Shown one piece after another: positions 1-57,025 of a stretch of 57,025 bases of DNA (position 1 is the stretch's first letter; every line of letters begins with the position of its first letter). The position numbers and the translations under genes are program-made. The stretch lies in assembly GCA_003225295.1 (NCBI GenBank), contig QHYZ01000088.1:1-57025 (forward strand). Reading direction: 5' to 3'. Under the pieces are notes generated by a model, which searched no databases, had not been told where the DNA came from, and was given only the letters and a program-made list of their open reading frames with translations. The DNA comes from Acidobacteriota bacterium (lineage in GTDB: Bacteria; Acidobacteriota; Terriglobia; Acidiferrales; UBA7541).

Positions 1-1
1 A

Positions 2-700
2 GCCGCAAGACAATCGAAAGTCCAGCTCGGCGTGATTTTCCAGGACCGCATCAAGCCGCACATTCGCCAACTCAAAAACTGGGTGGATCAAGGCCTGCTC
101 GGCAAACCGTTGTTCGTGGATGCCCGCGTGAAGTGGTATCGCCCCCCCGAGTACTACGCCAATTCGCGCTGGCGCGGCACACTGGCGCTCGATGGCGGCG
201 GCGCCTTGATCAATCAGGGCGTGCACACCGTCGACTTGCTCCTTTGGCTGCTCGGTGATGTCGTTCGCGTGCAAGCCCGCACCGCCACCGCGCTTCACAA
301 GATCGAAGCCGAAGACACCGCCGTCGCCATCCTCGAATTCGCCAGCGGCGCCTTAGGCCTTTTCCAGGCCAGCACCGCTGCCTATCCCGGCTACCCCCGC
401 CGCGTTGAACTCTCCGGCTCCGAAGGCACGGTCATTCTCGAACACGACCGCATCATCGCCGCCAACCTCCGAAACACTCCCCACGCCACCGCTTCCGCCG
501 CCCTCGACGAGAACGAAAGCGCCTCCTCCGCCGTCGTCAGCGATTTCCGCGGCCATCAAACGGTCCTCGAAGATTTTCTCCAAGCCATCGAGCACCATCG
601 CGCCCCCGCCTGCGGCGGCCCTGAAGGCCGCCGCAGCATCGCCCTCGTCGAATCCATCTACCGTGCCGCCAAAACTCCCGGCCAGATTGCTGCCGTGTGA
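2..700 (+). CDS. Gfo/Idh/MocA-family oxidoreductase, C-terminal part (cut by window edge)
   Basis: The reading frame is open to the left edge, so the gene starts outside the window; the GTG at 32 is only an internal codon. The visible part begins with the strand GVIFQDR and continues with a stretch around GGGALINQGVHTVDLLLWLLG, which is the usual substrate-side His-containing helix of Gfo/Idh/MocA enzymes (GGG...H..D). The N-terminal Rossmann fold is therefore missing from view. Family members are NAD(P)-dependent sugar or cyclitol dehydrogenases in the cytoplasm. The substrate cannot be told from this fragment. The next gene on the same strand starts 75 nt downstream and may be co-transcribed. 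Family assignment is firm; function is not. Confidence 0.85.
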   Translation, partial: AARQSKVQLGVIFQDRIKPHIRQLKNWVDQGLLGKPLFVDARVKWYRPPEYYANSRWRGTLALDGGGALINQGVHTVDLLLWLLGDVVRVQARTATALHKIEAEDTAVAILEFASGALGLFQASTAAYPGYPRRVELSGSEGTVILEHDRIIAANLRNTPHATASAALDENESASSAVVSDFRGHQTVLEDFLQAIEHHRAPACGGPEGRRSIALVESIYRAAKTPGQIAAV

Positions 701-775
701 TCGGAGAATTTCCGAATCATTTGTCCAAATTCGCAGGATTCGTGTAGAGTTCGCTGCATCTCACGAGGTGCGCCA

Positions 776-1897
776 ATGGCCACAACTCTCGCGGCTTCTG
801 AAAAAGGCATTCTGCCCCCGACCATTACCCCTGAGCCCCGGCCCGCAACGAAACGCTATGTGGCGCTGGATGCATATCGCGGGTTCATCATGCTGGTCCT
901 GGCTGCGGAGGGATTTGGGTTCTCCGCCCTAACGGGTGATCCCACCTGGGGCCGGATCGCGAACTGGTTCGAGCATGTGCCCTGGGAAGGCGGCGTGTTT
1001 TGGGACATGATTCAGCCCGCCTTCATGTTTATGGTCGGCGCGGCCATGCCGTTCGCCATGGCCCGTCGCATAGAACTGGGCGCCACACCTCGGGAAAATT
1101 TTCGTCACGTGCTGACGCGCTCCATCCATCTCATCATCTTGAGCCAAATCCTCATCTGGGTCTCTGCCGGCCATATCAAGCCGCAATTGATCAACGTTCT
1201 TTCCCAGATTGCCTTCACCTATTTCCTTACCTATCTCATCATGCGCTGGCCGTGGCGATACCAGGCCCTCGCGGCTTTTCTGCTGCTCGCGGGATGGACG
1301 GCATTGCTTTTCGCTTTCCCTGGGCCTGATGGTCCGTTCTCTCACCGGAATCACATTGGGCTGCGGGTCGACCGCGCCATCTTTCGCTACGATTACGACC
1401 CGGCGTACTCCACGCTGAACTTCCTCACCAGCACGGTGTGGACCTTGGCGGGCGCTTGGGTGGGGCGGATGCTCATGAGCAACAAATCGCATCGGGAGAA
1501 TCTGACCAAACTGGCTGCCGGAATGGCGCTCTCTTTCGCGCTGGCCTTCGCTTTACACCCGTGGATCCCCTTCATCAAACAGGTCGGCACGGCGTCCTTC
1601 GTGCTGTATAGCCTCGGCTGGGTGCTCTTGATGTTCATCGGGTTCTATTGGTTGGTTGAGGCACGCGGCTATCGCAAATGGACATTTCCCCTTGTCGTCG
1701 TGGGCATGAATTCCATCTTCATTTATTCGTTGAGCATGCTTCTGGTCCAATGGCTGGATCGTGCCGTCGGAGTTTTCACCTTTCACTACAAATTCGTCGG
1801 GACACTCGCTCCGGTGGCGCAAGCATGCACCATTCTGCTGGTCATGTGGTACATGTGCTATTGGCTGTACAAGCGGAACATCTTCTTGAAGCTATGA
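776..1897 (+). CDS. DUF5009 / HGSNAT-like integral membrane acyltransferase
   Basis: A 373-residue protein with about nine to ten hydrophobic segments. The N-terminus carries the signature LDAYRGF followed by a first membrane helix, typical of the DUF5009/YeiB/heparan-alpha-glucosaminide N-acetyltransferase group, whose members are thought to move an acetyl group from acetyl-CoA across the membrane to a terminal sugar. In bacteria these genes often sit in glycan-use loci, which fits the surroundings. The ATG at 776 is preceded by a GAGGTG ribosome-binding site seven nucleotides away, which supports this start. A role in acetylating an imported sugar is inference; the membrane topology and family signature are what the sequence shows. 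Confidence 0.8.
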   Translation: MATTLAASEKGILPPTITPEPRPATKRYVALDAYRGFIMLVLAAEGFGFSALTGDPTWGRIANWFEHVPWEGGVFWDMIQPAFMFMVGAAMPFAMARRIELGATPRENFRHVLTRSIHLIILSQILIWVSAGHIKPQLINVLSQIAFTYFLTYLIMRWPWRYQALAAFLLLAGWTALLFAFPGPDGPFSHRNHIGLRVDRAIFRYDYDPAYSTLNFLTSTVWTLAGAWVGRMLMSNKSHRENLTKLAAGMALSFALAFALHPWIPFIKQVGTASFVLYSLGWVLLMFIGFYWLVEARGYRKWTFPLVVVGMNSIFIYSLSMLLVQWLDRAVGVFTFHYKFVGTLAPVAQACTILLVMWYMCYWLYKRNIFLKL

Positions 1898-1981
1898 ACG
1901 CACCCGGCCTCGCGCTCATTGAATCCGTCTATCTAGCAAACCGCAGAAAATCCCCGTCGCCTCGCCATTGCCTGACCGAAA

Positions 1982-4900
1982 CTACTGGATGGTAACGGTT
2001 ACCTTGGTGTTAGCCCAGATCGTGGGGAGGGCGGCGTTGGGGCCCGGCGTCGCCGCAGTCACAGTAAACATGTAGTTGCCGGGTGTCGTGCCGAGAATTC
2101 CGCCACCTGGACCGCTACCCGTGCCGGCGCATGCCACCAGACCGCCGACAATTACCATAACGAAAAAGAAACTCAACCAGGAGAGTGGCCTGCGCCTTCG
2201 GGCCCGGATTCCGAATACCACCATGCCGAGCAGGGCTACTCCGGCGTGGGCCGCAAGCCAGGCCATGCGATTCGGCGAGGGAAAGACGAACGCGCTCGAA
2301 CTCGCAGCGGTAGAACTGATAGTCATCGTGGCGGTCACCGCGCTTGTACCTGCAATGTTGACAGAAGACGGAATACTGCAACCGGGAAGATACTTCGCCG
2401 CCGCTGGGGAGCCAGAGAGCGCACAAGTGAAATTGACCGCGCCGGTAAATCCACCCATTGGCGTGACCGTCACGATTGAAGTGTTGCCCGTCGTTGAACC
2501 GGGAACCACGATGGTAACGGGAGTTCCGCCAACGCTGAATGGGACTGTCTCAGTTGCCAAGATGCGCGCACGGGCCGGGGCGTAAGTAGAGTCGCCATCG
2601 TAGGAGACATCAAAAGTGATCTTGCCGGGATTGAAAGAGTTGCCGTCCCCAGTGAAGCTTGCCGAGCCGTTTACCAGTGCCGCAGCACCACTAGTCGAAG
2701 ACTCATCTCCGTAGCCATGGAATTCCGCGATTCCCGTGGGAGCTGGTAGGCCCGCAACACCGGAAACGGTGACCGTGAGGGCAAAGGACTGCGCCTCATT
2801 AAAAGGATTGGGATTGACGACGGCGGACACGCTGGCGGGTTGCTGGACCGTGATATTGATGGCCGAAGATGTGGCGGGATTGCAGTTGGCGTCGCCACTA
2901 TAGATCGCGGTGACAGAGTCTACGCCCAGCGGCAAAGCGGTGGTGTGAAGGATGGCGGCCCCAAGGTGAGGATTGAAGGGATCCGGGTCAATTGATGCGG
3001 CGCCGAGCACGATGGAACCGGAGTAGAACGTGGCGGTACCGGTGGGAGCTGGGGCGGTGTTGGAGGCAAGAACCAGCAAGGTGAGCGCTGTGGTTGAGCC
3101 CACCACGACGCGGCTGGCGTTCGCGGAAAGGTTAACCGTGGGTATCACCTTGATGATCGTAAAGGTGAGCGGAGTAGTGCTCGAAGATGCGTTGAAGCTG
3201 GCGTCGCCCGAGTAGCTGGCACTTAGACTATGCGTTCCGGCTGGGAATCCACTGCTGGGGATCCACTCAGCCACACCGTTGGAGGTGAGACTGACCGGAC
3301 CGGAGCTGGCCGTGCCCGTGCTCGCCGTATCGAGAAAGTTGGCGGTTCCCGTGGCTATTCCATCCGTTGAGCCTGGGGCAGCATTGACACCTGTGGGTTG
3401 GGCATCGATGGTGATGTAGGAACCGTAAGGGTAGCTGCCACCGTCGGAGATACTGACGAATAAAAGGCTGTTGAAGTTGAAGTAGCTGCCAAAGACAGAC
3501 GTAGTGCTGGCTTCCGGGGCCACATTGAGGGTAACCGGAGAAGAACTGCTTGGCGCGAAGATGGTGTCGCCGGCGTATTTCGCAATCACATCGTATTGCC
3601 CGCCGGGAAAATTCTTGAAACTGCTTGCTACCGTGCCGCCTTCGAGCGCTAGTTCGCCCACGCCTGTATTGACGGGAGGAGTGGCGGTGGTGACCAGGCC
3701 AACCTGGCCAGAAGGCGTGCCGCCATTACCGTTCACGCCGATGCTGATGGTGACGGGAGTCCCGTGTGTAAAACTCGTCGGGCTAAGGCTAAGTGTGGTG
3801 GTCGTGGGCGTGAATTGCAGCGAAGTCCAGTACTTGAGGAGCAGAGCGGCATCGACGCTGCCGAGGCCGGTGGCCTGATCATAGCCTGCGCCCGCATAGT
3901 ATTGGCCCAGGGTGTAAAAACCGTTGGTGTTGTCGTTGAGAGTGCTGAGTGCGCAGGAAGGCGTGCCCCGCTGGCAAGGCACGTTGTTGCTACTGATCGC
4001 GATGTCATGGAATACCGAGGGATGCTGTGCGGCAAGCGGATAGAGTGTGAAGTTGGCTTGGCCTTGTGGCCCGTATTTCTGGTTGATGAGGGCCATAATG
4101 CCGGCCATGGCGGGCGAAGAAGCAGAAGTGCCGCCGATACCCACGATCCTTACGCCCTCCTCGTCCGGAATGCAATCGTCAGAAAAGGCGCAAATGGGAT
4201 AGAAGCTATCGTTCGCGTTGTCGGCGGCGAACAGAGAAATATCGGGAAGGTCGCGTACCCCGTCGGCGGGCACGCCACTGCCTGTTTGCCAGGCTGGCTT
4301 GGGATAGCCGCCAGAGCAGGAGGCGAACGAGCCGCTGGAGGCAAGGACGCCCGCAGTACAACCGCTGGCGCCACCGCTGCCGGCAACGATCGTGGGGTTG
4401 TCCGAGCTAAACACTCCTCCAGTCGAAAGGTTAAAGCCAAAGGCGTGGTTCCAGGGTTGTTCAGGAACAGGTTTGAGGAGAGAGTTGGCTGGCAGCGTCG
4501 TTGGCGTGAGGTTCCAGAAGGTCGCCAGCTCGGTGTTCTGTGCGGCAGCCGTGCCGTTGAAGGTGCTGTAGAAGAAGTCGGTGCCCCCGACAGATATGTT
4601 CCAAGGTGTGGAGGAGAAACCGCTCACGCCAAGCCCTTGTTGTGCGACCTGCGGGATGTCGAAGTTGTCGCAGCCCGCTGAGCCGCCGTCGCCGGCGGAG
4701 ACGAAGGACGTTTGTCCTTGGGCGGCGGCCTGTTCCCACACGGCGGCCCAGAATTGGTTTCCGGCCGAACCAAGAAATTGTTCACAGTTCCCGTAGCTGG
4801 TACTGAGGACGGCGGCCTGGTCGTCGTCGACTGCCCGCAAGGCAGCAAGATTTAGACCGGATTCGAGAGCGCTGTCGGCGGAAGTGTAGAGATTGATTGT

Positions 4901-5890
4901 GGCGCCGGGCGCAACCGCGCCGGCAAGTTCAACATCGAGGTAGGATTCAAGGGCAGCCCCGTTCAGGCCAGGATCCTGGCCGTCGATGACCACGTTGAGC
5001 GCCTTGGCGGGCAGACCAAAAAGGGCGCGATACGCGGCAACGATCGCAGGGTCGACGTTGGAGGCACCAATGATGCCGATAGTCACACCGTCGCCGTTGA
5101 TGCCTGCGCCGTAGAGGGGATTCAGGTCGTACTGGACAGCGAAATCACTAGGGGCCAGCGCCAACGCGAAGGGATGGAGTGTCCACTCCGACCTCACCTG
5201 GTGTGTGCGGAGTTCATACGTGGCTCTGCCAAGCACGACGCTGTAGGACTTCGGCCGGAAATCGTTCATCGCGGTGATTCCCGCGACGACCGGCGCGAGC
5301 GCGGCGGGAATTTGAGGATCGCGATCGTTGGCGTGATGCTCTTCTCCCTGGACGAGGTAGGTGTGGATTTCCGTGTGGAAGGCCCCGCGGATTTGCCCGG
5401 CGTTGCCGGAGAATTCAATGGCTGTTTTGCCCCTGCTGACACGGGCTACGGAAAAGCCATGCGACTGGAGCCATGCGACCACCCCCGCGACATCCGACTC
5501 AGCCGGGCCGTACAGCTTGCCGAACTGCTCCGGCGTGAGCCACTGGTGATAGCTGCGGCGGCCAGGAGCGTGGGCATCCTCAATAAACTGGCGAAGCGCG
5601 GTCTCCCGCGCGGGAGAGCGCTTAAGGAGCAGAAGCATGCGTTCAGCTGGAAACGAATCAACAACCGCACCCTGATCGTAGCGGGCCTGGGCCAGCGGAT
5701 GTATGTTGCCTCTGAGGGTGACGCGCTGGCTGTTATCGATGGGCTGCTTTGGGGAAGAGACGGACGGCGATGGCCCGAGCGCTACGCTGCTCGTGATGGC
5801 AGCGACTCCCGTCAGGAAACCAAGTGACCAAAAACGCCCAAAGGCTCCGGGCACTATGGACCTCCTCACCCAAAATGCGCAGCGGTCCAA
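1982..5890 (-). CDS. Secreted S53 peptidase (pro-kumamolisin) with Ig-like repeats
   Basis: 1302 residues. After a hydrophobic N-terminal segment (about residues 20-40) comes a pro-kumamolisin activation domain (about 60-215), then a sedolisin/kumamolisin catalytic domain (about 240-690). The catalytic residues are visible: Glu315 and Asp319 (E-SYL-D), oxyanion Asp401 (SAGDGG) and nucleophile Ser589 (GGTSASSP). The rest is a chain of bacterial Ig-like repeats of about 90 residues each. Near the C-terminus two hydrophobic stretches are separated by an Arg-rich linker (RARRRR), then about 50 more residues follow. Members are acid-active serine-carboxyl endopeptidases that remove their own prodomain. 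No obvious operon partner; it is transcribed away from the IS-rich region. The family call is very secure; the surface-anchoring role of the tail is inferred. Confidence 0.93.
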   Translation of the reverse strand: MDRCAFWVRRSIVPGAFGRFWSLGFLTGVAAITSSVALGPSPSVSSPKQPIDNSQRVTLRGNIHPLAQARYDQGAVVDSFPAERMLLLLKRSPARETALRQFIEDAHAPGRRSYHQWLTPEQFGKLYGPAESDVAGVVAWLQSHGFSVARVSRGKTAIEFSGNAGQIRGAFHTEIHTYLVQGEEHHANDRDPQIPAALAPVVAGITAMNDFRPKSYSVVLGRATYELRTHQVRSEWTLHPFALALAPSDFAVQYDLNPLYGAGINGDGVTIGIIGASNVDPAIVAAYRALFGLPAKALNVVIDGQDPGLNGAALESYLDVELAGAVAPGATINLYTSADSALESGLNLAALRAVDDDQAAVLSTSYGNCEQFLGSAGNQFWAAVWEQAAAQGQTSFVSAGDGGSAGCDNFDIPQVAQQGLGVSGFSSTPWNISVGGTDFFYSTFNGTAAAQNTELATFWNLTPTTLPANSLLKPVPEQPWNHAFGFNLSTGGVFSSDNPTIVAGSGGASGCTAGVLASSGSFASCSGGYPKPAWQTGSGVPADGVRDLPDISLFAADNANDSFYPICAFSDDCIPDEEGVRIVGIGGTSASSPAMAGIMALINQKYGPQGQANFTLYPLAAQHPSVFHDIAISSNNVPCQRGTPSCALSTLNDNTNGFYTLGQYYAGAGYDQATGLGSVDAALLLKYWTSLQFTPTTTTLSLSPTSFTHGTPVTISIGVNGNGGTPSGQVGLVTTATPPVNTGVGELALEGGTVASSFKNFPGGQYDVIAKYAGDTIFAPSSSSPVTLNVAPEASTTSVFGSYFNFNSLLFVSISDGGSYPYGSYITIDAQPTGVNAAPGSTDGIATGTANFLDTASTGTASSGPVSLTSNGVAEWIPSSGFPAGTHSLSASYSGDASFNASSSTTPLTFTIIKVIPTVNLSANASRVVVGSTTALTLLVLASNTAPAPTGTATFYSGSIVLGAASIDPDPFNPHLGAAILHTTALPLGVDSVTAIYSGDANCNPATSSAINITVQQPASVSAVVNPNPFNEAQSFALTVTVSGVAGLPAPTGIAEFHGYGDESSTSGAAALVNGSASFTGDGNSFNPGKITFDVSYDGDSTYAPARARILATETVPFSVGGTPVTIVVPGSTTGNTSIVTVTPMGGFTGAVNFTCALSGSPAAAKYLPGCSIPSSVNIAGTSAVTATMTISSTAASSSAFVFPSPNRMAWLAAHAGVALLGMVVFGIRARRRRPLSWLSFFFVMVIVGGLVACAGTGSGPGGGILGTTPGNYMFTVTAATPGPNAALPTIWANTKVTVTIQ

Positions 5891-6074
5891 TCACCGACTT
5901 CACGAATATGACGTGGCACTACGTCGAATCTGTTTCTTTCCCGATAAAACGTTCCGGGCGACAAGACTGAAAACCGGCCACAGAGAAGGCCTCCGAACCG
6001 GCAACGGGCGGGTGTTACCTGTATCTAGCATACGTCTACCGGAACAGATCCGTTACCCCTTTTTGCCCGTGGCG

Positions 6075-6107
6075 AGGGCAAGTCCAGCACATCAGGGCGG
6101 GGTAAGC
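6075..6107 (+). repeat. Left-end-like sequence of an IS200/IS605 relative
   Basis: By eye, 26 of 33 bases match the left end of the complete IS605-type element (9399-9431), including a 16-nt block that differs at one position (TCAGGGCGGGGTAAGC here). It lies in the 400-nt non-coding stretch upstream of the S53 peptidase gene. Together with the tnpB fragment at 6601-6738 it suggests the two borders of a decayed related element. Confidence 0.5.
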
Positions 6108-6286
6108 GAGCCTTAAACAGTTAAGATAGTGCGTGCAATTCGGGGTGTATGTCATGCAGCATGGGATACGAACGAACAAACGTCTATCTTGCGAAACCGC
6201 AAAAGGCGGTGTTCCGAAAAGATTGCCAAGGAAGGGTATTTTTGTTGCTGGACTGGTACGACGAATCGTAGATAAGGAGCTCGACC

Positions 6287-6664
6287 GTGGGCAAAAACAA
6301 AAAGGGTGAACCACTGATCGAAGTCGCCTGTGCTGGCTGTGGAAGAACACAACGCCTGCGGGAGAGAAAGGTCGTTTTGTGCGACGGATACACTTGCGGA
6401 TTCGGCGGAGACTGTGTCAAGAATCCTGGATTCATTCTCCCCACCGTGCCAGATGGCTGCGTTCGCCACATCGTTCCTCATGCGGCGGGTGCTTTGGAGT
6501 GGATACAACACTCGCTTCGCAACACCAGAAGAAGCAGCGGCAATCGCCAGAGCCCGAGATGTGCTGCTAAGAGCCAAGGCGCAATTTCAATACAGATAGA
6601 GAAGGGCTTCACGGACTGGCTTCAGCCCACACCGGAACGAAAGTTAAGCAGAAGTCCGGGCTGA
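6287..6664 (+). CDS. Small zinc-ribbon-like protein, possibly frameshifted
   Basis: The GTG start at 6287 has a strong AAGGAG site upstream. The first 50 residues contain paired cysteines (CAGC near residue 15, then C32, C37 and C43), suggesting a small metal-binding ribbon. From about position 6500 the next frame looks more protein-like (Ala/Glu/Arg-rich helix ending in a stop at 6597-6599) than the annotated tail, so a single frameshift may have split one gene of about 100 residues. I do not recognise the family. It lies between the left-end-like repeat and the tnpB fragment, so it could be a passenger of a dead element or an older resident gene. Existence as a gene is moderately likely; the C-terminal sequence is doubtful. 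Confidence 0.35.
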   Translation: MGKNKKGEPLIEVACAGCGRTQRLRERKVVLCDGYTCGFGGDCVKNPGFILPTVPDGCVRHIVPHAAGALEWIQHSLRNTRRSSGNRQSPRCAAKSQGAISIQIEKGFTDWLQPTPERKLSRSPG

Positions 6665-6738
6665 ACCGTGCCATCCTTCGCCAAGGCGGGGGAGAACTAG
6701 GTCGCCAGTCTCCGGGCAGTCGCCAAACAGACTCCTAA
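6601..6738 (+). pseudogene. tnpB fragment (IS200/IS605 relative)
   Basis: Read in the frame starting at 6601, this stretch encodes the conserved TnpB segment KSGLNRAIL followed by GELGRQ. It corresponds to KSGLNRSIL and FELRRQ in the intact TnpB at 9872-11071. Neither the RuvC residues nor the zinc finger are present, and the fragment ends at a stop at 6736-6738. It is clearly a remnant and is too diverged from the intact copy to be a recent deletion product of it. Confidence 0.7.
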
Positions 6739-7676
6739 AGACCCAGCCGCCGCGCACAATCTTGAAGAATCTCCACCTCCCAAGGCGGACGCTGGGGATT
6801 TCTCGGATGGGGAAGATCCGTCGGCATCCTCCCCGTCGAATGCAAAAACACCGCAGCGGAATGTTTGTACGCCGGAACTGGCTCGCGAAACGCCACGTTT
6901 CCCAAGTACTGCAGCGCATCCGACAAGGCGTAATACGCAGGATCACCCGCCTCCCAGAGCCGGTCGCGTTCGGCGAATTTCTCCGGGGCAAAGGTCGCCA
7001 GTCCCAGCAAATAATCCGATCCGTACTCGATCATGTTGATGCCCAGATCGTTTCCCGTGTAGATGCGGAAATCCGGCCGGTGCGCGTCGCGGAGCGCGAG
7101 CCGCTCCAGCTCGATCAGCCGGTCGAGTGAAGAATGTTTCATTCCCTTGATTTCCGGAATGTCCATCAACCGAAGGAAAGTTTCTTCATCAAAGATTTCT
7201 CCGTTGGGGGCAAACACCGGTCCCAGCTCGAAGGCCAGCACGTGCGCGTATCCCCGGCACGCCGCCCGATACGCCGCCGCTTTCTCGGCGGCCGATTTCC
7301 CGTGCAGCCGGCTGGTTTGAAACAAAATTGGAATTCCTCCCTGTCTAACAATGTCGTCCATCTGCTTTCGGTAGAGTTCGAGGATGTCTCCTGGCTGCCC
7401 TTCGATATAGGCGCCGCCCACAAATTGCGCGTCGGTGCCCAGAGCTTCTCGGGTCCAGCGCAGCACGTCAAGTTTTTCCGTTTCGCTCAGATAATTGACG
7501 TAGCCGGTGTCCATGTTCACGGCATTCATCAATCCGGCGCGATGCGTGGCACGCAGATGATTTTGAAAGGCTTCGACGGCAATTCGCCCATTCGCTTTAA
7601 ATGGCAGGAGCGCCGCGGCGATGCCCTGCACCTTGCGGCCAAGTTGTTGCCGCTGATTGATGGATCCGATTTTCAT
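6735..7676 (-). CDS. Dihydrodipicolinate synthase (DapA/NanA)-family lyase
   Basis: 313 residues of a class I aldolase TIM barrel. The Schiff-base lysine is visible as Lys180 in KGMKHSS, matching the G-K-[DE/H]-S context of the family. The segment that carries the catalytic tyrosine in DapA (YNVP) reads FELGP here, so that tyrosine appears to be Phe149. The enzyme may therefore be a divergent lyase or hydratase acting on another 2-oxo acid rather than a true DapA. Start chosen at the ATG of 7676 because it overlaps the stop of the upstream flavoenzyme gene as ATGA; a longer upstream frame has no family similarity. Coupled translation suggests the two enzymes act in one pathway. The real substrate is unknown. 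Confidence 0.8.
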
Positions 7677-9139
7677 CGCTTCGCTTTGGCAATCTTCAGC
7701 TGCTCCGCCAGTGCGGAAGTCTTGTAGTAACTGTCCAGCGGATAGCAACCGGAAGGCAAGCCCTTCCGGGGCGCGGTGGTGCAATCGCTGAAGGTTCGAC
7801 AAATTCGCCTGTGTTCAATGGTTTTTCCTTCGGTGGCATCCCAAAGCAACTCAGGATAAGTCAAAATCATTCTTCCCAGACCAACTGCGTCCACCCATCC
7901 CTGGCGCACCGCTGCTTGCGCCACGTGGGGCAGAAAATCCTGCAAGTAACTGTAAGCCGTTCCCACCAGGATCAGCTTCGGAAAGAGCCGCTTTAATTGT
8001 TGGGTGACTTTCATCTGCCGCGCCACGCCAACCAGGGGATCTTCCGGAGGCTGATATCCATCGGATGGCGGATAAAGCGCCGGCCGTTGAATATGCGGAT
8101 TGTAGTAGGGACTCCCCGCGGTGATGTTCACAAGCCGGACCTCCAGATCCTCGAGCAAGGACAGCAACCGGATCGTCTCGGTGAGATCCGCCTCGGTGGG
8201 ATGGAACGGATTCACGCCGAATCCCCAGCGGTAAGGAACCAAGCTGTCATGCGGTTCGGGAATTCCCGGTCCCAACTTTCCCTTCGTCGATTGCGACGGA
8301 TCGGGACGAAATGGCACGGTGTCAAACGCCGAGAGCCGCACGCCGATGTGAATCCCTGGCGCCATCGAGCGGATCCCTTCGACCACTTCCCGCAAGAACC
8401 GCGTGCGGTTCTCGAAACTGCCGCCGTAGTTCCCTTCTCGCGTATGCGCGCTTAGGAATTCGTGCCCCAGGTATCCGTGGCAATGCTTGATATCCACGAA
8501 GTCGAAGCCTAATTCCTGCGCCATTTTCGCCGCGCGATGAAATTCTTCGATGATCGCACCGATTTCGCCATCGGTCAGAACCACATAGTCAGGAGACAAA
8601 CCCATCTTTCGATCCAAGATGGGATGATGATAAAGAATGCGCGGCTCCGCTCGATCGTGAGCATTCGGCCGGCAATAGCGTCCGGAATGCGTCAACTGCA
8701 ATCCGATAAAGAGTCCTTCCTCCGAGCCCGTGGTCCGCTTATGTTCTTCAACCAGGATTTTTCGCAATCCCGCCAATCCCCCTCGGGTATGCCGCGCCAT
8801 CACCAGCTGATTCGGATTCGCGCGCCCTTGGTGCGAGACCGCGACCGCTTCACCTCCCCAAATTAGTTTTCCCCCGCTTCGTCCGAATTTTTTCCAGCGA
8901 TGGATGGTGTGCTCGCTGGGATTCCCATCCGCGGTGCCATCCCATCCTTCCATCGGATGAACGGCGATGCGGTTGCCGATCTTGATTTCGCCGCGCGAGA
9001 GCGGCCATCTGAGCGGTCGATCGGCGCCGCTCGCTATCTCGCTATCGCAGGGAATCGTCAATCCCAGTGAGTGAACATGATCTTCAAAGCGCTTTACATC
9101 CTTCACCGTCCCCAGCCGCAGAATCGGCAGCGTGTTCAT
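7673..9139 (-). CDS. NADH:flavin oxidoreductase / old yellow enzyme family
   Basis: 488 residues of an FMN-binding TIM barrel. Visible signatures are the FMN-side strand around HPMEGWDG (residues 61-68), a conserved GLQLTHSGR segment (146-154) and the active-site region [10 protein letters not shown] with His219/His221, followed by [12 protein letters not shown], which is typical of the OYE/2,4-dienoyl-CoA reductase group. No C-terminal Fe-S/FAD extension is present, so it is a single-domain OYE. Start taken at the ATG of 9139: it forms an ATGA overlap with the preceding short frame. It is coupled to the lyase downstream. OYE enzymes reduce activated C=C bonds or demethylate; here a role in breakdown of an unsaturated sugar- or aromatic-derived acid is a guess. 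Confidence 0.88.
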
Positions 9140-9324
9140 GCTGGTCTTTGTCCCTTGGCCAGTCCCTCGACCGCTGAGGCGTCCAGCAAAGCCATGCCTA
9201 CGACGCAAAACAGAACCACAAACGAAGTCGCCGCGACTTCGAGCAGCCGACGGTCTGTCTCCGGCCTTCGCATGGAGTTGGGATTGCCAGAATCTACGAG
9301 GTTGCTCTTTCTCTGTACCGCCAT
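9136..9324 (-). pseudogene. Short one-helix protein, likely internally deleted MFS transporter
   Basis: A 62-codon frame with ATG at 9324 and a GGAG site upstream. It encodes a charged N-terminus, then [11 protein letters not shown] and a single hydrophobic helix, and ends in a short polar tail whose stop overlaps the start of the flavoenzyme gene (ATGA). The N-terminus resembles the first helix of MFS carriers, and the tail could be the original carrier C-terminus, so an in-frame deletion of the middle is the simplest reading. The complete IS605-type element lies only 58 nt upstream of the start. Alternatively this is a genuine small membrane protein. The deletion reading is inference from remembered family N-termini. 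Confidence 0.4.
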
Positions 9325-9436
9325 CTGTTCGCTCCATTCGCGACCCGTGAGCGAAGGTTTGGCCGAAACCGCGCCTCTTGACAAATGACCCCGCGAGTAG
9401 CGCAAGCCTCGGACTTCAGGCCGGGGTAAGCCACGA

Positions 9437-9850
9437 CTATAGCGGCGTGGCCTGCTGTTCAATGTAGCGCTTGATGAGGTGGAGTGGTGCGCCACCACAG
9501 GATGCGGCGAAATAAGAAGGCGACCACAAAACATTCTTCCAGTAGCATTTGGCGATGCGCGGTAACCGGCGTCGTAGAACATAGCTGGATACCCCTTTTA
9601 AGGAGTTCACCAGCGATGAGACGGACACTTTCGGCGGGTAATTCACCAGCAAATGTACGTGGTCGCGCTGGCCGTCCAGCTCTACCAGCTGGGCCTGGAA
9701 GTCGGTGCAGACCTTGGAGAAGATAGGTCGGAGTGCTTCGATAGCATGGCCATCAAAGATGCAGTGGCGGCGTTTGGTGACAAAGACCAGATGAACGTGC
9801 ATTGCAGAAGCGCAATGCCTGCCGTGTCTAAGGTCCTTGATTTTGTCCAT
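9437..9850 (-). CDS. tnpA: IS200/IS605 transposase TnpA (Y1 HUH single-strand transposase)
   Basis: 137 residues, the usual length for IS200/IS605 TnpA. The HUH metal-binding motif is His64-Val-His66 (RDHVHLLV), and the nucleophilic tyrosine is Tyr129 within the Y-x3-Q helix (KRYIEQQ). The N-terminal strand MHVHLVFVTKRR is also typical. Start placed at ATG 9850; the longer frame upstream runs through the tnpB start region and has no similarity. The enzyme cuts and joins single-stranded DNA at the hairpin ends during replication, without target duplication. It is transcribed away from tnpB, with 21 nt between the two starts. All catalytic residues are present. Confidence 0.93.
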   Translation of the reverse strand: MDKIKDLRHGRHCASAMHVHLVFVTKRRHCIFDGHAIEALRPIFSKVCTDFQAQLVELDGQRDHVHLLVNYPPKVSVSSLVNSLKGVSSYVLRRRLPRIAKCYWKNVLWSPSYFAASCGGAPLHLIKRYIEQQATPL

Positions 9851-9871
9851 GGACCAGATAATAATGAAAAC

Positions 9872-11071
9872 ATGGAACGTAGGCAAGCCTTCCGGTTCCA
9901 GTTGATGCCCAACGGCGAACAGCAACGGCAGATGCGGTGTTTCGCTGGCTGTGCTCGCTATGTCTACAACAAAGCACTGGCGCTCAAGAAAGAACGGTAC
10001 GAGAAGAAAGAACAGCTCACTCGTTTCCAACTGGACAAACTGCTGGTGCAGTGGAAGCAGGAAACACCGTGGCTTAGAGAAGCCCCGGCTCACGCACTAC
10101 AGCAAGCGATTCTCGACCTCGATAGGGCCTACACGAATTTCTTCGAGAGGCGCGCCAAGTTCCCGAAGTTCCACAAGAAAGGAGTGCGAGATTCGTTTCG
10201 AGAATCGGACCAAAAGTGCATCAAGTTGGAGCAAGGGAACAACCGCATCCAATTGCCAAAGATTGGTTGGGTACGCTACCGCAACAGCCGTGAAGTTCTT
10301 GGCGAGATACGCAGCGTCACCGTCAGCCAGTCGGCTGGCCAGTGGTACGTCAGCGTCAACACGTTCGAGCAAGTAGAGCCACCACGACACGCCTCCACGG
10401 CAGTGGTGGGGATCGACTGGGGGGTAGCCCAGTTCATCACGCCGTCGGAAGGCCAACCTGTAGACCGGTTGTCCCCACTCAAGAATTTCTTGCCCAAGCT
10501 CAAGACGTTGCAGCGGCGGTTGGCACGCAAGCAAAAGTTTTCGAATAACTGGAAGAAAGCGAAAGCGAAAGTCACCCAGCTGTACCAACGCATCGCCAAC
10601 ACCAGAAAGCATTTCCTACATAAGGTCTCGTCGGACATCAGCAAAAACCACGCCGTTGTCATTGTCGAAGACCTGCAAGTAAAGAATATGTCGGCATCGG
10701 CCGCAGGCACCAGGGAGCAGCCGGGAAGGAACGTCAAGGCCAAGTCGGGCCTTAACCGCTCCATTCTGGATGCCAGCCCGTTCGAGCTACGTCGCCAGTT
10801 GGAATATAAGACCAGGTGGCGGGGCGGCATGCTCGTGGCGGTGCCGCCGCACAACACCAGCCGCCAGTGCCCCGGGTGCGGGCACACTTCGGGAGACAAC
10901 CGCAAGAGGCAAGCACAGTTCACCTGCCTCGAGTGCGGTTTCTCCGCCAACGCCGATTGGGTTGCCGCCATGAACATCAAAGAGGCAGGGCTTGCCTTGT
11001 TAGCTTGTGGAGATACTTCGCCTGAAGTAAGGGCGTCGGCCCAAGAACCCACCGAAGGCCTTCATGCTTAG
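9872..11071 (+). CDS. tnpB: TnpB, RNA-guided RuvC nuclease of IS605-type element
   Basis: 399 residues, normal for TnpB. The three RuvC carboxylates are intact: Asp182 (GIDWG), Glu266 (VEDLQ) and Asp362 (NADWVAAMN). The zinc finger has Cys333, Cys336, Cys352 and Cys355. The conserved KSGLNRSIL segment lies at 291-299. Start at ATG 9872, since sequence upstream of it belongs to the tnpA start region. TnpB uses an omega-RNA copied from the 3' end of its own gene and the right end to cut DNA next to a short target motif, helping the element persist. By analogy the omega-RNA would cover about 10950-11120 and the guide would begin at 11121. Nuclease family is certain; activity is not shown. Confidence 0.95.
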   Translation: MERRQAFRFQLMPNGEQQRQMRCFAGCARYVYNKALALKKERYEKKEQLTRFQLDKLLVQWKQETPWLREAPAHALQQAILDLDRAYTNFFERRAKFPKFHKKGVRDSFRESDQKCIKLEQGNNRIQLPKIGWVRYRNSREVLGEIRSVTVSQSAGQWYVSVNTFEQVEPPRHASTAVVGIDWGVAQFITPSEGQPVDRLSPLKNFLPKLKTLQRRLARKQKFSNNWKKAKAKVTQLYQRIANTRKHFLHKVSSDISKNHAVVIVEDLQVKNMSASAAGTREQPGRNVKAKSGLNRSILDASPFELRRQLEYKTRWRGGMLVAVPPHNTSRQCPGCGHTSGDNRKRQAQFTCLECGFSANADWVAAMNIKEAGLALLACGDTSPEVRASAQEPTEGLHA

Positions 11072-11090
11072 GCATGGAGCCAGTAGGAGT

Positions 11091-11110
11091 CCCCTTCCTT
11101 CAGGAAGGGG
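11091..11110 (+). repeat. Right-end hairpin of IS605-type element
   Basis: Perfect 8-bp stem with a TTCA loop (CCCCTTCC-TTCA-GGAAGGGG), 19 nt after the tnpB stop and 10 nt before the proposed TCAA cut site. In this family such a hairpin is the TnpA recognition structure and also forms the 3' scaffold of the TnpB guide RNA. Confidence 0.75.
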
Positions 11111-11222
11111 AGGAGGTCAAGGCATGGTAAAGATTCTTTGTCTCCCTGTCGAGGGGCTTCCCTGGCAGCATTTGGTCGAATGCGCTGAACAAGGCGTTTG
11201 CGAATTGCAAAAGGAGATGTAA

Positions 11223-11666
11223 ATGTCCATCACGCGACGTGACCTATGCCTCTCGCTTCGGGCAGCTCTCCTCCCCGCCGTTCTGCGGCCCGAGGGCGTG
11301 GCCGCACAAGAGGAATCTATGCCATCGGCAATGTATCCGTTCGAAGCGCTGCCCATTCGAACGCCGAACAACGCGGAGATCCGCGACGTTCTGAAGGGCA
11401 AGCTGGCCACCGGCGAGTCCTTGGAGGTGCATGAAACGACGCTGCCTCCGGGCGGGGCGCCCCACGCGGCACACCACCATGTGCACTCCGAAATGTGGCT
11501 GATTCGAGAAGGAACGGTCGAGCTAACCGTCAACGGCACGAGCTACCGTCTCGGGGCCGGCTCAGTCGGATTCGTACGTTCCAATGACCAGCATGGGATC
11601 AAGAATGTGGGCACCGCGCCGGCGACATACTTTGTGGTGGCGGTCGGCCCCGGCGCCGGTTCTTGA
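11223..11666 (+). CDS. Exported small cupin-domain protein
   Basis: 147 residues with a signal-like N-terminus (MSITRRDLC, possibly a Tat-type twin arginine, then a hydrophobic stretch to about residue 28). The rest is a single cupin barrel. Motif 1 is visible as HHHVHSE...EG and motif 2 as the H-x3-N of QHGIKN, so the metal-binding His/Glu set is complete. Such cupins in acidobacteria are often secreted and unassigned; they may be sugar-binding or isomerase/dioxygenase-like. A perfect AAGGAG lies 5 nt before the ATG. A 32-codon frame (11124-11222) ends directly against the start and begins 3 bp beyond the IS right end, so the IS may have cut an upstream gene. Function is unknown. Confidence 0.8.
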   Translation: MSITRRDLCLSLRAALLPAVLRPEGVAAQEESMPSAMYPFEALPIRTPNNAEIRDVLKGKLATGESLEVHETTLPPGGAPHAAHHHVHSEMWLIREGTVELTVNGTSYRLGAGSVGFVRSNDQHGIKNVGTAPATYFVVAVGPGAGS

Positions 11667-11882
11667 AGGACCGAGAAACACGGTGCAGTCTCGTGGGGGG
11701 GCGCGAAACGGCCTAAGCTACGCTGCCGTGTGGTTTGCGGTGGTCCCCGAGAAGCTGCGCCGGTCGCTGACGGGAATTGAAGTTGTTTGAATACATAGAG
11801 AGTAAAATTGCAGAAAAAGAAGCACTTGACTCGAAGGAGCCTGTTGTACCATTGCTCCGCGAACGATTTCCCATAGAGTAGT

Positions 11883-11907
11883 GAGATGAGAAATACAGCT
11901 TCATCTC
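11883..11907. promoter_or_regulatory. Inverted repeat upstream of the LacI-type regulator
   Basis: Seven-base arms GAGATGA and TCATCTC separated by 11 nt, centred about 60 nt upstream of the regulator start. It differs from the CGTAAGCGCTTACG sites elsewhere, so it could serve autoregulation by another protein or be an RNA hairpin in the leader. The evidence is only the repeat itself. Confidence 0.3.
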
Positions 11908-11953
11908 TTCCGACTTTGCGCCGCCAGACGGACCTTAGGGACAAGCCTCGAGT

Positions 11954-12958
11954 ATGAGTGGCGTTGGAATAAAAGACGTCGCCAAGTTGTCGGGCGTGTC
12001 CACCGCTACCGTCTCGCATGTCATCAATAAGACGCGCTACGTCAGCGATGAAACGAAACGAAGGGTTCTGGGCGCGATTGAAAATGTAGGCTACACGCCA
12101 AACATACACGCGCGCAATCTGGCCTCCGGCCGGAGCCGGACTCTCGGCCTGATCATCTCGGACATCACCAACCCATTCTTCCCGGACCTGGTTAAGTCCA
12201 TTCAGGAAAGAGCGCTCGAACTGGGCTATGACGTCATTGTGCTGAATACCAATTACGAGCCTGCGCGCGACGCCCGATACGTGCAGCGTTTGTTGGAATT
12301 GAGGGTTCGGGGTGTCATGATTCTAACGACGGAGATGGATCTTTCCGTGATCGAGCGCCTGTCATCGCGCGAAATTGCGGTAGTTTTTCTCGATATCGGA
12401 AAAGTAGGCCCGCATACTAGCAATATCCGAGTAAATTATGAAAAAGGTGTTCATGAAGCGGTTGAACATCTCCTTGAGCTTGGCCACCGGCAGATCGCTT
12501 TCATAAGTGGCCCGGTGCGCTTCAAATCGGCACAATTCAGGCGGCAGGCTTTCCTCGAAACGATGACGAGTCATCGAGCGTCACTGCACACAGAACCGTT
12601 GATTCTGGAAGGCAATTTCAAACTGGAGAGTGGAGAGCAGGTCGTACGAGAAATGTTGAGGTTGAAGAGCAGACCAACAGCGGTCCTCGCCGCCAATGAT
12701 TTAATGGCTGTGGGAGCCTTGCGTGAGCTGAGACGGGCAGGTCTGCAAGTTCCGAAAGATGTTTCCGTGGTGGGCTGCGACGATATTTCCCTTGCCGAGC
12801 TGACCGATCCCCGGCTCACTACTATCATGATCCCGCGAACCGAAATCGGCACTGCCGCCGTCGAGGCTGTGTTACGAACGAATTCCGCTGAGGGCCGCGA
12901 AATCAGAATCTCCACTCAACTACTGGTTCGGCAGTCCACGGACGCAGCCCGTTATTGA
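11954..12958 (+). CDS. LacI/GalR-family transcriptional regulator
   Basis: 334 residues, standard LacI length. The helix-turn-helix and hinge occupy residues 1-60 (IKDVAKLSGVSTATVSHVIN, then YTPN), followed by the periplasmic-binding-protein-like effector domain with the usual SDITNPFF and VVGCDDI segments. LacI proteins bind palindromes with a central CG as dimers and release them on binding a sugar. Its probable targets are seen in this window: a 16-bp palindrome at 13382-13397 ahead of Oar-like receptor 1, next downstream, and the same core at 23211-23224 ahead of the GH27 alpha-galactosidase. The hinge helix is intact, so DNA binding is expected. An alpha-galactoside or derivative as effector is inferred from the targets. 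Confidence 0.92.
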   Translation: MSGVGIKDVAKLSGVSTATVSHVINKTRYVSDETKRRVLGAIENVGYTPNIHARNLASGRSRTLGLIISDITNPFFPDLVKSIQERALELGYDVIVLNTNYEPARDARYVQRLLELRVRGVMILTTEMDLSVIERLSSREIAVVFLDIGKVGPHTSNIRVNYEKGVHEAVEHLLELGHRQIAFISGPVRFKSAQFRRQAFLETMTSHRASLHTEPLILEGNFKLESGEQVVREMLRLKSRPTAVLAANDLMAVGALRELRRAGLQVPKDVSVVGCDDISLAELTDPRLTTIMIPRTEIGTAAVEAVLRTNSAEGREIRISTQLLVRQSTDAARY

Positions 12959-13337
12959 AGTAAGTTCCGTTCCAGGGATGATCCTGAAACTCTGAAGTGT
13001 TTCGGATTCATAGCGCAATGCCGAAGTCGGCTCTCCACCGCAAAAATCGTAGCTTTCAGTATTCCTGAACTGAACCTTTAGAAATTCAAGTTTGAAACAC
13101 AGACTCAAAGCGTACATGGGAACAATGCAAAAGTTTTCTAAAGGGGGATGGCCGTGTAACTTAGCCGTTCTCGAGGGGCCTGCGAAGAATTATCGCTGCT
13201 GGCTGGTGGTCTCACGAAGGGTACGTTTGGTTTTGGAGGGAAAATTGAGTTTGGCTTGTCCACTCTGTTTAGATCATGGGAAGCTAGCGCGCGATAGGAA
13301 ACGCCGATTGAGAAAAGCAGATATTTTGATTTTGCCC

Positions 13338-13366
13338 TTGACAGGGGAAACGGTGGCGCGAATAAT
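13338..13366 (+). promoter_or_regulatory. Sigma-70 promoter of Oar-like receptor 1
   Basis: A perfect -35 box TTGACA (13338-13343), a 17-nt spacer and a -10 box AATAAT (13361-13366, five of six consensus bases). Transcription would start near 13373, leaving a leader of about 110 nt before the receptor gene. The LacI-type palindrome begins about 9 nt after the predicted start. The rest of the 518-nt gap between the regulator and the receptor (12959-13476) shows no convincing gene. Confidence 0.75.
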
Positions 13367-13381
13367 CCAAAACCATTAGGG

Positions 13382-13397
13382 ACGTAAGCGCTTACGT
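13382..13397. promoter_or_regulatory. LacI-type operator, 16-bp perfect palindrome
   Basis: ACGTAAGCGCTTACGT is perfectly self-complementary and has the central CG and AAGCGCTT core typical of LacI/GalR/CcpA operators. It sits just downstream of the predicted transcription start of Oar-like receptor 1, where a bound repressor would block polymerase. Sixteen consecutive bases starting one base earlier recur at 23209-23224. Confidence 0.8.
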
Positions 13398-13485
13398 TCG
13401 GGCCTTTGCGTTCCGGGAGTGGGGCCTTCCTTAGAATTCAGCTCTTGGGGACCTTGCGACGGAGTCTAACTGCGAGGTGATGACT

Positions 13486-16400
13486 ATGTTCCACAAACTT
13501 TCTAGTTCGGCGATCTTTCGTTTTGGCTTCTTAGTCGCATTCTTTCTGGGGTCGTTTGCACTGGTCCTTTCCGCACGCGCACAAATTGGAAACGCGACCT
13601 TGGGCGGTACTGTGATGGACCCTTCTGGCGCCGCCGTGGCCGACGCGGAACTGACACTGGTCAGTCAAGCGACCAGCTTCGAGGCAAAAGCCACTTCCAA
13701 TGAGCGGGGCGAATATACCTTTCGCAATGTGACTCCCGGAACTTATGACCTGAAAGTCGTCAAAGCCGGGTTCCAAAACTACGTTCAGAAGGGCATTGTC
13801 CTGACAATTAATCAGTCGGGTCGTGCGGATGCGACATTAAAGGTAGGGACCACGTCCGAGACCGTCACGGTAGAGGGCGAGAATACCCTCATCAACTACG
13901 ACAACGGAACGGTTCAGGGAGGCATTGATCCTGAAACCGTCAAGGACCTGCCGTTGATCGTGTCGGGCAAGCCCCGCTCGTCGGCCAGCTTCGCCGTTCT
14001 TCTCCCCGGCGTGTCCACTGGCAGCAGCAATGAGGCTTTCAATGCCCGCATCAACGGCGGTTTACAGTCCGGCGACGAAGCCCTTCTCGATGGTGCCACC
14101 ATGCAGGAAGGCTTCATGAGCCAGAGCGGCATGGTCTCCATCCAGGGCGATTTCCAGATGTCGCCCGACATGGTGCAGGAGGTAAAGGTTCTCACGTCGG
14201 CCTACGCTCCCGAGTATGGGTCATCTTCTTCGGGGCAGATCACCATGGTCAGCAAGTCTGGCGGGAACCAATATCATGGGGCAGCATTTGAGTATGCCCG
14301 GAACAAGGTATTCAATGCGGCACCCTGGAATTCAAGCTGCAGCGGTACGGGTTGCGACCGCCGCCCGTCCGACAACGAGCATGACTTTGGCGCTAACTTC
14401 GGCGGCCCGATCAAGATACCGTTCCTTTACCACGGGACCTCCAAGCATCATTCGTTCTTCTATTTTGACTGGGAAGCATTTCACCAGGCCGGCGGCTCGA
14501 ATGTCCCCACTCTCTCGATTCCTTCCGTCCTGGAGCGAGGCGGGAACTTCACGGACTGGAAGAACAGCAGCGGCAACCTCATCCCTATTTACATGCCGGG
14601 CAATGCCAGTGCTACTTGTCAAACCGCTGCCGGGGTAGGACCAGGGCAGCAATTTCCCGGGAATATTATCCCTTCGGGTTGCTACAGCCCAATCGCCCAG
14701 GCTTACCTTGCCGTAATGCCGCAGCCTACGAATACTCAGCCGTTCAACAATTACACGCTGGCCAAGCCCGTACCCGATTCGCTAGTCTCGAACAGCAACG
14801 TTTTCATGACGCGTATTGACCACAACTACGGAGACAAGGATCACTTCTATTTCTTCTGGTGGCGCCAGTTTACGGGCTACAACACGGCGACCGCACTTCC
14901 CGCGATCATTTCCACCGAGTCCCCGACGCGGCCCCAGAATTCGCCGATCGCGCGGTTTAACTGGGAGCACACTTTTTCGACAACCATGACCAACCACATG
15001 ACCCTTGGATATCTGAACCGCAATGAGGGTTATGGTTCCGAGCCAGAGGTCCTGGCTGCCGCTAAGGCCGGAACTTTACCGGCCGTGACGGGAGCAGTGA
15101 GCAACAACTCACTGCCCCAATTCACGTTTACCACCTTCAACCAGATTTCGAATAGCACCGGCCCGCCAAACGGGAACGTCACCACCCGCCCGACCTGGGA
15201 CCTGAACGACACCGCGAACAAAATCATCGGACACCATACGATCACGTTTGGCTTTGATTGGAGAAATATCCAGGGCAATATTCACCAGCACACGAATGAG
15301 GCAGGAAGCTATCGCTTCACCGGTTCAGCCACGGCAATACCGGGCCTTAATAGCGGAGCTCCGATTGCGGATTTTCTGCTGGGGGCCGTGACGGGCGATT
15401 CGGTTGACCGTCGAACGGTCAGCGCCTGGTTCCCGCGCCAGAAATCCTGGGCGCTGCACGTAAATGACTCGTGGAAGGTGACTACAAAATTCACCGCGAA
15501 CTTTGGCGTGCGGTGGGATTACTTTTCGCCATCGCGAGAGAAGTACAACCACCTTTCGTTCTTCGACCCCACAGGGATGAATCCGGACGGAATACCGGGC
15601 CGGTTGGCCTTCGCGGGAAGTGGCTCATCTTGCCAGCCTGCTTGTTATGGCTCAGAGTACCCAGAGAAGCCGTGGCGCAAGGGTTTTGCGCCGAGGTTGA
15701 GCGTGGCCTACTCCTACGATCAGAAGACGGTAGTTCGAGCAGGTTACGGCGTATTCTTCACACAAGCGTTCTATCCGGGTTGGGGTGGAGGAATATCACT
15801 GGATGGGTACAACCTAAATCAATCCTTCGGCACGCTGAAGGATCCCACCACCAACCAGGCCGACCCATCCTTTTATCTGGACAATGGCGTTCCGGCACCC
15901 GCGCAGGCCCCGCCTTTTATCTCGGGGTCCTTCAACAACGGTCACGGTATCCTATACCGTCCGTTGGACGCCAACCGGCGGTCGTACTCTCAGCAATGGA
16001 ACCTGACAATCGAACGGCAACTGCCGCAAAGTGTTTTCCTGAGTGTGGCTTATGTGGCAAACAAGGGCTCGCGGCTGCCTTCGAGCTTGAATCCGGTCAA
16101 CGTTCTGAATCCGTTTGATCCGAAGATTCAGGCTCTCGAAGCGAATACAACCGCCATTGATCCGTCCTGCGCCTCTGGCAATCCGGCTCCGGGAGTGAAT
16201 TGCGGTTACGTACCTGAACTGGACGTTCCATTCACATCAAACAACCAGACACTTTTCGGAATTACTCCACCATATCCTGGCTGGATCGCAGAACTCAACG
16301 CCGCCGGCAATTGTTCTCCGACCGTCGGTCAGGCGCTACTTCCTTTCCCGCAGTTCTGCGATAAGCTCCAAGGGCTTAATGAAAACCACGGCAGCTCCAT

Positions 16401-17226
16401 CTATCATTCGTTCCAGTTGAAGTTCGAGAAGCGTTACAGCAAGGGCCTTTACATGCTGGTTGCCTACACGAACTCGAAACTCATCACTGATGCTGCCGAC
16501 AATACCCAGCGTGACGCCTCCACATGGAACGCCTCGCAAGGGGTGATCTCGCCGTTTGAGGAGAAGCGCAATCGCTCTTTGGCGCCCGACGACGTTCCGC
16601 AGACGCTCTCGGCAGCTTTCGTGTACGAGCTGCCGTTGGGCAAGGGCAAATCCTATCTGAATAACAACAGCGGCCTGGATCGCTTGGTTGGTGGCTGGCA
16701 AATCAGCCCGATCATTCGCTACTCGAAGGGTACTCCTCTGTGGGTCCGTTCGGGGCAGTGCCTTACCACTTACACCGGACAAGGGTGCTTGCCTGGGCTC
16801 GTTTCGGGAGTGCATCCCTTCTTGCAAGATCCCAATAATTTCGATCCTGGCAAGGGGGCGCTTCTCAACATAGCCGCATTTGAGCCTCTGACGGATTTCG
16901 AACCGGCAGGAGGGTGCCCTGGCTGCACCGGAGTGTACGGCTACACGGGCAAAGGGCCGCGCATTTTTGGGTTTCGGGGACCGAACTACAAAAACGTGGA
17001 CTTTGCGCTGACCAAGAATACAAAGGTCAATGAGCGACTCAACCTCGTCTTCCGCGCAGAGTTTTACAACGCCTTCAACCTACATATCTTCGTCAACGAT
17101 GGCAATTTCACCATTTCTGGAGGCAATGCATTCGACACAGATATAAGTTCAACGAGCTTCGGCCAGTGGACAGGCAACGTCAGCGCGCCGCGAAGAATTC
17201 AGTTCGGCGCAAGAATTGAATTCTGA
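13486..17226 (+). CDS. Oar-like TonB-dependent outer-membrane receptor 1
   Basis: 1246 residues: signal peptide to about residue 33 (cleavage near ARA-QIG), a carboxypeptidase-regulatory-like beta-sandwich (about 40-120; GTVMDPSGAAV...GTYDLKV), a plug domain (about 130-260, with QVKVLTSAYAPEYGSSSSGQ-like region) and a long beta-barrel ending in Phe (ARIEF), the usual outer-membrane targeting signal. Such Oar-like proteins are abundant in Acidobacteriota and are thought to import oligosaccharides or peptides. Start chosen at ATG 13486 because AGGTGA lies 5 nt upstream; earlier GTG 13477 and ATG 13480 overlap this site. Promoter, operator and a strong downstream terminator are all visible, so it is probably a single-gene unit under LacI control. 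The ligand is inferred to be an alpha-galactoside. Confidence 0.93.
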   Translation: MFHKLSSSAIFRFGFLVAFFLGSFALVLSARAQIGNATLGGTVMDPSGAAVADAELTLVSQATSFEAKATSNERGEYTFRNVTPGTYDLKVVKAGFQNYVQKGIVLTINQSGRADATLKVGTTSETVTVEGENTLINYDNGTVQGGIDPETVKDLPLIVSGKPRSSASFAVLLPGVSTGSSNEAFNARINGGLQSGDEALLDGATMQEGFMSQSGMVSIQGDFQMSPDMVQEVKVLTSAYAPEYGSSSSGQITMVSKSGGNQYHGAAFEYARNKVFNAAPWNSSCSGTGCDRRPSDNEHDFGANFGGPIKIPFLYHGTSKHHSFFYFDWEAFHQAGGSNVPTLSIPSVLERGGNFTDWKNSSGNLIPIYMPGNASATCQTAAGVGPGQQFPGNIIPSGCYSPIAQAYLAVMPQPTNTQPFNNYTLAKPVPDSLVSNSNVFMTRIDHNYGDKDHFYFFWWRQFTGYNTATALPAIISTESPTRPQNSPIARFNWEHTFSTTMTNHMTLGYLNRNEGYGSEPEVLAAAKAGTLPAVTGAVSNNSLPQFTFTTFNQISNSTGPPNGNVTTRPTWDLNDTANKIIGHHTITFGFDWRNIQGNIHQHTNEAGSYRFTGSATAIPGLNSGAPIADFLLGAVTGDSVDRRTVSAWFPRQKSWALHVNDSWKVTTKFTANFGVRWDYFSPSREKYNHLSFFDPTGMNPDGIPGRLAFAGSGSSCQPACYGSEYPEKPWRKGFAPRLSVAYSYDQKTVVRAGYGVFFTQAFYPGWGGGISLDGYNLNQSFGTLKDPTTNQADPSFYLDNGVPAPAQAPPFISGSFNNGHGILYRPLDANRRSYSQQWNLTIERQLPQSVFLSVAYVANKGSRLPSSLNPVNVLNPFDPKIQALEANTTAIDPSCASGNPAPGVNCGYVPELDVPFTSNNQTLFGITPPYPGWIAELNAAGNCSPTVGQALLPFPQFCDKLQGLNENHGSSIYHSFQLKFEKRYSKGLYMLVAYTNSKLITDAADNTQRDASTWNASQGVISPFEEKRNRSLAPDDVPQTLSAAFVYELPLGKGKSYLNNNSGLDRLVGGWQISPIIRYSKGTPLWVRSGQCLTTYTGQGCLPGLVSGVHPFLQDPNNFDPGKGALLNIAAFEPLTDFEPAGGCPGCTGVYGYTGKGPRIFGFRGPNYKNVDFALTKNTKVNERLNLVFRAEFYNAFNLHIFVNDGNFTISGGNAFDTDISSTSFGQWTGNVSAPRRIQFGARIEF

Positions 17227-17260
17227 CAAGCGCACACGCTAATACACCCCAAAACGAGCG

Positions 17261-17297
17261 GCGCCCCGATGAAGAGTCGGGGCGCTGTCTTTTTCTT
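17261..17297 (+). terminator. Rho-independent terminator after Oar-like receptor 1
   Basis: Nine-bp GC-rich stem GCGCCCCGA (17261-17269) and TCGGGGCGC (17277-17285) with a 7-nt loop, followed by a T-rich tail (TGTCTTTTTCTT). It lies 35 nt after the stop codon of the receptor gene. Confidence 0.9.
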
Positions 17298-17353
17298 GAC
17301 CAAAAAAGTCTTAGAGCATGGTTCATGGTAACGATCAGAGGTAAAGCACTCCG

Positions 17354-18373
17354 CTACATTGGAGGCTGCGGGGACCCACTCGCAGGTTGCGCTTCACTGG
17401 CTATCCTTAGCTCCTGAAAGCGGCCAATTTCCACTTTCGAAAGCGGTTCGTTTCCCACCCGATGATAGATTTTGCCCAGCAGATAATGCGGTTCCGGATA
17501 CTCTGGAGCCAAGGCGACGGCCAGCTTGAGCGATTCAACGGCAGCCTGGTATCCGCCTTGCATCTCAAGAACGCGGCCGAGTTGATAGTGCGCCTGTGGA
17601 AGCTGCGGATCGTAGCCGACGGCTTCCCTAAGATTCTTTTCCGCTTCGGGCAGTCGATTTAGAGCAATGAGCGAAATAGCTAAATCCACGTGCGGCCAAG
17701 CAGAAGGCTTCGATTGCAGCCGGTTCAGCTCGATGGCGCGATTGTAGTTCTTTACCGCTTCGTCGAACTTGCCGAGGTAGTCGAAGCAAAGCCCCAAAGT
17801 GTCATAAGCGCGCGCCATTTTCGGATCCAGTTCAATAACTTTTTGCAGCCGAGTGATGGCAGAAGTGTAGTTCCGTTCGTCGTAATCCAAGCGCCCTAGC
17901 CAGTACAAAAAGAGGGGATTTTGCCCCTGCGTTGCTGCAAGCTTCTCCAATTCCGGGCGCGCCAAGTCGCGCCGGTTGAGTTTGACGTAGGCCATTGCCA
18001 GTGTGAACCGGTTCCGGTCATCGAGAGGAGCAATGGCTTCGGCCTTTTTCCAGGCGATGGCAGCCTGCAGGTATTGGCCGTCGAGGAAGAAGATTCCACC
18101 GGCCATCGCCAGTAACTTTGCCGAACGGGACGATTTCAGATCGTGCTCCGCTTCTTCAACGAGGATCTTTTCAGCAGGCTTATAGTCGCGCGTGTTAATG
18201 GCTTTTTCAAGCTCCGCGAGACGTGACGGGGCCAACTGCAGATCCGAAAGCTGGTGAGACAAACTTGATGTGGAGGGATCGTCCTGCTGCAACACCGGGA
18301 TTTGAGCACGAGCGGGCACCACTCGGCACAAGACTAGTGCGACCAGGACGATGATCAACTCTTTTCTCGTCAC
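17354..18373 (-). CDS. Secreted TPR-repeat protein A2
   Basis: 339 residues from a GTG at 18373. This start gives a clean signal peptide (TRKEL, hydrophobic run, VPARA-QIP) and lies 13 nt after the stop of the upstream TPR gene; an in-frame TTG at 18418 would overlap that gene and add a less typical N-terminus. The mature part is built of about seven tetratricopeptide repeats (for example LFLYWLGRLDYDERNYTSA and the ...A..LG.....DEAV..Y..AIEL pattern), ending in a Pro/Ser-rich tail. TPR proteins are scaffolds; in the periplasm or on the outer membrane this one may hold a complex. No enzymatic domain is seen. It forms a two-gene minus-strand operon with the next upstream TPR gene. Confidence 0.85.
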   Translation of the reverse strand: MTRKELIIVLVALVLCRVVPARAQIPVLQQDDPSTSSLSHQLSDLQLAPSRLAELEKAINTRDYKPAEKILVEEAEHDLKSSRSAKLLAMAGGIFFLDGQYLQAAIAWKKAEAIAPLDDRNRFTLAMAYVKLNRRDLARPELEKLAATQGQNPLFLYWLGRLDYDERNYTSAITRLQKVIELDPKMARAYDTLGLCFDYLGKFDEAVKNYNRAIELNRLQSKPSAWPHVDLAISLIALNRLPEAEKNLREAVGYDPQLPQAHYQLGRVLEMQGGYQAAVESLKLAVALAPEYPEPHYLLGKIYHRVGNEPLSKVEIGRFQELRIASEAQPASGSPQPPM

Positions 18374-18386
18374 GACAGTGGGCCAA

Positions 18387-19253
18387 TTAAGGCAACGAAT
18401 GGGCTTTGGCCTCCTCAATCTTTGCCTTTAGTTCTGCGGCGCCCTTGCTCTCAGGCACGAGCTTCAGCTCCAGTGCAATTTCCGCTAGTGCCTGTTCGTA
18501 TTTCTTCTGTTCCAACAGGATCGAGCCAATTGCCAAATGAACCTCGGGTAATTTGGGATCCGCATCCGCGGCGCGCTGGAAGGCCTCAAGCGCCAGATCG
18601 TATTTTTCCTGAACCGCATACTCCTGTCCGAGACCTTGTTGCAAGCGCGCGGAATGCGGGTTGATTCGTGCCATCCGCTGATACGACCAGCCGGAAAGCC
18701 TCATCCAGGCTTTGCCCAATTGATAAGCATATTCCGGTTCCTGCGGAGCCAGCTTGACGAGCTTCTGAAGTTGCTGAGCGGCGGCGATCCAGTTTTCCGA
18801 AGCCTCATACGCATTCGCCAGCTGGAGGTGGGCCTGCGGCTGCTGCGGCATCAATCTGACGGCGCGCTGGAGCTCGCGCACGGCCTCCGCTTTTCTTCCG
18901 AGTACCAGCAGACTGGATCCAAGCAGCAACCGTGAAGGACCATAAGCGGGCTGAAGGGCCAGCGCTTCGCGAAACTTCTGAACAGCTTCCAAATGCCGGC
19001 CACGCATCTGGGCGATGACACCGAGGTTGTGATAGACAAGTGGATGTTTGACCCCCTGGCGGAGGGCACTCGAGAAAACTTTTTCTGCCGTGTCGAGATC
19101 GCCGGACTTCAACGCCTCGATGCCAGGCGCCACCTGGATTTCAAGTGAGGGCGGCGGAATTTCCTGCGCAGAACACTGAGTTGCAACAGCAACAAACAGC
19201 AGCAAAAAGAGCTTGCCGCGCAAGCATCTCAGAAAAGGATTTGCAGAAGGCAT
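18387..19253 (-). CDS. Secreted TPR-repeat protein A1
   Basis: 288 residues from ATG 19253, which gives a good signal peptide (positively charged start, LFLLLFVAVAT, cleavage near CSA-QEI). The mature part consists of about six TPRs with the classical W/L-G-Y-A-F-P spacing (YHNLGVIAQMRGRHLEAVQKF and similar). It precedes TPR protein A2 by 13 nt and is divergent to TPR protein B1 across a gap of about 125 nt, which must hold both promoters. Start choice rests on the signal peptide, not on a clear ribosome site. Likely periplasmic scaffold; partner unknown, though genome context points to the nearby receptor and CRTAC1-type protein. Confidence 0.85.
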   Translation of the reverse strand: MPSANPFLRCLRGKLFLLLFVAVATQCSAQEIPPPSLEIQVAPGIEALKSGDLDTAEKVFSSALRQGVKHPLVYHNLGVIAQMRGRHLEAVQKFREALALQPAYGPSRLLLGSSLLVLGRKAEAVRELQRAVRLMPQQPQAHLQLANAYEASENWIAAAQQLQKLVKLAPQEPEYAYQLGKAWMRLSGWSYQRMARINPHSARLQQGLGQEYAVQEKYDLALEAFQRAADADPKLPEVHLAIGSILLEQKKYEQALAEIALELKLVPESKGAAELKAKIEEAKAHSLP

Positions 19254-19379
19254 CGATGCGACCGCACAGGCAGCAGAGCAGCACAAATCGTAGGTAGTAT
19301 AAACCAGCGCCGGAGCCCGCTCCTATGGAAACAATCAGACCTCTTACATATAATTGTCTCGCTAAAGCTTAAAATCCCC

Positions 19380-21005
19380 GTGAGAAAAAAACCCGGACGG
19401 TGGCTTGCAATGCGGCGTTGGCGGATTTCCGTGATAGCTCTGGCGGTGTTGTTCTGTTTTTCGAGTTTTGTCCCTGCTCATCCCAGGCAGAACCGCGCTA
19501 GCGGGAGAGAGCAAGAAATTCTGCGAATCCAACAACTGATCCAGGAGCACGATCTCGACAACGCGCACCTCGCACTCGCAGCGGCTGCCAAGCAGTATCC
19601 GACGGATGAGGGATTCGACAACTTGCTTGGCATCGTCGAGGCACAGCAGGGTAATCACCTCGCAGCGGAAAAGAGCTTTCGCCGGGCGATTGCCAGGGCG
19701 CCGAAATTCACCGGAGCTTACCTGAATTTAGGACGGCTGTATCAAGAGAACACCGCGGCCGATCCGCAGGCGCGTCGCAAGGCACTCGACGTTTATGGGC
19801 GAGTGCTCGAATATGAAGCAGCAAACGCTGAAGCGAATTACCAGAGTGCAGCGCTTTTCTTGCAACTGGGTCAATACGAGAAATCACTCGCTCACATTTC
19901 ACGTCTCCTTGGCGAACAACGGAAGAGTGCACAAACAATCTCCATCCAGTGCGCCGATTACGCTGGATTGGGAAACCACCAGGCTACCGACGATGCGGCC
20001 GCGCGGCTCATGGCTGCCCCGGATATTTCTGAGCCGGATGCCCAGCAAGCGTTGTTGGGGCTGCTTCCAGGCAAGCGCGACGACCTAATTGTGTCTCTGC
20101 TCGAAAGCCTGCAAAGCCGCCAGCAATTGACTCCCGGCCTGTTCGAAGCACTGGGCTTGACCTATGAACGTATGGACCGGCTGCCAGAAGCACGGGCCAC
20201 GCTGGAGAAGTCTTTTGTTGACGGAAAGTCTTCTTCCGCCCTGCTCATGGAGTTGGCGCGCATTGCCCACTTGCAAAAAGACTACCAGGGGGCCCTGGGC
20301 TACCTGGCGCATGCGAGAGACCTGGAGCCCCGCAAGGCTAGCCTGCATTATTACTTTGGCGTTGTGTGTGTGGACCTAAGCCTTATCGCCGAGGCGCGAA
20401 ATTCGTTTGAAAAGGCCGTGCAGCTCGAACCACAAAACCCAGATTACAACTATGCTATGGGTGCCGCCTCTGCCTTCCGGCACGACCCGGCGGAAGCAGT
20501 TCCGTACTTCGAGAAGTATCTTAAACTGAAGCCCCAGGATCCACGCGGCAAGCTGGCCATGGGCGCGGCTCTTTTTCGGGCCAAAGATTACCAGCATGCC
20601 CTTCCTTGGCTCAAGCAATCTGCTGGCATCCCGGCAATCGCCGCGAGAGCTCATTATTACTTGGGGGCGATTGCGCTGGAGCAAGGACAGCTCGAGGAGG
20701 CTTTCGTCGAACTACAGGAAGCGCTAAAAGCCAAACCGGATTTCACGGATGCTCTGGCCGAACTGGGCCAGTACTATCTGAAGCGTAGAAACTACCAGCA
20801 AGCGGAGAAGCAGATTCAGCTCGCATTGCAGATTGAACCTGACCATTACGCCGCGAACTTCTATCTGTTGATGCTCTACACGCGCACCAAAGATGCGCGC
20901 GAAAGAGCGCAGGCCAAGCGTTTCGATGAGTTGAAAGAACTGATGGCAGAAAAGACCCAGGAGTTCCTGCGCATCGTGGAAGTGCGGCCCTTTGAATCAC
21001 CATGA
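19380..21005 (+). CDS. Secreted TPR-repeat protein B1
   Basis: 541 residues. After a charged start and one hydrophobic segment (about 15-35; VIALAVLFCF), nearly the whole protein is TPR: about a dozen repeats, clearest at 290-520. GTG 19380 is the longest start; ATG 19410 is also possible and would give a tighter signal peptide. It is translationally coupled to the next gene, the stop and start overlapping as ATGA. An exported scaffold role is inferred from architecture and signal only. Confidence 0.85.
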   Translation: MRKKPGRWLAMRRWRISVIALAVLFCFSSFVPAHPRQNRASGREQEILRIQQLIQEHDLDNAHLALAAAAKQYPTDEGFDNLLGIVEAQQGNHLAAEKSFRRAIARAPKFTGAYLNLGRLYQENTAADPQARRKALDVYGRVLEYEAANAEANYQSAALFLQLGQYEKSLAHISRLLGEQRKSAQTISIQCADYAGLGNHQATDDAAARLMAAPDISEPDAQQALLGLLPGKRDDLIVSLLESLQSRQQLTPGLFEALGLTYERMDRLPEARATLEKSFVDGKSSSALLMELARIAHLQKDYQGALGYLAHARDLEPRKASLHYYFGVVCVDLSLIAEARNSFEKAVQLEPQNPDYNYAMGAASAFRHDPAEAVPYFEKYLKLKPQDPRGKLAMGAALFRAKDYQHALPWLKQSAGIPAIAARAHYYLGAIALEQGQLEEAFVELQEALKAKPDFTDALAELGQYYLKRRNYQQAEKQIQLALQIEPDHYAANFYLLMLYTRTKDARERAQAKRFDELKELMAEKTQEFLRIVEVRPFESP

Positions 21006-21970
21006 AGATGCCAAGCAGCAAATCACAACTTCTTGCTTTGTCGTCCGGACTGCGCAGTCTTTGGTTGGTAGCCTTCATGATTGCCATCTCGGGAGGGACT
21101 TATGGACAGTCTTCAGCGCTGACGGAATGCACGCGAGCGTTTTATAGCCAGGACTACGCTCAAGCCGCTCAATTGGCGGAAAAGCATCTGAGCAAGTATC
21201 CGAAAGATGTAGCTCTCCGGGTGGTTCTCGCTCGTGCTGAACTTGCCCAAGGCAGGGCTCTGCAAGCTTTCGAGGAACTCCGAAGAGCACTGGAGTCCGA
21301 CCCGAGAAGCATTGATGCCCTCTATTATTTGTCAATTGTCTCCAGAGAGCTTTCCCAAAGTGCATATCAGCGGCTATTCTCGGCGGCTCCTGACTCTTTC
21401 CGCGTGCACCAGCTTCTTGCAGAAGCCGCCCTGAGCGCCAACAACCCAACGGAAGCGGAGAAGGAATTCAAGAAAGCCTTGGAAGTAAATCCTCAATCCG
21501 TGGAAGTTTCCACGGAACTGGCAGAGCTGAAGCGTTCCCAGTCAAAATTTGATGAAGCCATCGCTTATTACTTTCAGGCGGAGAGGAATGCACCGTTGAG
21601 TTATGACGTCGCCTATGGTCTGGGTGCTTGCTACACATACAAACAAGAATATCCTCAAGCGGTCCAGTGGCTGCGGAAGGCTGCGGCTTTGGCCCCAGAT
21701 TCCGCGGCGGGTCGGTTCGCCCTCGGCAACGCATTGTTTCAAGATGGACAATTCGAGGAGGCCATTCCGGAATTGAACGAAGCCTTACGTCTCGAGCCGC
21801 GGATGAAACAGGCGTATTTCCTTCTCGGCCGCGCTTTTTCAAAACTAGGCCGCTCGGAAGAGGCTAAAGCAGCAATCAAAAAGCTGGACGAACTCAACCG
21901 CTCTGAGGTCCCGGGACAAGCAAATGGGCCGGCCGGGGAGGCTCGTCCAAGACCCGAGTCGCAAAGATAG
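21002..21970 (+). CDS. Secreted TPR-repeat protein B2
   Basis: 322 residues, ATG overlapping the stop of B1 (ATGA). A hydrophobic N-terminal segment (about residues 17-35, ending in GGTYGQSSA) looks like a signal peptide. At least six TPRs follow, e.g. DVAYGLGACYTYKQEYPQA, then a short Pro/Arg-rich tail. The gene converges with the GH27 gene, 44 nt away. Its tight coupling with B1 suggests the two products work as a pair in equal amounts; no other domain is seen. Confidence 0.85.
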   Translation: MKMPSSKSQLLALSSGLRSLWLVAFMIAISGGTYGQSSALTECTRAFYSQDYAQAAQLAEKHLSKYPKDVALRVVLARAELAQGRALQAFEELRRALESDPRSIDALYYLSIVSRELSQSAYQRLFSAAPDSFRVHQLLAEAALSANNPTEAEKEFKKALEVNPQSVEVSTELAELKRSQSKFDEAIAYYFQAERNAPLSYDVAYGLGACYTYKQEYPQAVQWLRKAAALAPDSAAGRFALGNALFQDGQFEEAIPELNEALRLEPRMKQAYFLLGRAFSKLGRSEEAKAAIKKLDELNRSEVPGQANGPAGEARPRPESQR

Positions 21971-22014
21971 GGCTCGCTCTAGCAGATTTAGGGATGGCAT
22001 TGTCTCTGACGAAG

Positions 22015-23187
22015 TTATTTGGAAACTTTGAGCAGCACTACACCGTGCTTCGGAACTTTCGTTGTATAGGAACCCTGCGCCGTGCCTAGATCCTTGTGAT
22101 CCAGGAGGTCGCGGAGTTTCGCCGCTTCTGGAGCGCCAATCACTTTGAATTCGAGCGTCATTTGGATGGCGGACTCGCTGCGGTTGAAGAGTCCTACGGC
22201 TTTGCTGCCGTCGGCGAGCGGTCTCGCCCAGATTTCAAGCGGGCCTTCTTGCCAAAACCGGTGTCCTTGAATCCCCTTGCTGTCCTGATCCACGGCGATG
22301 ACTTCGGAGTTCGTTAGCAATTCCTTCGTTTCGGCGGGCATATTTCGCAGGTCATTCCCCGCCAAAAGGGGAGCTGCAAGCAAGGCCCAAAGCGCCATGT
22401 GCGTCCGATATTCCTCGCGGTTCATGTGGCCGTTGCCCACTTCCAGCATGTCCGGATCGTTCCAGTGTCCCGGACCGGCGAATTTTTCCAGGCCGTTCTG
22501 CCCAAACCCAATTAAAGACATGCTGTCGTAACTGTCGCTGATGTCTCCTGTTGTCCGCCACAAATTGCCGGTTTTGGGTCCCCAACGCCACGGCGCCTTC
22601 ACGCCCCAGTTGCAAATGCTGAACACCATGGGACGTCCGGATTCGGCAAGCGCATCGCGAAATTTTGCATATTGCACCTCCGGATCGAGACCCTCCGAGT
22701 TGCACCAGTCGATCTTCACGTAGTCGATTCCCCAAGAGGCGTACGTCTTGGCGTCCTGGACTTCATAATTCAGGCTGCCCGGCCGCTTTTCGCAGGTGCC
22801 CGTGCCTGCGTCCGTGTAAAGGCCCAGCTTCAAACCTTTACTGTGGACGTAGTCCGCGAGGACTTTCATTCCGGAGGGGAATCTTTGAGGATCCGCAACG
22901 ATAGCCCCCTGCGGATCGCGACTCACCTGCCAGCAGTCGTCGATGTTCACATACTGATAGCCCGCCGCCTGCATCCCGCTGCTGACCATGGCGTCGGCCA
23001 TCTCGCGAATGAGTTTGTCGCTGACGTTGCATGCAAACTTGTTCCAACTGTTCCAGCCCATCGGCGGAGTCTGTGCCACCGAACTGGAGGCTTGCGAAAG
23101 AGAGGACGGCGCGAATAAAGCTCCAGCATTTAACAGAACTAATGCCGCCGGAAGAACTCGAAGGGAAAGGCACGGTGAAGAAGTCAT
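22015..23187 (-). CDS. Secreted GH27 alpha-galactosidase
   Basis: About 390 residues from ATG 23187, preceded by GAGGTG; an ATG at 23199 would add four residues. A signal peptide (hydrophobic to about residue 32) is followed at once by TPPMGWNSWN, the N-terminal GH27 hallmark. Counting from 23199, the nucleophile is Asp164 (VKIDWC) and the acid/base Asp219 (RTTGDI); the GHWNDPDMLEVGN block is complete. GH27 enzymes hydrolyse terminal alpha-galactose with retention. A short C-terminal beta domain completes the normal size. The LacI-type palindrome lies at 23211-23224, overlapping the likely transcription start, with a weak extended -10 (TAGGCT, complement of 23228-23233). This links the enzyme to the LacI regulator and Oar-like receptor 1. 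Confidence 0.93.
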   Translation of the reverse strand: MTSSPCLSLRVLPAALVLLNAGALFAPSSLSQASSSVAQTPPMGWNSWNKFACNVSDKLIREMADAMVSSGMQAAGYQYVNIDDCWQVSRDPQGAIVADPQRFPSGMKVLADYVHSKGLKLGLYTDAGTGTCEKRPGSLNYEVQDAKTYASWGIDYVKIDWCNSEGLDPEVQYAKFRDALAESGRPMVFSICNWGVKAPWRWGPKTGNLWRTTGDISDSYDSMSLIGFGQNGLEKFAGPGHWNDPDMLEVGNGHMNREEYRTHMALWALLAAPLLAGNDLRNMPAETKELLTNSEVIAVDQDSKGIQGHRFWQEGPLEIWARPLADGSKAVGLFNRSESAIQMTLEFKVIGAPEAAKLRDLLDHKDLGTAQGSYTTKVPKHGVVLLKVSK

Positions 23188-23208
23188 TGCACCTCGCATT
23201 ATTTGCCA

Positions 23209-23224
23209 GACGTAAGCGCTTACG
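23209..23224. promoter_or_regulatory. LacI-type operator ahead of the GH27 gene
   Basis: GACGTAAGCGCTTACG, identical over 16 bases to the site at 13381-13396; the inner 14 bases (23211-23224) are a perfect palindrome. It lies between the GH27 gene and the divergent CRTAC1-type gene and could control one or both. Confidence 0.8.
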
Positions 23225-23376
23225 CAGAGCCTAGCACGCCTTCCCGAAAAGTGCGATGCTATTCGCCGGCTTTATCCTCAGATGACGAGCCCTTCATGGA
23301 TGGGATGGTGCAAAGAAGTCGCCACGCGCGGATGAAACAATTGCGAATTCCGCAGTCTCCTAGGAAACGACTGGAG

Positions 23377-25215
23377 ATGAGAAGGAATGTTCGTCGCTTG
23401 GCTTCTCTGGCACTTGTCCTCATTTCGGCATGGTTGTGGGCAAACGCCGCCGGGCAGGAACCGCAAGACCGCAAACCCCAAAAGCCGGAGGCCACAGGAG
23501 TGGCGACCGGCGGCCCTCACGCGCCCGTCAAAGACGCCTGGTCTCGGCCAATCACCGCCGGAGGATTTGTCGATGGTGCACCAATCGTGTTCGCCGATAT
23601 TACCAAACAGGCCGGCCTTGACAAATTCCGCCACCGCTCGGGGAATCCCGAAAAGGCAACCATCCTCGAGACGCCGGGTTCAGGCGTGGCCTTGCTGGAC
23701 TATGACAACGACGGTTGGCTGGACATCTATTTGCTGAACGGGTCCACATTCGCTGCTCTAAAGGGGAAAGAACCCGCCCCGCGCGCAATGCTGTTCCACA
23801 ACAACCACGACGGTACTTTCACGGATGTAACTGCAAAGGCCGGCGTGGCCAATGAACGATGGAGCTTTGGTGTGGCTGTCGGCGATTACGACAATGATGG
23901 CTGGCCCGACATCTACGTGACCAACTACGGCAAGAACCGTCTCTATCACAACAATCATGACGGCACATTTACGGACGTGGCAGAGAAGGCAGGGGTCACC
24001 GTAGGAGGCTGGTCCGCCGGACCGACTTGGGGCGACTACGATCGTGACGGTTTATTAGACTTGTTTGTGCCGGGCTACGTGAAATTCGACGCTGATCACC
24101 CTCCTGTCGGCGGACAAGGTGGAATTAGTTTGAGCGCATGCCAGTATCGTGGCGTGAGTTTCTCCATGTGCGGGCCCAGGGGCCTTCCTGGAGAGACCGA
24201 TCATCTCTTCCACAACAATGGCGATGGTACCTTCACCGACGTTAGCCAGAAGGCTGGGGTAGCCAACTCACAGAGGTACTACGGCCTGGCCTCCGTGTTT
24301 GTGGATGCAGACGATGATGGCTGGGTGGATTTGGCAGTGGCCAACGACTCCGTGCCCCGGTACCTCTATCACAATCTTCACGACGGCACTTTTGAAGACG
24401 TTAGCTATTTGTCCGGTTTTGCTTTGACGAACGAGGGCCTGGCGCAAGCATCTATGGGAATTGCTGTGGGTGATTACAACCGGGACGGCAAAGTGGATTT
24501 TTTGATTACCACGTTCTCAGACGATTACAAGACGCTCTACAGAAATGATGGCGACAACAATTTCTCCGACGTCACTTTTCGGGCGGGCTTGGGAGGCCCT
24601 ACAATTCCTTTCCTGGGGTGGGGAGCGGGGTTTCTAGATTTCGACAACGATGGACTCTTGGATATTTTCATTGCCAATGGCCACGTCTACCCCTCGGTGG
24701 ACCAGCGGGACTGGGGCACCACCTGGGCCGAGCGGCCCCAGCTATTCCGCAGTCTCGATGGGGTTAAGTTTCAGGAGGTTCCGCCCGCGACGGGGAGCGG
24801 GTTGGCCGCGGTGATCCCCGCGCGAGGCGCCGCGTTCGGGGACCTTTTCAACGACGGCCACATCGACGTGGTTCTGAACAACATGGATTCCGCTCCAACA
24901 CTGCTTCTGAATGTGGTGAAGAACGACAATCACTGGATCACCCTCAAATTGGTGGGAGGACCGAAGAGTCCGCGGGATGCCGTTGGCGCGAAAGCCCTCC
25001 TTAGCACGGGCGGAGTGCGACAGCGCGCTGACGTCACGAGCGGAGGGAGTTACGGCTCCAGCTCCGATCAACGCCTTCATTTCGGATTAGGTTCCGCTAC
25101 CAAAGTGGATAAGATCGAGATTCACTGGCCGAGCGGAAAAAAAGAAGAGATTGTGGCACCCGGCGTCGATCGCATTCTCACCGTGGTGGAGGGACAGGGA
25201 GTCGTTGAGAAATAA
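23377..25215 (+). CDS. CRTAC1-type secreted protein (FG-GAP repeats + ASPIC/UnbV), copy 1
   Basis: 612 residues from ATG 23377, chosen because RRNVRRLASLALVLIS then forms the signal peptide (cleavage near ANA-AGQ); the frame is open further upstream with other ATGs. The body carries repeated calcium-binding loops of the DxDNDG type (LLDYDNDGWLDIY, GDYDNDGWPDIY, GDYDRDGLLDLF, LDFDNDGLLDIF) forming an FG-GAP/VCBS beta-propeller. The C-terminus is an ASPIC/UnbV domain (about 530-600; HFGLGSATKVDKIEIHWPSG). Such proteins are common in Acidobacteriota, Planctomycetota and marine Bacteroidota; their job is not established. Divergent to GH27 with a LacI site between; overlaps the cytochrome gene by 11 nt. 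Confidence 0.92.
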   Translation: MRRNVRRLASLALVLISAWLWANAAGQEPQDRKPQKPEATGVATGGPHAPVKDAWSRPITAGGFVDGAPIVFADITKQAGLDKFRHRSGNPEKATILETPGSGVALLDYDNDGWLDIYLLNGSTFAALKGKEPAPRAMLFHNNHDGTFTDVTAKAGVANERWSFGVAVGDYDNDGWPDIYVTNYGKNRLYHNNHDGTFTDVAEKAGVTVGGWSAGPTWGDYDRDGLLDLFVPGYVKFDADHPPVGGQGGISLSACQYRGVSFSMCGPRGLPGETDHLFHNNGDGTFTDVSQKAGVANSQRYYGLASVFVDADDDGWVDLAVANDSVPRYLYHNLHDGTFEDVSYLSGFALTNEGLAQASMGIAVGDYNRDGKVDFLITTFSDDYKTLYRNDGDNNFSDVTFRAGLGGPTIPFLGWGAGFLDFDNDGLLDIFIANGHVYPSVDQRDWGTTWAERPQLFRSLDGVKFQEVPPATGSGLAAVIPARGAAFGDLFNDGHIDVVLNNMDSAPTLLLNVVKNDNHWITLKLVGGPKSPRDAVGAKALLSTGGVRQRADVTSGGSYGSSSDQRLHFGLGSATKVDKIEIHWPSGKKEEIVAPGVDRILTVVEGQGVVEK

Positions 25216-26440
25216 TCGGCACCATCTGGTTGGTGTTGCCTCCCGGGCTCGATATCGGAGAATTATACTTCCGCTTCAAATAACTCGCCTGCTTCCCTTC
25301 TGGCGTATCGTCCCGTGCTTGCTTCTTTATTCCTGTTTGGCATTCGCGCAGTCGCAGACGCACAAGACCACCGATTTCCCCCATTTTCGTCCGCGGCAGG
25401 AGATGCCTCGAGAAAGCTTTGCGGGTCGAGAAGCTTGCGCGAGTTGTCACCCGGAGAAGAGCCGCTGGCAATCCCACACGGCGATGGGACATGCCCTGCG
25501 TATCGCTGCCGAGAGCGATGTGCTGCGAACCCACCCACGGATGACTTTTCAAGCCGGAGCGTACTCTTACGAGATCGTAAGCGATGGCCAACAAAACTCG
25601 TATCGTGTGAGCGACGGAAAAGAAACCATCCGTGAGCCGATTCTTTACGCGTTTGGAAATGCCCATGTCGCCCAGACTTATGTCTACCGCCGCAACGAAA
25701 AGCTTTATGAAGCCCGCGTGAGCTATTACACCGCGATCGATGGATTGGACTGGACGATCGGAGACGTTCTCAATCCGCCGCCGAGCTTGGAGGAGGCCGC
25801 CGGCCGCGACATCAGTGGCGATGAAGCGCGCAATTGTTTCAGCTGTCACGGCACCGCCGCGGTGGTCAACACCAAGCTTCAACTGGAGCGATTGATTCCC
25901 GGCGTGACCTGCGAGACCTGCCACGGACCGGGAGGGAGCCATGCCGCAGTGATGCTCTTGGCCCCCGGAGAGAGCCTGTACATTTTCAATCCGAAAAAGC
26001 TTGATGCCGAAACTCTTTCGCAGGAGTTCTGCGGGGCTTGCCATCGCGGCGTGGACACCGTGGCGATGATGCCCGACCTGGGGGGCATCAACAACGTGCG
26101 ATTTCAGCCTTATCGCTTGTTCAACAGCCGCGGCCACGATCCCAAGGACGCGCGATTGACTTGTACTGCTTGCCACGACCCCCACGAGGATCTGAAACCT
26201 GGGGCCGCTGTTTACGATTCAAAGTGTACGGCGTGCCATGCACCGCGCGGTGCGGAACAAGCCAATATCCGCACACCCGGCAAAACGGCGGCAGTCTCAT
26301 CCACCGCCAAGTCTTGCCCGGTGGCAAGCGAGCGGTGTGTAAGCTGCCATATGCCCAAGGTGGAGTTGCCGGGCGCGCACTTCAAATTTACCGACCACCG
26401 CATTCGAATCGCGCGGCAAGGGCAAGCCTATCCTTACTGA
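25205..26440 (+). CDS. Secreted seven-haem cytochrome c
   Basis: 411 residues if translation begins at TTG 25205 (AGGGAG three bases upstream); there is no ATG or GTG in frame before the signal segment (LLPFWRIVPCLLLYSCLAFAQ), so the start is uncertain. Seven haem-binding CxxCH motifs are visible: CASCH, CFSCH, CETCH, CGACH, CTACH twice and CVSCH. The last is followed by MPK, giving a cytochrome-c554/multihaem look. A periplasmic electron-transfer role is expected. It overlaps the end of the CRTAC1-type gene, so co-expression is likely. A cytochrome with such a protein inside a sugar locus is unusual; the electron donor is unknown. Confidence 0.88.
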   Translation: MRNNRHHLVGVASRARYRRIILPLQITRLLPFWRIVPCLLLYSCLAFAQSQTHKTTDFPHFRPRQEMPRESFAGREACASCHPEKSRWQSHTAMGHALRIAAESDVLRTHPRMTFQAGAYSYEIVSDGQQNSYRVSDGKETIREPILYAFGNAHVAQTYVYRRNEKLYEARVSYYTAIDGLDWTIGDVLNPPPSLEEAAGRDISGDEARNCFSCHGTAAVVNTKLQLERLIPGVTCETCHGPGGSHAAVMLLAPGESLYIFNPKKLDAETLSQEFCGACHRGVDTVAMMPDLGGINNVRFQPYRLFNSRGHDPKDARLTCTACHDPHEDLKPGAAVYDSKCTACHAPRGAEQANIRTPGKTAAVSSTAKSCPVASERCVSCHMPKVELPGAHFKFTDHRIRIARQGQAYPY

Positions 26441-26518
26441 GGCCTCCACCCGGAAATCACTTGATCCCGGAAGACCGCTGGCAATGTCCAAACTGCAAGG
26501 ATAGTAACTCCAAAGAAT

Positions 26519-26539
26519 CCCCCGCCTTCAGGCGTGGGG
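26519..26539 (+). repeat. Solo IS200/IS605 right-end-like hairpin
   Basis: CCCCCGCC-TTCA-GGCGTGGGG forms an 8-bp stem with one bulged T and the same TTCA loop and GGGGAG context as the right end of the complete IS (11091-11110). No transposase is present beside it, so it is an orphan end or a small non-autonomous relic in the 175-nt gap between the cytochrome and cupin genes. Confidence 0.5.
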
Positions 26540-26614
26540 AGTCTTCGCCGCAGGCGACTTCGATTGACGGGCGACATGGTCTGACGGCCCGGCCTCCCTA
26601 ACCTCAGTCTGGCG

Positions 26615-27097
26615 CTAGTAGCCTTTCACCTTGATGACAAAATAGTTGAATTCATGAGCGCCATCGAGCACCAGCTGGTGTGGTACCCGAGCGGGAATGC
26701 GGACCACATCTCCGGCCGAAAGTTTCTGCCGGGTGCCACCTTGAATGGTGCCATTGCGCTTCTCGTGAGGCGCGACCGTTTCTCCGTTTACCAAGGTGCC
26801 CCCCACAACGAGTGTAGCGGAGCCGGATTCGACGAAAAATACGTCCACTTGAGTTTCGTGCCACTCGACCTGACCGTCGGCCTCCCGGTGAACCAACAAG
26901 AAGGCTTCACTGGGAAAATCCGAGAGCTGCTTCACGGCAAAATGATGTGGATCAGTGGCAGCTTCGGCACCAAGCGCCTGCGCAGCGTGCTGCAGGTTCG
27001 CTAGCGTCCAATGCTCGAAACCTTGCGGGACGGGTTCCTCGGATCTCACGCCTAGGAAAGGAATCGCAATCAAAAACACCAGCCAGAGCTTTTTCAT
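26615..27097 (-). CDS. Exported cupin-domain protein
   Basis: 160 residues with a signal peptide (MKKLWLVFLIAIPFLG, cleavage near VRS-EEP). A single cupin barrel follows with HREADGQVEWHE and a later H (RVPHQLV) as candidate metal ligands. It is related in form to the cupin at 11223 but not a close copy. A GTGAG site precedes the ATG. Stands alone on the minus strand, downstream of and away from the Oar-like receptor 2 terminator. Function unknown. Confidence 0.85.
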   Translation of the reverse strand: MKKLWLVFLIAIPFLGVRSEEPVPQGFEHWTLANLQHAAQALGAEAATDPHHFAVKQLSDFPSEAFLLVHREADGQVEWHETQVDVFFVESGSATLVVGGTLVNGETVAPHEKRNGTIQGGTRQKLSAGDVVRIPARVPHQLVLDGAHEFNYFVIKVKGY

Positions 27098-27283
27098 CTT
27101 TTCTCACCCCCAGTCTTGGTCGTAACACTCCGAACAAAAATCAGCTACTGCAAGCGCCTGAGGCCTTTGGTCACCAAACTATGTGGAAACAATCTGCTGA
27201 GATGCCCCAAGTTTACGGCCAGCCTCTGGATTCTCCACATGCCGGCATCCAAAACAGGACAGCCAGTTCTATCATTTTCTAAC

Positions 27284-27317
27284 AAAAATCGGGGCGCCCT
27301 CCTCGAAAAGGCGCCCC
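27284..27317 (-). terminator. Rho-independent terminator after Oar-like receptor 2
   Basis: Eight-bp stem GGGGCGCC (27291-27298) and GGCGCCCC (27310-27317) with an 11-nt loop; on the minus strand it is followed by ATTTTTG. It lies 22 nt past the receptor stop codon and is very similar in stem sequence to the terminator of receptor 1. Confidence 0.9.
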
Positions 27318-27339
27318 GCCGCTTTCGCTTTGGTGTGGG

Positions 27340-30300
27340 TCAGAAGAAGACTTTCACCGCCAATTGAGCGACGCGGGGATCGGCGGCCTGGCCCGCACGG
27401 AACGTGCCGAAGGCAGCGTTGCCATTCAGCTTGTCAAAGGCACTGATCTGGTCGGTGCCGTTGACGACACCACCGCTGGTACTTTCAGGCGCGAAGTTCG
27501 GATGGTTGAGGACGTTGAAGTATTCGGCGCGAAGCTGGAGCTTCCAGCGCTCCGTGAAGTTGAAGTACTTGGAGAGCTGGACATCCCAGTTGGACGTCTT
27601 TGGGAGCCGAAGAAGGTTCTTCCCGACGTTGCCGAACGTACCAAAAATCACCGGGTTGTTGCAGCTTGTAGCCGGTGGCGGACACCCGGTGGTGATTTTG
27701 GTCGGCTGAAACGCAGCCGGATTGAGCCAACTGACGCACTTCGGGCTGACGCCAGCGCAAGAGTTTGAGCTATAGGGATTCGCGCCCGCGATGAAAGTGC
27801 CTCGGTCCTGTCCAATGCCTGTGCCCGAGAGTTCCGTTCCCTGCAGCACGGTGATGGGGCGACCACTGGCAGCGGAGACGATGCCGCCGATCTCATAGTC
27901 CCCCAACAGATAGCGAAGGAACACGCGGGAGCTCTTGATGCCGGGAGAGTGCCAGACATAAGACGCCGTGAAGACGTGGGTGTGGTCAAAGCTCGACGGT
28001 CCGTAGTCGAACTTATGCCGCCCCGGAGCGTTGAACGGGAGTGTCGAATAACCTGTATCGAAGCCGGAGACGCCCTCGCCGAACGGGAGATCATCCAAGC
28101 TCTTGGAGTACGTGTAGTTCGCCAGGACGGTGAAGCCGCGAGACATGCGCTTTTCGACAGAGGTCTGCAGTGAATGGTAGCTGGCGTTGATGTCCGTAAT
28201 GTCGGCCTGAACCGTGGACGAAAAGGTGTTGGGCTTGAACAGTGCGCCGCTGGTGTTGGGGTTGCCGTGGCAGGATGCCACGGTGCCCCCGGTCGCCTCG
28301 CAGACGGTGAGGTTTGCAAGGCCGACGTTGGCCTTGCCATTGCAAGGTACAGCGGACGCGGGGTCGTTACAGGGAACGCCAGCGTTGTAGTACTGAGTTT
28401 CGAGAATGTGAAGAGTGCGGGAGCCGACGTAGCCGACACGGAACAAGATGTTGGAAGGCAACTGGCGCTCGATCGTCAGGTTCCATTCATAAGTTGTGGG
28501 GACATGATAGTTGCCACTGGGGTCATAGCTCACGGCGATCTCGTTGAACGGGGGAATATAGGCAAAGTTTGTGGGCGCCGGGAACGGGCTCGGAAATTTG
28601 GGATAGTTCGCCGCTTGCCCGCCATCGCAGTGCAGGGCGGCCTGCGTCGCAGCTTGGGTGCACAGAGGATCGCTGAAAGAACCGGGGCTGGATGACGCGG
28701 TCGGGGCGCTGTTGCCAGCCGTGGAAAGAATGAACTGGGGGCTGAATGGCCACTCGTCGACAAAGCGGTTGCTGAGCATGCCCATGACGCGGGTGTCGTA
28801 GAAGATGCCGGCGCCGCCGCGGAGACTGGTTTTACCATCGCCGAACACGTCGTAAGCAAAGCCCAGACGAGGAGCAAACCCGGTCCAATTGGTATTTAGT
28901 GCATTCTTTGGCATGCCGGGATCGCTGGGAATCCCGTTTTGCGCGGAGAAAAAGATGCCGGGAGGGGCGTTCGGATAAACTTTGGAAACGGTGCCGGCAG
29001 CCATGGCGGCCAGATTGACTTGAGCCCAGCGATCTCCAGTGTCACTCCAGGGAAATGCCGGCTCGTAGCGCAAGCCAAGGTTGAGGGTCAAGCGGCGGGT
29101 GACCCGATAGTTGTCCTGGACATAGACGCCGATGAAGGTCGCGCGATTGTTTTTAAACTCTCCGGCACCTTGCTGGAGCGCAAAGCCATTGCCGACGCTG
29201 GCACCGTCCGAGAGGATGCCCGCAAGAAAGAGCTGGTAGGTGGCAAAACTTGAGCCGCCAAACAGGTAGTTGTCTTGTGTGCCGAAGCCGAAAATTCCGG
29301 GCTGGTTGAACTGATTGTTCAGGTCGACCAAGCTGCGCTCGACGGAGCCGCCAAAATGCAAATCGTGCTTGCCCTTTTCCCAGCTGATGTCGTTGGCCCA
29401 AGTGTAGTTGTTGCGAGTGAAGAACGCGGCGGGGTTGTCACCGAAGGAGAACCCACCTTGAACGCCGACGCCCTGAATGGCATTGGGAGTCGGTTGGAAC
29501 GGGAGCGCAGCCCCGAAAGCGGTGACGCTTGCGGCGTTGGATCCCGGGCCGCGGTGGGAGACTTCGCGCGAATAGCTAAAACGGAAGTCATTGATGAGGC
29601 GCGGAGAGAAGATATGGGTTTCGTGCGCCAAGAAGTTCTGCGCGGTGATCGCAAAAGTGGCGTCGGTGTAGGAGATGAGCAGCAAAGGATTAAAAACGGC
29701 GGCTTTGGTGAAGCGATCGAATTCGTAGCGACCACTGAGCTTGTCATTCTGACTGAAGGAGTGATCGACGCGGCCGATGGCGGAGTTGAAGTTCTCAATG
29801 TCGGGCTTAGAGAATGGCACGGTCGGCTTCTGACCGGCAGGAATTGTGCCGGCCAAGCTGAACTTTGGAGAAGCGAGCGCAGCGCCGGTGGTTGGGTCGA
29901 TGCCGAGAAGCGTGGCAACGGCTGGATCGATCATGCCAGCAGGGCCAGTTGCGACAGTCGTGGGAGCGCCGCAAGTGAGACAGGCCGCGCTTTTGGGAGT
30001 CAGAAAGTTGGTGATGTCGGTCTGCCCGACGACGTTTTGGCTGCCCAGGACAAGGTTACGAAATGAGGTGCGCTGATATCCGCCGAAGAAGAAAGTCTTG
30101 TCGTGGATGATGGGGCCGCCGAGAGTGCCGCCATACTGATTGCGCTTGACGCGATCGGGAGTGCTAGGCGTGGCAAAGAAATTCTGGGCGTTGAACACCG
30201 GATTGCGAACGAATTCGAAGGCGTCTCCGTGGAGACCGTTTGTGCCCGACTTGGTGATGACGTTAACGACGCCGCCAGCGTTGGAGCCGTACTCCGCGCT

Positions 30301-30984
30301 GTAGTTGCTGGTTTGGACGCTGAATTCCTGGAGCGCGTCGGGGAACGGAAAGGGCTGATTGACGTTGGTGTATTCGTCCACGTAGTTGCCGCCGTCGAGC
30401 TGGTAGCTGATGGAATTCTGGCGGGCTCCATTTGCGGAGAAAGTGACGGCCCCGGGGAAAGTCTTGGTGGCACCCTGATCGGCACCTCCATTAGGAGAGT
30501 TGACCGCTCCGGCGACAAGCAGAGTCAACTGCGCGGCATTGCGGCCGTTCAACGGGAGCTCAGAAATGCGCTGCTGTTCGATGACTTGCTTCAGGACGGA
30601 CGTCGCCGTATCCACCTCGAGAGTATTGCTCGTCACCGTGACCACTTCCGTGGTCATGCCCAGCTTCAAGCTCATGTTTACGGTAAGCGTTTGATCCGCG
30701 AGCAAGGTAATCCCACTTTCCTTGGAGATGCTGAAGCCCTTCGCCTCCACGCTCAGGTTGTAGGTCGCCGGTTGCAGGGAGGGAATCACATAGAGCCCCT
30801 CCGTATCAGTCATGGCGTTGCGAAAAAAACCCCTACCCACTTCTGTCGCGGTGACTTGCGCGCCCGCGACTGGGGCTCCAGCGGGATCAGTGACCCTGCC
30901 GACGATACTCCCCAAGCCTTGCGCGTGCAAAAACAGAGGCGCGAACAGAAGAGCGAAAAGAACAAATGGCACATTCTTTTTCAT
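27340..30984 (-). CDS. Oar-like TonB-dependent outer-membrane receptor 2
   Basis: 1214 residues. Signal peptide (MKKNVPFVLFALLFAPLFLHA-QG), carboxypeptidase-regulatory domain (about 25-105; GRVTDPAGAPVAGAQV), plug (about 115-245, with the LPLNGRN and NVITKSGTNGLHG motifs typical of acidobacterial Oar-like receptors) and a large barrel that ends in VKVFF, a proper C-terminal Phe. AAGG lies before ATG 30984. No gene for a lipoprotein partner (SusD-like) is nearby, as is usual in this phylum. Likely imports an oligomer through the outer membrane with TonB energy. The ligand cannot be told; the MFS and sugar-acid genes on the other side of its promoter suggest a sugar-acid-containing glycan. Confidence 0.93.
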   Translation of the reverse strand: MKKNVPFVLFALLFAPLFLHAQGLGSIVGRVTDPAGAPVAGAQVTATEVGRGFFRNAMTDTEGLYVIPSLQPATYNLSVEAKGFSISKESGITLLADQTLTVNMSLKLGMTTEVVTVTSNTLEVDTATSVLKQVIEQQRISELPLNGRNAAQLTLLVAGAVNSPNGGADQGATKTFPGAVTFSANGARQNSISYQLDGGNYVDEYTNVNQPFPFPDALQEFSVQTSNYSAEYGSNAGGVVNVITKSGTNGLHGDAFEFVRNPVFNAQNFFATPSTPDRVKRNQYGGTLGGPIIHDKTFFFGGYQRTSFRNLVLGSQNVVGQTDITNFLTPKSAACLTCGAPTTVATGPAGMIDPAVATLLGIDPTTGAALASPKFSLAGTIPAGQKPTVPFSKPDIENFNSAIGRVDHSFSQNDKLSGRYEFDRFTKAAVFNPLLLISYTDATFAITAQNFLAHETHIFSPRLINDFRFSYSREVSHRGPGSNAASVTAFGAALPFQPTPNAIQGVGVQGGFSFGDNPAAFFTRNNYTWANDISWEKGKHDLHFGGSVERSLVDLNNQFNQPGIFGFGTQDNYLFGGSSFATYQLFLAGILSDGASVGNGFALQQGAGEFKNNRATFIGVYVQDNYRVTRRLTLNLGLRYEPAFPWSDTGDRWAQVNLAAMAAGTVSKVYPNAPPGIFFSAQNGIPSDPGMPKNALNTNWTGFAPRLGFAYDVFGDGKTSLRGGAGIFYDTRVMGMLSNRFVDEWPFSPQFILSTAGNSAPTASSSPGSFSDPLCTQAATQAALHCDGGQAANYPKFPSPFPAPTNFAYIPPFNEIAVSYDPSGNYHVPTTYEWNLTIERQLPSNILFRVGYVGSRTLHILETQYYNAGVPCNDPASAVPCNGKANVGLANLTVCEATGGTVASCHGNPNTSGALFKPNTFSSTVQADITDINASYHSLQTSVEKRMSRGFTVLANYTYSKSLDDLPFGEGVSGFDTGYSTLPFNAPGRHKFDYGPSSFDHTHVFTASYVWHSPGIKSSRVFLRYLLGDYEIGGIVSAASGRPITVLQGTELSGTGIGQDRGTFIAGANPYSSNSCAGVSPKCVSWLNPAAFQPTKITTGCPPPATSCNNPVIFGTFGNVGKNLLRLPKTSNWDVQLSKYFNFTERWKLQLRAEYFNVLNHPNFAPESTSGGVVNGTDQISAFDKLNGNAAFGTFRAGQAADPRVAQLAVKVFF

Positions 30985-31128
30985 GTCTGCCTTCCTTTTC
31001 GCGGACGGCCCGCGACTTTTGTCTCGACTGGGCCGGCAGGCCGCGGCGTACCGGGTGCCTCAACCACACGGCTACGCCTCTCGCACCATGGATTGAACGC
31101 GACAGAGAACTCGCCTGGCACCATTACA

Positions 31129-31147
31129 TTAATAGATAGTCGCTATC
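31129..31147 (-). promoter_or_regulatory. Candidate promoter/operator of Oar-like receptor 2
   Basis: A 5+3+5 palindrome GATAG-TCG-CTATC (31135-31147) lies next to a possible minus-strand -10 (TATTAA, complement of 31129-31134), with a weak -35 (TTCAAG) 18 nt further upstream. Bound protein here would cover the spacer. The region 30985-31370 between receptor and MFS gene shows no gene. Boxes are weak matches. Confidence 0.35.
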
Positions 31148-31370
31148 AATTACTTGAATAGATCCAGTGAGGGGACATTAGGAGCACAGTCGCAATCGTG
31201 TCAATCCGGAAAATTTAAAGGAGTGGTTTAGCCGGACTAAATTGCCTTTGCCCCGGAGCCTGGCGGGGCGCATCTAAGGAGGCCACCCGCGACCTTACCG
31301 CCGATTTTTTTCCCAACTTCCATTCCGCCCCTTGTTTCGATCCACGGTTCTCCACTATAGTTCGCGCGGC

Positions 31371-32699
31371 ATGCCTGGAGAAAGGGATGAACTTTTGAAG
31401 CAACCAGCGGGTCTCGAGGCTTCTGCGGTGCCGAAAAGACGGTGGGGCATCGCTTTGCTTCTGGGGCTCGGCGTGCTCGTCAATTATTTCGATCGTGTAA
31501 ACCTTTCTGTTTCCCGGGACGCCCTGGAAGCCTCGTTTGGAATCTCCGCGGTGACGTTCGGTTATCTGTCCAGCGCTTACAACTGGACCTACGCGTTGCT
31601 CCAACTGCCCTCCGGGCTGCTGCTGGATCGCTTTGGAGTCCGCCGCGTAGGCGTGATCAGCACCATGATTTGGAGTGTGGCTTCCTTCGCAGCAGCCATC
31701 TCTACGAGCGTCGGAGGATTGTTTGGGGCGCGCTTCCTTCTGGGGATCGGTGAGGCTCCGACTTTCCCGGCCAATGCGAAAGCCACCGGCTATTGGTTCC
31801 CCAAGGACGAACGCAGCCTGGCCACCGCCATGTTTGACTCCGCGGCGAAGTTCTCCTCGGCGATTGGCATACCGTTGCTGGGTCTCTTGTTGTTGTATTT
31901 CGGCTGGCGGTGGAATTTTGCGGCGACAGGCCTGATCAGTCTTCTGTATTTCGCGCTGTTCTACGCGTTTTATCGAAATCCAGGCGAGGATAGATTGCTG
32001 ACCGCTCGCGAGCGCGAGTTCATCGCCAGAGGAGGAGCGCAACCGGAGGATCCGGCGAAGGCCGCCGAAGGAGCGCCGCTCGGCTACTTACTTCGACAAC
32101 GAAGAGTTTGCGGCCTGGCTCTGGGCTTCGCGTCGTATAACTACACTTTCTATCTGCTCTTAACCTGGCTGCCGTCCTATCTTTCCACCATGCATCATGT
32201 TGATTTGCTTCATTCCGCGCTGTATACCAGTGTTCCGTGGGTGTTTGCCACGCTCACCGATCTTGTTGTAGGCGGATGGCTCGTCGATCGATTGATACAG
32301 CGCGGCTGGAACCCTGTTCGCGTTCGTCAGGTTGTTCTCATCGGCGGAACGATTCTGGGCCTCGGAATTCTCGGCGCTGCCCGCTCTCACGGTCCGGCCA
32401 CGGCGCTTTTCTGGATCAGCATTTCTATCGGAGGATTGGCCGCCGCGTCACCGGTGGGATGGTCAATCCCCTCGCTAATCGCTCCCCGAGAAAGCGTCGG
32501 CACGCTGGGGGGAATTCTGAATTTTTGCAATCAGCTGGCCGGAATTGCTGCGCCGATTGCCACCGGCTATGTCGTACAGGCAACCCATTCTTTTTCATGG
32601 GCGTTCGGCGCGGCCACGGTATTTCTCCTCGTCGGTATCGCGGGCTATGTTTTCCTGCTGGGAGATATGGCGCCCATCCCCGATCCCCACCCGGCCTGA
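31371..32699 (+). CDS. MFS transporter, anion:cation symporter type (hexuronate/aldonate-like)
   Basis: 442 residues with 12 predicted membrane helices. The helix-1 segment NYFDRVNLSVS and the loop LDRFGVRRV are characteristic of the ACS family (ExuT/GudP), which takes up organic anions such as hexuronates, galactonate or glucarate with protons. ATG 31371 is preferred because earlier in-frame starts lie within non-similar sequence; no strong ribosome site is visible. Ends one base from the convergent MBL gene. It faces a catabolic cluster for sugar acids, which agrees with that substrate class, though the exact sugar acid is inferred. Confidence 0.88.
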   Translation: MPGERDELLKQPAGLEASAVPKRRWGIALLLGLGVLVNYFDRVNLSVSRDALEASFGISAVTFGYLSSAYNWTYALLQLPSGLLLDRFGVRRVGVISTMIWSVASFAAAISTSVGGLFGARFLLGIGEAPTFPANAKATGYWFPKDERSLATAMFDSAAKFSSAIGIPLLGLLLLYFGWRWNFAATGLISLLYFALFYAFYRNPGEDRLLTAREREFIARGGAQPEDPAKAAEGAPLGYLLRQRRVCGLALGFASYNYTFYLLLTWLPSYLSTMHHVDLLHSALYTSVPWVFATLTDLVVGGWLVDRLIQRGWNPVRVRQVVLIGGTILGLGILGAARSHGPATALFWISISIGGLAAASPVGWSIPSLIAPRESVGTLGGILNFCNQLAGIAAPIATGYVVQATHSFSWAFGAATVFLLVGIAGYVFLLGDMAPIPDPHPA

Positions 32700-32700
32700 A

Positions 32701-33801
32701 CTAGTGCGACGGGGCGTAGTGCTTCGCGCTATTGGTTCTCGAGTTAAACACCTCGAAGCTTCCATCGGTCGAGGCTGTCAGCTTGAGATAGTTGGCGGCA
32801 TCTTGCGGCCCCGAGAGGTTGGCGATGAAGGGCTCCGGGACGTTGTGCGTGGGGCCGCCTTCAGCGGAAAAATGCAATTGCCACAGATCCTCGAGGTGCG
32901 GCGCGGCCTTGATGATGTCCCAGGCAGAAGGTGTTGCGCCCTTTTTTGCGCCGTTGTCCATGATGGCCACGCGAGGATCGATTCCGTACACCAGCGCGGG
33001 GCTGCTGCTCTGAAACAAGCCATGGTGAGAGACGATATAAACATCGATTTTGCCGAGCTTGTTTCTGGGACACATCAGTTCCAGCTCCTTGTCCCAGGTT
33101 AGGTCGCCCAAGTCTAAAAGTTTGACCTTGCCGAAGGTGATCAGCGTTCCTAGAGAACGTGGGTTTTCGGTTTGGTCGGCGGGACGCCGCTCGGACTCTT
33201 GGCAGGCGGAGTTTTCCGCGCCGGCTCCCGGCAAGGATTTCTCAATCAGGGCGCCGTCGGAACTTAGGACACTTACCTGCATACCCCGAATGGGCAGAAC
33301 ATCGCCGGGCTTGGCAGTAATCCGCTTGGACTGTCCCTTGGCCAACACTTGCTGGTAGGCCTGCCAGCCTTGGACGGTCGGCCCGTTCTTGGTTTCGCGG
33401 TTTTCGCCGTGATCGATGAACGCTCCTACCGGAATGCGCGCCACCAGTTGCGGCACACCTCCCACATGGTCGCTGTGAAAATGGGTGACCAGCAGGTAAT
33501 CAATCTTGCTGATCCCCGCCAGCTTAGCCGCAGCGACGATGCGATCGGCATCGCGGCCATCGTTGCCGGGCCAGCCCGTATCAATGAGCAGCGAATTACC
33601 TTCTGGCGTGACGAAAAGTGTGGCCTGGCCGCCTTCCACGTCCACAAAATAGACTTCCAGCGTCTTACGGCTCTCGGGCGCCGGCACAGCAGGCGCCACG
33701 GGCGGCAGAAATAGACCTAGAAATCCCCAGAGTGCACTGCCACAGAGGGATGACCACACGAAACCCTGCCGTCCAACAGTTGACAACAAATTCCTCCGCA
33801 T
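32701..33801 (-). CDS. Exported MBL-fold metallo-hydrolase (ComEC/Rec2-related)
   Basis: 366 residues from ATG 33801, preceded by AGGAG eight nucleotides upstream. A hydrophobic N-terminal region (about 10-42) suggests export or membrane anchoring. The metal-binding signature His107-x-His109-x-Asp111-His112 (THFHSDH) is intact, with the later aspartate (LLDLGD) and histidine (SHHG) also present. The pattern resembles the ComEC/Rec2 beta-lactamase-like family. Reaction unknown. It is the last gene of a tight minus-strand operon (MDR, SDR, MBL; 11 nt after the SDR stop), so it may act on a cyclic ester or lactone of the same pathway, as a guess. Confidence 0.85.
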   Translation of the reverse strand: MRRNLLSTVGRQGFVWSSLCGSALWGFLGLFLPPVAPAVPAPESRKTLEVYFVDVEGGQATLFVTPEGNSLLIDTGWPGNDGRDADRIVAAAKLAGISKIDYLLVTHFHSDHVGGVPQLVARIPVGAFIDHGENRETKNGPTVQGWQAYQQVLAKGQSKRITAKPGDVLPIRGMQVSVLSSDGALIEKSLPGAGAENSACQESERRPADQTENPRSLGTLITFGKVKLLDLGDLTWDKELELMCPRNKLGKIDVYIVSHHGLFQSSSPALVYGIDPRVAIMDNGAKKGATPSAWDIIKAAPHLEDLWQLHFSAEGGPTHNVPEPFIANLSGPQDAANYLKLTASTDGSFEVFNSRTNSAKHYAPSH

Positions 33802-33812
33802 ATCTTGAACTC

Positions 33813-34637
33813 CTAGTGTGATTCTCCGGGACGGTCCCGCATCGCCGGGCGAGACTCTACCAGGGCGCGCGTCGCACCGGTGGAGATTCCGCCGTCCACA
33901 AGCAAGGTCTGCCCGGTAATATATCGGCTGGACTCCGCCGCGAGGAATACCACTGCCGCATCCAAATCTTGAGGCTCCCCCGGGCGCTTGAGCGGAATGC
34001 GATCGCAAAGATAATCAACCCACTCTTTGTTCTCGTACAGAACCTTGTTCTGTTCCGTGCGAAACCATCCCGGTGCCAGACAATTCACGGTGACGCCATG
34101 CTTGCCCCAATCATCGGCCAGGCTCATCGTCAACTGCCGGATGCCGCCCCGGCTGGCCCCATAGGGTGCCAGACCTGCGTAACCAGACACGCTGGTCACC
34201 GACCCAATATTGACAATGCGCCCATACCGGCGCGGGATCATGCGGCGCGCCACCGCTTGCGCGACGAAAAAACTCCCGCGCAGATTGGTGTCAAGGATCA
34301 GGTTCCAGTCTTCCCAGGAAACGTCGAGCGCCGGTTTGCGAACGTTGCAACCCGCATTGTTGACAAGGATGTCCAGATGACCAAATTCCTTTTCGGCGGC
34401 CGCCGCCATTCTTTCAATGCTATCGAGGTTGCGGACATCAAGTTCCAGTGAAATGGTGCGGCGGCCAAGCCCGCGCATCTCCGCCTCAAACGGCAACAAA
34501 CGAGCGCGCTCGCGGCTGGTGAGCACGAGATCCGCCCCGGCCTTGGCGAGGGCGCGCGCAAGATACTGGCCGAGCCCCCGGCTCGTCCCGGTAACGATGG
34601 CCACCCGGGCACTGAGATCGAAGAGCCCGTCGCTCAC
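33813..34637 (-). CDS. SDR-family oxidoreductase with YxxxR active site
   Basis: 274 residues, classical short-chain dehydrogenase. The cofactor motif TGTSRGLG (16-23) and NNAG (93-96) are normal, Asn118 and Ser146 are in place, and the catalytic Tyr159 is present. The lysine of YxxxK is replaced by Arg163 (YGASR, codon CGG), which is unusual. Overall sequence resembles gluconate 5-dehydrogenase / 2-deoxy-gluconate 3-dehydrogenase. GTG start at 34637 overlaps the stop of the MDR gene as GTGA. Likely oxidises or reduces a sugar acid or its keto form. The Arg substitution may lower activity or alter it. Confidence 0.88.
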   Translation of the reverse strand: MSDGLFDLSARVAIVTGTSRGLGQYLARALAKAGADLVLTSRERARLLPFEAEMRGLGRRTISLELDVRNLDSIERMAAAAEKEFGHLDILVNNAGCNVRKPALDVSWEDWNLILDTNLRGSFFVAQAVARRMIPRRYGRIVNIGSVTSVSGYAGLAPYGASRGGIRQLTMSLADDWGKHGVTVNCLAPGWFRTEQNKVLYENKEWVDYLCDRIPLKRPGEPQDLDAAVVFLAAESSRYITGQTLLVDGGISTGATRALVESRPAMRDRPGESH

Positions 34638-35674
34638 GAAAACACCCCGGGCGTAAGGACCACCTTCATCAAGTTGGGTTCACACGCGTGCAACCGTGCG
34701 AACCACTGTGGACCGTCGTCCAGCGGCGCCACGGCGGTGATCAGCGGCTTTACCTGTATAGCTCCCGTGGACAGAAGTTCCATGGCTTGCGGGTATTCTC
34801 CTGCGGAAGCACACGATCCTTGCAGCCGGATCTGCCGCGTGACTACTTTTTGCAGCGGCAGGGTGACTTCAGGTGAAATGTTTCCGACGAGTACGACGGT
34901 TCCGCCCTTGCGAACACTTTCAATTGCCGCACCAACAGTCTCGTTTCTTCCCACCGCTTCAACCGCCAGGTCTACTCCGGCCCCACCTGAAAGCGGCAAC
35001 ACCTGCGCAATCAGACCAGCACCAGCAGACAACACGGCGGTGGCACCGACATCTTGAGCAAGTTTGAGCCGCGAGCTGTCTATATCCGCTACCAGCACGC
35101 GTGAGCAACCCGCGACGCGCAGCGCCTGCACAACGAGCAGTCCGATCATCCCGGCACCGAGTACCAAAGCAGTGCTGCTAGAAGAAACTTGCGCCAAGGA
35201 AACGGCGTGAACCGCGACGGCCACCGCCTCCAGCATGGCCGCTTCGGCAAACGAAAGATTGTCCGGCAAGCGATATACGATGCGGGAAGGAACAGCAACA
35301 TATTCGGCAAAAGCTCCGGCGCGGCGGTAGTCCGAACAGGAGACTCCCAGAACCTGCCGGCTATCGCACAGATTCATCTCTCCGCGGCGGCAGGGACCAC
35401 AAGCGCCGCAATAGATCGTCGAATCGAACGTGACTCGGTCGCCCACTGCGAATCCCTTCACTTCGGCGCCGATCGCAGCGATTCTTCCTGCGGCTTCATG
35501 CCCCATGACAATGGGCGGGATACGGCGCCCCGACGAGCCATCATAGCCGTGGACGTCGCTACCGCAGATGCCGCAGGCAGCCACGCGCACCAGGACTTCA
35601 CCGGGACCCGGCGTCGGTTCAGGAAGATCGGCAATCTCAAGATGCTGGTATTCGGAAAGCAGAAGAACTTTCAT
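34634..35674 (-). CDS. Zinc-dependent MDR alcohol/polyol dehydrogenase
   Basis: 346 residues of the medium-chain dehydrogenase family. Catalytic zinc ligands Cys37 (GICGSD) and His59-Glu60 (GHE) and the structural zinc set Cys89, Cys92, Cys95 and Cys103 are all present; the NAD(P) motif is GAGMIG. It resembles sorbitol, threonine or galactitol-phosphate dehydrogenases (for example L-idonate or sugar-acid dehydrogenases). First gene of the operon MDR-SDR-MBL, with a four-base overlap to the SDR gene. It probably starts oxidation of a sugar acid or polyol carried in by one of the two flanking MFS transporters; which one is unknown. Confidence 0.9.
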   Translation of the reverse strand: MKVLLLSEYQHLEIADLPEPTPGPGEVLVRVAACGICGSDVHGYDGSSGRRIPPIVMGHEAAGRIAAIGAEVKGFAVGDRVTFDSTIYCGACGPCRRGEMNLCDSRQVLGVSCSDYRRAGAFAEYVAVPSRIVYRLPDNLSFAEAAMLEAVAVAVHAVSLAQVSSSSTALVLGAGMIGLLVVQALRVAGCSRVLVADIDSSRLKLAQDVGATAVLSAGAGLIAQVLPLSGGAGVDLAVEAVGRNETVGAAIESVRKGGTVVLVGNISPEVTLPLQKVVTRQIRLQGSCASAGEYPQAMELLSTGAIQVKPLITAVAPLDDGPQWFARLHACEPNLMKVVLTPGVFS

Positions 35675-36181
35675 GCGCGCCTGGCACCCATAGAGACGGA
35701 GTCGCTAGAACGGTCCATACTCTAACGCACATCCTACGCTTCGGGAACAACCAGAAGAGCTTTTCATGGGAATCCCAACCGGAATCATTTCGCTACAATG
35801 CTCCACGCTAATCGTCCTATGATTCGGGACGCGCCAATCCCGCGAAGCGGATGAAAAATTAGAAGACGCTACGGGAAGGAAAATCGTCAAGAATCGCTGT
35901 GGATCTATCCCCATCATCTTGGCCGCCACGGTCTTTTCCCGGTGCTCGGGGATTTCCGCTGCGGTGGCCCAAAGTGTCGATTTTCGCAATTCTTCCTCGA
36001 CGAATCTATGGGCACGACTTCGGCCGCTTCACGCGATTTTCTGGAGTTGCTTTCGGGCCGTAGGATCGGGACGATAAGCCGACGACTTTCTGGGGACTCC
36101 GCCTCCCTCGTTGGCAAGGATTTGCTGGTCAGCGCGGTGAATCTGCAGGCCATCGCTGCGTCCCCAGAAATTGAGGTCCAC
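35675..36181. other. Intergenic region between MDR operon and second MFS gene
   Basis: About 500 nt between divergent genes. Open frames exist on both strands but none resembles a known protein or has a good start. It should carry promoters of both units; I could not pick out boxes or repeats with confidence. Confidence 0.5.
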
Positions 36182-37480
36182 ATGCCCGTCACACCCGACA
36201 TAGTGGTCGCCGAGCGCGCAAGAAGCCGCATTGCATGGCGCCTCCTTCCCTTTCTGTTTCTGCTTTACGTCATCGCCTTCCTGGACCGCATGAACATCAG
36301 CGCCGCGGCACTTCAGATGCCCGGTGACCTGGGCTTCAGCGACCGCGTAGTTGGTCTCGGCGCGGGCATTTTTTTCCTTGGTTATTTCTTGCTGGGCATC
36401 CCGGGAGCTTTGGTTGCAGAGCAATGGAGCGCCAGCCGATGGATCGCGCGCATCATGATTTCCTGGGGAATCCTGACCGTACTGATGGCCTTCATCCGCA
36501 CGGCCTGGCAGTTCTATTTGGTTCGCTTTCTCGTGGGCACTGCCGAAGCGGGGTTTTTTCCGATCGTCATCGTTTACCTGTCTCACTGGTTTCCGAACCA
36601 GGACCGCGCCAAAGCCGTGGCAAGGTTTTACGCTGCTAATCCTCTCTCCTTTGTCATCGGCTCTCCGCTTGCCGGTTACTTGCTCGGAATCTCCTGGCTG
36701 AGCCTGCGAGGCTGGCGATGGTTATTCATACTGGAGGGGATTCCGGCGGTCGTGTTTGGAGCGATCACCGCCTTCTATCTCACGGACTGGCCGCGCGAGG
36801 CGAGCTGGCTGCGGAGCGAGGAGCGCGACTGGATCACCGAGCAGTTGAGCCGGGAAAAACAAGCCAAGCAGCAGCTTCGGTCCTACACCGTCTGGCAGGC
36901 CTTAGGGCACCGCGACGTTCTGCTGTTGACGTTTGCCTACTTTTTCGCGCTGACGGGAAATTACGGCATTGCTTTCTGGCTCCCCACCATTTTGAAGCGC
37001 CTTTCCAGTCAGAGCAACTTGCGAGTGACCCTGCTTGCGGCTTTGCCTTATCTTGCAGGATTTCTCGTACAGCAGTTCAACGGCTGGCATTCCGATCGAA
37101 CCGGAGAGCGCCGATGGCACGCCGCCCTGCCTCTCTTGCTGAGTGGAGTGACGCTCTCCTTGGCTGTCGTATGGGGATCGAATATCGTCCTCTCGGTCAT
37201 GCTATTCACTGTCGTGGGCGCCTGCTATTTTGCGTTTCATCCCGCATTCTGGACAGTTCCAAGCGCTTTTCTGGGCGAATCGGCAGCTGCCGCATCCATT
37301 GGTTTGATCAACTCAGTGGGAAATCTCGGGGGCTTTGTCGGACCGCTAATCATGGGCTACCTGGTCACGCGTACCCATTCCTTTAACGCAGGTCTGTCCT
37401 ACTTGGTGGGGAGCCTTTGTCTCTCAGGCCTGCTGATGCTGGCCATTGGAGGGGGGCGTCGCCGCGTTGTTTTGGGGTAA
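36182..37480 (+). CDS. MFS transporter, ACS family, second copy
   Basis: 432 residues, 12 helices. The first helix region (LYVIAFLDRMNIS) and the WFP/DRAKA segment before helix 5 are hallmarks of the anion:cation symporter family, which includes phthalate, tartrate and hexuronate permeases. ATG 36182 is preceded by TGAGGT six bases upstream; the open frame continues upstream without similarity. It is clearly a different branch from the MFS protein at 31371. It lies between the MDR operon and the sugar-acid dehydratase gene, fitting uptake of the dehydratase substrate. Confidence 0.88.
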   Translation: MPVTPDIVVAERARSRIAWRLLPFLFLLYVIAFLDRMNISAAALQMPGDLGFSDRVVGLGAGIFFLGYFLLGIPGALVAEQWSASRWIARIMISWGILTVLMAFIRTAWQFYLVRFLVGTAEAGFFPIVIVYLSHWFPNQDRAKAVARFYAANPLSFVIGSPLAGYLLGISWLSLRGWRWLFILEGIPAVVFGAITAFYLTDWPREASWLRSEERDWITEQLSREKQAKQQLRSYTVWQALGHRDVLLLTFAYFFALTGNYGIAFWLPTILKRLSSQSNLRVTLLAALPYLAGFLVQQFNGWHSDRTGERRWHAALPLLLSGVTLSLAVVWGSNIVLSVMLFTVVGACYFAFHPAFWTVPSAFLGESAAAASIGLINSVGNLGGFVGPLIMGYLVTRTHSFNAGLSYLVGSLCLSGLLMLAIGGGRRRVVLG

Positions 37481-37543
37481 TCACCTGGGCTATTACTCCG
37501 AGCCAAACGCCGATCACCCAAAGCCTCTTCTCTGCCGCCCATG

Positions 37544-39268
37544 TTAATGAATCTCCGGCTCAGGGATGGGAGCGGTACCTTCCAAAAAGTCGAAGTCGCA
37601 TCCTTGGTCGGCCTGCTGGATGTGCTGCATGAATAATTTGCCGTATCCACGCGGATAAATTCCCTCTTTCGGCCGCCAGGCTGCGCGCCGCCGCCGAAGC
37701 TCCTCTTCATTCACGCGCATATTCAGTTGGCGCGCGGCCACGTCGAGGTCGATAATGTCCCCTTCCTTCAGCAACGCTAGTGGCCCTCCGACAAAGGATT
37801 CGGGCGAGACGTGCAGGACACAAGCGCCGTAACTCGTGCCGCTCATTCTTGCATCGGAAATACGGACCATGTCGCGTATCCCGGCCTTCAGCAGTTTTTG
37901 CGGAATGGGCAGGTTTCCCCACTCGGGCATCCCCGGAGCACCCTTCGGGCCGGCGTTACGCAGCACCAACACGCTGTTTCGATCCGCCTGGAGGGCCGGA
38001 TCATCGATCCGGGCGTTCATTTCGTCGTAGCTGTCGAAGACGATAGCACCACCCGTGTGCTTTAGGAGCCTCGTTTCGGCGGCGGAAGCTTTGATCACCG
38101 CGCCGTTGGGAGCGAGGTTTCCATAGAGAATCGCCAACCCTCCGGACTCGAGAACGGGGTTATCCAAGGCGCGGATAACATCCGCATTGTAAATCTCGGC
38201 GCCGGCAATATTTTCTCCAAGCGTTTTCCCGGTGATGGTCAAGCAGGTTAGCTCCAACTGGGGGGCTAGCACTCGCAGCAACGCGGGCAATCCACCGGCG
38301 TAATAGAAATCTTCCATCAAGTACTTGCCGCTCGGACGCAAATTGGCCAACATTGGTGTGTTCTTGGAAAATTGATCAAAACGGTCGAGCGCGATCTTGA
38401 TTCCTGCCCTCCCTGCCAAAGCCAGCATGTGGATCACTGCGTTCGTAGATCCCCCCAGGGCAAACACGGCCGCAATGGCGTTATTGAAGGAAGCTTCGCG
38501 CAACATATCCCGCGGCTTCAAATCTTCCCACACCATCTCGACGATGCGCCGGCCCGAACGGTTGGCCATCTTGGCATGGTTGGAATCCACCGCGGGTATC
38601 GCGCTCGCGCCAGGGAGAGAGAAACCCAGCACTTCGGCAACGCTGGTCATGGTGGAGGCCGTGCCCATGGTCATGCAAGTTCCTGCCGAGCGCGCGATGC
38701 CATCTTCGATCTGCGTCCAGGCTTGGAGATCGATGTTCCCCGCCCGGCGTTCTGCCCAGTACTTCGAGACATCGGATCCGCTGCCCAGGATTTCGCCGTG
38801 CCAATTGCCCCGCAGCATCGGTCCTGCGGGAACATAGATGGCCGGCAGATTCATGCTGATGGCGCCCATCAAAAGCGCCGGTGTCGTCTTGTCGCAGCCC
38901 CCCATGAGCACGCAGCCATCCGCTGGGTAGGAGCGCAACATTTCCTCGGTCTCCATCGCCAGCAGGTTGCGATACATCATGGTGGTTGGCTTCTGAAACG
39001 TTTCGCCTAGGGTAAACGCCGGCATCTCTACAGGAAATCCCCCGGCCTGCCACACGCCCCGCTTGACATCTTCCGCGCGCGCCCGAAGATGACTGTGGCA
39101 GGGATTGATGTCGCCCCAGGTGTTGATGATGGCGATAACGGGTTTCCCCGCGTAATCGGCTTGCGTGCAACCCATGGAGGCGGCCCGCGAACGGTGCCCG
39201 AAGGAACGCAGATCATCCGGGCCATACCAGCGATAACTTCTCAATGACTTAAAATCTCTCGGCGACAT
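37544..39268 (-). CDS. IlvD/Edd-family dehydratase (sugar-acid dehydratase type)
   Basis: 574 residues. The three cysteines that hold the [2Fe-2S] cluster are seen at Cys57 (DINPC), Cys125 (GGCDKT) and Cys198 (AGTCMTM), matching the spacing in L-arabinonate/D-xylonate dehydratases, and the DARMSGTSYG segment with the catalytic serine is intact. These sugar-acid enzymes differ from the IlvD of branched-chain amino acid synthesis by the WGDINPCHSHL context, seen here. Predicted reaction: aldonate to 2-keto-3-deoxy-aldonate. AAGGAACGCT precedes ATG 39268. Clustered with sugar-acid transporters and dehydrogenases. Substrate (arabinonate, xylonate, galactonate) remains open. Confidence 0.93.
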   Translation of the reverse strand: MSPRDFKSLRSYRWYGPDDLRSFGHRSRAASMGCTQADYAGKPVIAIINTWGDINPCHSHLRARAEDVKRGVWQAGGFPVEMPAFTLGETFQKPTTMMYRNLLAMETEEMLRSYPADGCVLMGGCDKTTPALLMGAISMNLPAIYVPAGPMLRGNWHGEILGSGSDVSKYWAERRAGNIDLQAWTQIEDGIARSAGTCMTMGTASTMTSVAEVLGFSLPGASAIPAVDSNHAKMANRSGRRIVEMVWEDLKPRDMLREASFNNAIAAVFALGGSTNAVIHMLALAGRAGIKIALDRFDQFSKNTPMLANLRPSGKYLMEDFYYAGGLPALLRVLAPQLELTCLTITGKTLGENIAGAEIYNADVIRALDNPVLESGGLAILYGNLAPNGAVIKASAAETRLLKHTGGAIVFDSYDEMNARIDDPALQADRNSVLVLRNAGPKGAPGMPEWGNLPIPQKLLKAGIRDMVRISDARMSGTSYGACVLHVSPESFVGGPLALLKEGDIIDLDVAARQLNMRVNEEELRRRRAAWRPKEGIYPRGYGKLFMQHIQQADQGCDFDFLEGTAPIPEPEIH

Positions 39269-39509
39269 AGCGTTCCTTCCGAAGCCATGGGACTGAATTT
39301 GGCAAACTGAAATCGTCGGGTCAACTCCTGGCCATCTTTCTGAAAGCGAGGTATTTTAGGAGACCCTAATTTTCGGTGTCAAATGCTAAGCTCTAAGCCT
39401 TGGATTTTCCAAACTGCTCTTGTTGGCCATGGTCCGCTCTGATTTGTGCTGTAATGGCTTTCGGCGCCGCTGCAATCCACGTGAGGGCATCAATATACTT
39501 GATCCAGCC

Positions 39510-40025
39510 ATGGCGAATCCCGTTATCGTTTTGGACTACGACCCCCACTGGCCCGGACTCTTTCAGTCCCTTCGCAAACGAGTCGCCGGTGCACTCGGTG
39601 ACATGGCGACGGCCATTGAGCACGTTGGCAGCACTGCCGTTCCCGACCTGGCAGCAAAGCCTATCATCGACATCGATGTGCTCTTGGCATGCGAAACGAC
39701 GCTTCCTGCGGCCATCGAGCGCCTCGCGAGCTTGGGCTATATCCATCGGGGAAACCTGGGCATCCCCGAGCGCGAGGCTTTCCTTGCACCCGCCAACGAT
39801 CCTCCGCATCACCTATATGTTTGCCCACCCTGCAGTGCCGAGTTTCAAAGGCACATGGCGTTCAGAGATTACCTCCGCGCTCACCCAAAGGACGCCAAAA
39901 TCTACGGCCACCTGAAGATCGCACTTGCCGAGCGGTTCCGGGAAGACCGGTCCGCGTACAACACTGCAAAGGGTGAGTTTGTGGTGGAACTGACCAGCCG
40001 GGCGATCGTTATTCAGAAAAAGTGA
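39510..40025 (+). CDS. GrpB-family protein (UPF0157 nucleotidyltransferase-like)
   Basis: 171 residues, ATG 39510. Motifs HVGSTAVPDLAAKPIIDIDV identify the GrpB/UPF0157 family, which has a nucleotidyltransferase-like fold with the two aspartates of IDIDV as likely metal ligands. The biochemical role is unknown; some members are fused to CoaE. It has no clear link to the surrounding sugar-acid genes and lies 29 nt upstream of the dehydrogenase gene, so it may share its transcript. No strong ribosome-binding site is visible. Confidence 0.88.
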   Translation: MANPVIVLDYDPHWPGLFQSLRKRVAGALGDMATAIEHVGSTAVPDLAAKPIIDIDVLLACETTLPAAIERLASLGYIHRGNLGIPEREAFLAPANDPPHHLYVCPPCSAEFQRHMAFRDYLRAHPKDAKIYGHLKIALAERFREDRSAYNTAKGEFVVELTSRAIVIQKK

Positions 40026-40054
40026 TCCACTGAGCCAAGTATATTATTGCCCCT

Positions 40055-41026
40055 GTGAGAAACGACACCATTCTGATCCTGGCCGATCCGGCTGAGCCGC
40101 AGCTTCGGCAGCTAGAGAAGTCGCTCGCGGGCGTGAACATTATCGCTGGGAATTCAGCCGAAGTACTCGCACCAGCGGCGGCGCACGCCACCGTGCTCTT
40201 CAACTGGTCGGGCTCTCTGGTCCTGTTTAGAAAAATATTTGGAAATTGCCCAAACCTGCGTTGGGTGCATTCTCGCTCGGTGGGCCTGGAAAGAACGCTG
40301 TTCCCGGAGCTGCTGGAAAGTCCCGTGCCGCTCACCAATGGGACCGGGGTATTTAGCGCCTCCTTGGGCGAGTTTGTGCTTGCGGCCATCTTGTATTTCG
40401 CCAAAGACTTCCGCCGCCTGATTCGCAATCAGCAGGCAGGAGTGTGGGAGGACTTTGAGGTGATGCCCGTTTCGGGCCATACCGTGGGAATCATCGGATA
40501 TGGCGATATCGGCCGCGCTGTGGCCGCCAGGGTGCGGCCGCTGGGGATGACCGTCCTAGCCGTCAAGCGCCATACTTTGCCGTTGGGCGGCACGGACCCA
40601 ATGGTCGAGCAGACCTATAGTCCGGATCGTCGCCTGCAGATGCTTTCGCGCTGCGACTACGTGGTTGTCGCTGCGCCGTTAACTTCGGAAACACGCGGAA
40701 TGATCGGCGAACCGGAGTTCCGAGCGATGAAGCCCACGGCGGTGGTGATCAATGTCGGCCGGGGCCCGGTGATTAAAGAGGAGGCGCTGGTCAGGGCGCT
40801 TTCTAGTGGCCGAATCAAGGGCGCCGCGCTGGATGTTTTTGATCAAGAGCCATTGCCACGGGATCATCACTTTTACAAGCTCGACAACGTCTTGCTTTCT
40901 CCGCATTGCGCCGACCACACGCCAGACTGGCTCGACCAAGCCATGGAGTTTTTCATCGCGCAATTTGAACGATTCCGGAAGGATGAGCCGTTGCTCAATG
41001 TCGTCGACAAGAAGCTGGGATACTAA
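40055..41026 (+). CDS. D-2-hydroxyacid dehydrogenase (NAD-dependent)
   Basis: 323 residues, GTG start at 40055. Rossmann motif GIIGYGDIG and the catalytic triad of the family are all visible: Arg in NVGRGPV, Glu in FDQEPLP and His in SPHCADHT. Members reduce 2-oxo acids to D-hydroxy acids (glyoxylate/hydroxypyruvate reductase, phosphoglycerate dehydrogenase-like); the short form without an ACT domain excludes typical SerA. In this setting it may act on hydroxypyruvate, tartronate semialdehyde or a keto sugar acid. It converges with the DlgD-type gene with a four-base overlap of the stops. Confidence 0.9.
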   Translation: MRNDTILILADPAEPQLRQLEKSLAGVNIIAGNSAEVLAPAAAHATVLFNWSGSLVLFRKIFGNCPNLRWVHSRSVGLERTLFPELLESPVPLTNGTGVFSASLGEFVLAAILYFAKDFRRLIRNQQAGVWEDFEVMPVSGHTVGIIGYGDIGRAVAARVRPLGMTVLAVKRHTLPLGGTDPMVEQTYSPDRRLQMLSRCDYVVVAAPLTSETRGMIGEPEFRAMKPTAVVINVGRGPVIKEEALVRALSSGRIKGAALDVFDQEPLPRDHHFYKLDNVLLSPHCADHTPDWLDQAMEFFIAQFERFRKDEPLLNVVDKKLGY

Positions 41027-42048
41027 CTGCCAGAGCCCACCGGCCTTGGCTGTAGCGCTTGAACGGCGCGCCAGATTGACGGCTCGACAGGTATGCCGTT
41101 CGCCAGGTTTTCCTTGCGAGTCTCTAACACGCGCTTCCCGGGGTATCGCACTTCTTCTCCGGCCTGAAGTGGGGGTGATTGCAGATGCTCCACGATCTGG
41201 TCGGCGAGGGGCACCGCAGAACCGAATTGATCGACCGAAGGTGGTTGCAAGGCTATGAACACCTGCGAGAGCTTGGTCTCTCGTTCCGTGTCTGCCGATA
41301 TCTGATGGGTGGCGCGGCCGCCGGACAGTAACGCGGCAACCATATCCAACATCAACGCCAAACCTGAACCCTTCCAGTAACCGATGGGCAACGCGCGTTG
41401 CGATGCTTCGATGGCCGCAGGATCTCGCGTGAGCCGCCCTTGAGAGTCAAAGCCGCCCGCCACCGGCAATTGCTCACCGCGCATTCGATACGAGGCCAGA
41501 GCGCCGTAGGAGAATTGCGACATGGCCATATCGAGGACCACATGGCCTTTCGCCCGTGGCACCGCAATAATCAAAGGATTGTTGCCGACACGCGGATTGC
41601 TGGCTCCCCACGGCGGCAGATTTGCCATTGTATTGGTCCAGCAAATTCCGATGACACCGGCATCGGCGGCCTGCCAGCCGTAGCTGCCGCCGCGCATCCA
41701 GTGATTGGTATTGGCCAGCGCCACGCAGCCAATCCCTCGCTCACGAGAGAGAGCGATCGCTCTGTCCATCGACCGGTAGGCGTTCAAATTACCGGGACCG
41801 CTTCTTCCGTTCCACCTTTCCAGCGAACCCCAGCTGGCTACCAACTCCGGCTCGGCATCAACTGCAATGACTCCAGTTTGAATCATCCGTACGAACTGCG
41901 GAAAGCGGTTCAAGCCATGCGAATAGACACCGTCCCGGCTGGCATCCGCGAAGAGCTGCGCGCAAAGACGGGCGCGTTGCTGCTCGAAACCCAGCTTGAG
42001 CAACACTCGCAACAGACCAGCAAACAACTCACTATAGGGTATTCTCAT
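41023..42048 (-). CDS. dlgD: 2,3-diketo-L-gulonate reductase-like (DlgD/YiaK, Ldh2 family)
   Basis: 341 residues from ATG 42048 (MRIPYSELF), which matches the N-terminus of DlgD-type enzymes better than the longer frame. The segments DGVYSHGLNRFPQF, NTNHWMRGGSYGWQAAD, SQFSYG and YWKGSGLALMLDM agree closely with remembered E. coli YiaK, well beyond general Ldh2 similarity. The enzyme reduces 2,3-diketo-L-gulonate to 3-keto-L-gulonate with NADH in ascorbate/gulonate breakdown. The other genes of the E. coli ula/yia pathways (kinase, decarboxylase, epimerases) are absent here, so the real substrate may be another diketo sugar acid. Fits the sugar-acid cluster. Confidence 0.88.
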   Translation of the reverse strand: MRIPYSELFAGLLRVLLKLGFEQQRARLCAQLFADASRDGVYSHGLNRFPQFVRMIQTGVIAVDAEPELVASWGSLERWNGRSGPGNLNAYRSMDRAIALSRERGIGCVALANTNHWMRGGSYGWQAADAGVIGICWTNTMANLPPWGASNPRVGNNPLIIAVPRAKGHVVLDMAMSQFSYGALASYRMRGEQLPVAGGFDSQGRLTRDPAAIEASQRALPIGYWKGSGLALMLDMVAALLSGGRATHQISADTERETKLSQVFIALQPPSVDQFGSAVPLADQIVEHLQSPPLQAGEEVRYPGKRVLETRKENLANGIPVEPSIWRAVQALQPRPVGSGS

Positions 42049-42428
42049 GGGGCTTTTCCCTACCGCGCCGGGCCGCTGGGTGCCGCATGCCATCAATTCC
42101 TTTCTTGGCCAAGGCTGCTGTTAACGGGCGCGGCGGGAAACGCGATCACGCGCACGAAGTCTGCTCCGTAGTTCTTCTAGTCTCATCGTTTCTCCGGCAT
42201 GGAAGAGCGCCGCAACACCAAGGCTCATCACCGATCGTTTACATACGCCGTCCGTCGACAGCCTGGTCAATCGTCTCCCGACGTGGGCACTTTGCGCGGA
42301 TAGCGTACACCAAGATTCGCATCGAATAGCCTTCTAGTCGCCTTAAACACGTTGTTAAGAAAATTTGAAAGGACGCCGCTCACAAAATAGTTTGAGCCGA
42401 TGTTGGTTTGTTGTAGTCTCCGGCTGGA
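42049..42428. other. Intergenic region upstream of the second GH27 gene
   Basis: About 380 nt between divergent genes, AT-richer near 42330-42420. It must hold promoters for the DlgD-type and GH27 genes. The palindrome found ahead of the first GH27 gene is absent here, so this enzyme is probably not in the same LacI regulon. No gene is seen. Confidence 0.5.
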
Positions 42429-43988
42429 ATGAAACCTCTTGGTACTGTATTGCTCCTGCTCCTGGCGGTTCCGTGTTTTGCCGCGGACTTGACCGGAAAC
42501 TGGGTGGTCCGCGATCCCCTGCCGGACGGCACTTTCCGGACTACGTATCTAGATCTTCACCAGGAAGGCTCTCGCATCACCGGCTCCATCCGGGTCACTC
42601 AGTTTTATTTCAAGATTATCGAGAGCACGGACGGGCCTGATGGCTTCACGCTCACCGCCAGCATGACGGACGGAACCAATGAGCGCCGCGTGAAATACGA
42701 AGGCCAGCTGATGGATGACGAGCTGCACCTGGCGACGCGGCGCCGCCCCGACGCCGAGCTCATCCACATGGTCGCTCACCGCGCGCCGCTCGGCGAAGGC
42801 GCGTATCCCGCCCGCCTCCCCCTGCCGGCGATTCATAAGGTGGCCGACAACGGCCTTGCCAAAACGCCTCCGATGGGGTGGAACAGTTGGAACAAGTTTG
42901 CAGGGCGCGTGGATGACGCCGCGGTCCGCGGAATGGCCGATGCCATGGCCAGTAATGGGATGAAAGAGGCCGGCTATCAATACATCAATATTGACGACAC
43001 CTGGGAAGCAGGTCGCGACGCACAAGGGCATATCACGACCAATAAGAAGTTTCCAGACATGAAAGCGCTCGCCGATTATGTGCATGGCAAAGGCCTCAAG
43101 ATCGGTATCTACTCTTCACCAGGTCCCAACACCTGTGCGGGATACGAAGGTAGTTACGGGCACGAGGAGCAGGATGCCGAAACGTATGCCGCGTGGGGCA
43201 TTGACTATCTTAAGTACGACTGGTGTGGTGCGCGCAACCTGTACACCGACCAAGAGATGCGCGCGCTATATCAAATCATGGGCGATGCGCTTGTGAAAGC
43301 GGGGCGTCCCATCCTGTACAGCCTCTGCCAGTATGGTCGCGCCGAGGTGTGGAAATGGGGCGCCGAGGTAGGTGGCAATGCCTGGCGCACAACCGGAGAC
43401 ATCCGCGACACTTGGGACTCCATGACCAATATTGGTTTCTCGCAAGACCAGCTGGCTCCGTGGGCGGCGCCCGGTCACTGGAACGATCCGGACATGCTCG
43501 AAGTCGGCAACGGGGGTATGAACGACGACGAATATAGAACGCATATGAGCTTGTGGTCGATTCTTGCCGCACCGCTGCTCGCTGGAAACGATTTGCGCAA
43601 CATGACCCCCGCCATCTTGGAGATTCTCACCAATCGCGAAGTCATCGCCGTCAATCAAGACAAGGCTGGCAAACAGGGCCGGCGCATCGCGAAATCGGGC
43701 GACCAGGAAGTATGGGCTAAGGCGCTTTTCGATGGCGGGCAGGCCATCGGATTATTTAACCGCGGCGGCGCGCCCGCAAAGATCACCGTCAAATGGACGG
43801 ACCTAGGGATGAAAACTGCACCCGCCAGTGCACGAGATCTCTGGGCCCACGGCGACCTCAAGCTGGACGGGGCGGAATACTCCGTAACGGTGCCGGCCCA
43901 CGGCGTGGTGATGCTCAAGATAGCTGCGTCATCAGGAATTGCGGCCACCGGCATCCGCGGGCCTACTCTGCGCGCAGCGTTCAACTAG
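42429..43988 (+). CDS. Secreted GH27 alpha-galactosidase with extra N-terminal beta domain
   Basis: 519 residues, longer than the 390 of the other GH27 gene in this window. Signal peptide (cleavage near CFA-ADL), then about 120 residues of a beta-rich domain (LTGNWVVRDPLPDGTF...; a lipocalin-like or Big-type fold seen ahead of GH27 in acidobacteria), then the catalytic domain from KTPPMGWNSWN (146). Nucleophile Asp264 (LKYDWC) and acid/base Asp324 (RTTGDI) are intact, as is the GHWNDPDMLEVGN block. Expected periplasmic alpha-galactoside hydrolysis. Not preceded by the LacI-type operator. The function of the N-terminal domain is unknown; binding of substrate is a guess. Confidence 0.93.
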   Translation: MKPLGTVLLLLLAVPCFAADLTGNWVVRDPLPDGTFRTTYLDLHQEGSRITGSIRVTQFYFKIIESTDGPDGFTLTASMTDGTNERRVKYEGQLMDDELHLATRRRPDAELIHMVAHRAPLGEGAYPARLPLPAIHKVADNGLAKTPPMGWNSWNKFAGRVDDAAVRGMADAMASNGMKEAGYQYINIDDTWEAGRDAQGHITTNKKFPDMKALADYVHGKGLKIGIYSSPGPNTCAGYEGSYGHEEQDAETYAAWGIDYLKYDWCGARNLYTDQEMRALYQIMGDALVKAGRPILYSLCQYGRAEVWKWGAEVGGNAWRTTGDIRDTWDSMTNIGFSQDQLAPWAAPGHWNDPDMLEVGNGGMNDDEYRTHMSLWSILAAPLLAGNDLRNMTPAILEILTNREVIAVNQDKAGKQGRRIAKSGDQEVWAKALFDGGQAIGLFNRGGAPAKITVKWTDLGMKTAPASARDLWAHGDLKLDGAEYSVTVPAHGVVMLKIAASSGIAATGIRGPTLRAAFN

Positions 43989-44337
43989 CGTGCAGCTAGA
44001 CCTCGGGCTAGAGGGCCAAGGTCTTGAACCACTGACGTCAGAGCCGTGTGACTCTTCTTTGCGCGTATGACTAAACTTCCTCAGTGTGGATCTGCTAGAC
44101 GCGCTTTATGATGTGTTGGTGGCAATGATTGCACGGTGGCGACTGCCGGCATTGCCGCGGCTCAAGGGACAGAGACGCATCGTCCGGTACCATCGGCTGT
44201 GCCGATCGCTCTTCCAGGCGAGGGTCTCACACAACATCCGTTCCTGTATTGCGGGCGAGTGGCAGCAGCGGGGAGCCGATCTTCTTCATCAGAAATGCCC
44301 TCACCACCAGGAGTGATCTCTTCCAAGGAAGCTGCGC
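43989..44337. other. Intergenic region with possible degraded coding sequence
   Basis: About 350 nt. In one plus-strand frame near 44200-44255 the translation reads LPGEGLTQHPFLYCG and, one frame over, GEWQQRGADLL, which could be a frameshifted piece of an old secreted-protein gene. No intact gene, terminator or repeat is evident. Confidence 0.3.
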
Positions 44338-45669
44338 CTACGAAGTTTGCGTGGAGGCATCGGAAAGGTGTGCCCGCGGGCCCGTCCAAGCTTCGGCGTT
44401 CGAACGAAAGAGGCGAGTAACGTCTCGCTGAATGTCACCGCGCGTGACGCCCCGACCGTCCTCCGACAAAAGACGGTAGGTGTCAGAGAGGATGCGCGCC
44501 AGCGTCCTGCGCGTGTTGTTCCACTTGTAGATGACTTGCTCGAGCACGCGGGCATCGGAATGCTGCGGAATGAAACTTGTCCCTAACATCTCGATGCGTT
44601 CGCGAGTGATCTCCTCCACTATCGAAGGATTGTTCATGAACCACCAGCAACCGAACGGCATCAAGTTGCTGAACTTCCGCGCGTAAACGCAAAGTTCGTG
44701 CTGGTTCTCCCGGCTAAGCACACTCACTAGAAAACGATTGGCGGGAAACTCGCGGCATAGATTTTCGAGTGCCCGCAAATCCGCCCGGCCCAGGGCGTCG
44801 CCCGCCAAACGCAGCGATGGATTGACCTGCTTGCGCACTCCAATCATGAGCGAGAGCGGTACCTCCAAATCGCGGCAAGCAGGCAGCACTGCCTCCTTCA
44901 GCAATCGATTGCCGATAGTGTCGCTCGGATATTCGAAGGTGTCCGGCAGCGAGACCGCCATGTACACGGGTTGCATGCGCTCGTACCAGTCCACCAAGAA
45001 CCGCCGCACTTCCGTCCCCGACTTCCCGGATGCCTGCTCGTCAACCCGGTAGCCTTGACCGGCCAACACCTGCCAATGGGTAGTCCAGTTGCAAAGAATT
45101 CGATCCAGCCGCAACACCGCGCAAAATTGCTTATCGCTCGCGACCCCGTTCAACCACACGGCGGCTTCCTCCGGATCGAGTGGATCATTCGTCATCACCA
45201 CCGTACTCACGCCGGCCATCTGAAACACTTTGTGAATGTGCGCTTCGAGGGTCTGTGCTTTGAAGAATGATCTTGCCTCCGCTAGGTCTGGACGATCCGT
45301 GGGCAGGTGGAAAGCCTTGAGCACAGCGATTATTCCGCGCGTGGCTTCCGAGACGGGCATATTATCGACGAAGAGAGCCCGCCATATGGCATCGGCTTGG
45401 TCGCGCTTGGAAAGCGACCAGTACTGCTCGGGCCTGGTATCGGAACATCGGAAGAATTCAGCCTCAAGATAATGATAGGTCAGTAGTTCGTCGATGCCCC
45501 ACAACCCGAGCTTGCCGAATGCGGGAGCAAACAAGTGCGTGTGAATGTCGATGACCTGCGTGGTCGCGAGTACGTCCTTCACCGTCGAAAAAATCTGCGC
45601 TTCGGTGAGAAGATCGCCGTCGCGGGAGATGGGAATCTGCCCTGTTGATTTGAGAAACGCAGTTCTCAT
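44338..45669 (-). CDS. uxaC: Uronate isomerase-like (UxaC-family) protein
   Basis: 443 residues, close to UxaC (about 470). The N-terminal strand IDIHTHLFAP carries the two metal-binding histidines of the amidohydrolase-fold uronate isomerases, and the segments LLTYHYLEAEFFR and DRILCNWTTHW with a late WWFMNNPSI block follow the family. UxaC interconverts glucuronate/fructuronate and galacturonate/tagaturonate. ATG 45669 is used; a GTG three codons earlier is possible. No uxuA/uxuB partners are seen beside it, but the DlgD-type reductase, dehydratase and dehydrogenases nearby would suit a uronate pathway. Sequence is divergent, so a related isomerase reaction cannot be excluded. Confidence 0.8.
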   Translation of the reverse strand: MRTAFLKSTGQIPISRDGDLLTEAQIFSTVKDVLATTQVIDIHTHLFAPAFGKLGLWGIDELLTYHYLEAEFFRCSDTRPEQYWSLSKRDQADAIWRALFVDNMPVSEATRGIIAVLKAFHLPTDRPDLAEARSFFKAQTLEAHIHKVFQMAGVSTVVMTNDPLDPEEAAVWLNGVASDKQFCAVLRLDRILCNWTTHWQVLAGQGYRVDEQASGKSGTEVRRFLVDWYERMQPVYMAVSLPDTFEYPSDTIGNRLLKEAVLPACRDLEVPLSLMIGVRKQVNPSLRLAGDALGRADLRALENLCREFPANRFLVSVLSRENQHELCVYARKFSNLMPFGCWWFMNNPSIVEEITRERIEMLGTSFIPQHSDARVLEQVIYKWNNTRRTLARILSDTYRLLSEDGRGVTRGDIQRDVTRLFRSNAEAWTGPRAHLSDASTQTS

Positions 45670-46139
45670 GCCTTGCACCCAGTGTTGCTGCGCTTACCTT
45701 TAATTATTCCGCCGTGCGCGCGGCCCGAGTGCCGCGGGCGGTGGCCCTGTATTAGGTTGGCAAGATACCTCGACGTGCGATGCAACAGTCCCGTGGGGGT
45801 CATGAATGCCACAGATTACAAACCGTTCGCCGGGGTGTCAAATTGTAAGAACTGAATATAAAATTCAGCGAAACTCAACGAATGTCGCCGGCATCTTTTT
45901 CAGCGTGTCGAAGGTTCGAACCTCCGTTACTTCCGGAGGGCGGTCGCGACGTGGCCACCTTTCCTACGTCCGGAAGCGCAGCCATCGCTCCCGCAACCAT
46001 CGAGGGCCATGGCGAGGTAGAGTGTTCCACAGTGGCGAGTCGAAACTGACGCCAGCGGCGGAGAGAGGCACAGTCCAGCGTTGCATCGCATACCTTTGGT
46101 ACTGAAACTGATCGAAAAACTCGGCTCGGCCATGATCTC
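45670..46139. other. Intergenic region between uronate isomerase-like and HD-GYP genes
   Basis: About 470 nt, no credible gene. It holds a hairpin CCTCCG-TTACTTC-CGGAGG (45921-45939), which may help end the minus-strand signalling operon, though no T-tract follows it. The sequence GGTTCGAACC just upstream of the hairpin resembles a tRNA T-loop but no cloverleaf can be built around it. Confidence 0.4.
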
Positions 46140-47327
46140 TCAAAGGATGACGCCCGCGTCGCGTCGACGAATGGCGTTGTCCTGGCGCAGCAGGGATGGG
46201 AGCACCGCCGTTGTGCGTTGATCTCCTGCAATGGTCGACCAAGTTTCTGCGGGAATGCTCAAGAACACATTCACAACTTGCAGGTCAAACAGCCGCCCCG
46301 CCTCGCGCCGGATGGTCTCGCGCCCTGCGTCCAATGGGGAACCACGACGATAGGGCCGGTCGGAGGTGATGGGATCGAAACTGTCAGCCACGGCGAAGAT
46401 CCGCGCCCCCAAGCGAATCTCCTCGGCCTGGAGGCCGCGCGGATAGCCACTGCCATCGTGCCGCTCGTGATGTGTGAGAATGATCTCGGCGGCATCTGCC
46501 AGAAACGGGATGCCCTTGACGAGTTCAAATCCGATCTGAACGTGCTGCTGCATGAGGGCCCGCTCATCTGCAGTCAAAGGCCCGGGCTTGAGAAGAATGC
46601 CGTCGGGGATCCCGAGCTTTCCGATATCGTGCAGATAGGCTCCCCTGGCGAGACTTCCGAGCTGTTTGTCCGACCAGCTCATGGCTCGGGCAATCACGAG
46701 CGAGTAGCGACAGACCCGCTGCGAGTGGCCCGCGGTTTCGCTATCACGGAGATCGATCGCCGCGCCCAGCGCCTCCAAGGTATCCTCATAGCTCCCCTCG
46801 ATCTGCTGGAGAGCCGCTTGAAGCTGTGCGGTGCGCTCCACAACCATCTCTTCAAGATGCTGGCGATAGTCTTCGACTTGCTGTTCGAGTTGCCGCTTAT
46901 GCAGGGCTCGCTCAAGGCTCAGAAGAACTACGCTTTCCAGAAGAGGTTTAACGAGATAGTCATCTGCGCCTGATCGCATCGCCTGTACGCCCACGTCCAC
47001 ATCATTCACGCCAGTGGTGACCAAGAAAGCCACGTGCGGGTGTCGGCGGCGAACCTGGGCGAGAAGCTGCATGCCGCTGATACCGGGCATGCGCAAATCC
47101 GAGATGACGGCATCGAATCGCTCGCGCTGTAAGGCTAGGAGGGCCTCTTCGCCATTGCTGGCCGTTGCGCAATAGTAATCAGGCGGTCCCAGGATGATGG
47201 AGAGAAGCTTGGAGGCAGCGAGTTCGTCGTCAACCGCGAGCACGCGGGTGAGAGCGTGCCCACTTGACGCAATTCGGTCGACGATGCTTTCGCTCTCGGG
47301 AGGTAGCTCCTGGTCTGGATTGGCCAT
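46140..47327 (-). CDS. Response regulator with HD-GYP c-di-GMP phosphodiesterase domain
   Basis: 395 residues from ATG 47327. Receiver domain (about 25-145) with phosphate-accepting Asp77 (VISDLRMPG) and Lys127 (VKPL); a coiled-coil linker (145-180); an HD-GYP domain (about 185-395) with His233-Asp234 (YLHDIGK) and the motif HHERHDGSGYP ending in Gly294-Tyr295-Pro296. All key residues for hydrolysing c-di-GMP are present. An alternate ATG at 47369 lies in sequence without similarity. It follows the REC-PilZ gene by 88 nt on the same strand, so the two likely share a transcript with the histidine kinase. Confidence 0.93.
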   Translation of the reverse strand: MANPDQELPPESESIVDRIASSGHALTRVLAVDDELAASKLLSIILGPPDYYCATASNGEEALLALQRERFDAVISDLRMPGISGMQLLAQVRRRHPHVAFLVTTGVNDVDVGVQAMRSGADDYLVKPLLESVVLLSLERALHKRQLEQQVEDYRQHLEEMVVERTAQLQAALQQIEGSYEDTLEALGAAIDLRDSETAGHSQRVCRYSLVIARAMSWSDKQLGSLARGAYLHDIGKLGIPDGILLKPGPLTADERALMQQHVQIGFELVKGIPFLADAAEIILTHHERHDGSGYPRGLQAEEIRLGARIFAVADSFDPITSDRPYRRGSPLDAGRETIRREAGRLFDLQVVNVFLSIPAETWSTIAGDQRTTAVLPSLLRQDNAIRRRDAGVIL

Positions 47328-47415
47328 TCGAAATGTCCAGTTTACCGGGCACGAGGCCCAACTCGCCATTCATGGTGTCACAGGGATGCCGAAGTGAAGC
47401 GCAGTGGCCAAGATC

Positions 47416-48084
47416 TTACTGCAACACCCAAGGCCCGGTCCTCTTGATGAAGCGGCATCCATAGCGCCGCAGCGGCGCACCTTTCGAGTCCACGTGGACA
47501 ATTTTGGCCTGGCCCACGACGCAGTCTTCACCGCCGCTTGTTAAATAGACGTCCACAATGGAATCAGCGTGCAGATCGACGGTGCAGCCACACAGAAAGC
47601 CGCTCATACTCACATTCTCGGTGGTTGCGACCTCGCTGAATTTCTTTCCGTGACTGTCCGTGCCCCCCAGCCTTAGGGGAACACGCAACCGTACGCGCAC
47701 CTCAGTTCGAGCAGGAGTACGACTCGTCTTAGCATTTTGGCGGAGGCACGCCCGTAGTGCATCGAAGTCAATCGGCTTCTCGAAATAGTCCGCGGCACCG
47801 AGCTGTTTGCAATGTTCCTTGGTTTGTCCGCCGGCTTCCCCGCTCACGATAATCACCGGGATCATCTGCGTGCGGCTGAAGGAAGTGAATGTTTGAAGCA
47901 GTTCATAGCCGGAATATTTGGGCATTCGCAGATCGAGCAAAATGGCGTCGGGCCGATGTTCGAGGGCGAGAGCCAGACCCTGCTCCGGCTCGCCCGAGTC
48001 GATGACTTCATAGGTGTCGCTCAGCTCCAGGCGCATGAGACGCCGCAGCGCCTCATCATCGTCCACAACCAATAGCTTTTCCAT
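47416..48084 (-). CDS. Response regulator with PilZ-like output domain
   Basis: 222 residues: receiver (about 1-120) with Asp51 (LLDLRMPK) and Lys in EKPI, then a PilZ-type domain (about 128-215). The PilZ motifs are partly kept: an Arg-rich start (TEVRVRLRVPLR) and NVSMSGFLCG in place of the canonical D/NxSxxG. It probably senses c-di-GMP as a receiver-linked output, though the RxxxR motif is degenerate. Sits 14 nt after the kinase gene, typical of an operon. Start ATG 48084 follows AGGAGGTACTGTCCCA region upstream, a good ribosome site. Confidence 0.88.
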   Translation of the reverse strand: MEKLLVVDDDEALRRLMRLELSDTYEVIDSGEPEQGLALALEHRPDAILLDLRMPKYSGYELLQTFTSFSRTQMIPVIIVSGEAGGQTKEHCKQLGAADYFEKPIDFDALRACLRQNAKTSRTPARTEVRVRLRVPLRLGGTDSHGKKFSEVATTENVSMSGFLCGCTVDLHADSIVDVYLTSGGEDCVVGQAKIVHVDSKGAPLRRYGCRFIKRTGPWVLQ

Positions 48085-48098
48085 TGGGACAGTACCTC

Positions 48099-50354
48099 CT
48101 ATTGGCTGGAACCGATTTCGCTTGGCTTAAGATCGTTGACACTGCTCGAAGCGGGTCCCTTCCCACCATCGAGCACCTCGCGAACCTTGCGGATAAGAAC
48201 TTCTTCTGTGAATGGCTTGTGCAGCAGGTGCATTTTCGGATCCAGAACGCCGTGCCCGGCAATAAAGCTGTCGGTATAACCCGACATGTAGAGCACTTTC
48301 ATTCCCGGCTGGCGCGAAAACAATTGTTCTGCCAGCACCCGGCCGTTCATACCAGGCATGACGACATCGGTAAGCAGGAGATCAAATTTTCCTCCGAAGC
48401 GTGTGGCCAATTCCAGGGCCTTTTCACCGTTCTCTGCCGACAACACACGGAATCCGCCGCCTTCAAGAAAGGTCTGCGCCAGCTTTCTCAAGGGATCGGC
48501 ATCCTCCACCAGAAGAATGGTTTCCGAGCCGCGCAGTTTTTCTCTGGAGTCGGTTATCGGCGCATCTACTACCAGCTGACCCACATGTTGGGGGAGATAA
48601 ATTTGAAAGGACGTACCCTTCCCCAGCGCACTGTCCACCCAAATATAGCCGTTGCTCTGCTTAACGACGCCGTACACCGTGGAAAGCCCCAGCCCCGTAC
48701 CTTTGCCCCGCTCCTTGGTGGTGAAAAAGGGTTCAAAGATGTGCGTGAGCGTTCCAGCGTCCATGCCCGTCCCCGTGTCGGTCACCGTCAGTATCACGTA
48801 GCTTCCAACCTTGGAACCCGGATGGTTCCAGGTGTAGGCTTGGTCCAGCTCCACATTGCCGGTCTGGATTTTGAGTTTGCCGCCCATGGGCATGGCGTCG
48901 CGCGCGTTAACTGCCAGGTTCATGATGACCTGCTCGATCTGGCTCTGGTCGGCTTTCACGTTGCCCAGCTCAGGATCCAGCGCCAGCGACACTTCGATGT
49001 CTTCTCCCAGCAGCCGCGGAAGCATTTTTTCCATATCGGAAGCGAGCGTGTTGAGGTTGAGGACCGCGGGCGTCAAGACCTGTTGTCGGCTGAACGCTAG
49101 CAACTGTTTGGTCAATGAGGCGGCTCGCTGGCCGGCCTTCTCGATTTCGAGGGCATGTTCACGCAGTGCAGTGTTTGTGCTTAGGGCCTTGCCCAGCACT
49201 CTGCTGTAACCGATGATGACTCCGAGAAGATTGTTGAAGTCGTGCGCGATTCCTCCCGACAACCGCCCGATCGCCTCCATCTTCTGCGCCATTCGCAGTT
49301 GTCGTTCGAGCACGCGTTTCTCGGTCACGTCCTCCGCAAACACCTCAAAGTACGCCGGGGCGCCGTTTTCATCGTTGATGCTGCGGCCCGAGCATCGCAC
49401 GGTGATCGGCGTGCCGTCCTGCCGCTTCCACTCCATTTCGACGTCCTTAGCTTCTTCGGTGCCAGTGAGGAGCTCACCCAAACGCTGATATTCGCCGGTG
49501 TGCCGGAAGATGTCACTTGCCAAGTCTTTCCGGAGAAGCTCCTCCTCTAAGTCATAGCCGAGCATCTTCTGGAACGCCGGATTAACTTGTAGAAATCGGC
49601 CAGACGGGCTGGAGCGATAAATCCCATACGGTGCGTCTTCCACCACCGACCGAAACCCTGCCTCCGACTGCCGCAGAGCCTCCTCCGCCCTTTTGCGCTC
49701 GGTGATGTCGCGATTCACAATTACAAGCTTTTCAGGATCGCCATTGGCATTCCTAATGACGCTTGATGTTGATTCCAGCACCAGCCATGTGCCGTTCTTG
49801 TGGCGAACACGGTACTCCAGCGTTTTTCCTATTCCGGAGCGCCGCGCATCCTCGGCGGCTTGCTTGACGCGGTCACGATCATCGGGGTGAATCTGCTCGA
49901 AAGACGAGGAGGCCTGCAATTCCTCTGGCGAGTATCCCAGGGCCTTCTGAAAGGAGAGACTGTTGTAGAGCTGCCTCCCTTCCATATCTACCACCGCGAT
50001 CATGTCGGCGGCGTTCTCACTGATGAGGTGAAAGAGTCCTTCCCGTTCCACCAGCTGCCTGCGGATCCGATAGATCAGCAGATGCTGATAGATGGTGTAA
50101 AGATCGAAGAGGAAAACCAGACCTACTAGCCCGCGAATGGCCTGCGGTAGCACGTTGAGCGAGTAGAAGTCTTGATGTTGGTGCGCGTTGGGAAGAAGAA
50201 AAGAAGCCAGCCCAATGGTCAGCAGAAGAGTGATGATGGCCGCTGCGGTCCACAGCCACCACTCCCGGCGCTCAATCCGCCGGAAGTTCACGCGAAGCAC
50301 CTTAGCTTGTGCGTCTCCCAGCCCGCCCACAGTATTCGGCTTGTGCAGTTGCAA
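48099..50354 (-). CDS. Hybrid sensor histidine kinase (2 TM, PAS-PAS, HisKA, HATPase, REC)
   Basis: 751 residues. Two membrane helices (about 34-54 and 72-94), PAS domain 1 (about 103-225), PAS domain 2 (230-345), dimerisation/phosphoacceptor helix with His371 (GGIAHDFNNLLG), an ATPase domain with N box (NLAVNARDAM) and G boxes (DTGTGMD, GKGTGLGLSTV), and a C-terminal receiver (about 622-740) with Asp in LLLTDVVMPG. The HDFNN box and fused receiver are typical of cytosolic-PAS hybrid kinases. Start TTG 50354 is the longest choice; GTGs at residues 19 and 22 are alternatives. It heads the signalling block with the two response regulators. Confidence 0.93.
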   Translation of the reverse strand: MQLHKPNTVGGLGDAQAKVLRVNFRRIERREWWLWTAAAIITLLLTIGLASFLLPNAHQHQDFYSLNVLPQAIRGLVGLVFLFDLYTIYQHLLIYRIRRQLVEREGLFHLISENAADMIAVVDMEGRQLYNSLSFQKALGYSPEELQASSSFEQIHPDDRDRVKQAAEDARRSGIGKTLEYRVRHKNGTWLVLESTSSVIRNANGDPEKLVIVNRDITERKRAEEALRQSEAGFRSVVEDAPYGIYRSSPSGRFLQVNPAFQKMLGYDLEEELLRKDLASDIFRHTGEYQRLGELLTGTEEAKDVEMEWKRQDGTPITVRCSGRSINDENGAPAYFEVFAEDVTEKRVLERQLRMAQKMEAIGRLSGGIAHDFNNLLGVIIGYSRVLGKALSTNTALREHALEIEKAGQRAASLTKQLLAFSRQQVLTPAVLNLNTLASDMEKMLPRLLGEDIEVSLALDPELGNVKADQSQIEQVIMNLAVNARDAMPMGGKLKIQTGNVELDQAYTWNHPGSKVGSYVILTVTDTGTGMDAGTLTHIFEPFFTTKERGKGTGLGLSTVYGVVKQSNGYIWVDSALGKGTSFQIYLPQHVGQLVVDAPITDSREKLRGSETILLVEDADPLRKLAQTFLEGGGFRVLSAENGEKALELATRFGGKFDLLLTDVVMPGMNGRVLAEQLFSRQPGMKVLYMSGYTDSFIAGHGVLDPKMHLLHKPFTEEVLIRKVREVLDGGKGPASSSVNDLKPSEIGSSQ

Positions 50355-50783
50355 TAATCACCTATTGGCCTGCGCTTTTCCCCGCGGCCACCAGTCTTTA
50401 CGCTATCGGGAAGTTGCCAGCTGAGTCAATGGCCTCTGAGGATCGTGTTCTCAAAGTGCTGATAGCGTGCTCGTCGGCGGACGCACATCCAGCTGGCTCT
50501 TCGCCAATAAGGTCGGCAGCGACAGAGGCTGCTCGGTTCAAAGGCAGGAATCAGAGGAAGGAAGAAGAAAACAGACTTGACCTCTCGGATGGAAGGCGGT
50601 GAGTCGACTACTGAGAAAAATCCTCTTGCCAGCATCTAAATGCGCGGTCGACAGGCGGTGTCGGGCTTCCGTGCGGGATGTCTATAAGCAACAGTTATTC
50701 TCCGCCGGACTCCTTGGTGGGGCGGCAACGTTGACCGGGGTTTTCAAGCGGTGCTAGCATCCCGGTCTGATGGAGAGAGACGC
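50355..50783. other. Intergenic region between hybrid kinase and TPR lipoprotein genes
   Basis: About 430 nt between divergent genes; no open frame resembles a protein and I found no clear repeat or promoter. It must contain the promoters of both units. Confidence 0.5.
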
Positions 50784-52211
50784 ATGCGGAAGGCGTTATG
50801 CTCGATCTTTGGCCAAATGTTGCTTCTCGCGGGGTGCGCTGTGGGAGCTCAAGAGTCCGCGGCGCTTCCGGAATTACGCTCTCTCGGCCTCGACAATATG
50901 TCGCCCGGTATCCGGGAGCAGATTCAAGAAGCTTACCGTGAGGCCCGGGCCCACCTGGGTGACGACGCCGTATGCGGACGGTTGGGCATGGTCCTCGAGA
51001 CATATGGCCTGCTCAAAGACGCGGCACGGTGCTACCGGCGTGCCGCCCAACTGGCCCCTTCAACTTTCCGGTGGGCTTATTACCTGGGCGTGGTCGAGGC
51101 TGGGGAAGGACAATGCGACGCGGCGGCCTCCACCCTTCGCCTGAGCCTGCGTCTCGATCCCAACTATGTCCCCGCACAATTACGGCTAGCGAGCTGCCTG
51201 CTGGCTTCCGCCGATTGGATCCGAAGCGGTGAGCTCTATGCCGCGATAACAAAACATCACCCTGATAATGCTGACGCCTACTACGGACTGGGACGGGTAC
51301 GCGCTGCCGGCCACGACTTGGCGGGCGCAGCCGAAGCTTACCGCCAGGCCTGTGCGCTGTATCCCAATTTCGGAGCGGCGCATTACGCTCTGGCTCTGGT
51401 CTATCGTGCGCTCGGCCAGGTTGGCCAAGCCGAAGAACAGCTTCACCTCTACGAAAGAGACAAGGACCGTGCTCCCCCGGCCGGTGACCCGCTATTCGAT
51501 GAGGTTCGGGCACTCAACCGAAGCGCAACGCAACAGATACAAATTGGCATTGAGCTCGAGCGACAAGGGAGGCTTGAGGAATCCGTTGCCGCACACGAGA
51601 AGGCAGTCGAAATCGATTCGCAATTGGTTCAGGCGCATGTGAATCTGGTCGAGCTTTACGGGCGGCTGGGTCAATTCGAGAAGGCCGAGGAGCACTTTCG
51701 CACGGCCTCCCATCTGGATCCCGGTTCCTCCGAGGGCTATTACAATTACGGGGTGCTTCTCCTGAGCGCTGAAAAATATCAGCAGGCCGAGAACGCTTTT
51801 CAAAAAACCATCGAGATCGACCCCTTTCACGCGGGGGCCCACAACAACCTGGGGTTCCTCTTGGAGCGGCAAGGCAGATTGTTGGAAGCCGAGGCCGAGT
51901 ACCAGAGAGCCGTGGAGAATAAACCTAACAATCGCCAAGCACACTTCAACCTGGGACGCGTATTGGTGAATCTTGGGAAGTACGAGCAAGGAATTCAAGA
52001 GCTCGAAAAAACCATCGAACCGGAAGATGAAGACACTCCTCGATACAAGTACGCGCTCGGCGCGGCTTTCGCCCGCTCGGGAGACCGACAGAATGCCTTG
52101 CGTTATATCCGCCAAGCCCGTGATGGTGCTGTGGCACTCGGTCAATCCGGATTGGTTGCCAGCATGGAGCGCGACCTTCACACTCTCGAAGCGCCGAGAA
52201 CCCCACAGTGA
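50784..52211 (+). CDS. TPR-repeat lipoprotein
   Basis: 475 residues from ATG 50784 (GGAGAGAG upstream). The N-terminus has a lipobox LLAGC with Cys18, so it is probably a lipoprotein, unlike the other TPR proteins in this window, which have ordinary signal peptides. About ten TPRs follow, the clearest in residues 250-440 (e.g. [22 protein letters not shown]). The stop overlaps the GTG of the CRTAC1-type gene by four bases (GTGA), so the two are tightly coupled. Function is unknown; a lipid-anchored scaffold for the coupled protein is a reasonable inference. Confidence 0.88.
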
Positions 52212-54007
52212 AGGAAAAGAAGCGCGTCAGTCGCTCACAAAGAGAAGAACACAACCGCCTTCTGGGGCGGCGTAGCTTCCTGCAGCTGCTATGCTTAGGC
52301 CTTGCTCGACAGATAGGGATCCCGGGAACCGCTGCTTTTGCCAACCCTTCGTCCATTCCACTTTTCCGCGAGGCGGCCGAGGAAGTCGGGCTGAAGTTCC
52401 ACCATTTCACCGGCACCATAGGACAGTACTTTATGCCGGAAATCATGGGCGCTGGGGTCGCGTTATTCGATTACGACAATGACGGCGATCTAGATGTGTA
52501 TCTACTGCAGGGGACCATGCTCGACCCTACCGAGGATCCTCGCAAAGCGAAGTTTCCCCCTCCGCCGGGGTGGAAGCCCGGGAACCGGCTCTTCCGCAAT
52601 CTGCTCAGCGAGACGGGAAAGCTCGAGTTCGTGGACGTCACTGAAAAGGCCGGAGTGGGGCACGTGGGTTACGGAATGGGAGTGGCTGTCGGTGACTACG
52701 ATAACGATGGCTTCCAAGACCTGTACGTCACAAACTTCGGACATAACGTTCTCTATCACAACAACGGCGACGGGACGTTCACCGATGTCACCGTCCAAGC
52801 CGGGGTCGATGACCTGCGTTGGAGCACCAGCGCCGCGTGGGTTGATTATGACCGCGATGGGCGCCTTGATCTTTTCGTAGCGAACTATCTGGACTTCACA
52901 GTGAAAGGAAATAAGCAGTGCTATGCGTCGACAGGCGAGCGAGATTATTGCACGCCGAAAATGTACCAGCCTGTGCCGGCGCGTCTCTTCCATAATCGCG
53001 GTGACGGAACATTCGAAGATGTGACCGAATCGGCAGGAATTGGAGCGGCCATCGGGCCGGGCCTCGGAGTCGTCTGTGCCGACTTCAACAGCGATGGCTG
53101 GCCAGACATTTACGTCGCCAATGACGGCGCCGCCGCTCATCTGTGGATCAACCAGCGAAACGGCACGTTCAAAGAGCAGGGCTTGTTGTCAGGAACCGCA
53201 TACAACGCTGAGGGCGCTCCACAAGCTGGCATGGGTGTGGCTGCTGGCGATTTCGACGATGATGGAGACGAAGACATCTTTAAGACCAATTTGACCAATG
53301 AGGGCGGCAACCTGTACGTCAACGATGGTCGCGCAAACTTCTATGATGCGTCGGCGGAATTTGGCCTACTGCAGCCGACCGTTCCTTACACCGGATTCGG
53401 CACGGACTGGTTAGACTACAACAACGACGGATACCTGGATCTGTTTATCGCCAACGGAGCTGTGAACCGCATTGAGTCGTTGCGCGGCAGTCCCTATCCG
53501 TTTCATCAGAATAACCAGCTATTTCGCAATGAGGGTGACGGAAAGAAATTCCGAGAGATGACCGGAGTCGCCGGGCCGGCTTTGGCCCTCTCGGAAGTAA
53601 GCCGGGGAGCAGCCTTCGGCGATGTTAACAACGATGGCGCAATTGACGTTGTGGTGGCCAACAACAACGGCCCCGCGCGGCTGCTGCTCAACCAGACCCG
53701 CTCCTTGAACCATAATCACTGGCTACTGGTTCGACTGGAAGCGGCCAATGGCAACCGCTTCGCGATGGGCGCCAAGGTCGAAGTTCGCCTACGCGGGCGA
53801 AAACTCTTGCGGCGCGCCCACACCGACGGAAGCTATCTAAGCGCCAATGACGTGCGGGTTCATTTTGGACTGGGGGACAGTGCCAAGATCGAAAAACTGA
53901 CGGTGTTCTGGCCGGACGGCCGGGGTGAAGAATGGGATCGAGTTGACGCGGATCGCATGGTCACCATTCGCCAAGGAACCGGCCGCAGCCTCAGGGGCCC
54001 AGGCTAG
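52208..54007 (+). CDS. CRTAC1-type secreted protein (FG-GAP repeats + ASPIC/UnbV), copy 2
   Basis: 599 residues, GTG start inside the stop of the TPR lipoprotein gene. A Tat-type N-terminus ([12 protein letters not shown]) followed by AFAN is likely a signal sequence. The propeller is lined with DxDNDG-type calcium loops ([47 protein letters not shown]). The C-terminus is an ASPIC/UnbV domain ([20 protein letters not shown]). Architecture equals copy 1 at 23377, but export seems to be Tat instead of Sec and no cytochrome follows it here. Function not established. Confidence 0.92.
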
Positions 54008-55341
54008 GATTGCGGAGCTGTTCGCTCGGTCACCAGCGAGTCGGAAACCTCGACGGAGGGCGTCTCGGGACGCGGGCCGCGATACGGTGGGCCAGACAGG
54101 GATTCGATCAGAAATCGCGGAGGCTTCAGGGCGGGAATCTCAAAATGCTTCTCCAGTGCGATTGAGCCGGCCCCCAGAACGCTGGCTTCGTCGCCCAAGT
54201 TGCCAAAGCGGATGCTCACATTCTCGGTCGAATATCGCAGCGCCTGCCTTTTGACTACTTTTATCACCTGCTCAAGCAGACCTTGTCCCGCGAGCTTAAG
54301 CCGCTGGTCGAGAACCAGCACGGAAGGATTGAAGAGATTCACTAGGTTAGCGAGACCCAATCCTAGGTATTTCGCCGCCTGGTCGACAATGGCGCTGCAA
54401 GTCTTGTCGCCCATCTCGGCAGCCTTCAGGACCATCCACCCTGAAACTGCCGCGGGCTCGCCGCCGGCCAGTCGAATCACTTCCGAGCCACTCCCTTCGG
54501 CGATGGCTTTTCGGATCCTGGCCTCGATGGCGGCCGCTCCCGCAAGTGCTTCGAGGCAGCCAAAACTGCCACACCTGCAGGCGGGACCTTCCTCGGTCAT
54601 GTGCGTATGGCCAAGTTCTCCCGCCGCATACCCTGCGCCATGTAACAGTTTCCCGCCGCTAATGATCCCCGCACCGATTCCGGTCTTGCCGTATTCTACG
54701 TAAATCATATCCTCAGTCATGGCGCCTGCCCCGAGCGTCCTTTCCGCCACTGCCTTGGCGCTGGCGAAGTTCGTTACCTGGACGGGAACTGCAAATTCTT
54801 TCTCGAAAATGCGGCGAAGCGGCACGTGCTTGATAGATTCGATTGTTGAAGACATCACCATAGTGCCTTCCTGACTATTGACCAGGCCCGACCCGGCAAT
54901 GCCAATGCCGAGAAGCGATTCTGCTTTAGGGCCGGCCTGCCGCATGGCTTGGTGCGCGCAGGAAAGCAGCTGATGCGCCAACCCGTTCATGCCGCCTTCC
55001 AATTGCGTGGCCTCTCGCGCGATCGAGTGGATTTGCGGACGAAGATCCATGACCGCCGCGAGCACAGCTTCATCGTCAAACCCAACTCCCAGGAAGAAGC
55101 CATGCTCCTCGTGGAGACGAAGCAGAATCCGTTTCCTTCCCACCGAGTTGTCTGAGCGTCCAGCTTCAACCAGCCTTCCCTGCTTCAGTAAGTCGCGCAC
55201 GAGCCCAGAGATGGCGCTCCGCTGCAGATGAGTGAGCTCGTGAATCTCTACCTGAGACAGGGAGCCAAACCTCCGCACCAGGCCCTCGATAACGTGCAGG
55301 TCGCGTTCGCGCTGGGTCCGGCAATGCTTTATTCGGTACAT
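54004..55341 (-). CDS. ROK-family transcriptional repressor
   Basis: 445 residues. An N-terminal winged helix (about 10-75; VEIHELTHLQRSAISGLVRDLL) is fused to a ROK sugar-binding domain. The ROK zinc site is complete: His245 (GELGH) and Cys255, Cys257, Cys262 (CRCGSFGCLEA). The usual catalytic Asp of ROK kinases (ND-A) is Phe192 (NFASAK), so it is not a kinase, as usual for regulators such as NagC/XylR. It ends against the CRTAC1-type gene (4-base overlap of stops) and is divergent to Oar-like receptor 3 across inverted repeats at 55413-55465. Expected to repress the receptor until its sugar ligand binds; that ligand is unknown. Confidence 0.92.
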   Translation of the reverse strand: MYRIKHCRTQRERDLHVIEGLVRRFGSLSQVEIHELTHLQRSAISGLVRDLLKQGRLVEAGRSDNSVGRKRILLRLHEEHGFFLGVGFDDEAVLAAVMDLRPQIHSIAREATQLEGGMNGLAHQLLSCAHQAMRQAGPKAESLLGIGIAGSGLVNSQEGTMVMSSTIESIKHVPLRRIFEKEFAVPVQVTNFASAKAVAERTLGAGAMTEDMIYVEYGKTGIGAGIISGGKLLHGAGYAAGELGHTHMTEEGPACRCGSFGCLEALAGAAAIEARIRKAIAEGSGSEVIRLAGGEPAAVSGWMVLKAAEMGDKTCSAIVDQAAKYLGLGLANLVNLFNPSVLVLDQRLKLAGQGLLEQVIKVVKRQALRYSTENVSIRFGNLGDEASVLGAGSIALEKHFEIPALKPPRFLIESLSGPPYRGPRPETPSVEVSDSLVTERTAPQS

Positions 55342-55412
55342 TGGACCTGCCGCTGGTGGTGTGAGATCGTTTTTCCCAATGAAGCAAACCGCAAAAATAA
55401 ATCTGAATGCAT

Positions 55413-55465
55413 AACTAAGTCCACGTTGCTGGGGTCATTTTGCACCAACTTAGTTCTAAAATGAC
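55413..55465. promoter_or_regulatory. Two interleaved inverted repeats (candidate ROK operators) ahead of receptor 3
   Basis: Arms AACTAAGT (55413-55420) and ACTTAGTT (55448-55455) are exact complements, and so are GTCATTTT (55434-55441) and AAAATGAC (55458-55465). A perfect -35 box TTGACA starts 10 nt further on (55476-55481), with a weaker -10 near GATAGC (55498). Binding here would occlude the promoter of Oar-like receptor 3. Confidence 0.6.
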
Positions 55466-55747
55466 AAAAAAATACTTGACAAAGCATTCCTCGGGTTGAT
55501 AGCTTCCGTTAAAAGTCGGGGAGCAAGGAGTGCTTCTTTTACGACGGGGTGTCCTAGAGGTGCGACGGACCGCGATCGCGTCACCGAAATCACCGCTAGC
55601 GTGGGCGTGTGGCTAGAGTGTGATTGCTTTTCGAAACATTTCCAAACTATATCCGCTCGCGGGCAATAGGCTGACTGGGAATACTGTCTAGGCACGCGTG
55701 AGCTGGCGAAAGGCTGCCGTCAAGGTCGAACGGAAGGAGACAAGAGG

Positions 55748-57025
55748 ATGGTCAAAACTAGATTGCGCGTTTCCATGTTATGTGTAGTGGCTCTCAGCTT
55801 CTTGGCGTTGGTATCCACGCACAATACCTGGGCTCAAGTTTTGTATGGCTCGGTAACGGGTACAGTGGCGGACCAGAGCGGCGCGGGCGTTCCCAAGGCA
55901 CACGCAGTGCTTACCAACCGGGCAACGGCGGTTGTGCGTGAAGCGGACGCTGACGACAGCGGGCATTACACAATTACAGACGTACCGCCTGGTGAGTACG
56001 ACCTCCGAGTTACAGCTAGCGGGTTCAAGCCCCTTACTCAGACGAATCTGATGGTTGCCGCCAACACGGTTACGAACGGCGATGCGAGATTACAGGTGGG
56101 CGCGATGTCCGAGCAGGTCACCGTCGAGGCATCCGTCGTGAATTTGCAGACCGAAAAGACTGATGTCCACACGGAATTGAGCGAAAAAGCAATCCTGAAC
56201 CTGCCGCTCAACCAGTACCGGAATTTCCAGACGCTGATCAATCTCGTGCCCGGCGCGACTCCAGGAAAATTCCAGAACGCTATCGCCGACACACCGGAAC
56301 GCGCCTTGAGCACGAACATCAATGGCACGAATCGTAACAATAATAATACGCGCGTGGACGGCGCTGCGGACGTGTTCGTCTGGCTGCCGCACCATGCCGT
56401 TTATATCCCGCCGGCGGAGACCGTTCAGGAAGTCAACATTTCCACCAATAATTTCGATCCCGAGCAGGGGATGACGGGAGGCGCAGCCATCACCGTCATT
56501 ACCAAGTCAGGCACCAATACGTACCATGGAGTTGCGTTTGAGTACTTTCAGAACCAGGCTCTGCGGGCAAAGCAATTCTTTGAGACTGGCCCAAAGGGGG
56601 ACAGTAAGCTCAATGATTTTGGCGGCACTTTCGGTGGCCCCATCAAGAAGGACAAGCTGTTCTTCTTCGGAAGCTACGACGGCACCTACGAACGCGACAA
56701 TCGCAATACCGGGCTTGTCACATTGCCGACGGCCGCCATTCGCGCCGGAGATTTTAGTGGCATTCTCGGCGACTATGTTTGCACTGACGGCACGACATCT
56801 GCCGCTCCCTGCGCAGGCACCAAAACTCCAGTTATGGTGACGGATACCAATAACGTGTCCCAGCAAGACCGCGTGGGAATGATCTTTTCACCTTCCACTG
56901 GCACTGGGGCTGGTACTGGGCGCAGACAATACGCGGGCAACATGCTTCCGACGATTGACCCCATCGCGGCGAAGATCATAGCGCTTATTCCGACCCTGGC
57001 TTCCGGAGCACCCAACACCGACAAC
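55748..57025 (+). CDS. Oar-like TonB-dependent outer-membrane receptor 3 (N-terminal part)
   Basis: The first 426 codons are seen; the frame is open to the right edge. GAAGGAGACAAGAGG precedes ATG 55748, a strong ribosome site. Signal peptide (to about residue 30, THNTWA-QVL), carboxypeptidase-regulatory domain (about 33-115; GSVTGTVADQSGAGV...GEYDLRV), plug with LPLNQYRN and TVITKSGTNTYHGV, then the start of the barrel (about residue 270 onwards; FGGPIKKDKLFFFGSYD). Divergent from the ROK gene and preceded by inverted repeats and TTGACA. Ligand unknown. Confidence 0.93.
   Translation, partial: MVKTRLRVSMLCVVALSFLALVSTHNTWAQVLYGSVTGTVADQSGAGVPKAHAVLTNRATAVVREADADDSGHYTITDVPPGEYDLRVTASGFKPLTQTNLMVAANTVTNGDARLQVGAMSEQVTVEASVVNLQTEKTDVHTELSEKAILNLPLNQYRNFQTLINLVPGATPGKFQNAIADTPERALSTNINGTNRNNNNTRVDGAADVFVWLPHHAVYIPPAETVQEVNISTNNFDPEQGMTGGAAITVITKSGTNTYHGVAFEYFQNQALRAKQFFETGPKGDSKLNDFGGTFGGPIKKDKLFFFGSYDGTYERDNRNTGLVTLPTAAIRAGDFSGILGDYVCTDGTTSAAPCAGTKTPVMVTDTNNVSQQDRVGMIFSPSTGTGAGTGRRQYAGNMLPTIDPIAAKIIALIPTLASGAPNTDN

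Follow-up and report, generated by a model that had tools for sequence, protein, structure and literature searches.

The window analysed here, a 57,025-nucleotide stretch of DNA from an uncultured soil Acidobacterium, carries genes for a LacI-type regulator, an Oar-like outer-membrane receptor and a family GH27 glycosidase, and raises the question whether the receptor and the glycosidase are switched on together by the regulator. A preliminary description had proposed that a shared LacI operator ties these two genes into an alpha-galactoside regulon. After comparing the locus with the rest of its genome and with related genomes, we consider it very probable that one LacI-type regulator controls both genes through a local two-site regulon. 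The features used in the argument are as follows.

11954-12958, plus strand: lacI-type regulator gene, 334 aa, recognition helix STATVSHVINKTR; PF00356, PF13377 and PF00532 over cut-off
13338-13366, plus strand: receptor promoter, TTGACA (13338-13343), 17-nt spacer, AATAAT (13361-13366); 11 of 12 consensus matches, kept in orthologues
13382-13397, unstranded: predicted operator 1, 16-bp perfect palindrome ACGTAAGCGCTTACGT; from genome uniqueness and footprinting across relatives
13447-13484, plus strand: conserved receptor mRNA leader ending in GCGAGGTGA (ribosome-binding region); from ortholog alignment
13477-17226, plus strand: Oar-like outer-membrane receptor ORF, CarboxypepD_reg and OMP_b-brl_4
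17258-17288, plus strand: terminator-like hairpin downstream of the receptor gene, with 13 pairs followed by CTTTTTCTTG
22015-23187, minus strand: GH27 gene, 390 aa from the second ATG; PF16499, PF17801, PDB relatives, start from orthologues
23211-23224, unstranded: predicted operator 2, CGTAAGCGCTTACG, palindromic over 14 bp; from genome uniqueness and footprinting across relatives
23228-23256, minus strand: conserved block upstream of operator 2, GCATCGCACTTTT ... GTGCTAGGCT; kept in 8 sequences, not consensus-like

Two operator-like sites confined to the locus

The 16-mer GACGTAAGCGCTTACG occurs at 13381-13396 and again at 23209-23224, both positions being those given in the preliminary description. 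The 16-bp perfect palindrome that was said to contain the first copy also exists, but the repeated 16-mer and the palindrome are one base out of register. If transcription starts 7 nt past the -10 box, operator 1 would lie at about +9 to +24 of the receptor transcript; the end of operator 2 is 23 nt from the GH27 start codon (23187). When the window was searched for the motif with up to 3 mismatches, two places only were found, each read on both strands to give 4 matches, compared with a mean of 0.29 and a largest value of 3 in shuffled sequences (0 of 100 reached 4).

A scan of the whole genome (8,134,361 bases in 385 contigs, 96% complete), which the preliminary description had called for as a check, returned exactly 2 exact copies of CGTAAGCGCTTACG per strand, both intergenic and in the window, one preceding the Oar-like receptor gene and the other the GH27 gene. 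Many random genomic copies had been named as the outcome that would speak against a regulon, and the exact motif is confined to these two sites. The same count led us to reject a global regulon for the exact motif. In favour of a chance palindrome repeat with no regulatory role, loose copies are not in excess: 31 copies carry 1-2 mismatches, making 33 with the exact ones, below the 94 of the reversed-pattern control, and 13 of 13 inspected among the 31 (L003-L015) lie inside a mechanical ORF of at least 90 codons. Base composition, however, predicts 0.035 exact copies in the genome where 2 are found, intergenic and in one 10-kb stretch, and both places are kept in relatives while their flanks drift. 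Uniqueness and conservation together rule out a chance repeat, which we regard as extremely improbable.

The restriction to this locus extends to related bacteria. Among 89 genomes of the family, exact copies were present in five, seven in total, and 7 of 7 lie at the lacI/receptor/GH27 locus (reversed control, 2). A scan of 14 genomes gave 22 sites (control, 10); this locus accounts for 16 of them, 3 precede orthologues of a second Oar-like receptor (P0004), and G008, G018 and G035 have 1 each. The G018 site, CGTAAGCGATTACG, is flanked by galT and a gene for a class II aldolase, and the link to galactose that it offers is suggestive only, the control pattern also having 1 match in G018. We rejected P0004 as a further target because its site differs between relatives (CGTAAACGATTACG in G006, G012 and G013, a sequence beginning CGTGAACG in G009, G001 and G003, and a poorer one in G007); this is probably another regulator's site. 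P0004 had no match in the window genome at a threshold of 1e-120 (133 candidates, 45 scored). Within the window, no operator-like site for autoregulation was found before lacI itself (up to 4 mismatches, 11601-11960), and none of the four exported TPR proteins encoded between the two operators has an operator.

The adjacent LacI-type regulator

The preliminary description had noted a LacI-type gene about 0.4 kb upstream of the first site, and lacI does end 422 nt before position 13381. Its product combines an N-terminal HTH (PF00356, 68.8 bits, cut-off 27) with a C-terminal periplasmic-binding-like domain (PF13377, 132.4 bits, cut-off 26.5). The HTH is close to the RbsR and PurR structures and nearly identical to theirs in sequence, but the protein scores below every NCBIfam equivalog cut-off (PurR 242.5 of 501, RbsR 239.5 of 382 and CcpA 198.2 of 442.35 bits). 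CcpA sites have the inner half-site TAAGCG, as here, but the outer bases are CG rather than the TG of PurR, RbsR and CcpA operators.

The hinge of the regulator, HARNLAS, aligns with the PurR hinge ARSLA, and Ala-51 and Leu-54 are present, residues that go with a central CG in the operator according to PMC2978694. In the recognition code given in that paper, helix residues 15 and 16 correspond to bases 5 and 4, and residue 20 to base 6. T15-A16 accompanies TA at bases 5 and 4 both in the window module and in the module of a paralogue on contig C299 (see below), and the code fits both modules. Among the LacI genes of the genus that were read (43 rows plus 8 helices from G007 and G018), the helix STATVSH occurs in orthologues only; the reading took in the 13 LacI of the window genome in full, only the best ones for most other genomes, and the 8 from G007 and G018. 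Some relatives with Arg-20 (L174, L181) also carry CGTAAnCG sites, so the link from helix to site is non-exclusive, and a simple rule by which His-20 gives CG and Arg-20 gives TG is not clean and was rejected. Where relatives of the lacI gene carry a name, they come from metagenome-assembled Acidobacteria with the label gp2 (isolates AA93, AA90, AA89) from soil-depth samples. The viral contigs searched contained no relative.

Receptor and GH27 genes as separate transcripts

The near-consensus promoter previously reported before the receptor gene, TTGACA-17-AATAAT, is present and conserved. The receptor probably starts at ATG 13486, and its domains (PF13620, 66.8 bits; PF25183, 587.3 bits) place it among the Oar-like TonB-dependent receptors; no Plug family was listed for it at 0.001. 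The conserved leader was considered as a riboswitch or other known RNA and rejected, because no Rfam family was found in it at E<=1 and its sequence GGGGACCTTGCGAGGGAGTCCAA occupies one genomic place with up to 3 mismatches, unrepeated elsewhere. Since a strong hairpin and a T run follow the receptor gene and the next genes run in the opposite direction, receptor and GH27 belong to separate transcripts, and the receptor transcript probably holds a single gene. As a class, terminator-like hairpins are not in excess (4 found, 5.2 in shuffles).

The GH27 start was set by its orthologues at the second ATG, 23187, rather than at 23199, and is preceded by a conserved TGCGAGG. Its N-terminus resembles a signal peptide, read by eye as were the N-termini behind all statements about exported proteins. 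The protein matches PF16499 (Melibiase_2, 272.4 bits) and PF17801 (C-terminal beta-sandwich, 70.4 bits), and its best PDB matches, 6f4c and 1uas, are both alpha-galactosidases. IDDCW, KIDWCN and TTGDISD align with alpha-galactosidase motifs, but SLCEWG reads SICNWG here. Because a substrate-pocket motif is thereby changed from CEWG to CNWG, the sugar is uncertain, and GH27 also includes alpha-N-acetylgalactosaminidases and beta-L-arabinopyranosidases.

The second site had been thought to overlap the start of the GH27 transcript. No consensus promoter was found on this side (0 found), but the overlap is plausible from a conserved TGCTAGRCT box just upstream: the conserved block ends in GTGCTAGRCT immediately before operator 2 and is a possible extended -10 promoter of GH27. 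Operator 2 also sits between two divergent genes, with the first in-frame ATG of an FG-GAP/ASPIC gene at 23377, and this gene adjoins GH27 in G006, G007, G009, G010, G011 and G013, which would suit an operator that also, or instead, controls the FG-GAP/ASPIC gene. However, the conserved block extends on the GH27 side only, and G018 keeps the site although its FG-GAP orthologue is not beside GH27. Control of the FG-GAP/ASPIC gene thus seems unlikely, and we retain GH27 as the target of operator 2.

Conservation of the sites and loss of the regulator in relatives

Close lacI orthologues (82-100% identity) are found in G006, G009, G010, G011, G012, G013, G002 and G003; in the last two the contig ends before the receptor site, and they were left out of the receptor-site count. 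The receptor-side site beside lacI is kept within one mismatch in 8 of 8 copies, counting the window and both G006 copies, a number that includes one near-identical to the window and non-independent (G006:C32) and one with a broken lacI. The GH27-side site is present in 8 of 8 orthologues with upstream DNA (window, G006, G007, G009, G010, G011, G013 and G018), always with one mismatch outside the window; the upstream region in G035 is cut off, and this genome is outside the count. Absence of conservation near orthologues, another outcome named in advance as damaging to the proposal, was therefore not what we saw. Invariant columns are concentrated in the sites: 13 of 14 on the receptor side versus 77 of 266 around it (7 genomes, G007 dropped; p 2e-6), or 11 of 14 versus 67 of 266 with G007 kept, and 12 of 14 versus 36 of 220 on the GH27 side (8 sequences; p 1e-7). 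Conservation on the receptor side also extends to a CCATTAG block, the leader and both promoter boxes (-35 and -10).

The linkage of lacI, receptor, TPR and GH27 genes is syntenic in relatives. G010 and G011 have lacI, the receptor gene, four TPR genes, GH27 and FG-GAP in this order; so does G006:C147, although its lacI is broken, and in G009 and G013 the series is split over two contigs each. A GH27 orthologue of at least 76% was not found in the G002, G003 and G012 assemblies, though lacI is present. The P0003 search of six genomes at E<=1e-250 gave no match and is uninformative, since at this threshold even the G012 copy, which is cut off, goes undetected.

Some relatives provide natural tests of the regulator. 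The G007 locus is without lacI: tblastn gave no match at 1e-8 over 11.5 kb, and the best match anywhere in the genome is 43%. The receptor site of G007 has become the asymmetric CGTAAACGCTTACC while the promoter is kept, a decay that fits loss of constraint following loss of the regulator. G007 and G018 retain the GH27 site, yet no STATVSH LacI was found in them (among matches at E<=1e-40, helices were read for all 3 in G007 and for 7 of the 8 in G018, where the HTH of the remaining match is not aligned). In G006:C147, lacI has a frameshift and a stop, and both sites are intact; the G006 bin holds an intact lacI copy, 99.8-100% identical to the window, on a 4.5-kb contig that is possibly misbinned or foreign. 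In some species another LacI may use the GH27 site, or the losses may be recent. The GH27 sites kept in G007 and G018 favour the proposal that the two sites, though genuine operators of LacI type, are shared by a paralogue or serve mainly a paralogue, as do the 12 LacI HTH matches over cut-off in the window genome and the CGTAAnCG sites that Arg-20 relatives can have. We judge use by a paralogue to be quite improbable, since lacI adjoins the receptor gene in every lacI-bearing relative with flanking sequence, G007, which has lost lacI, has a decayed receptor site, STATVSH is absent from the other LacI proteins of the window genome (13 read), and neither site recurs outside this locus.

From the observed sites, their uniqueness, conservation and placement, and the gene neighbourhood, we infer a mechanism comprising LacI binding, repression, an inducer and import by the receptor. 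The adjacent regulator (11954-12958) would bind ACGTAAGCGCTTACGT, which closely follows the receptor promoter, and CGTAAGCGCTTACG at the promoter of GH27, and in the absence of inducer would keep both genes from being transcribed. The signal that frees LacI would be a sugar, most likely one containing galactose or a breakdown product of such a sugar, and the outer-membrane receptor and the exported glycosidase would be switched on together, from their separate transcripts. Counting against this regulon are the GH27 sites kept in G007 and G018, the intact sites beside the broken lacI of G006:C147, the lack of a site before lacI, the failure to find GH27 orthologues in G002, G003 and G012, the CGTAAnCG sites of Arg-20 relatives and the non-consensus promoter region of GH27. 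The original observation was right, and the regulon reading appears well supported by the paired LacI-type sites, which are unique, conserved and well placed, with the adjacent LacI as the best candidate; the alpha-galactoside signal, deduced from GH27 alone, is a reasonable guess.

Comparison with known sugar regulons

Like SusC/SusD polysaccharide utilization loci, the proposed regulon would control a receptor together with an exported glycosidase. In agreement with the preliminary description, however, a Pfam scan of 19 window ORFs matched no SusD family, and four exported TPR proteins are encoded between the operators. Xanthomonas CUT-type TonB-dependent receptor loci of Proteobacteria combine a LacI-type regulator, an outer-membrane receptor and a glycosidase without SusD; the window differs in that its receptor is of the Oar-like family and no inner-membrane sugar porter is encoded between the operators. 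The local sugar regulons of the LacI family described in PMC4052901 share the adjacent LacI gene, the palindromic operator with a central CG, and transport and hydrolase targets, but the target here is an Oar-like receptor, and the words "Acidobacteria" and "TonB" do not occur in the main text of that paper. A LacI switch of this type is therefore well known, and the window adds a new example in an uncultured soil Acidobacterium. Our search of the literature, essentially of open-access papers with subscription papers mostly outside it, found none that treats LacI operators of acidobacterial Oar-like receptors. These receptors are very numerous in such soil bacteria (68 match rows in the window genome) and their substrates are mostly uncharacterized, and the predicted repressor and operator tie one of them to a glycosidase and hence to a testable substrate.

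A family of LacI-Oar modules

The window locus is one of several LacI-Oar modules. Of the 12 LacI genes over the cut-off in the window genome, 4 have an Oar-like neighbour (C132, C224, C259 and C299), for which a binomial calculation, a rough one that takes 65 receptors and a gene density of one per kb, gives 3e-5; a fifth (C31) adjoins a receptor with a Plug domain. The C299 paralogue has the helix STATVSN, faces an Oar-like gene and has its own predicted operator, GTTAAGCGNTTAAG, which was exact at 9 of 12 C299-type loci of the genus, had one change at 1, was absent from 1 and was cut off at 1. Genus-wide, there are 14 exact copies of GTTAAGCGNTTAAG in 13 of 36 genomes (reversed control, 4 forward and 5 reverse), and 13 of the 14 lie 34-42 nt after a TTGAC box and beside an Oar-like gene, 12 of them with a LacI gene in view; the remaining copy, G030:C5:33938, has neither TTGAC box nor Oar-like gene. 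The window module, with a distance of 45 nt, has the same layout but another half-site. This paralogous module shows a route to sorting other Oar-like receptors by their regulators.

More tentatively, and with slightly less than even confidence, we suggest that the genus carries a set of PUL-like modules that lack SusD. Each would pair an Oar-like receptor with a dedicated LacI repressor whose operator closely follows a TTGACA promoter. Differences between the regulators at helix position 20 (His would read CGTAAGCG and Asn GTTAAGCG) would keep the modules insulated, and in two further modules an exported TPR protein after the receptor could be a SusD-like partner. A TPR protein is encoded downstream of the receptor in modules C299 and C224, and a GH3 gene lies beside C259.

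Oar-like receptors

A LacI paralogue with the recognition helix STATVSN faces an Oar-like receptor elsewhere in the window's own genome (G000:C299:67500-78500, locus L108), with further loci at L224-L237, and the predicted operator of this module, GTTAAGCGNTTAAG, sits after a TTGAC promoter and is retained genus-wide. At another Oar-like receptor, CGTAAACGATTACG follows a TTGACA box in three related genomes (G006:C115, L211; G012:C87, L207; G013:C634, L215), and this site shifts to CGTGAACG in other relatives. The leader of the window's receptor (13447-13484) is strongly conserved, reading GGGGACCTTGCGAGGGAGTCCAACTGCGAGGTGA in relatives, and was found in one place only in the genome.

Two exported TPR proteins are encoded directly 3' of LacI-linked Oar-like receptors, and are possible SusD-like partners:

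L108:8879-10300 (+), exported TPR protein
L106:1499-2722 (-), exported TPR protein

One of the two carries a lipobox-like LAAC.

Further GH27 genes

The operator is absent at the second GH27 gene of the window:

42429-43988 (+), second GH27 (55% to the first)

A different LacI (43-44% identity) and a different GH27 (57-59%) are convergent neighbours in seven genomes:

G015:C9
G007:C27
G013:C619
G006:C106
G009:C19
G012:C83
G008:C15

Other observations

The 4.5-kb contig G006:C32 (L021) matches the window at 99.8-100% identity, the remainder of the G006 bin is ∼87% identical to it at the lacI-receptor-GH27 locus, and this contig is perhaps misbinned.

The window also contains a transposon-associated gene:

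9653-11071, IS605-type TnpB

At its 3' end, 11054-11136 (+) matches Rfam HgcC (RF00062) weakly (30.1 bits, E 0.001), below the gathering cut-off of 50; this stretch is possibly the guide RNA of the TnpB.
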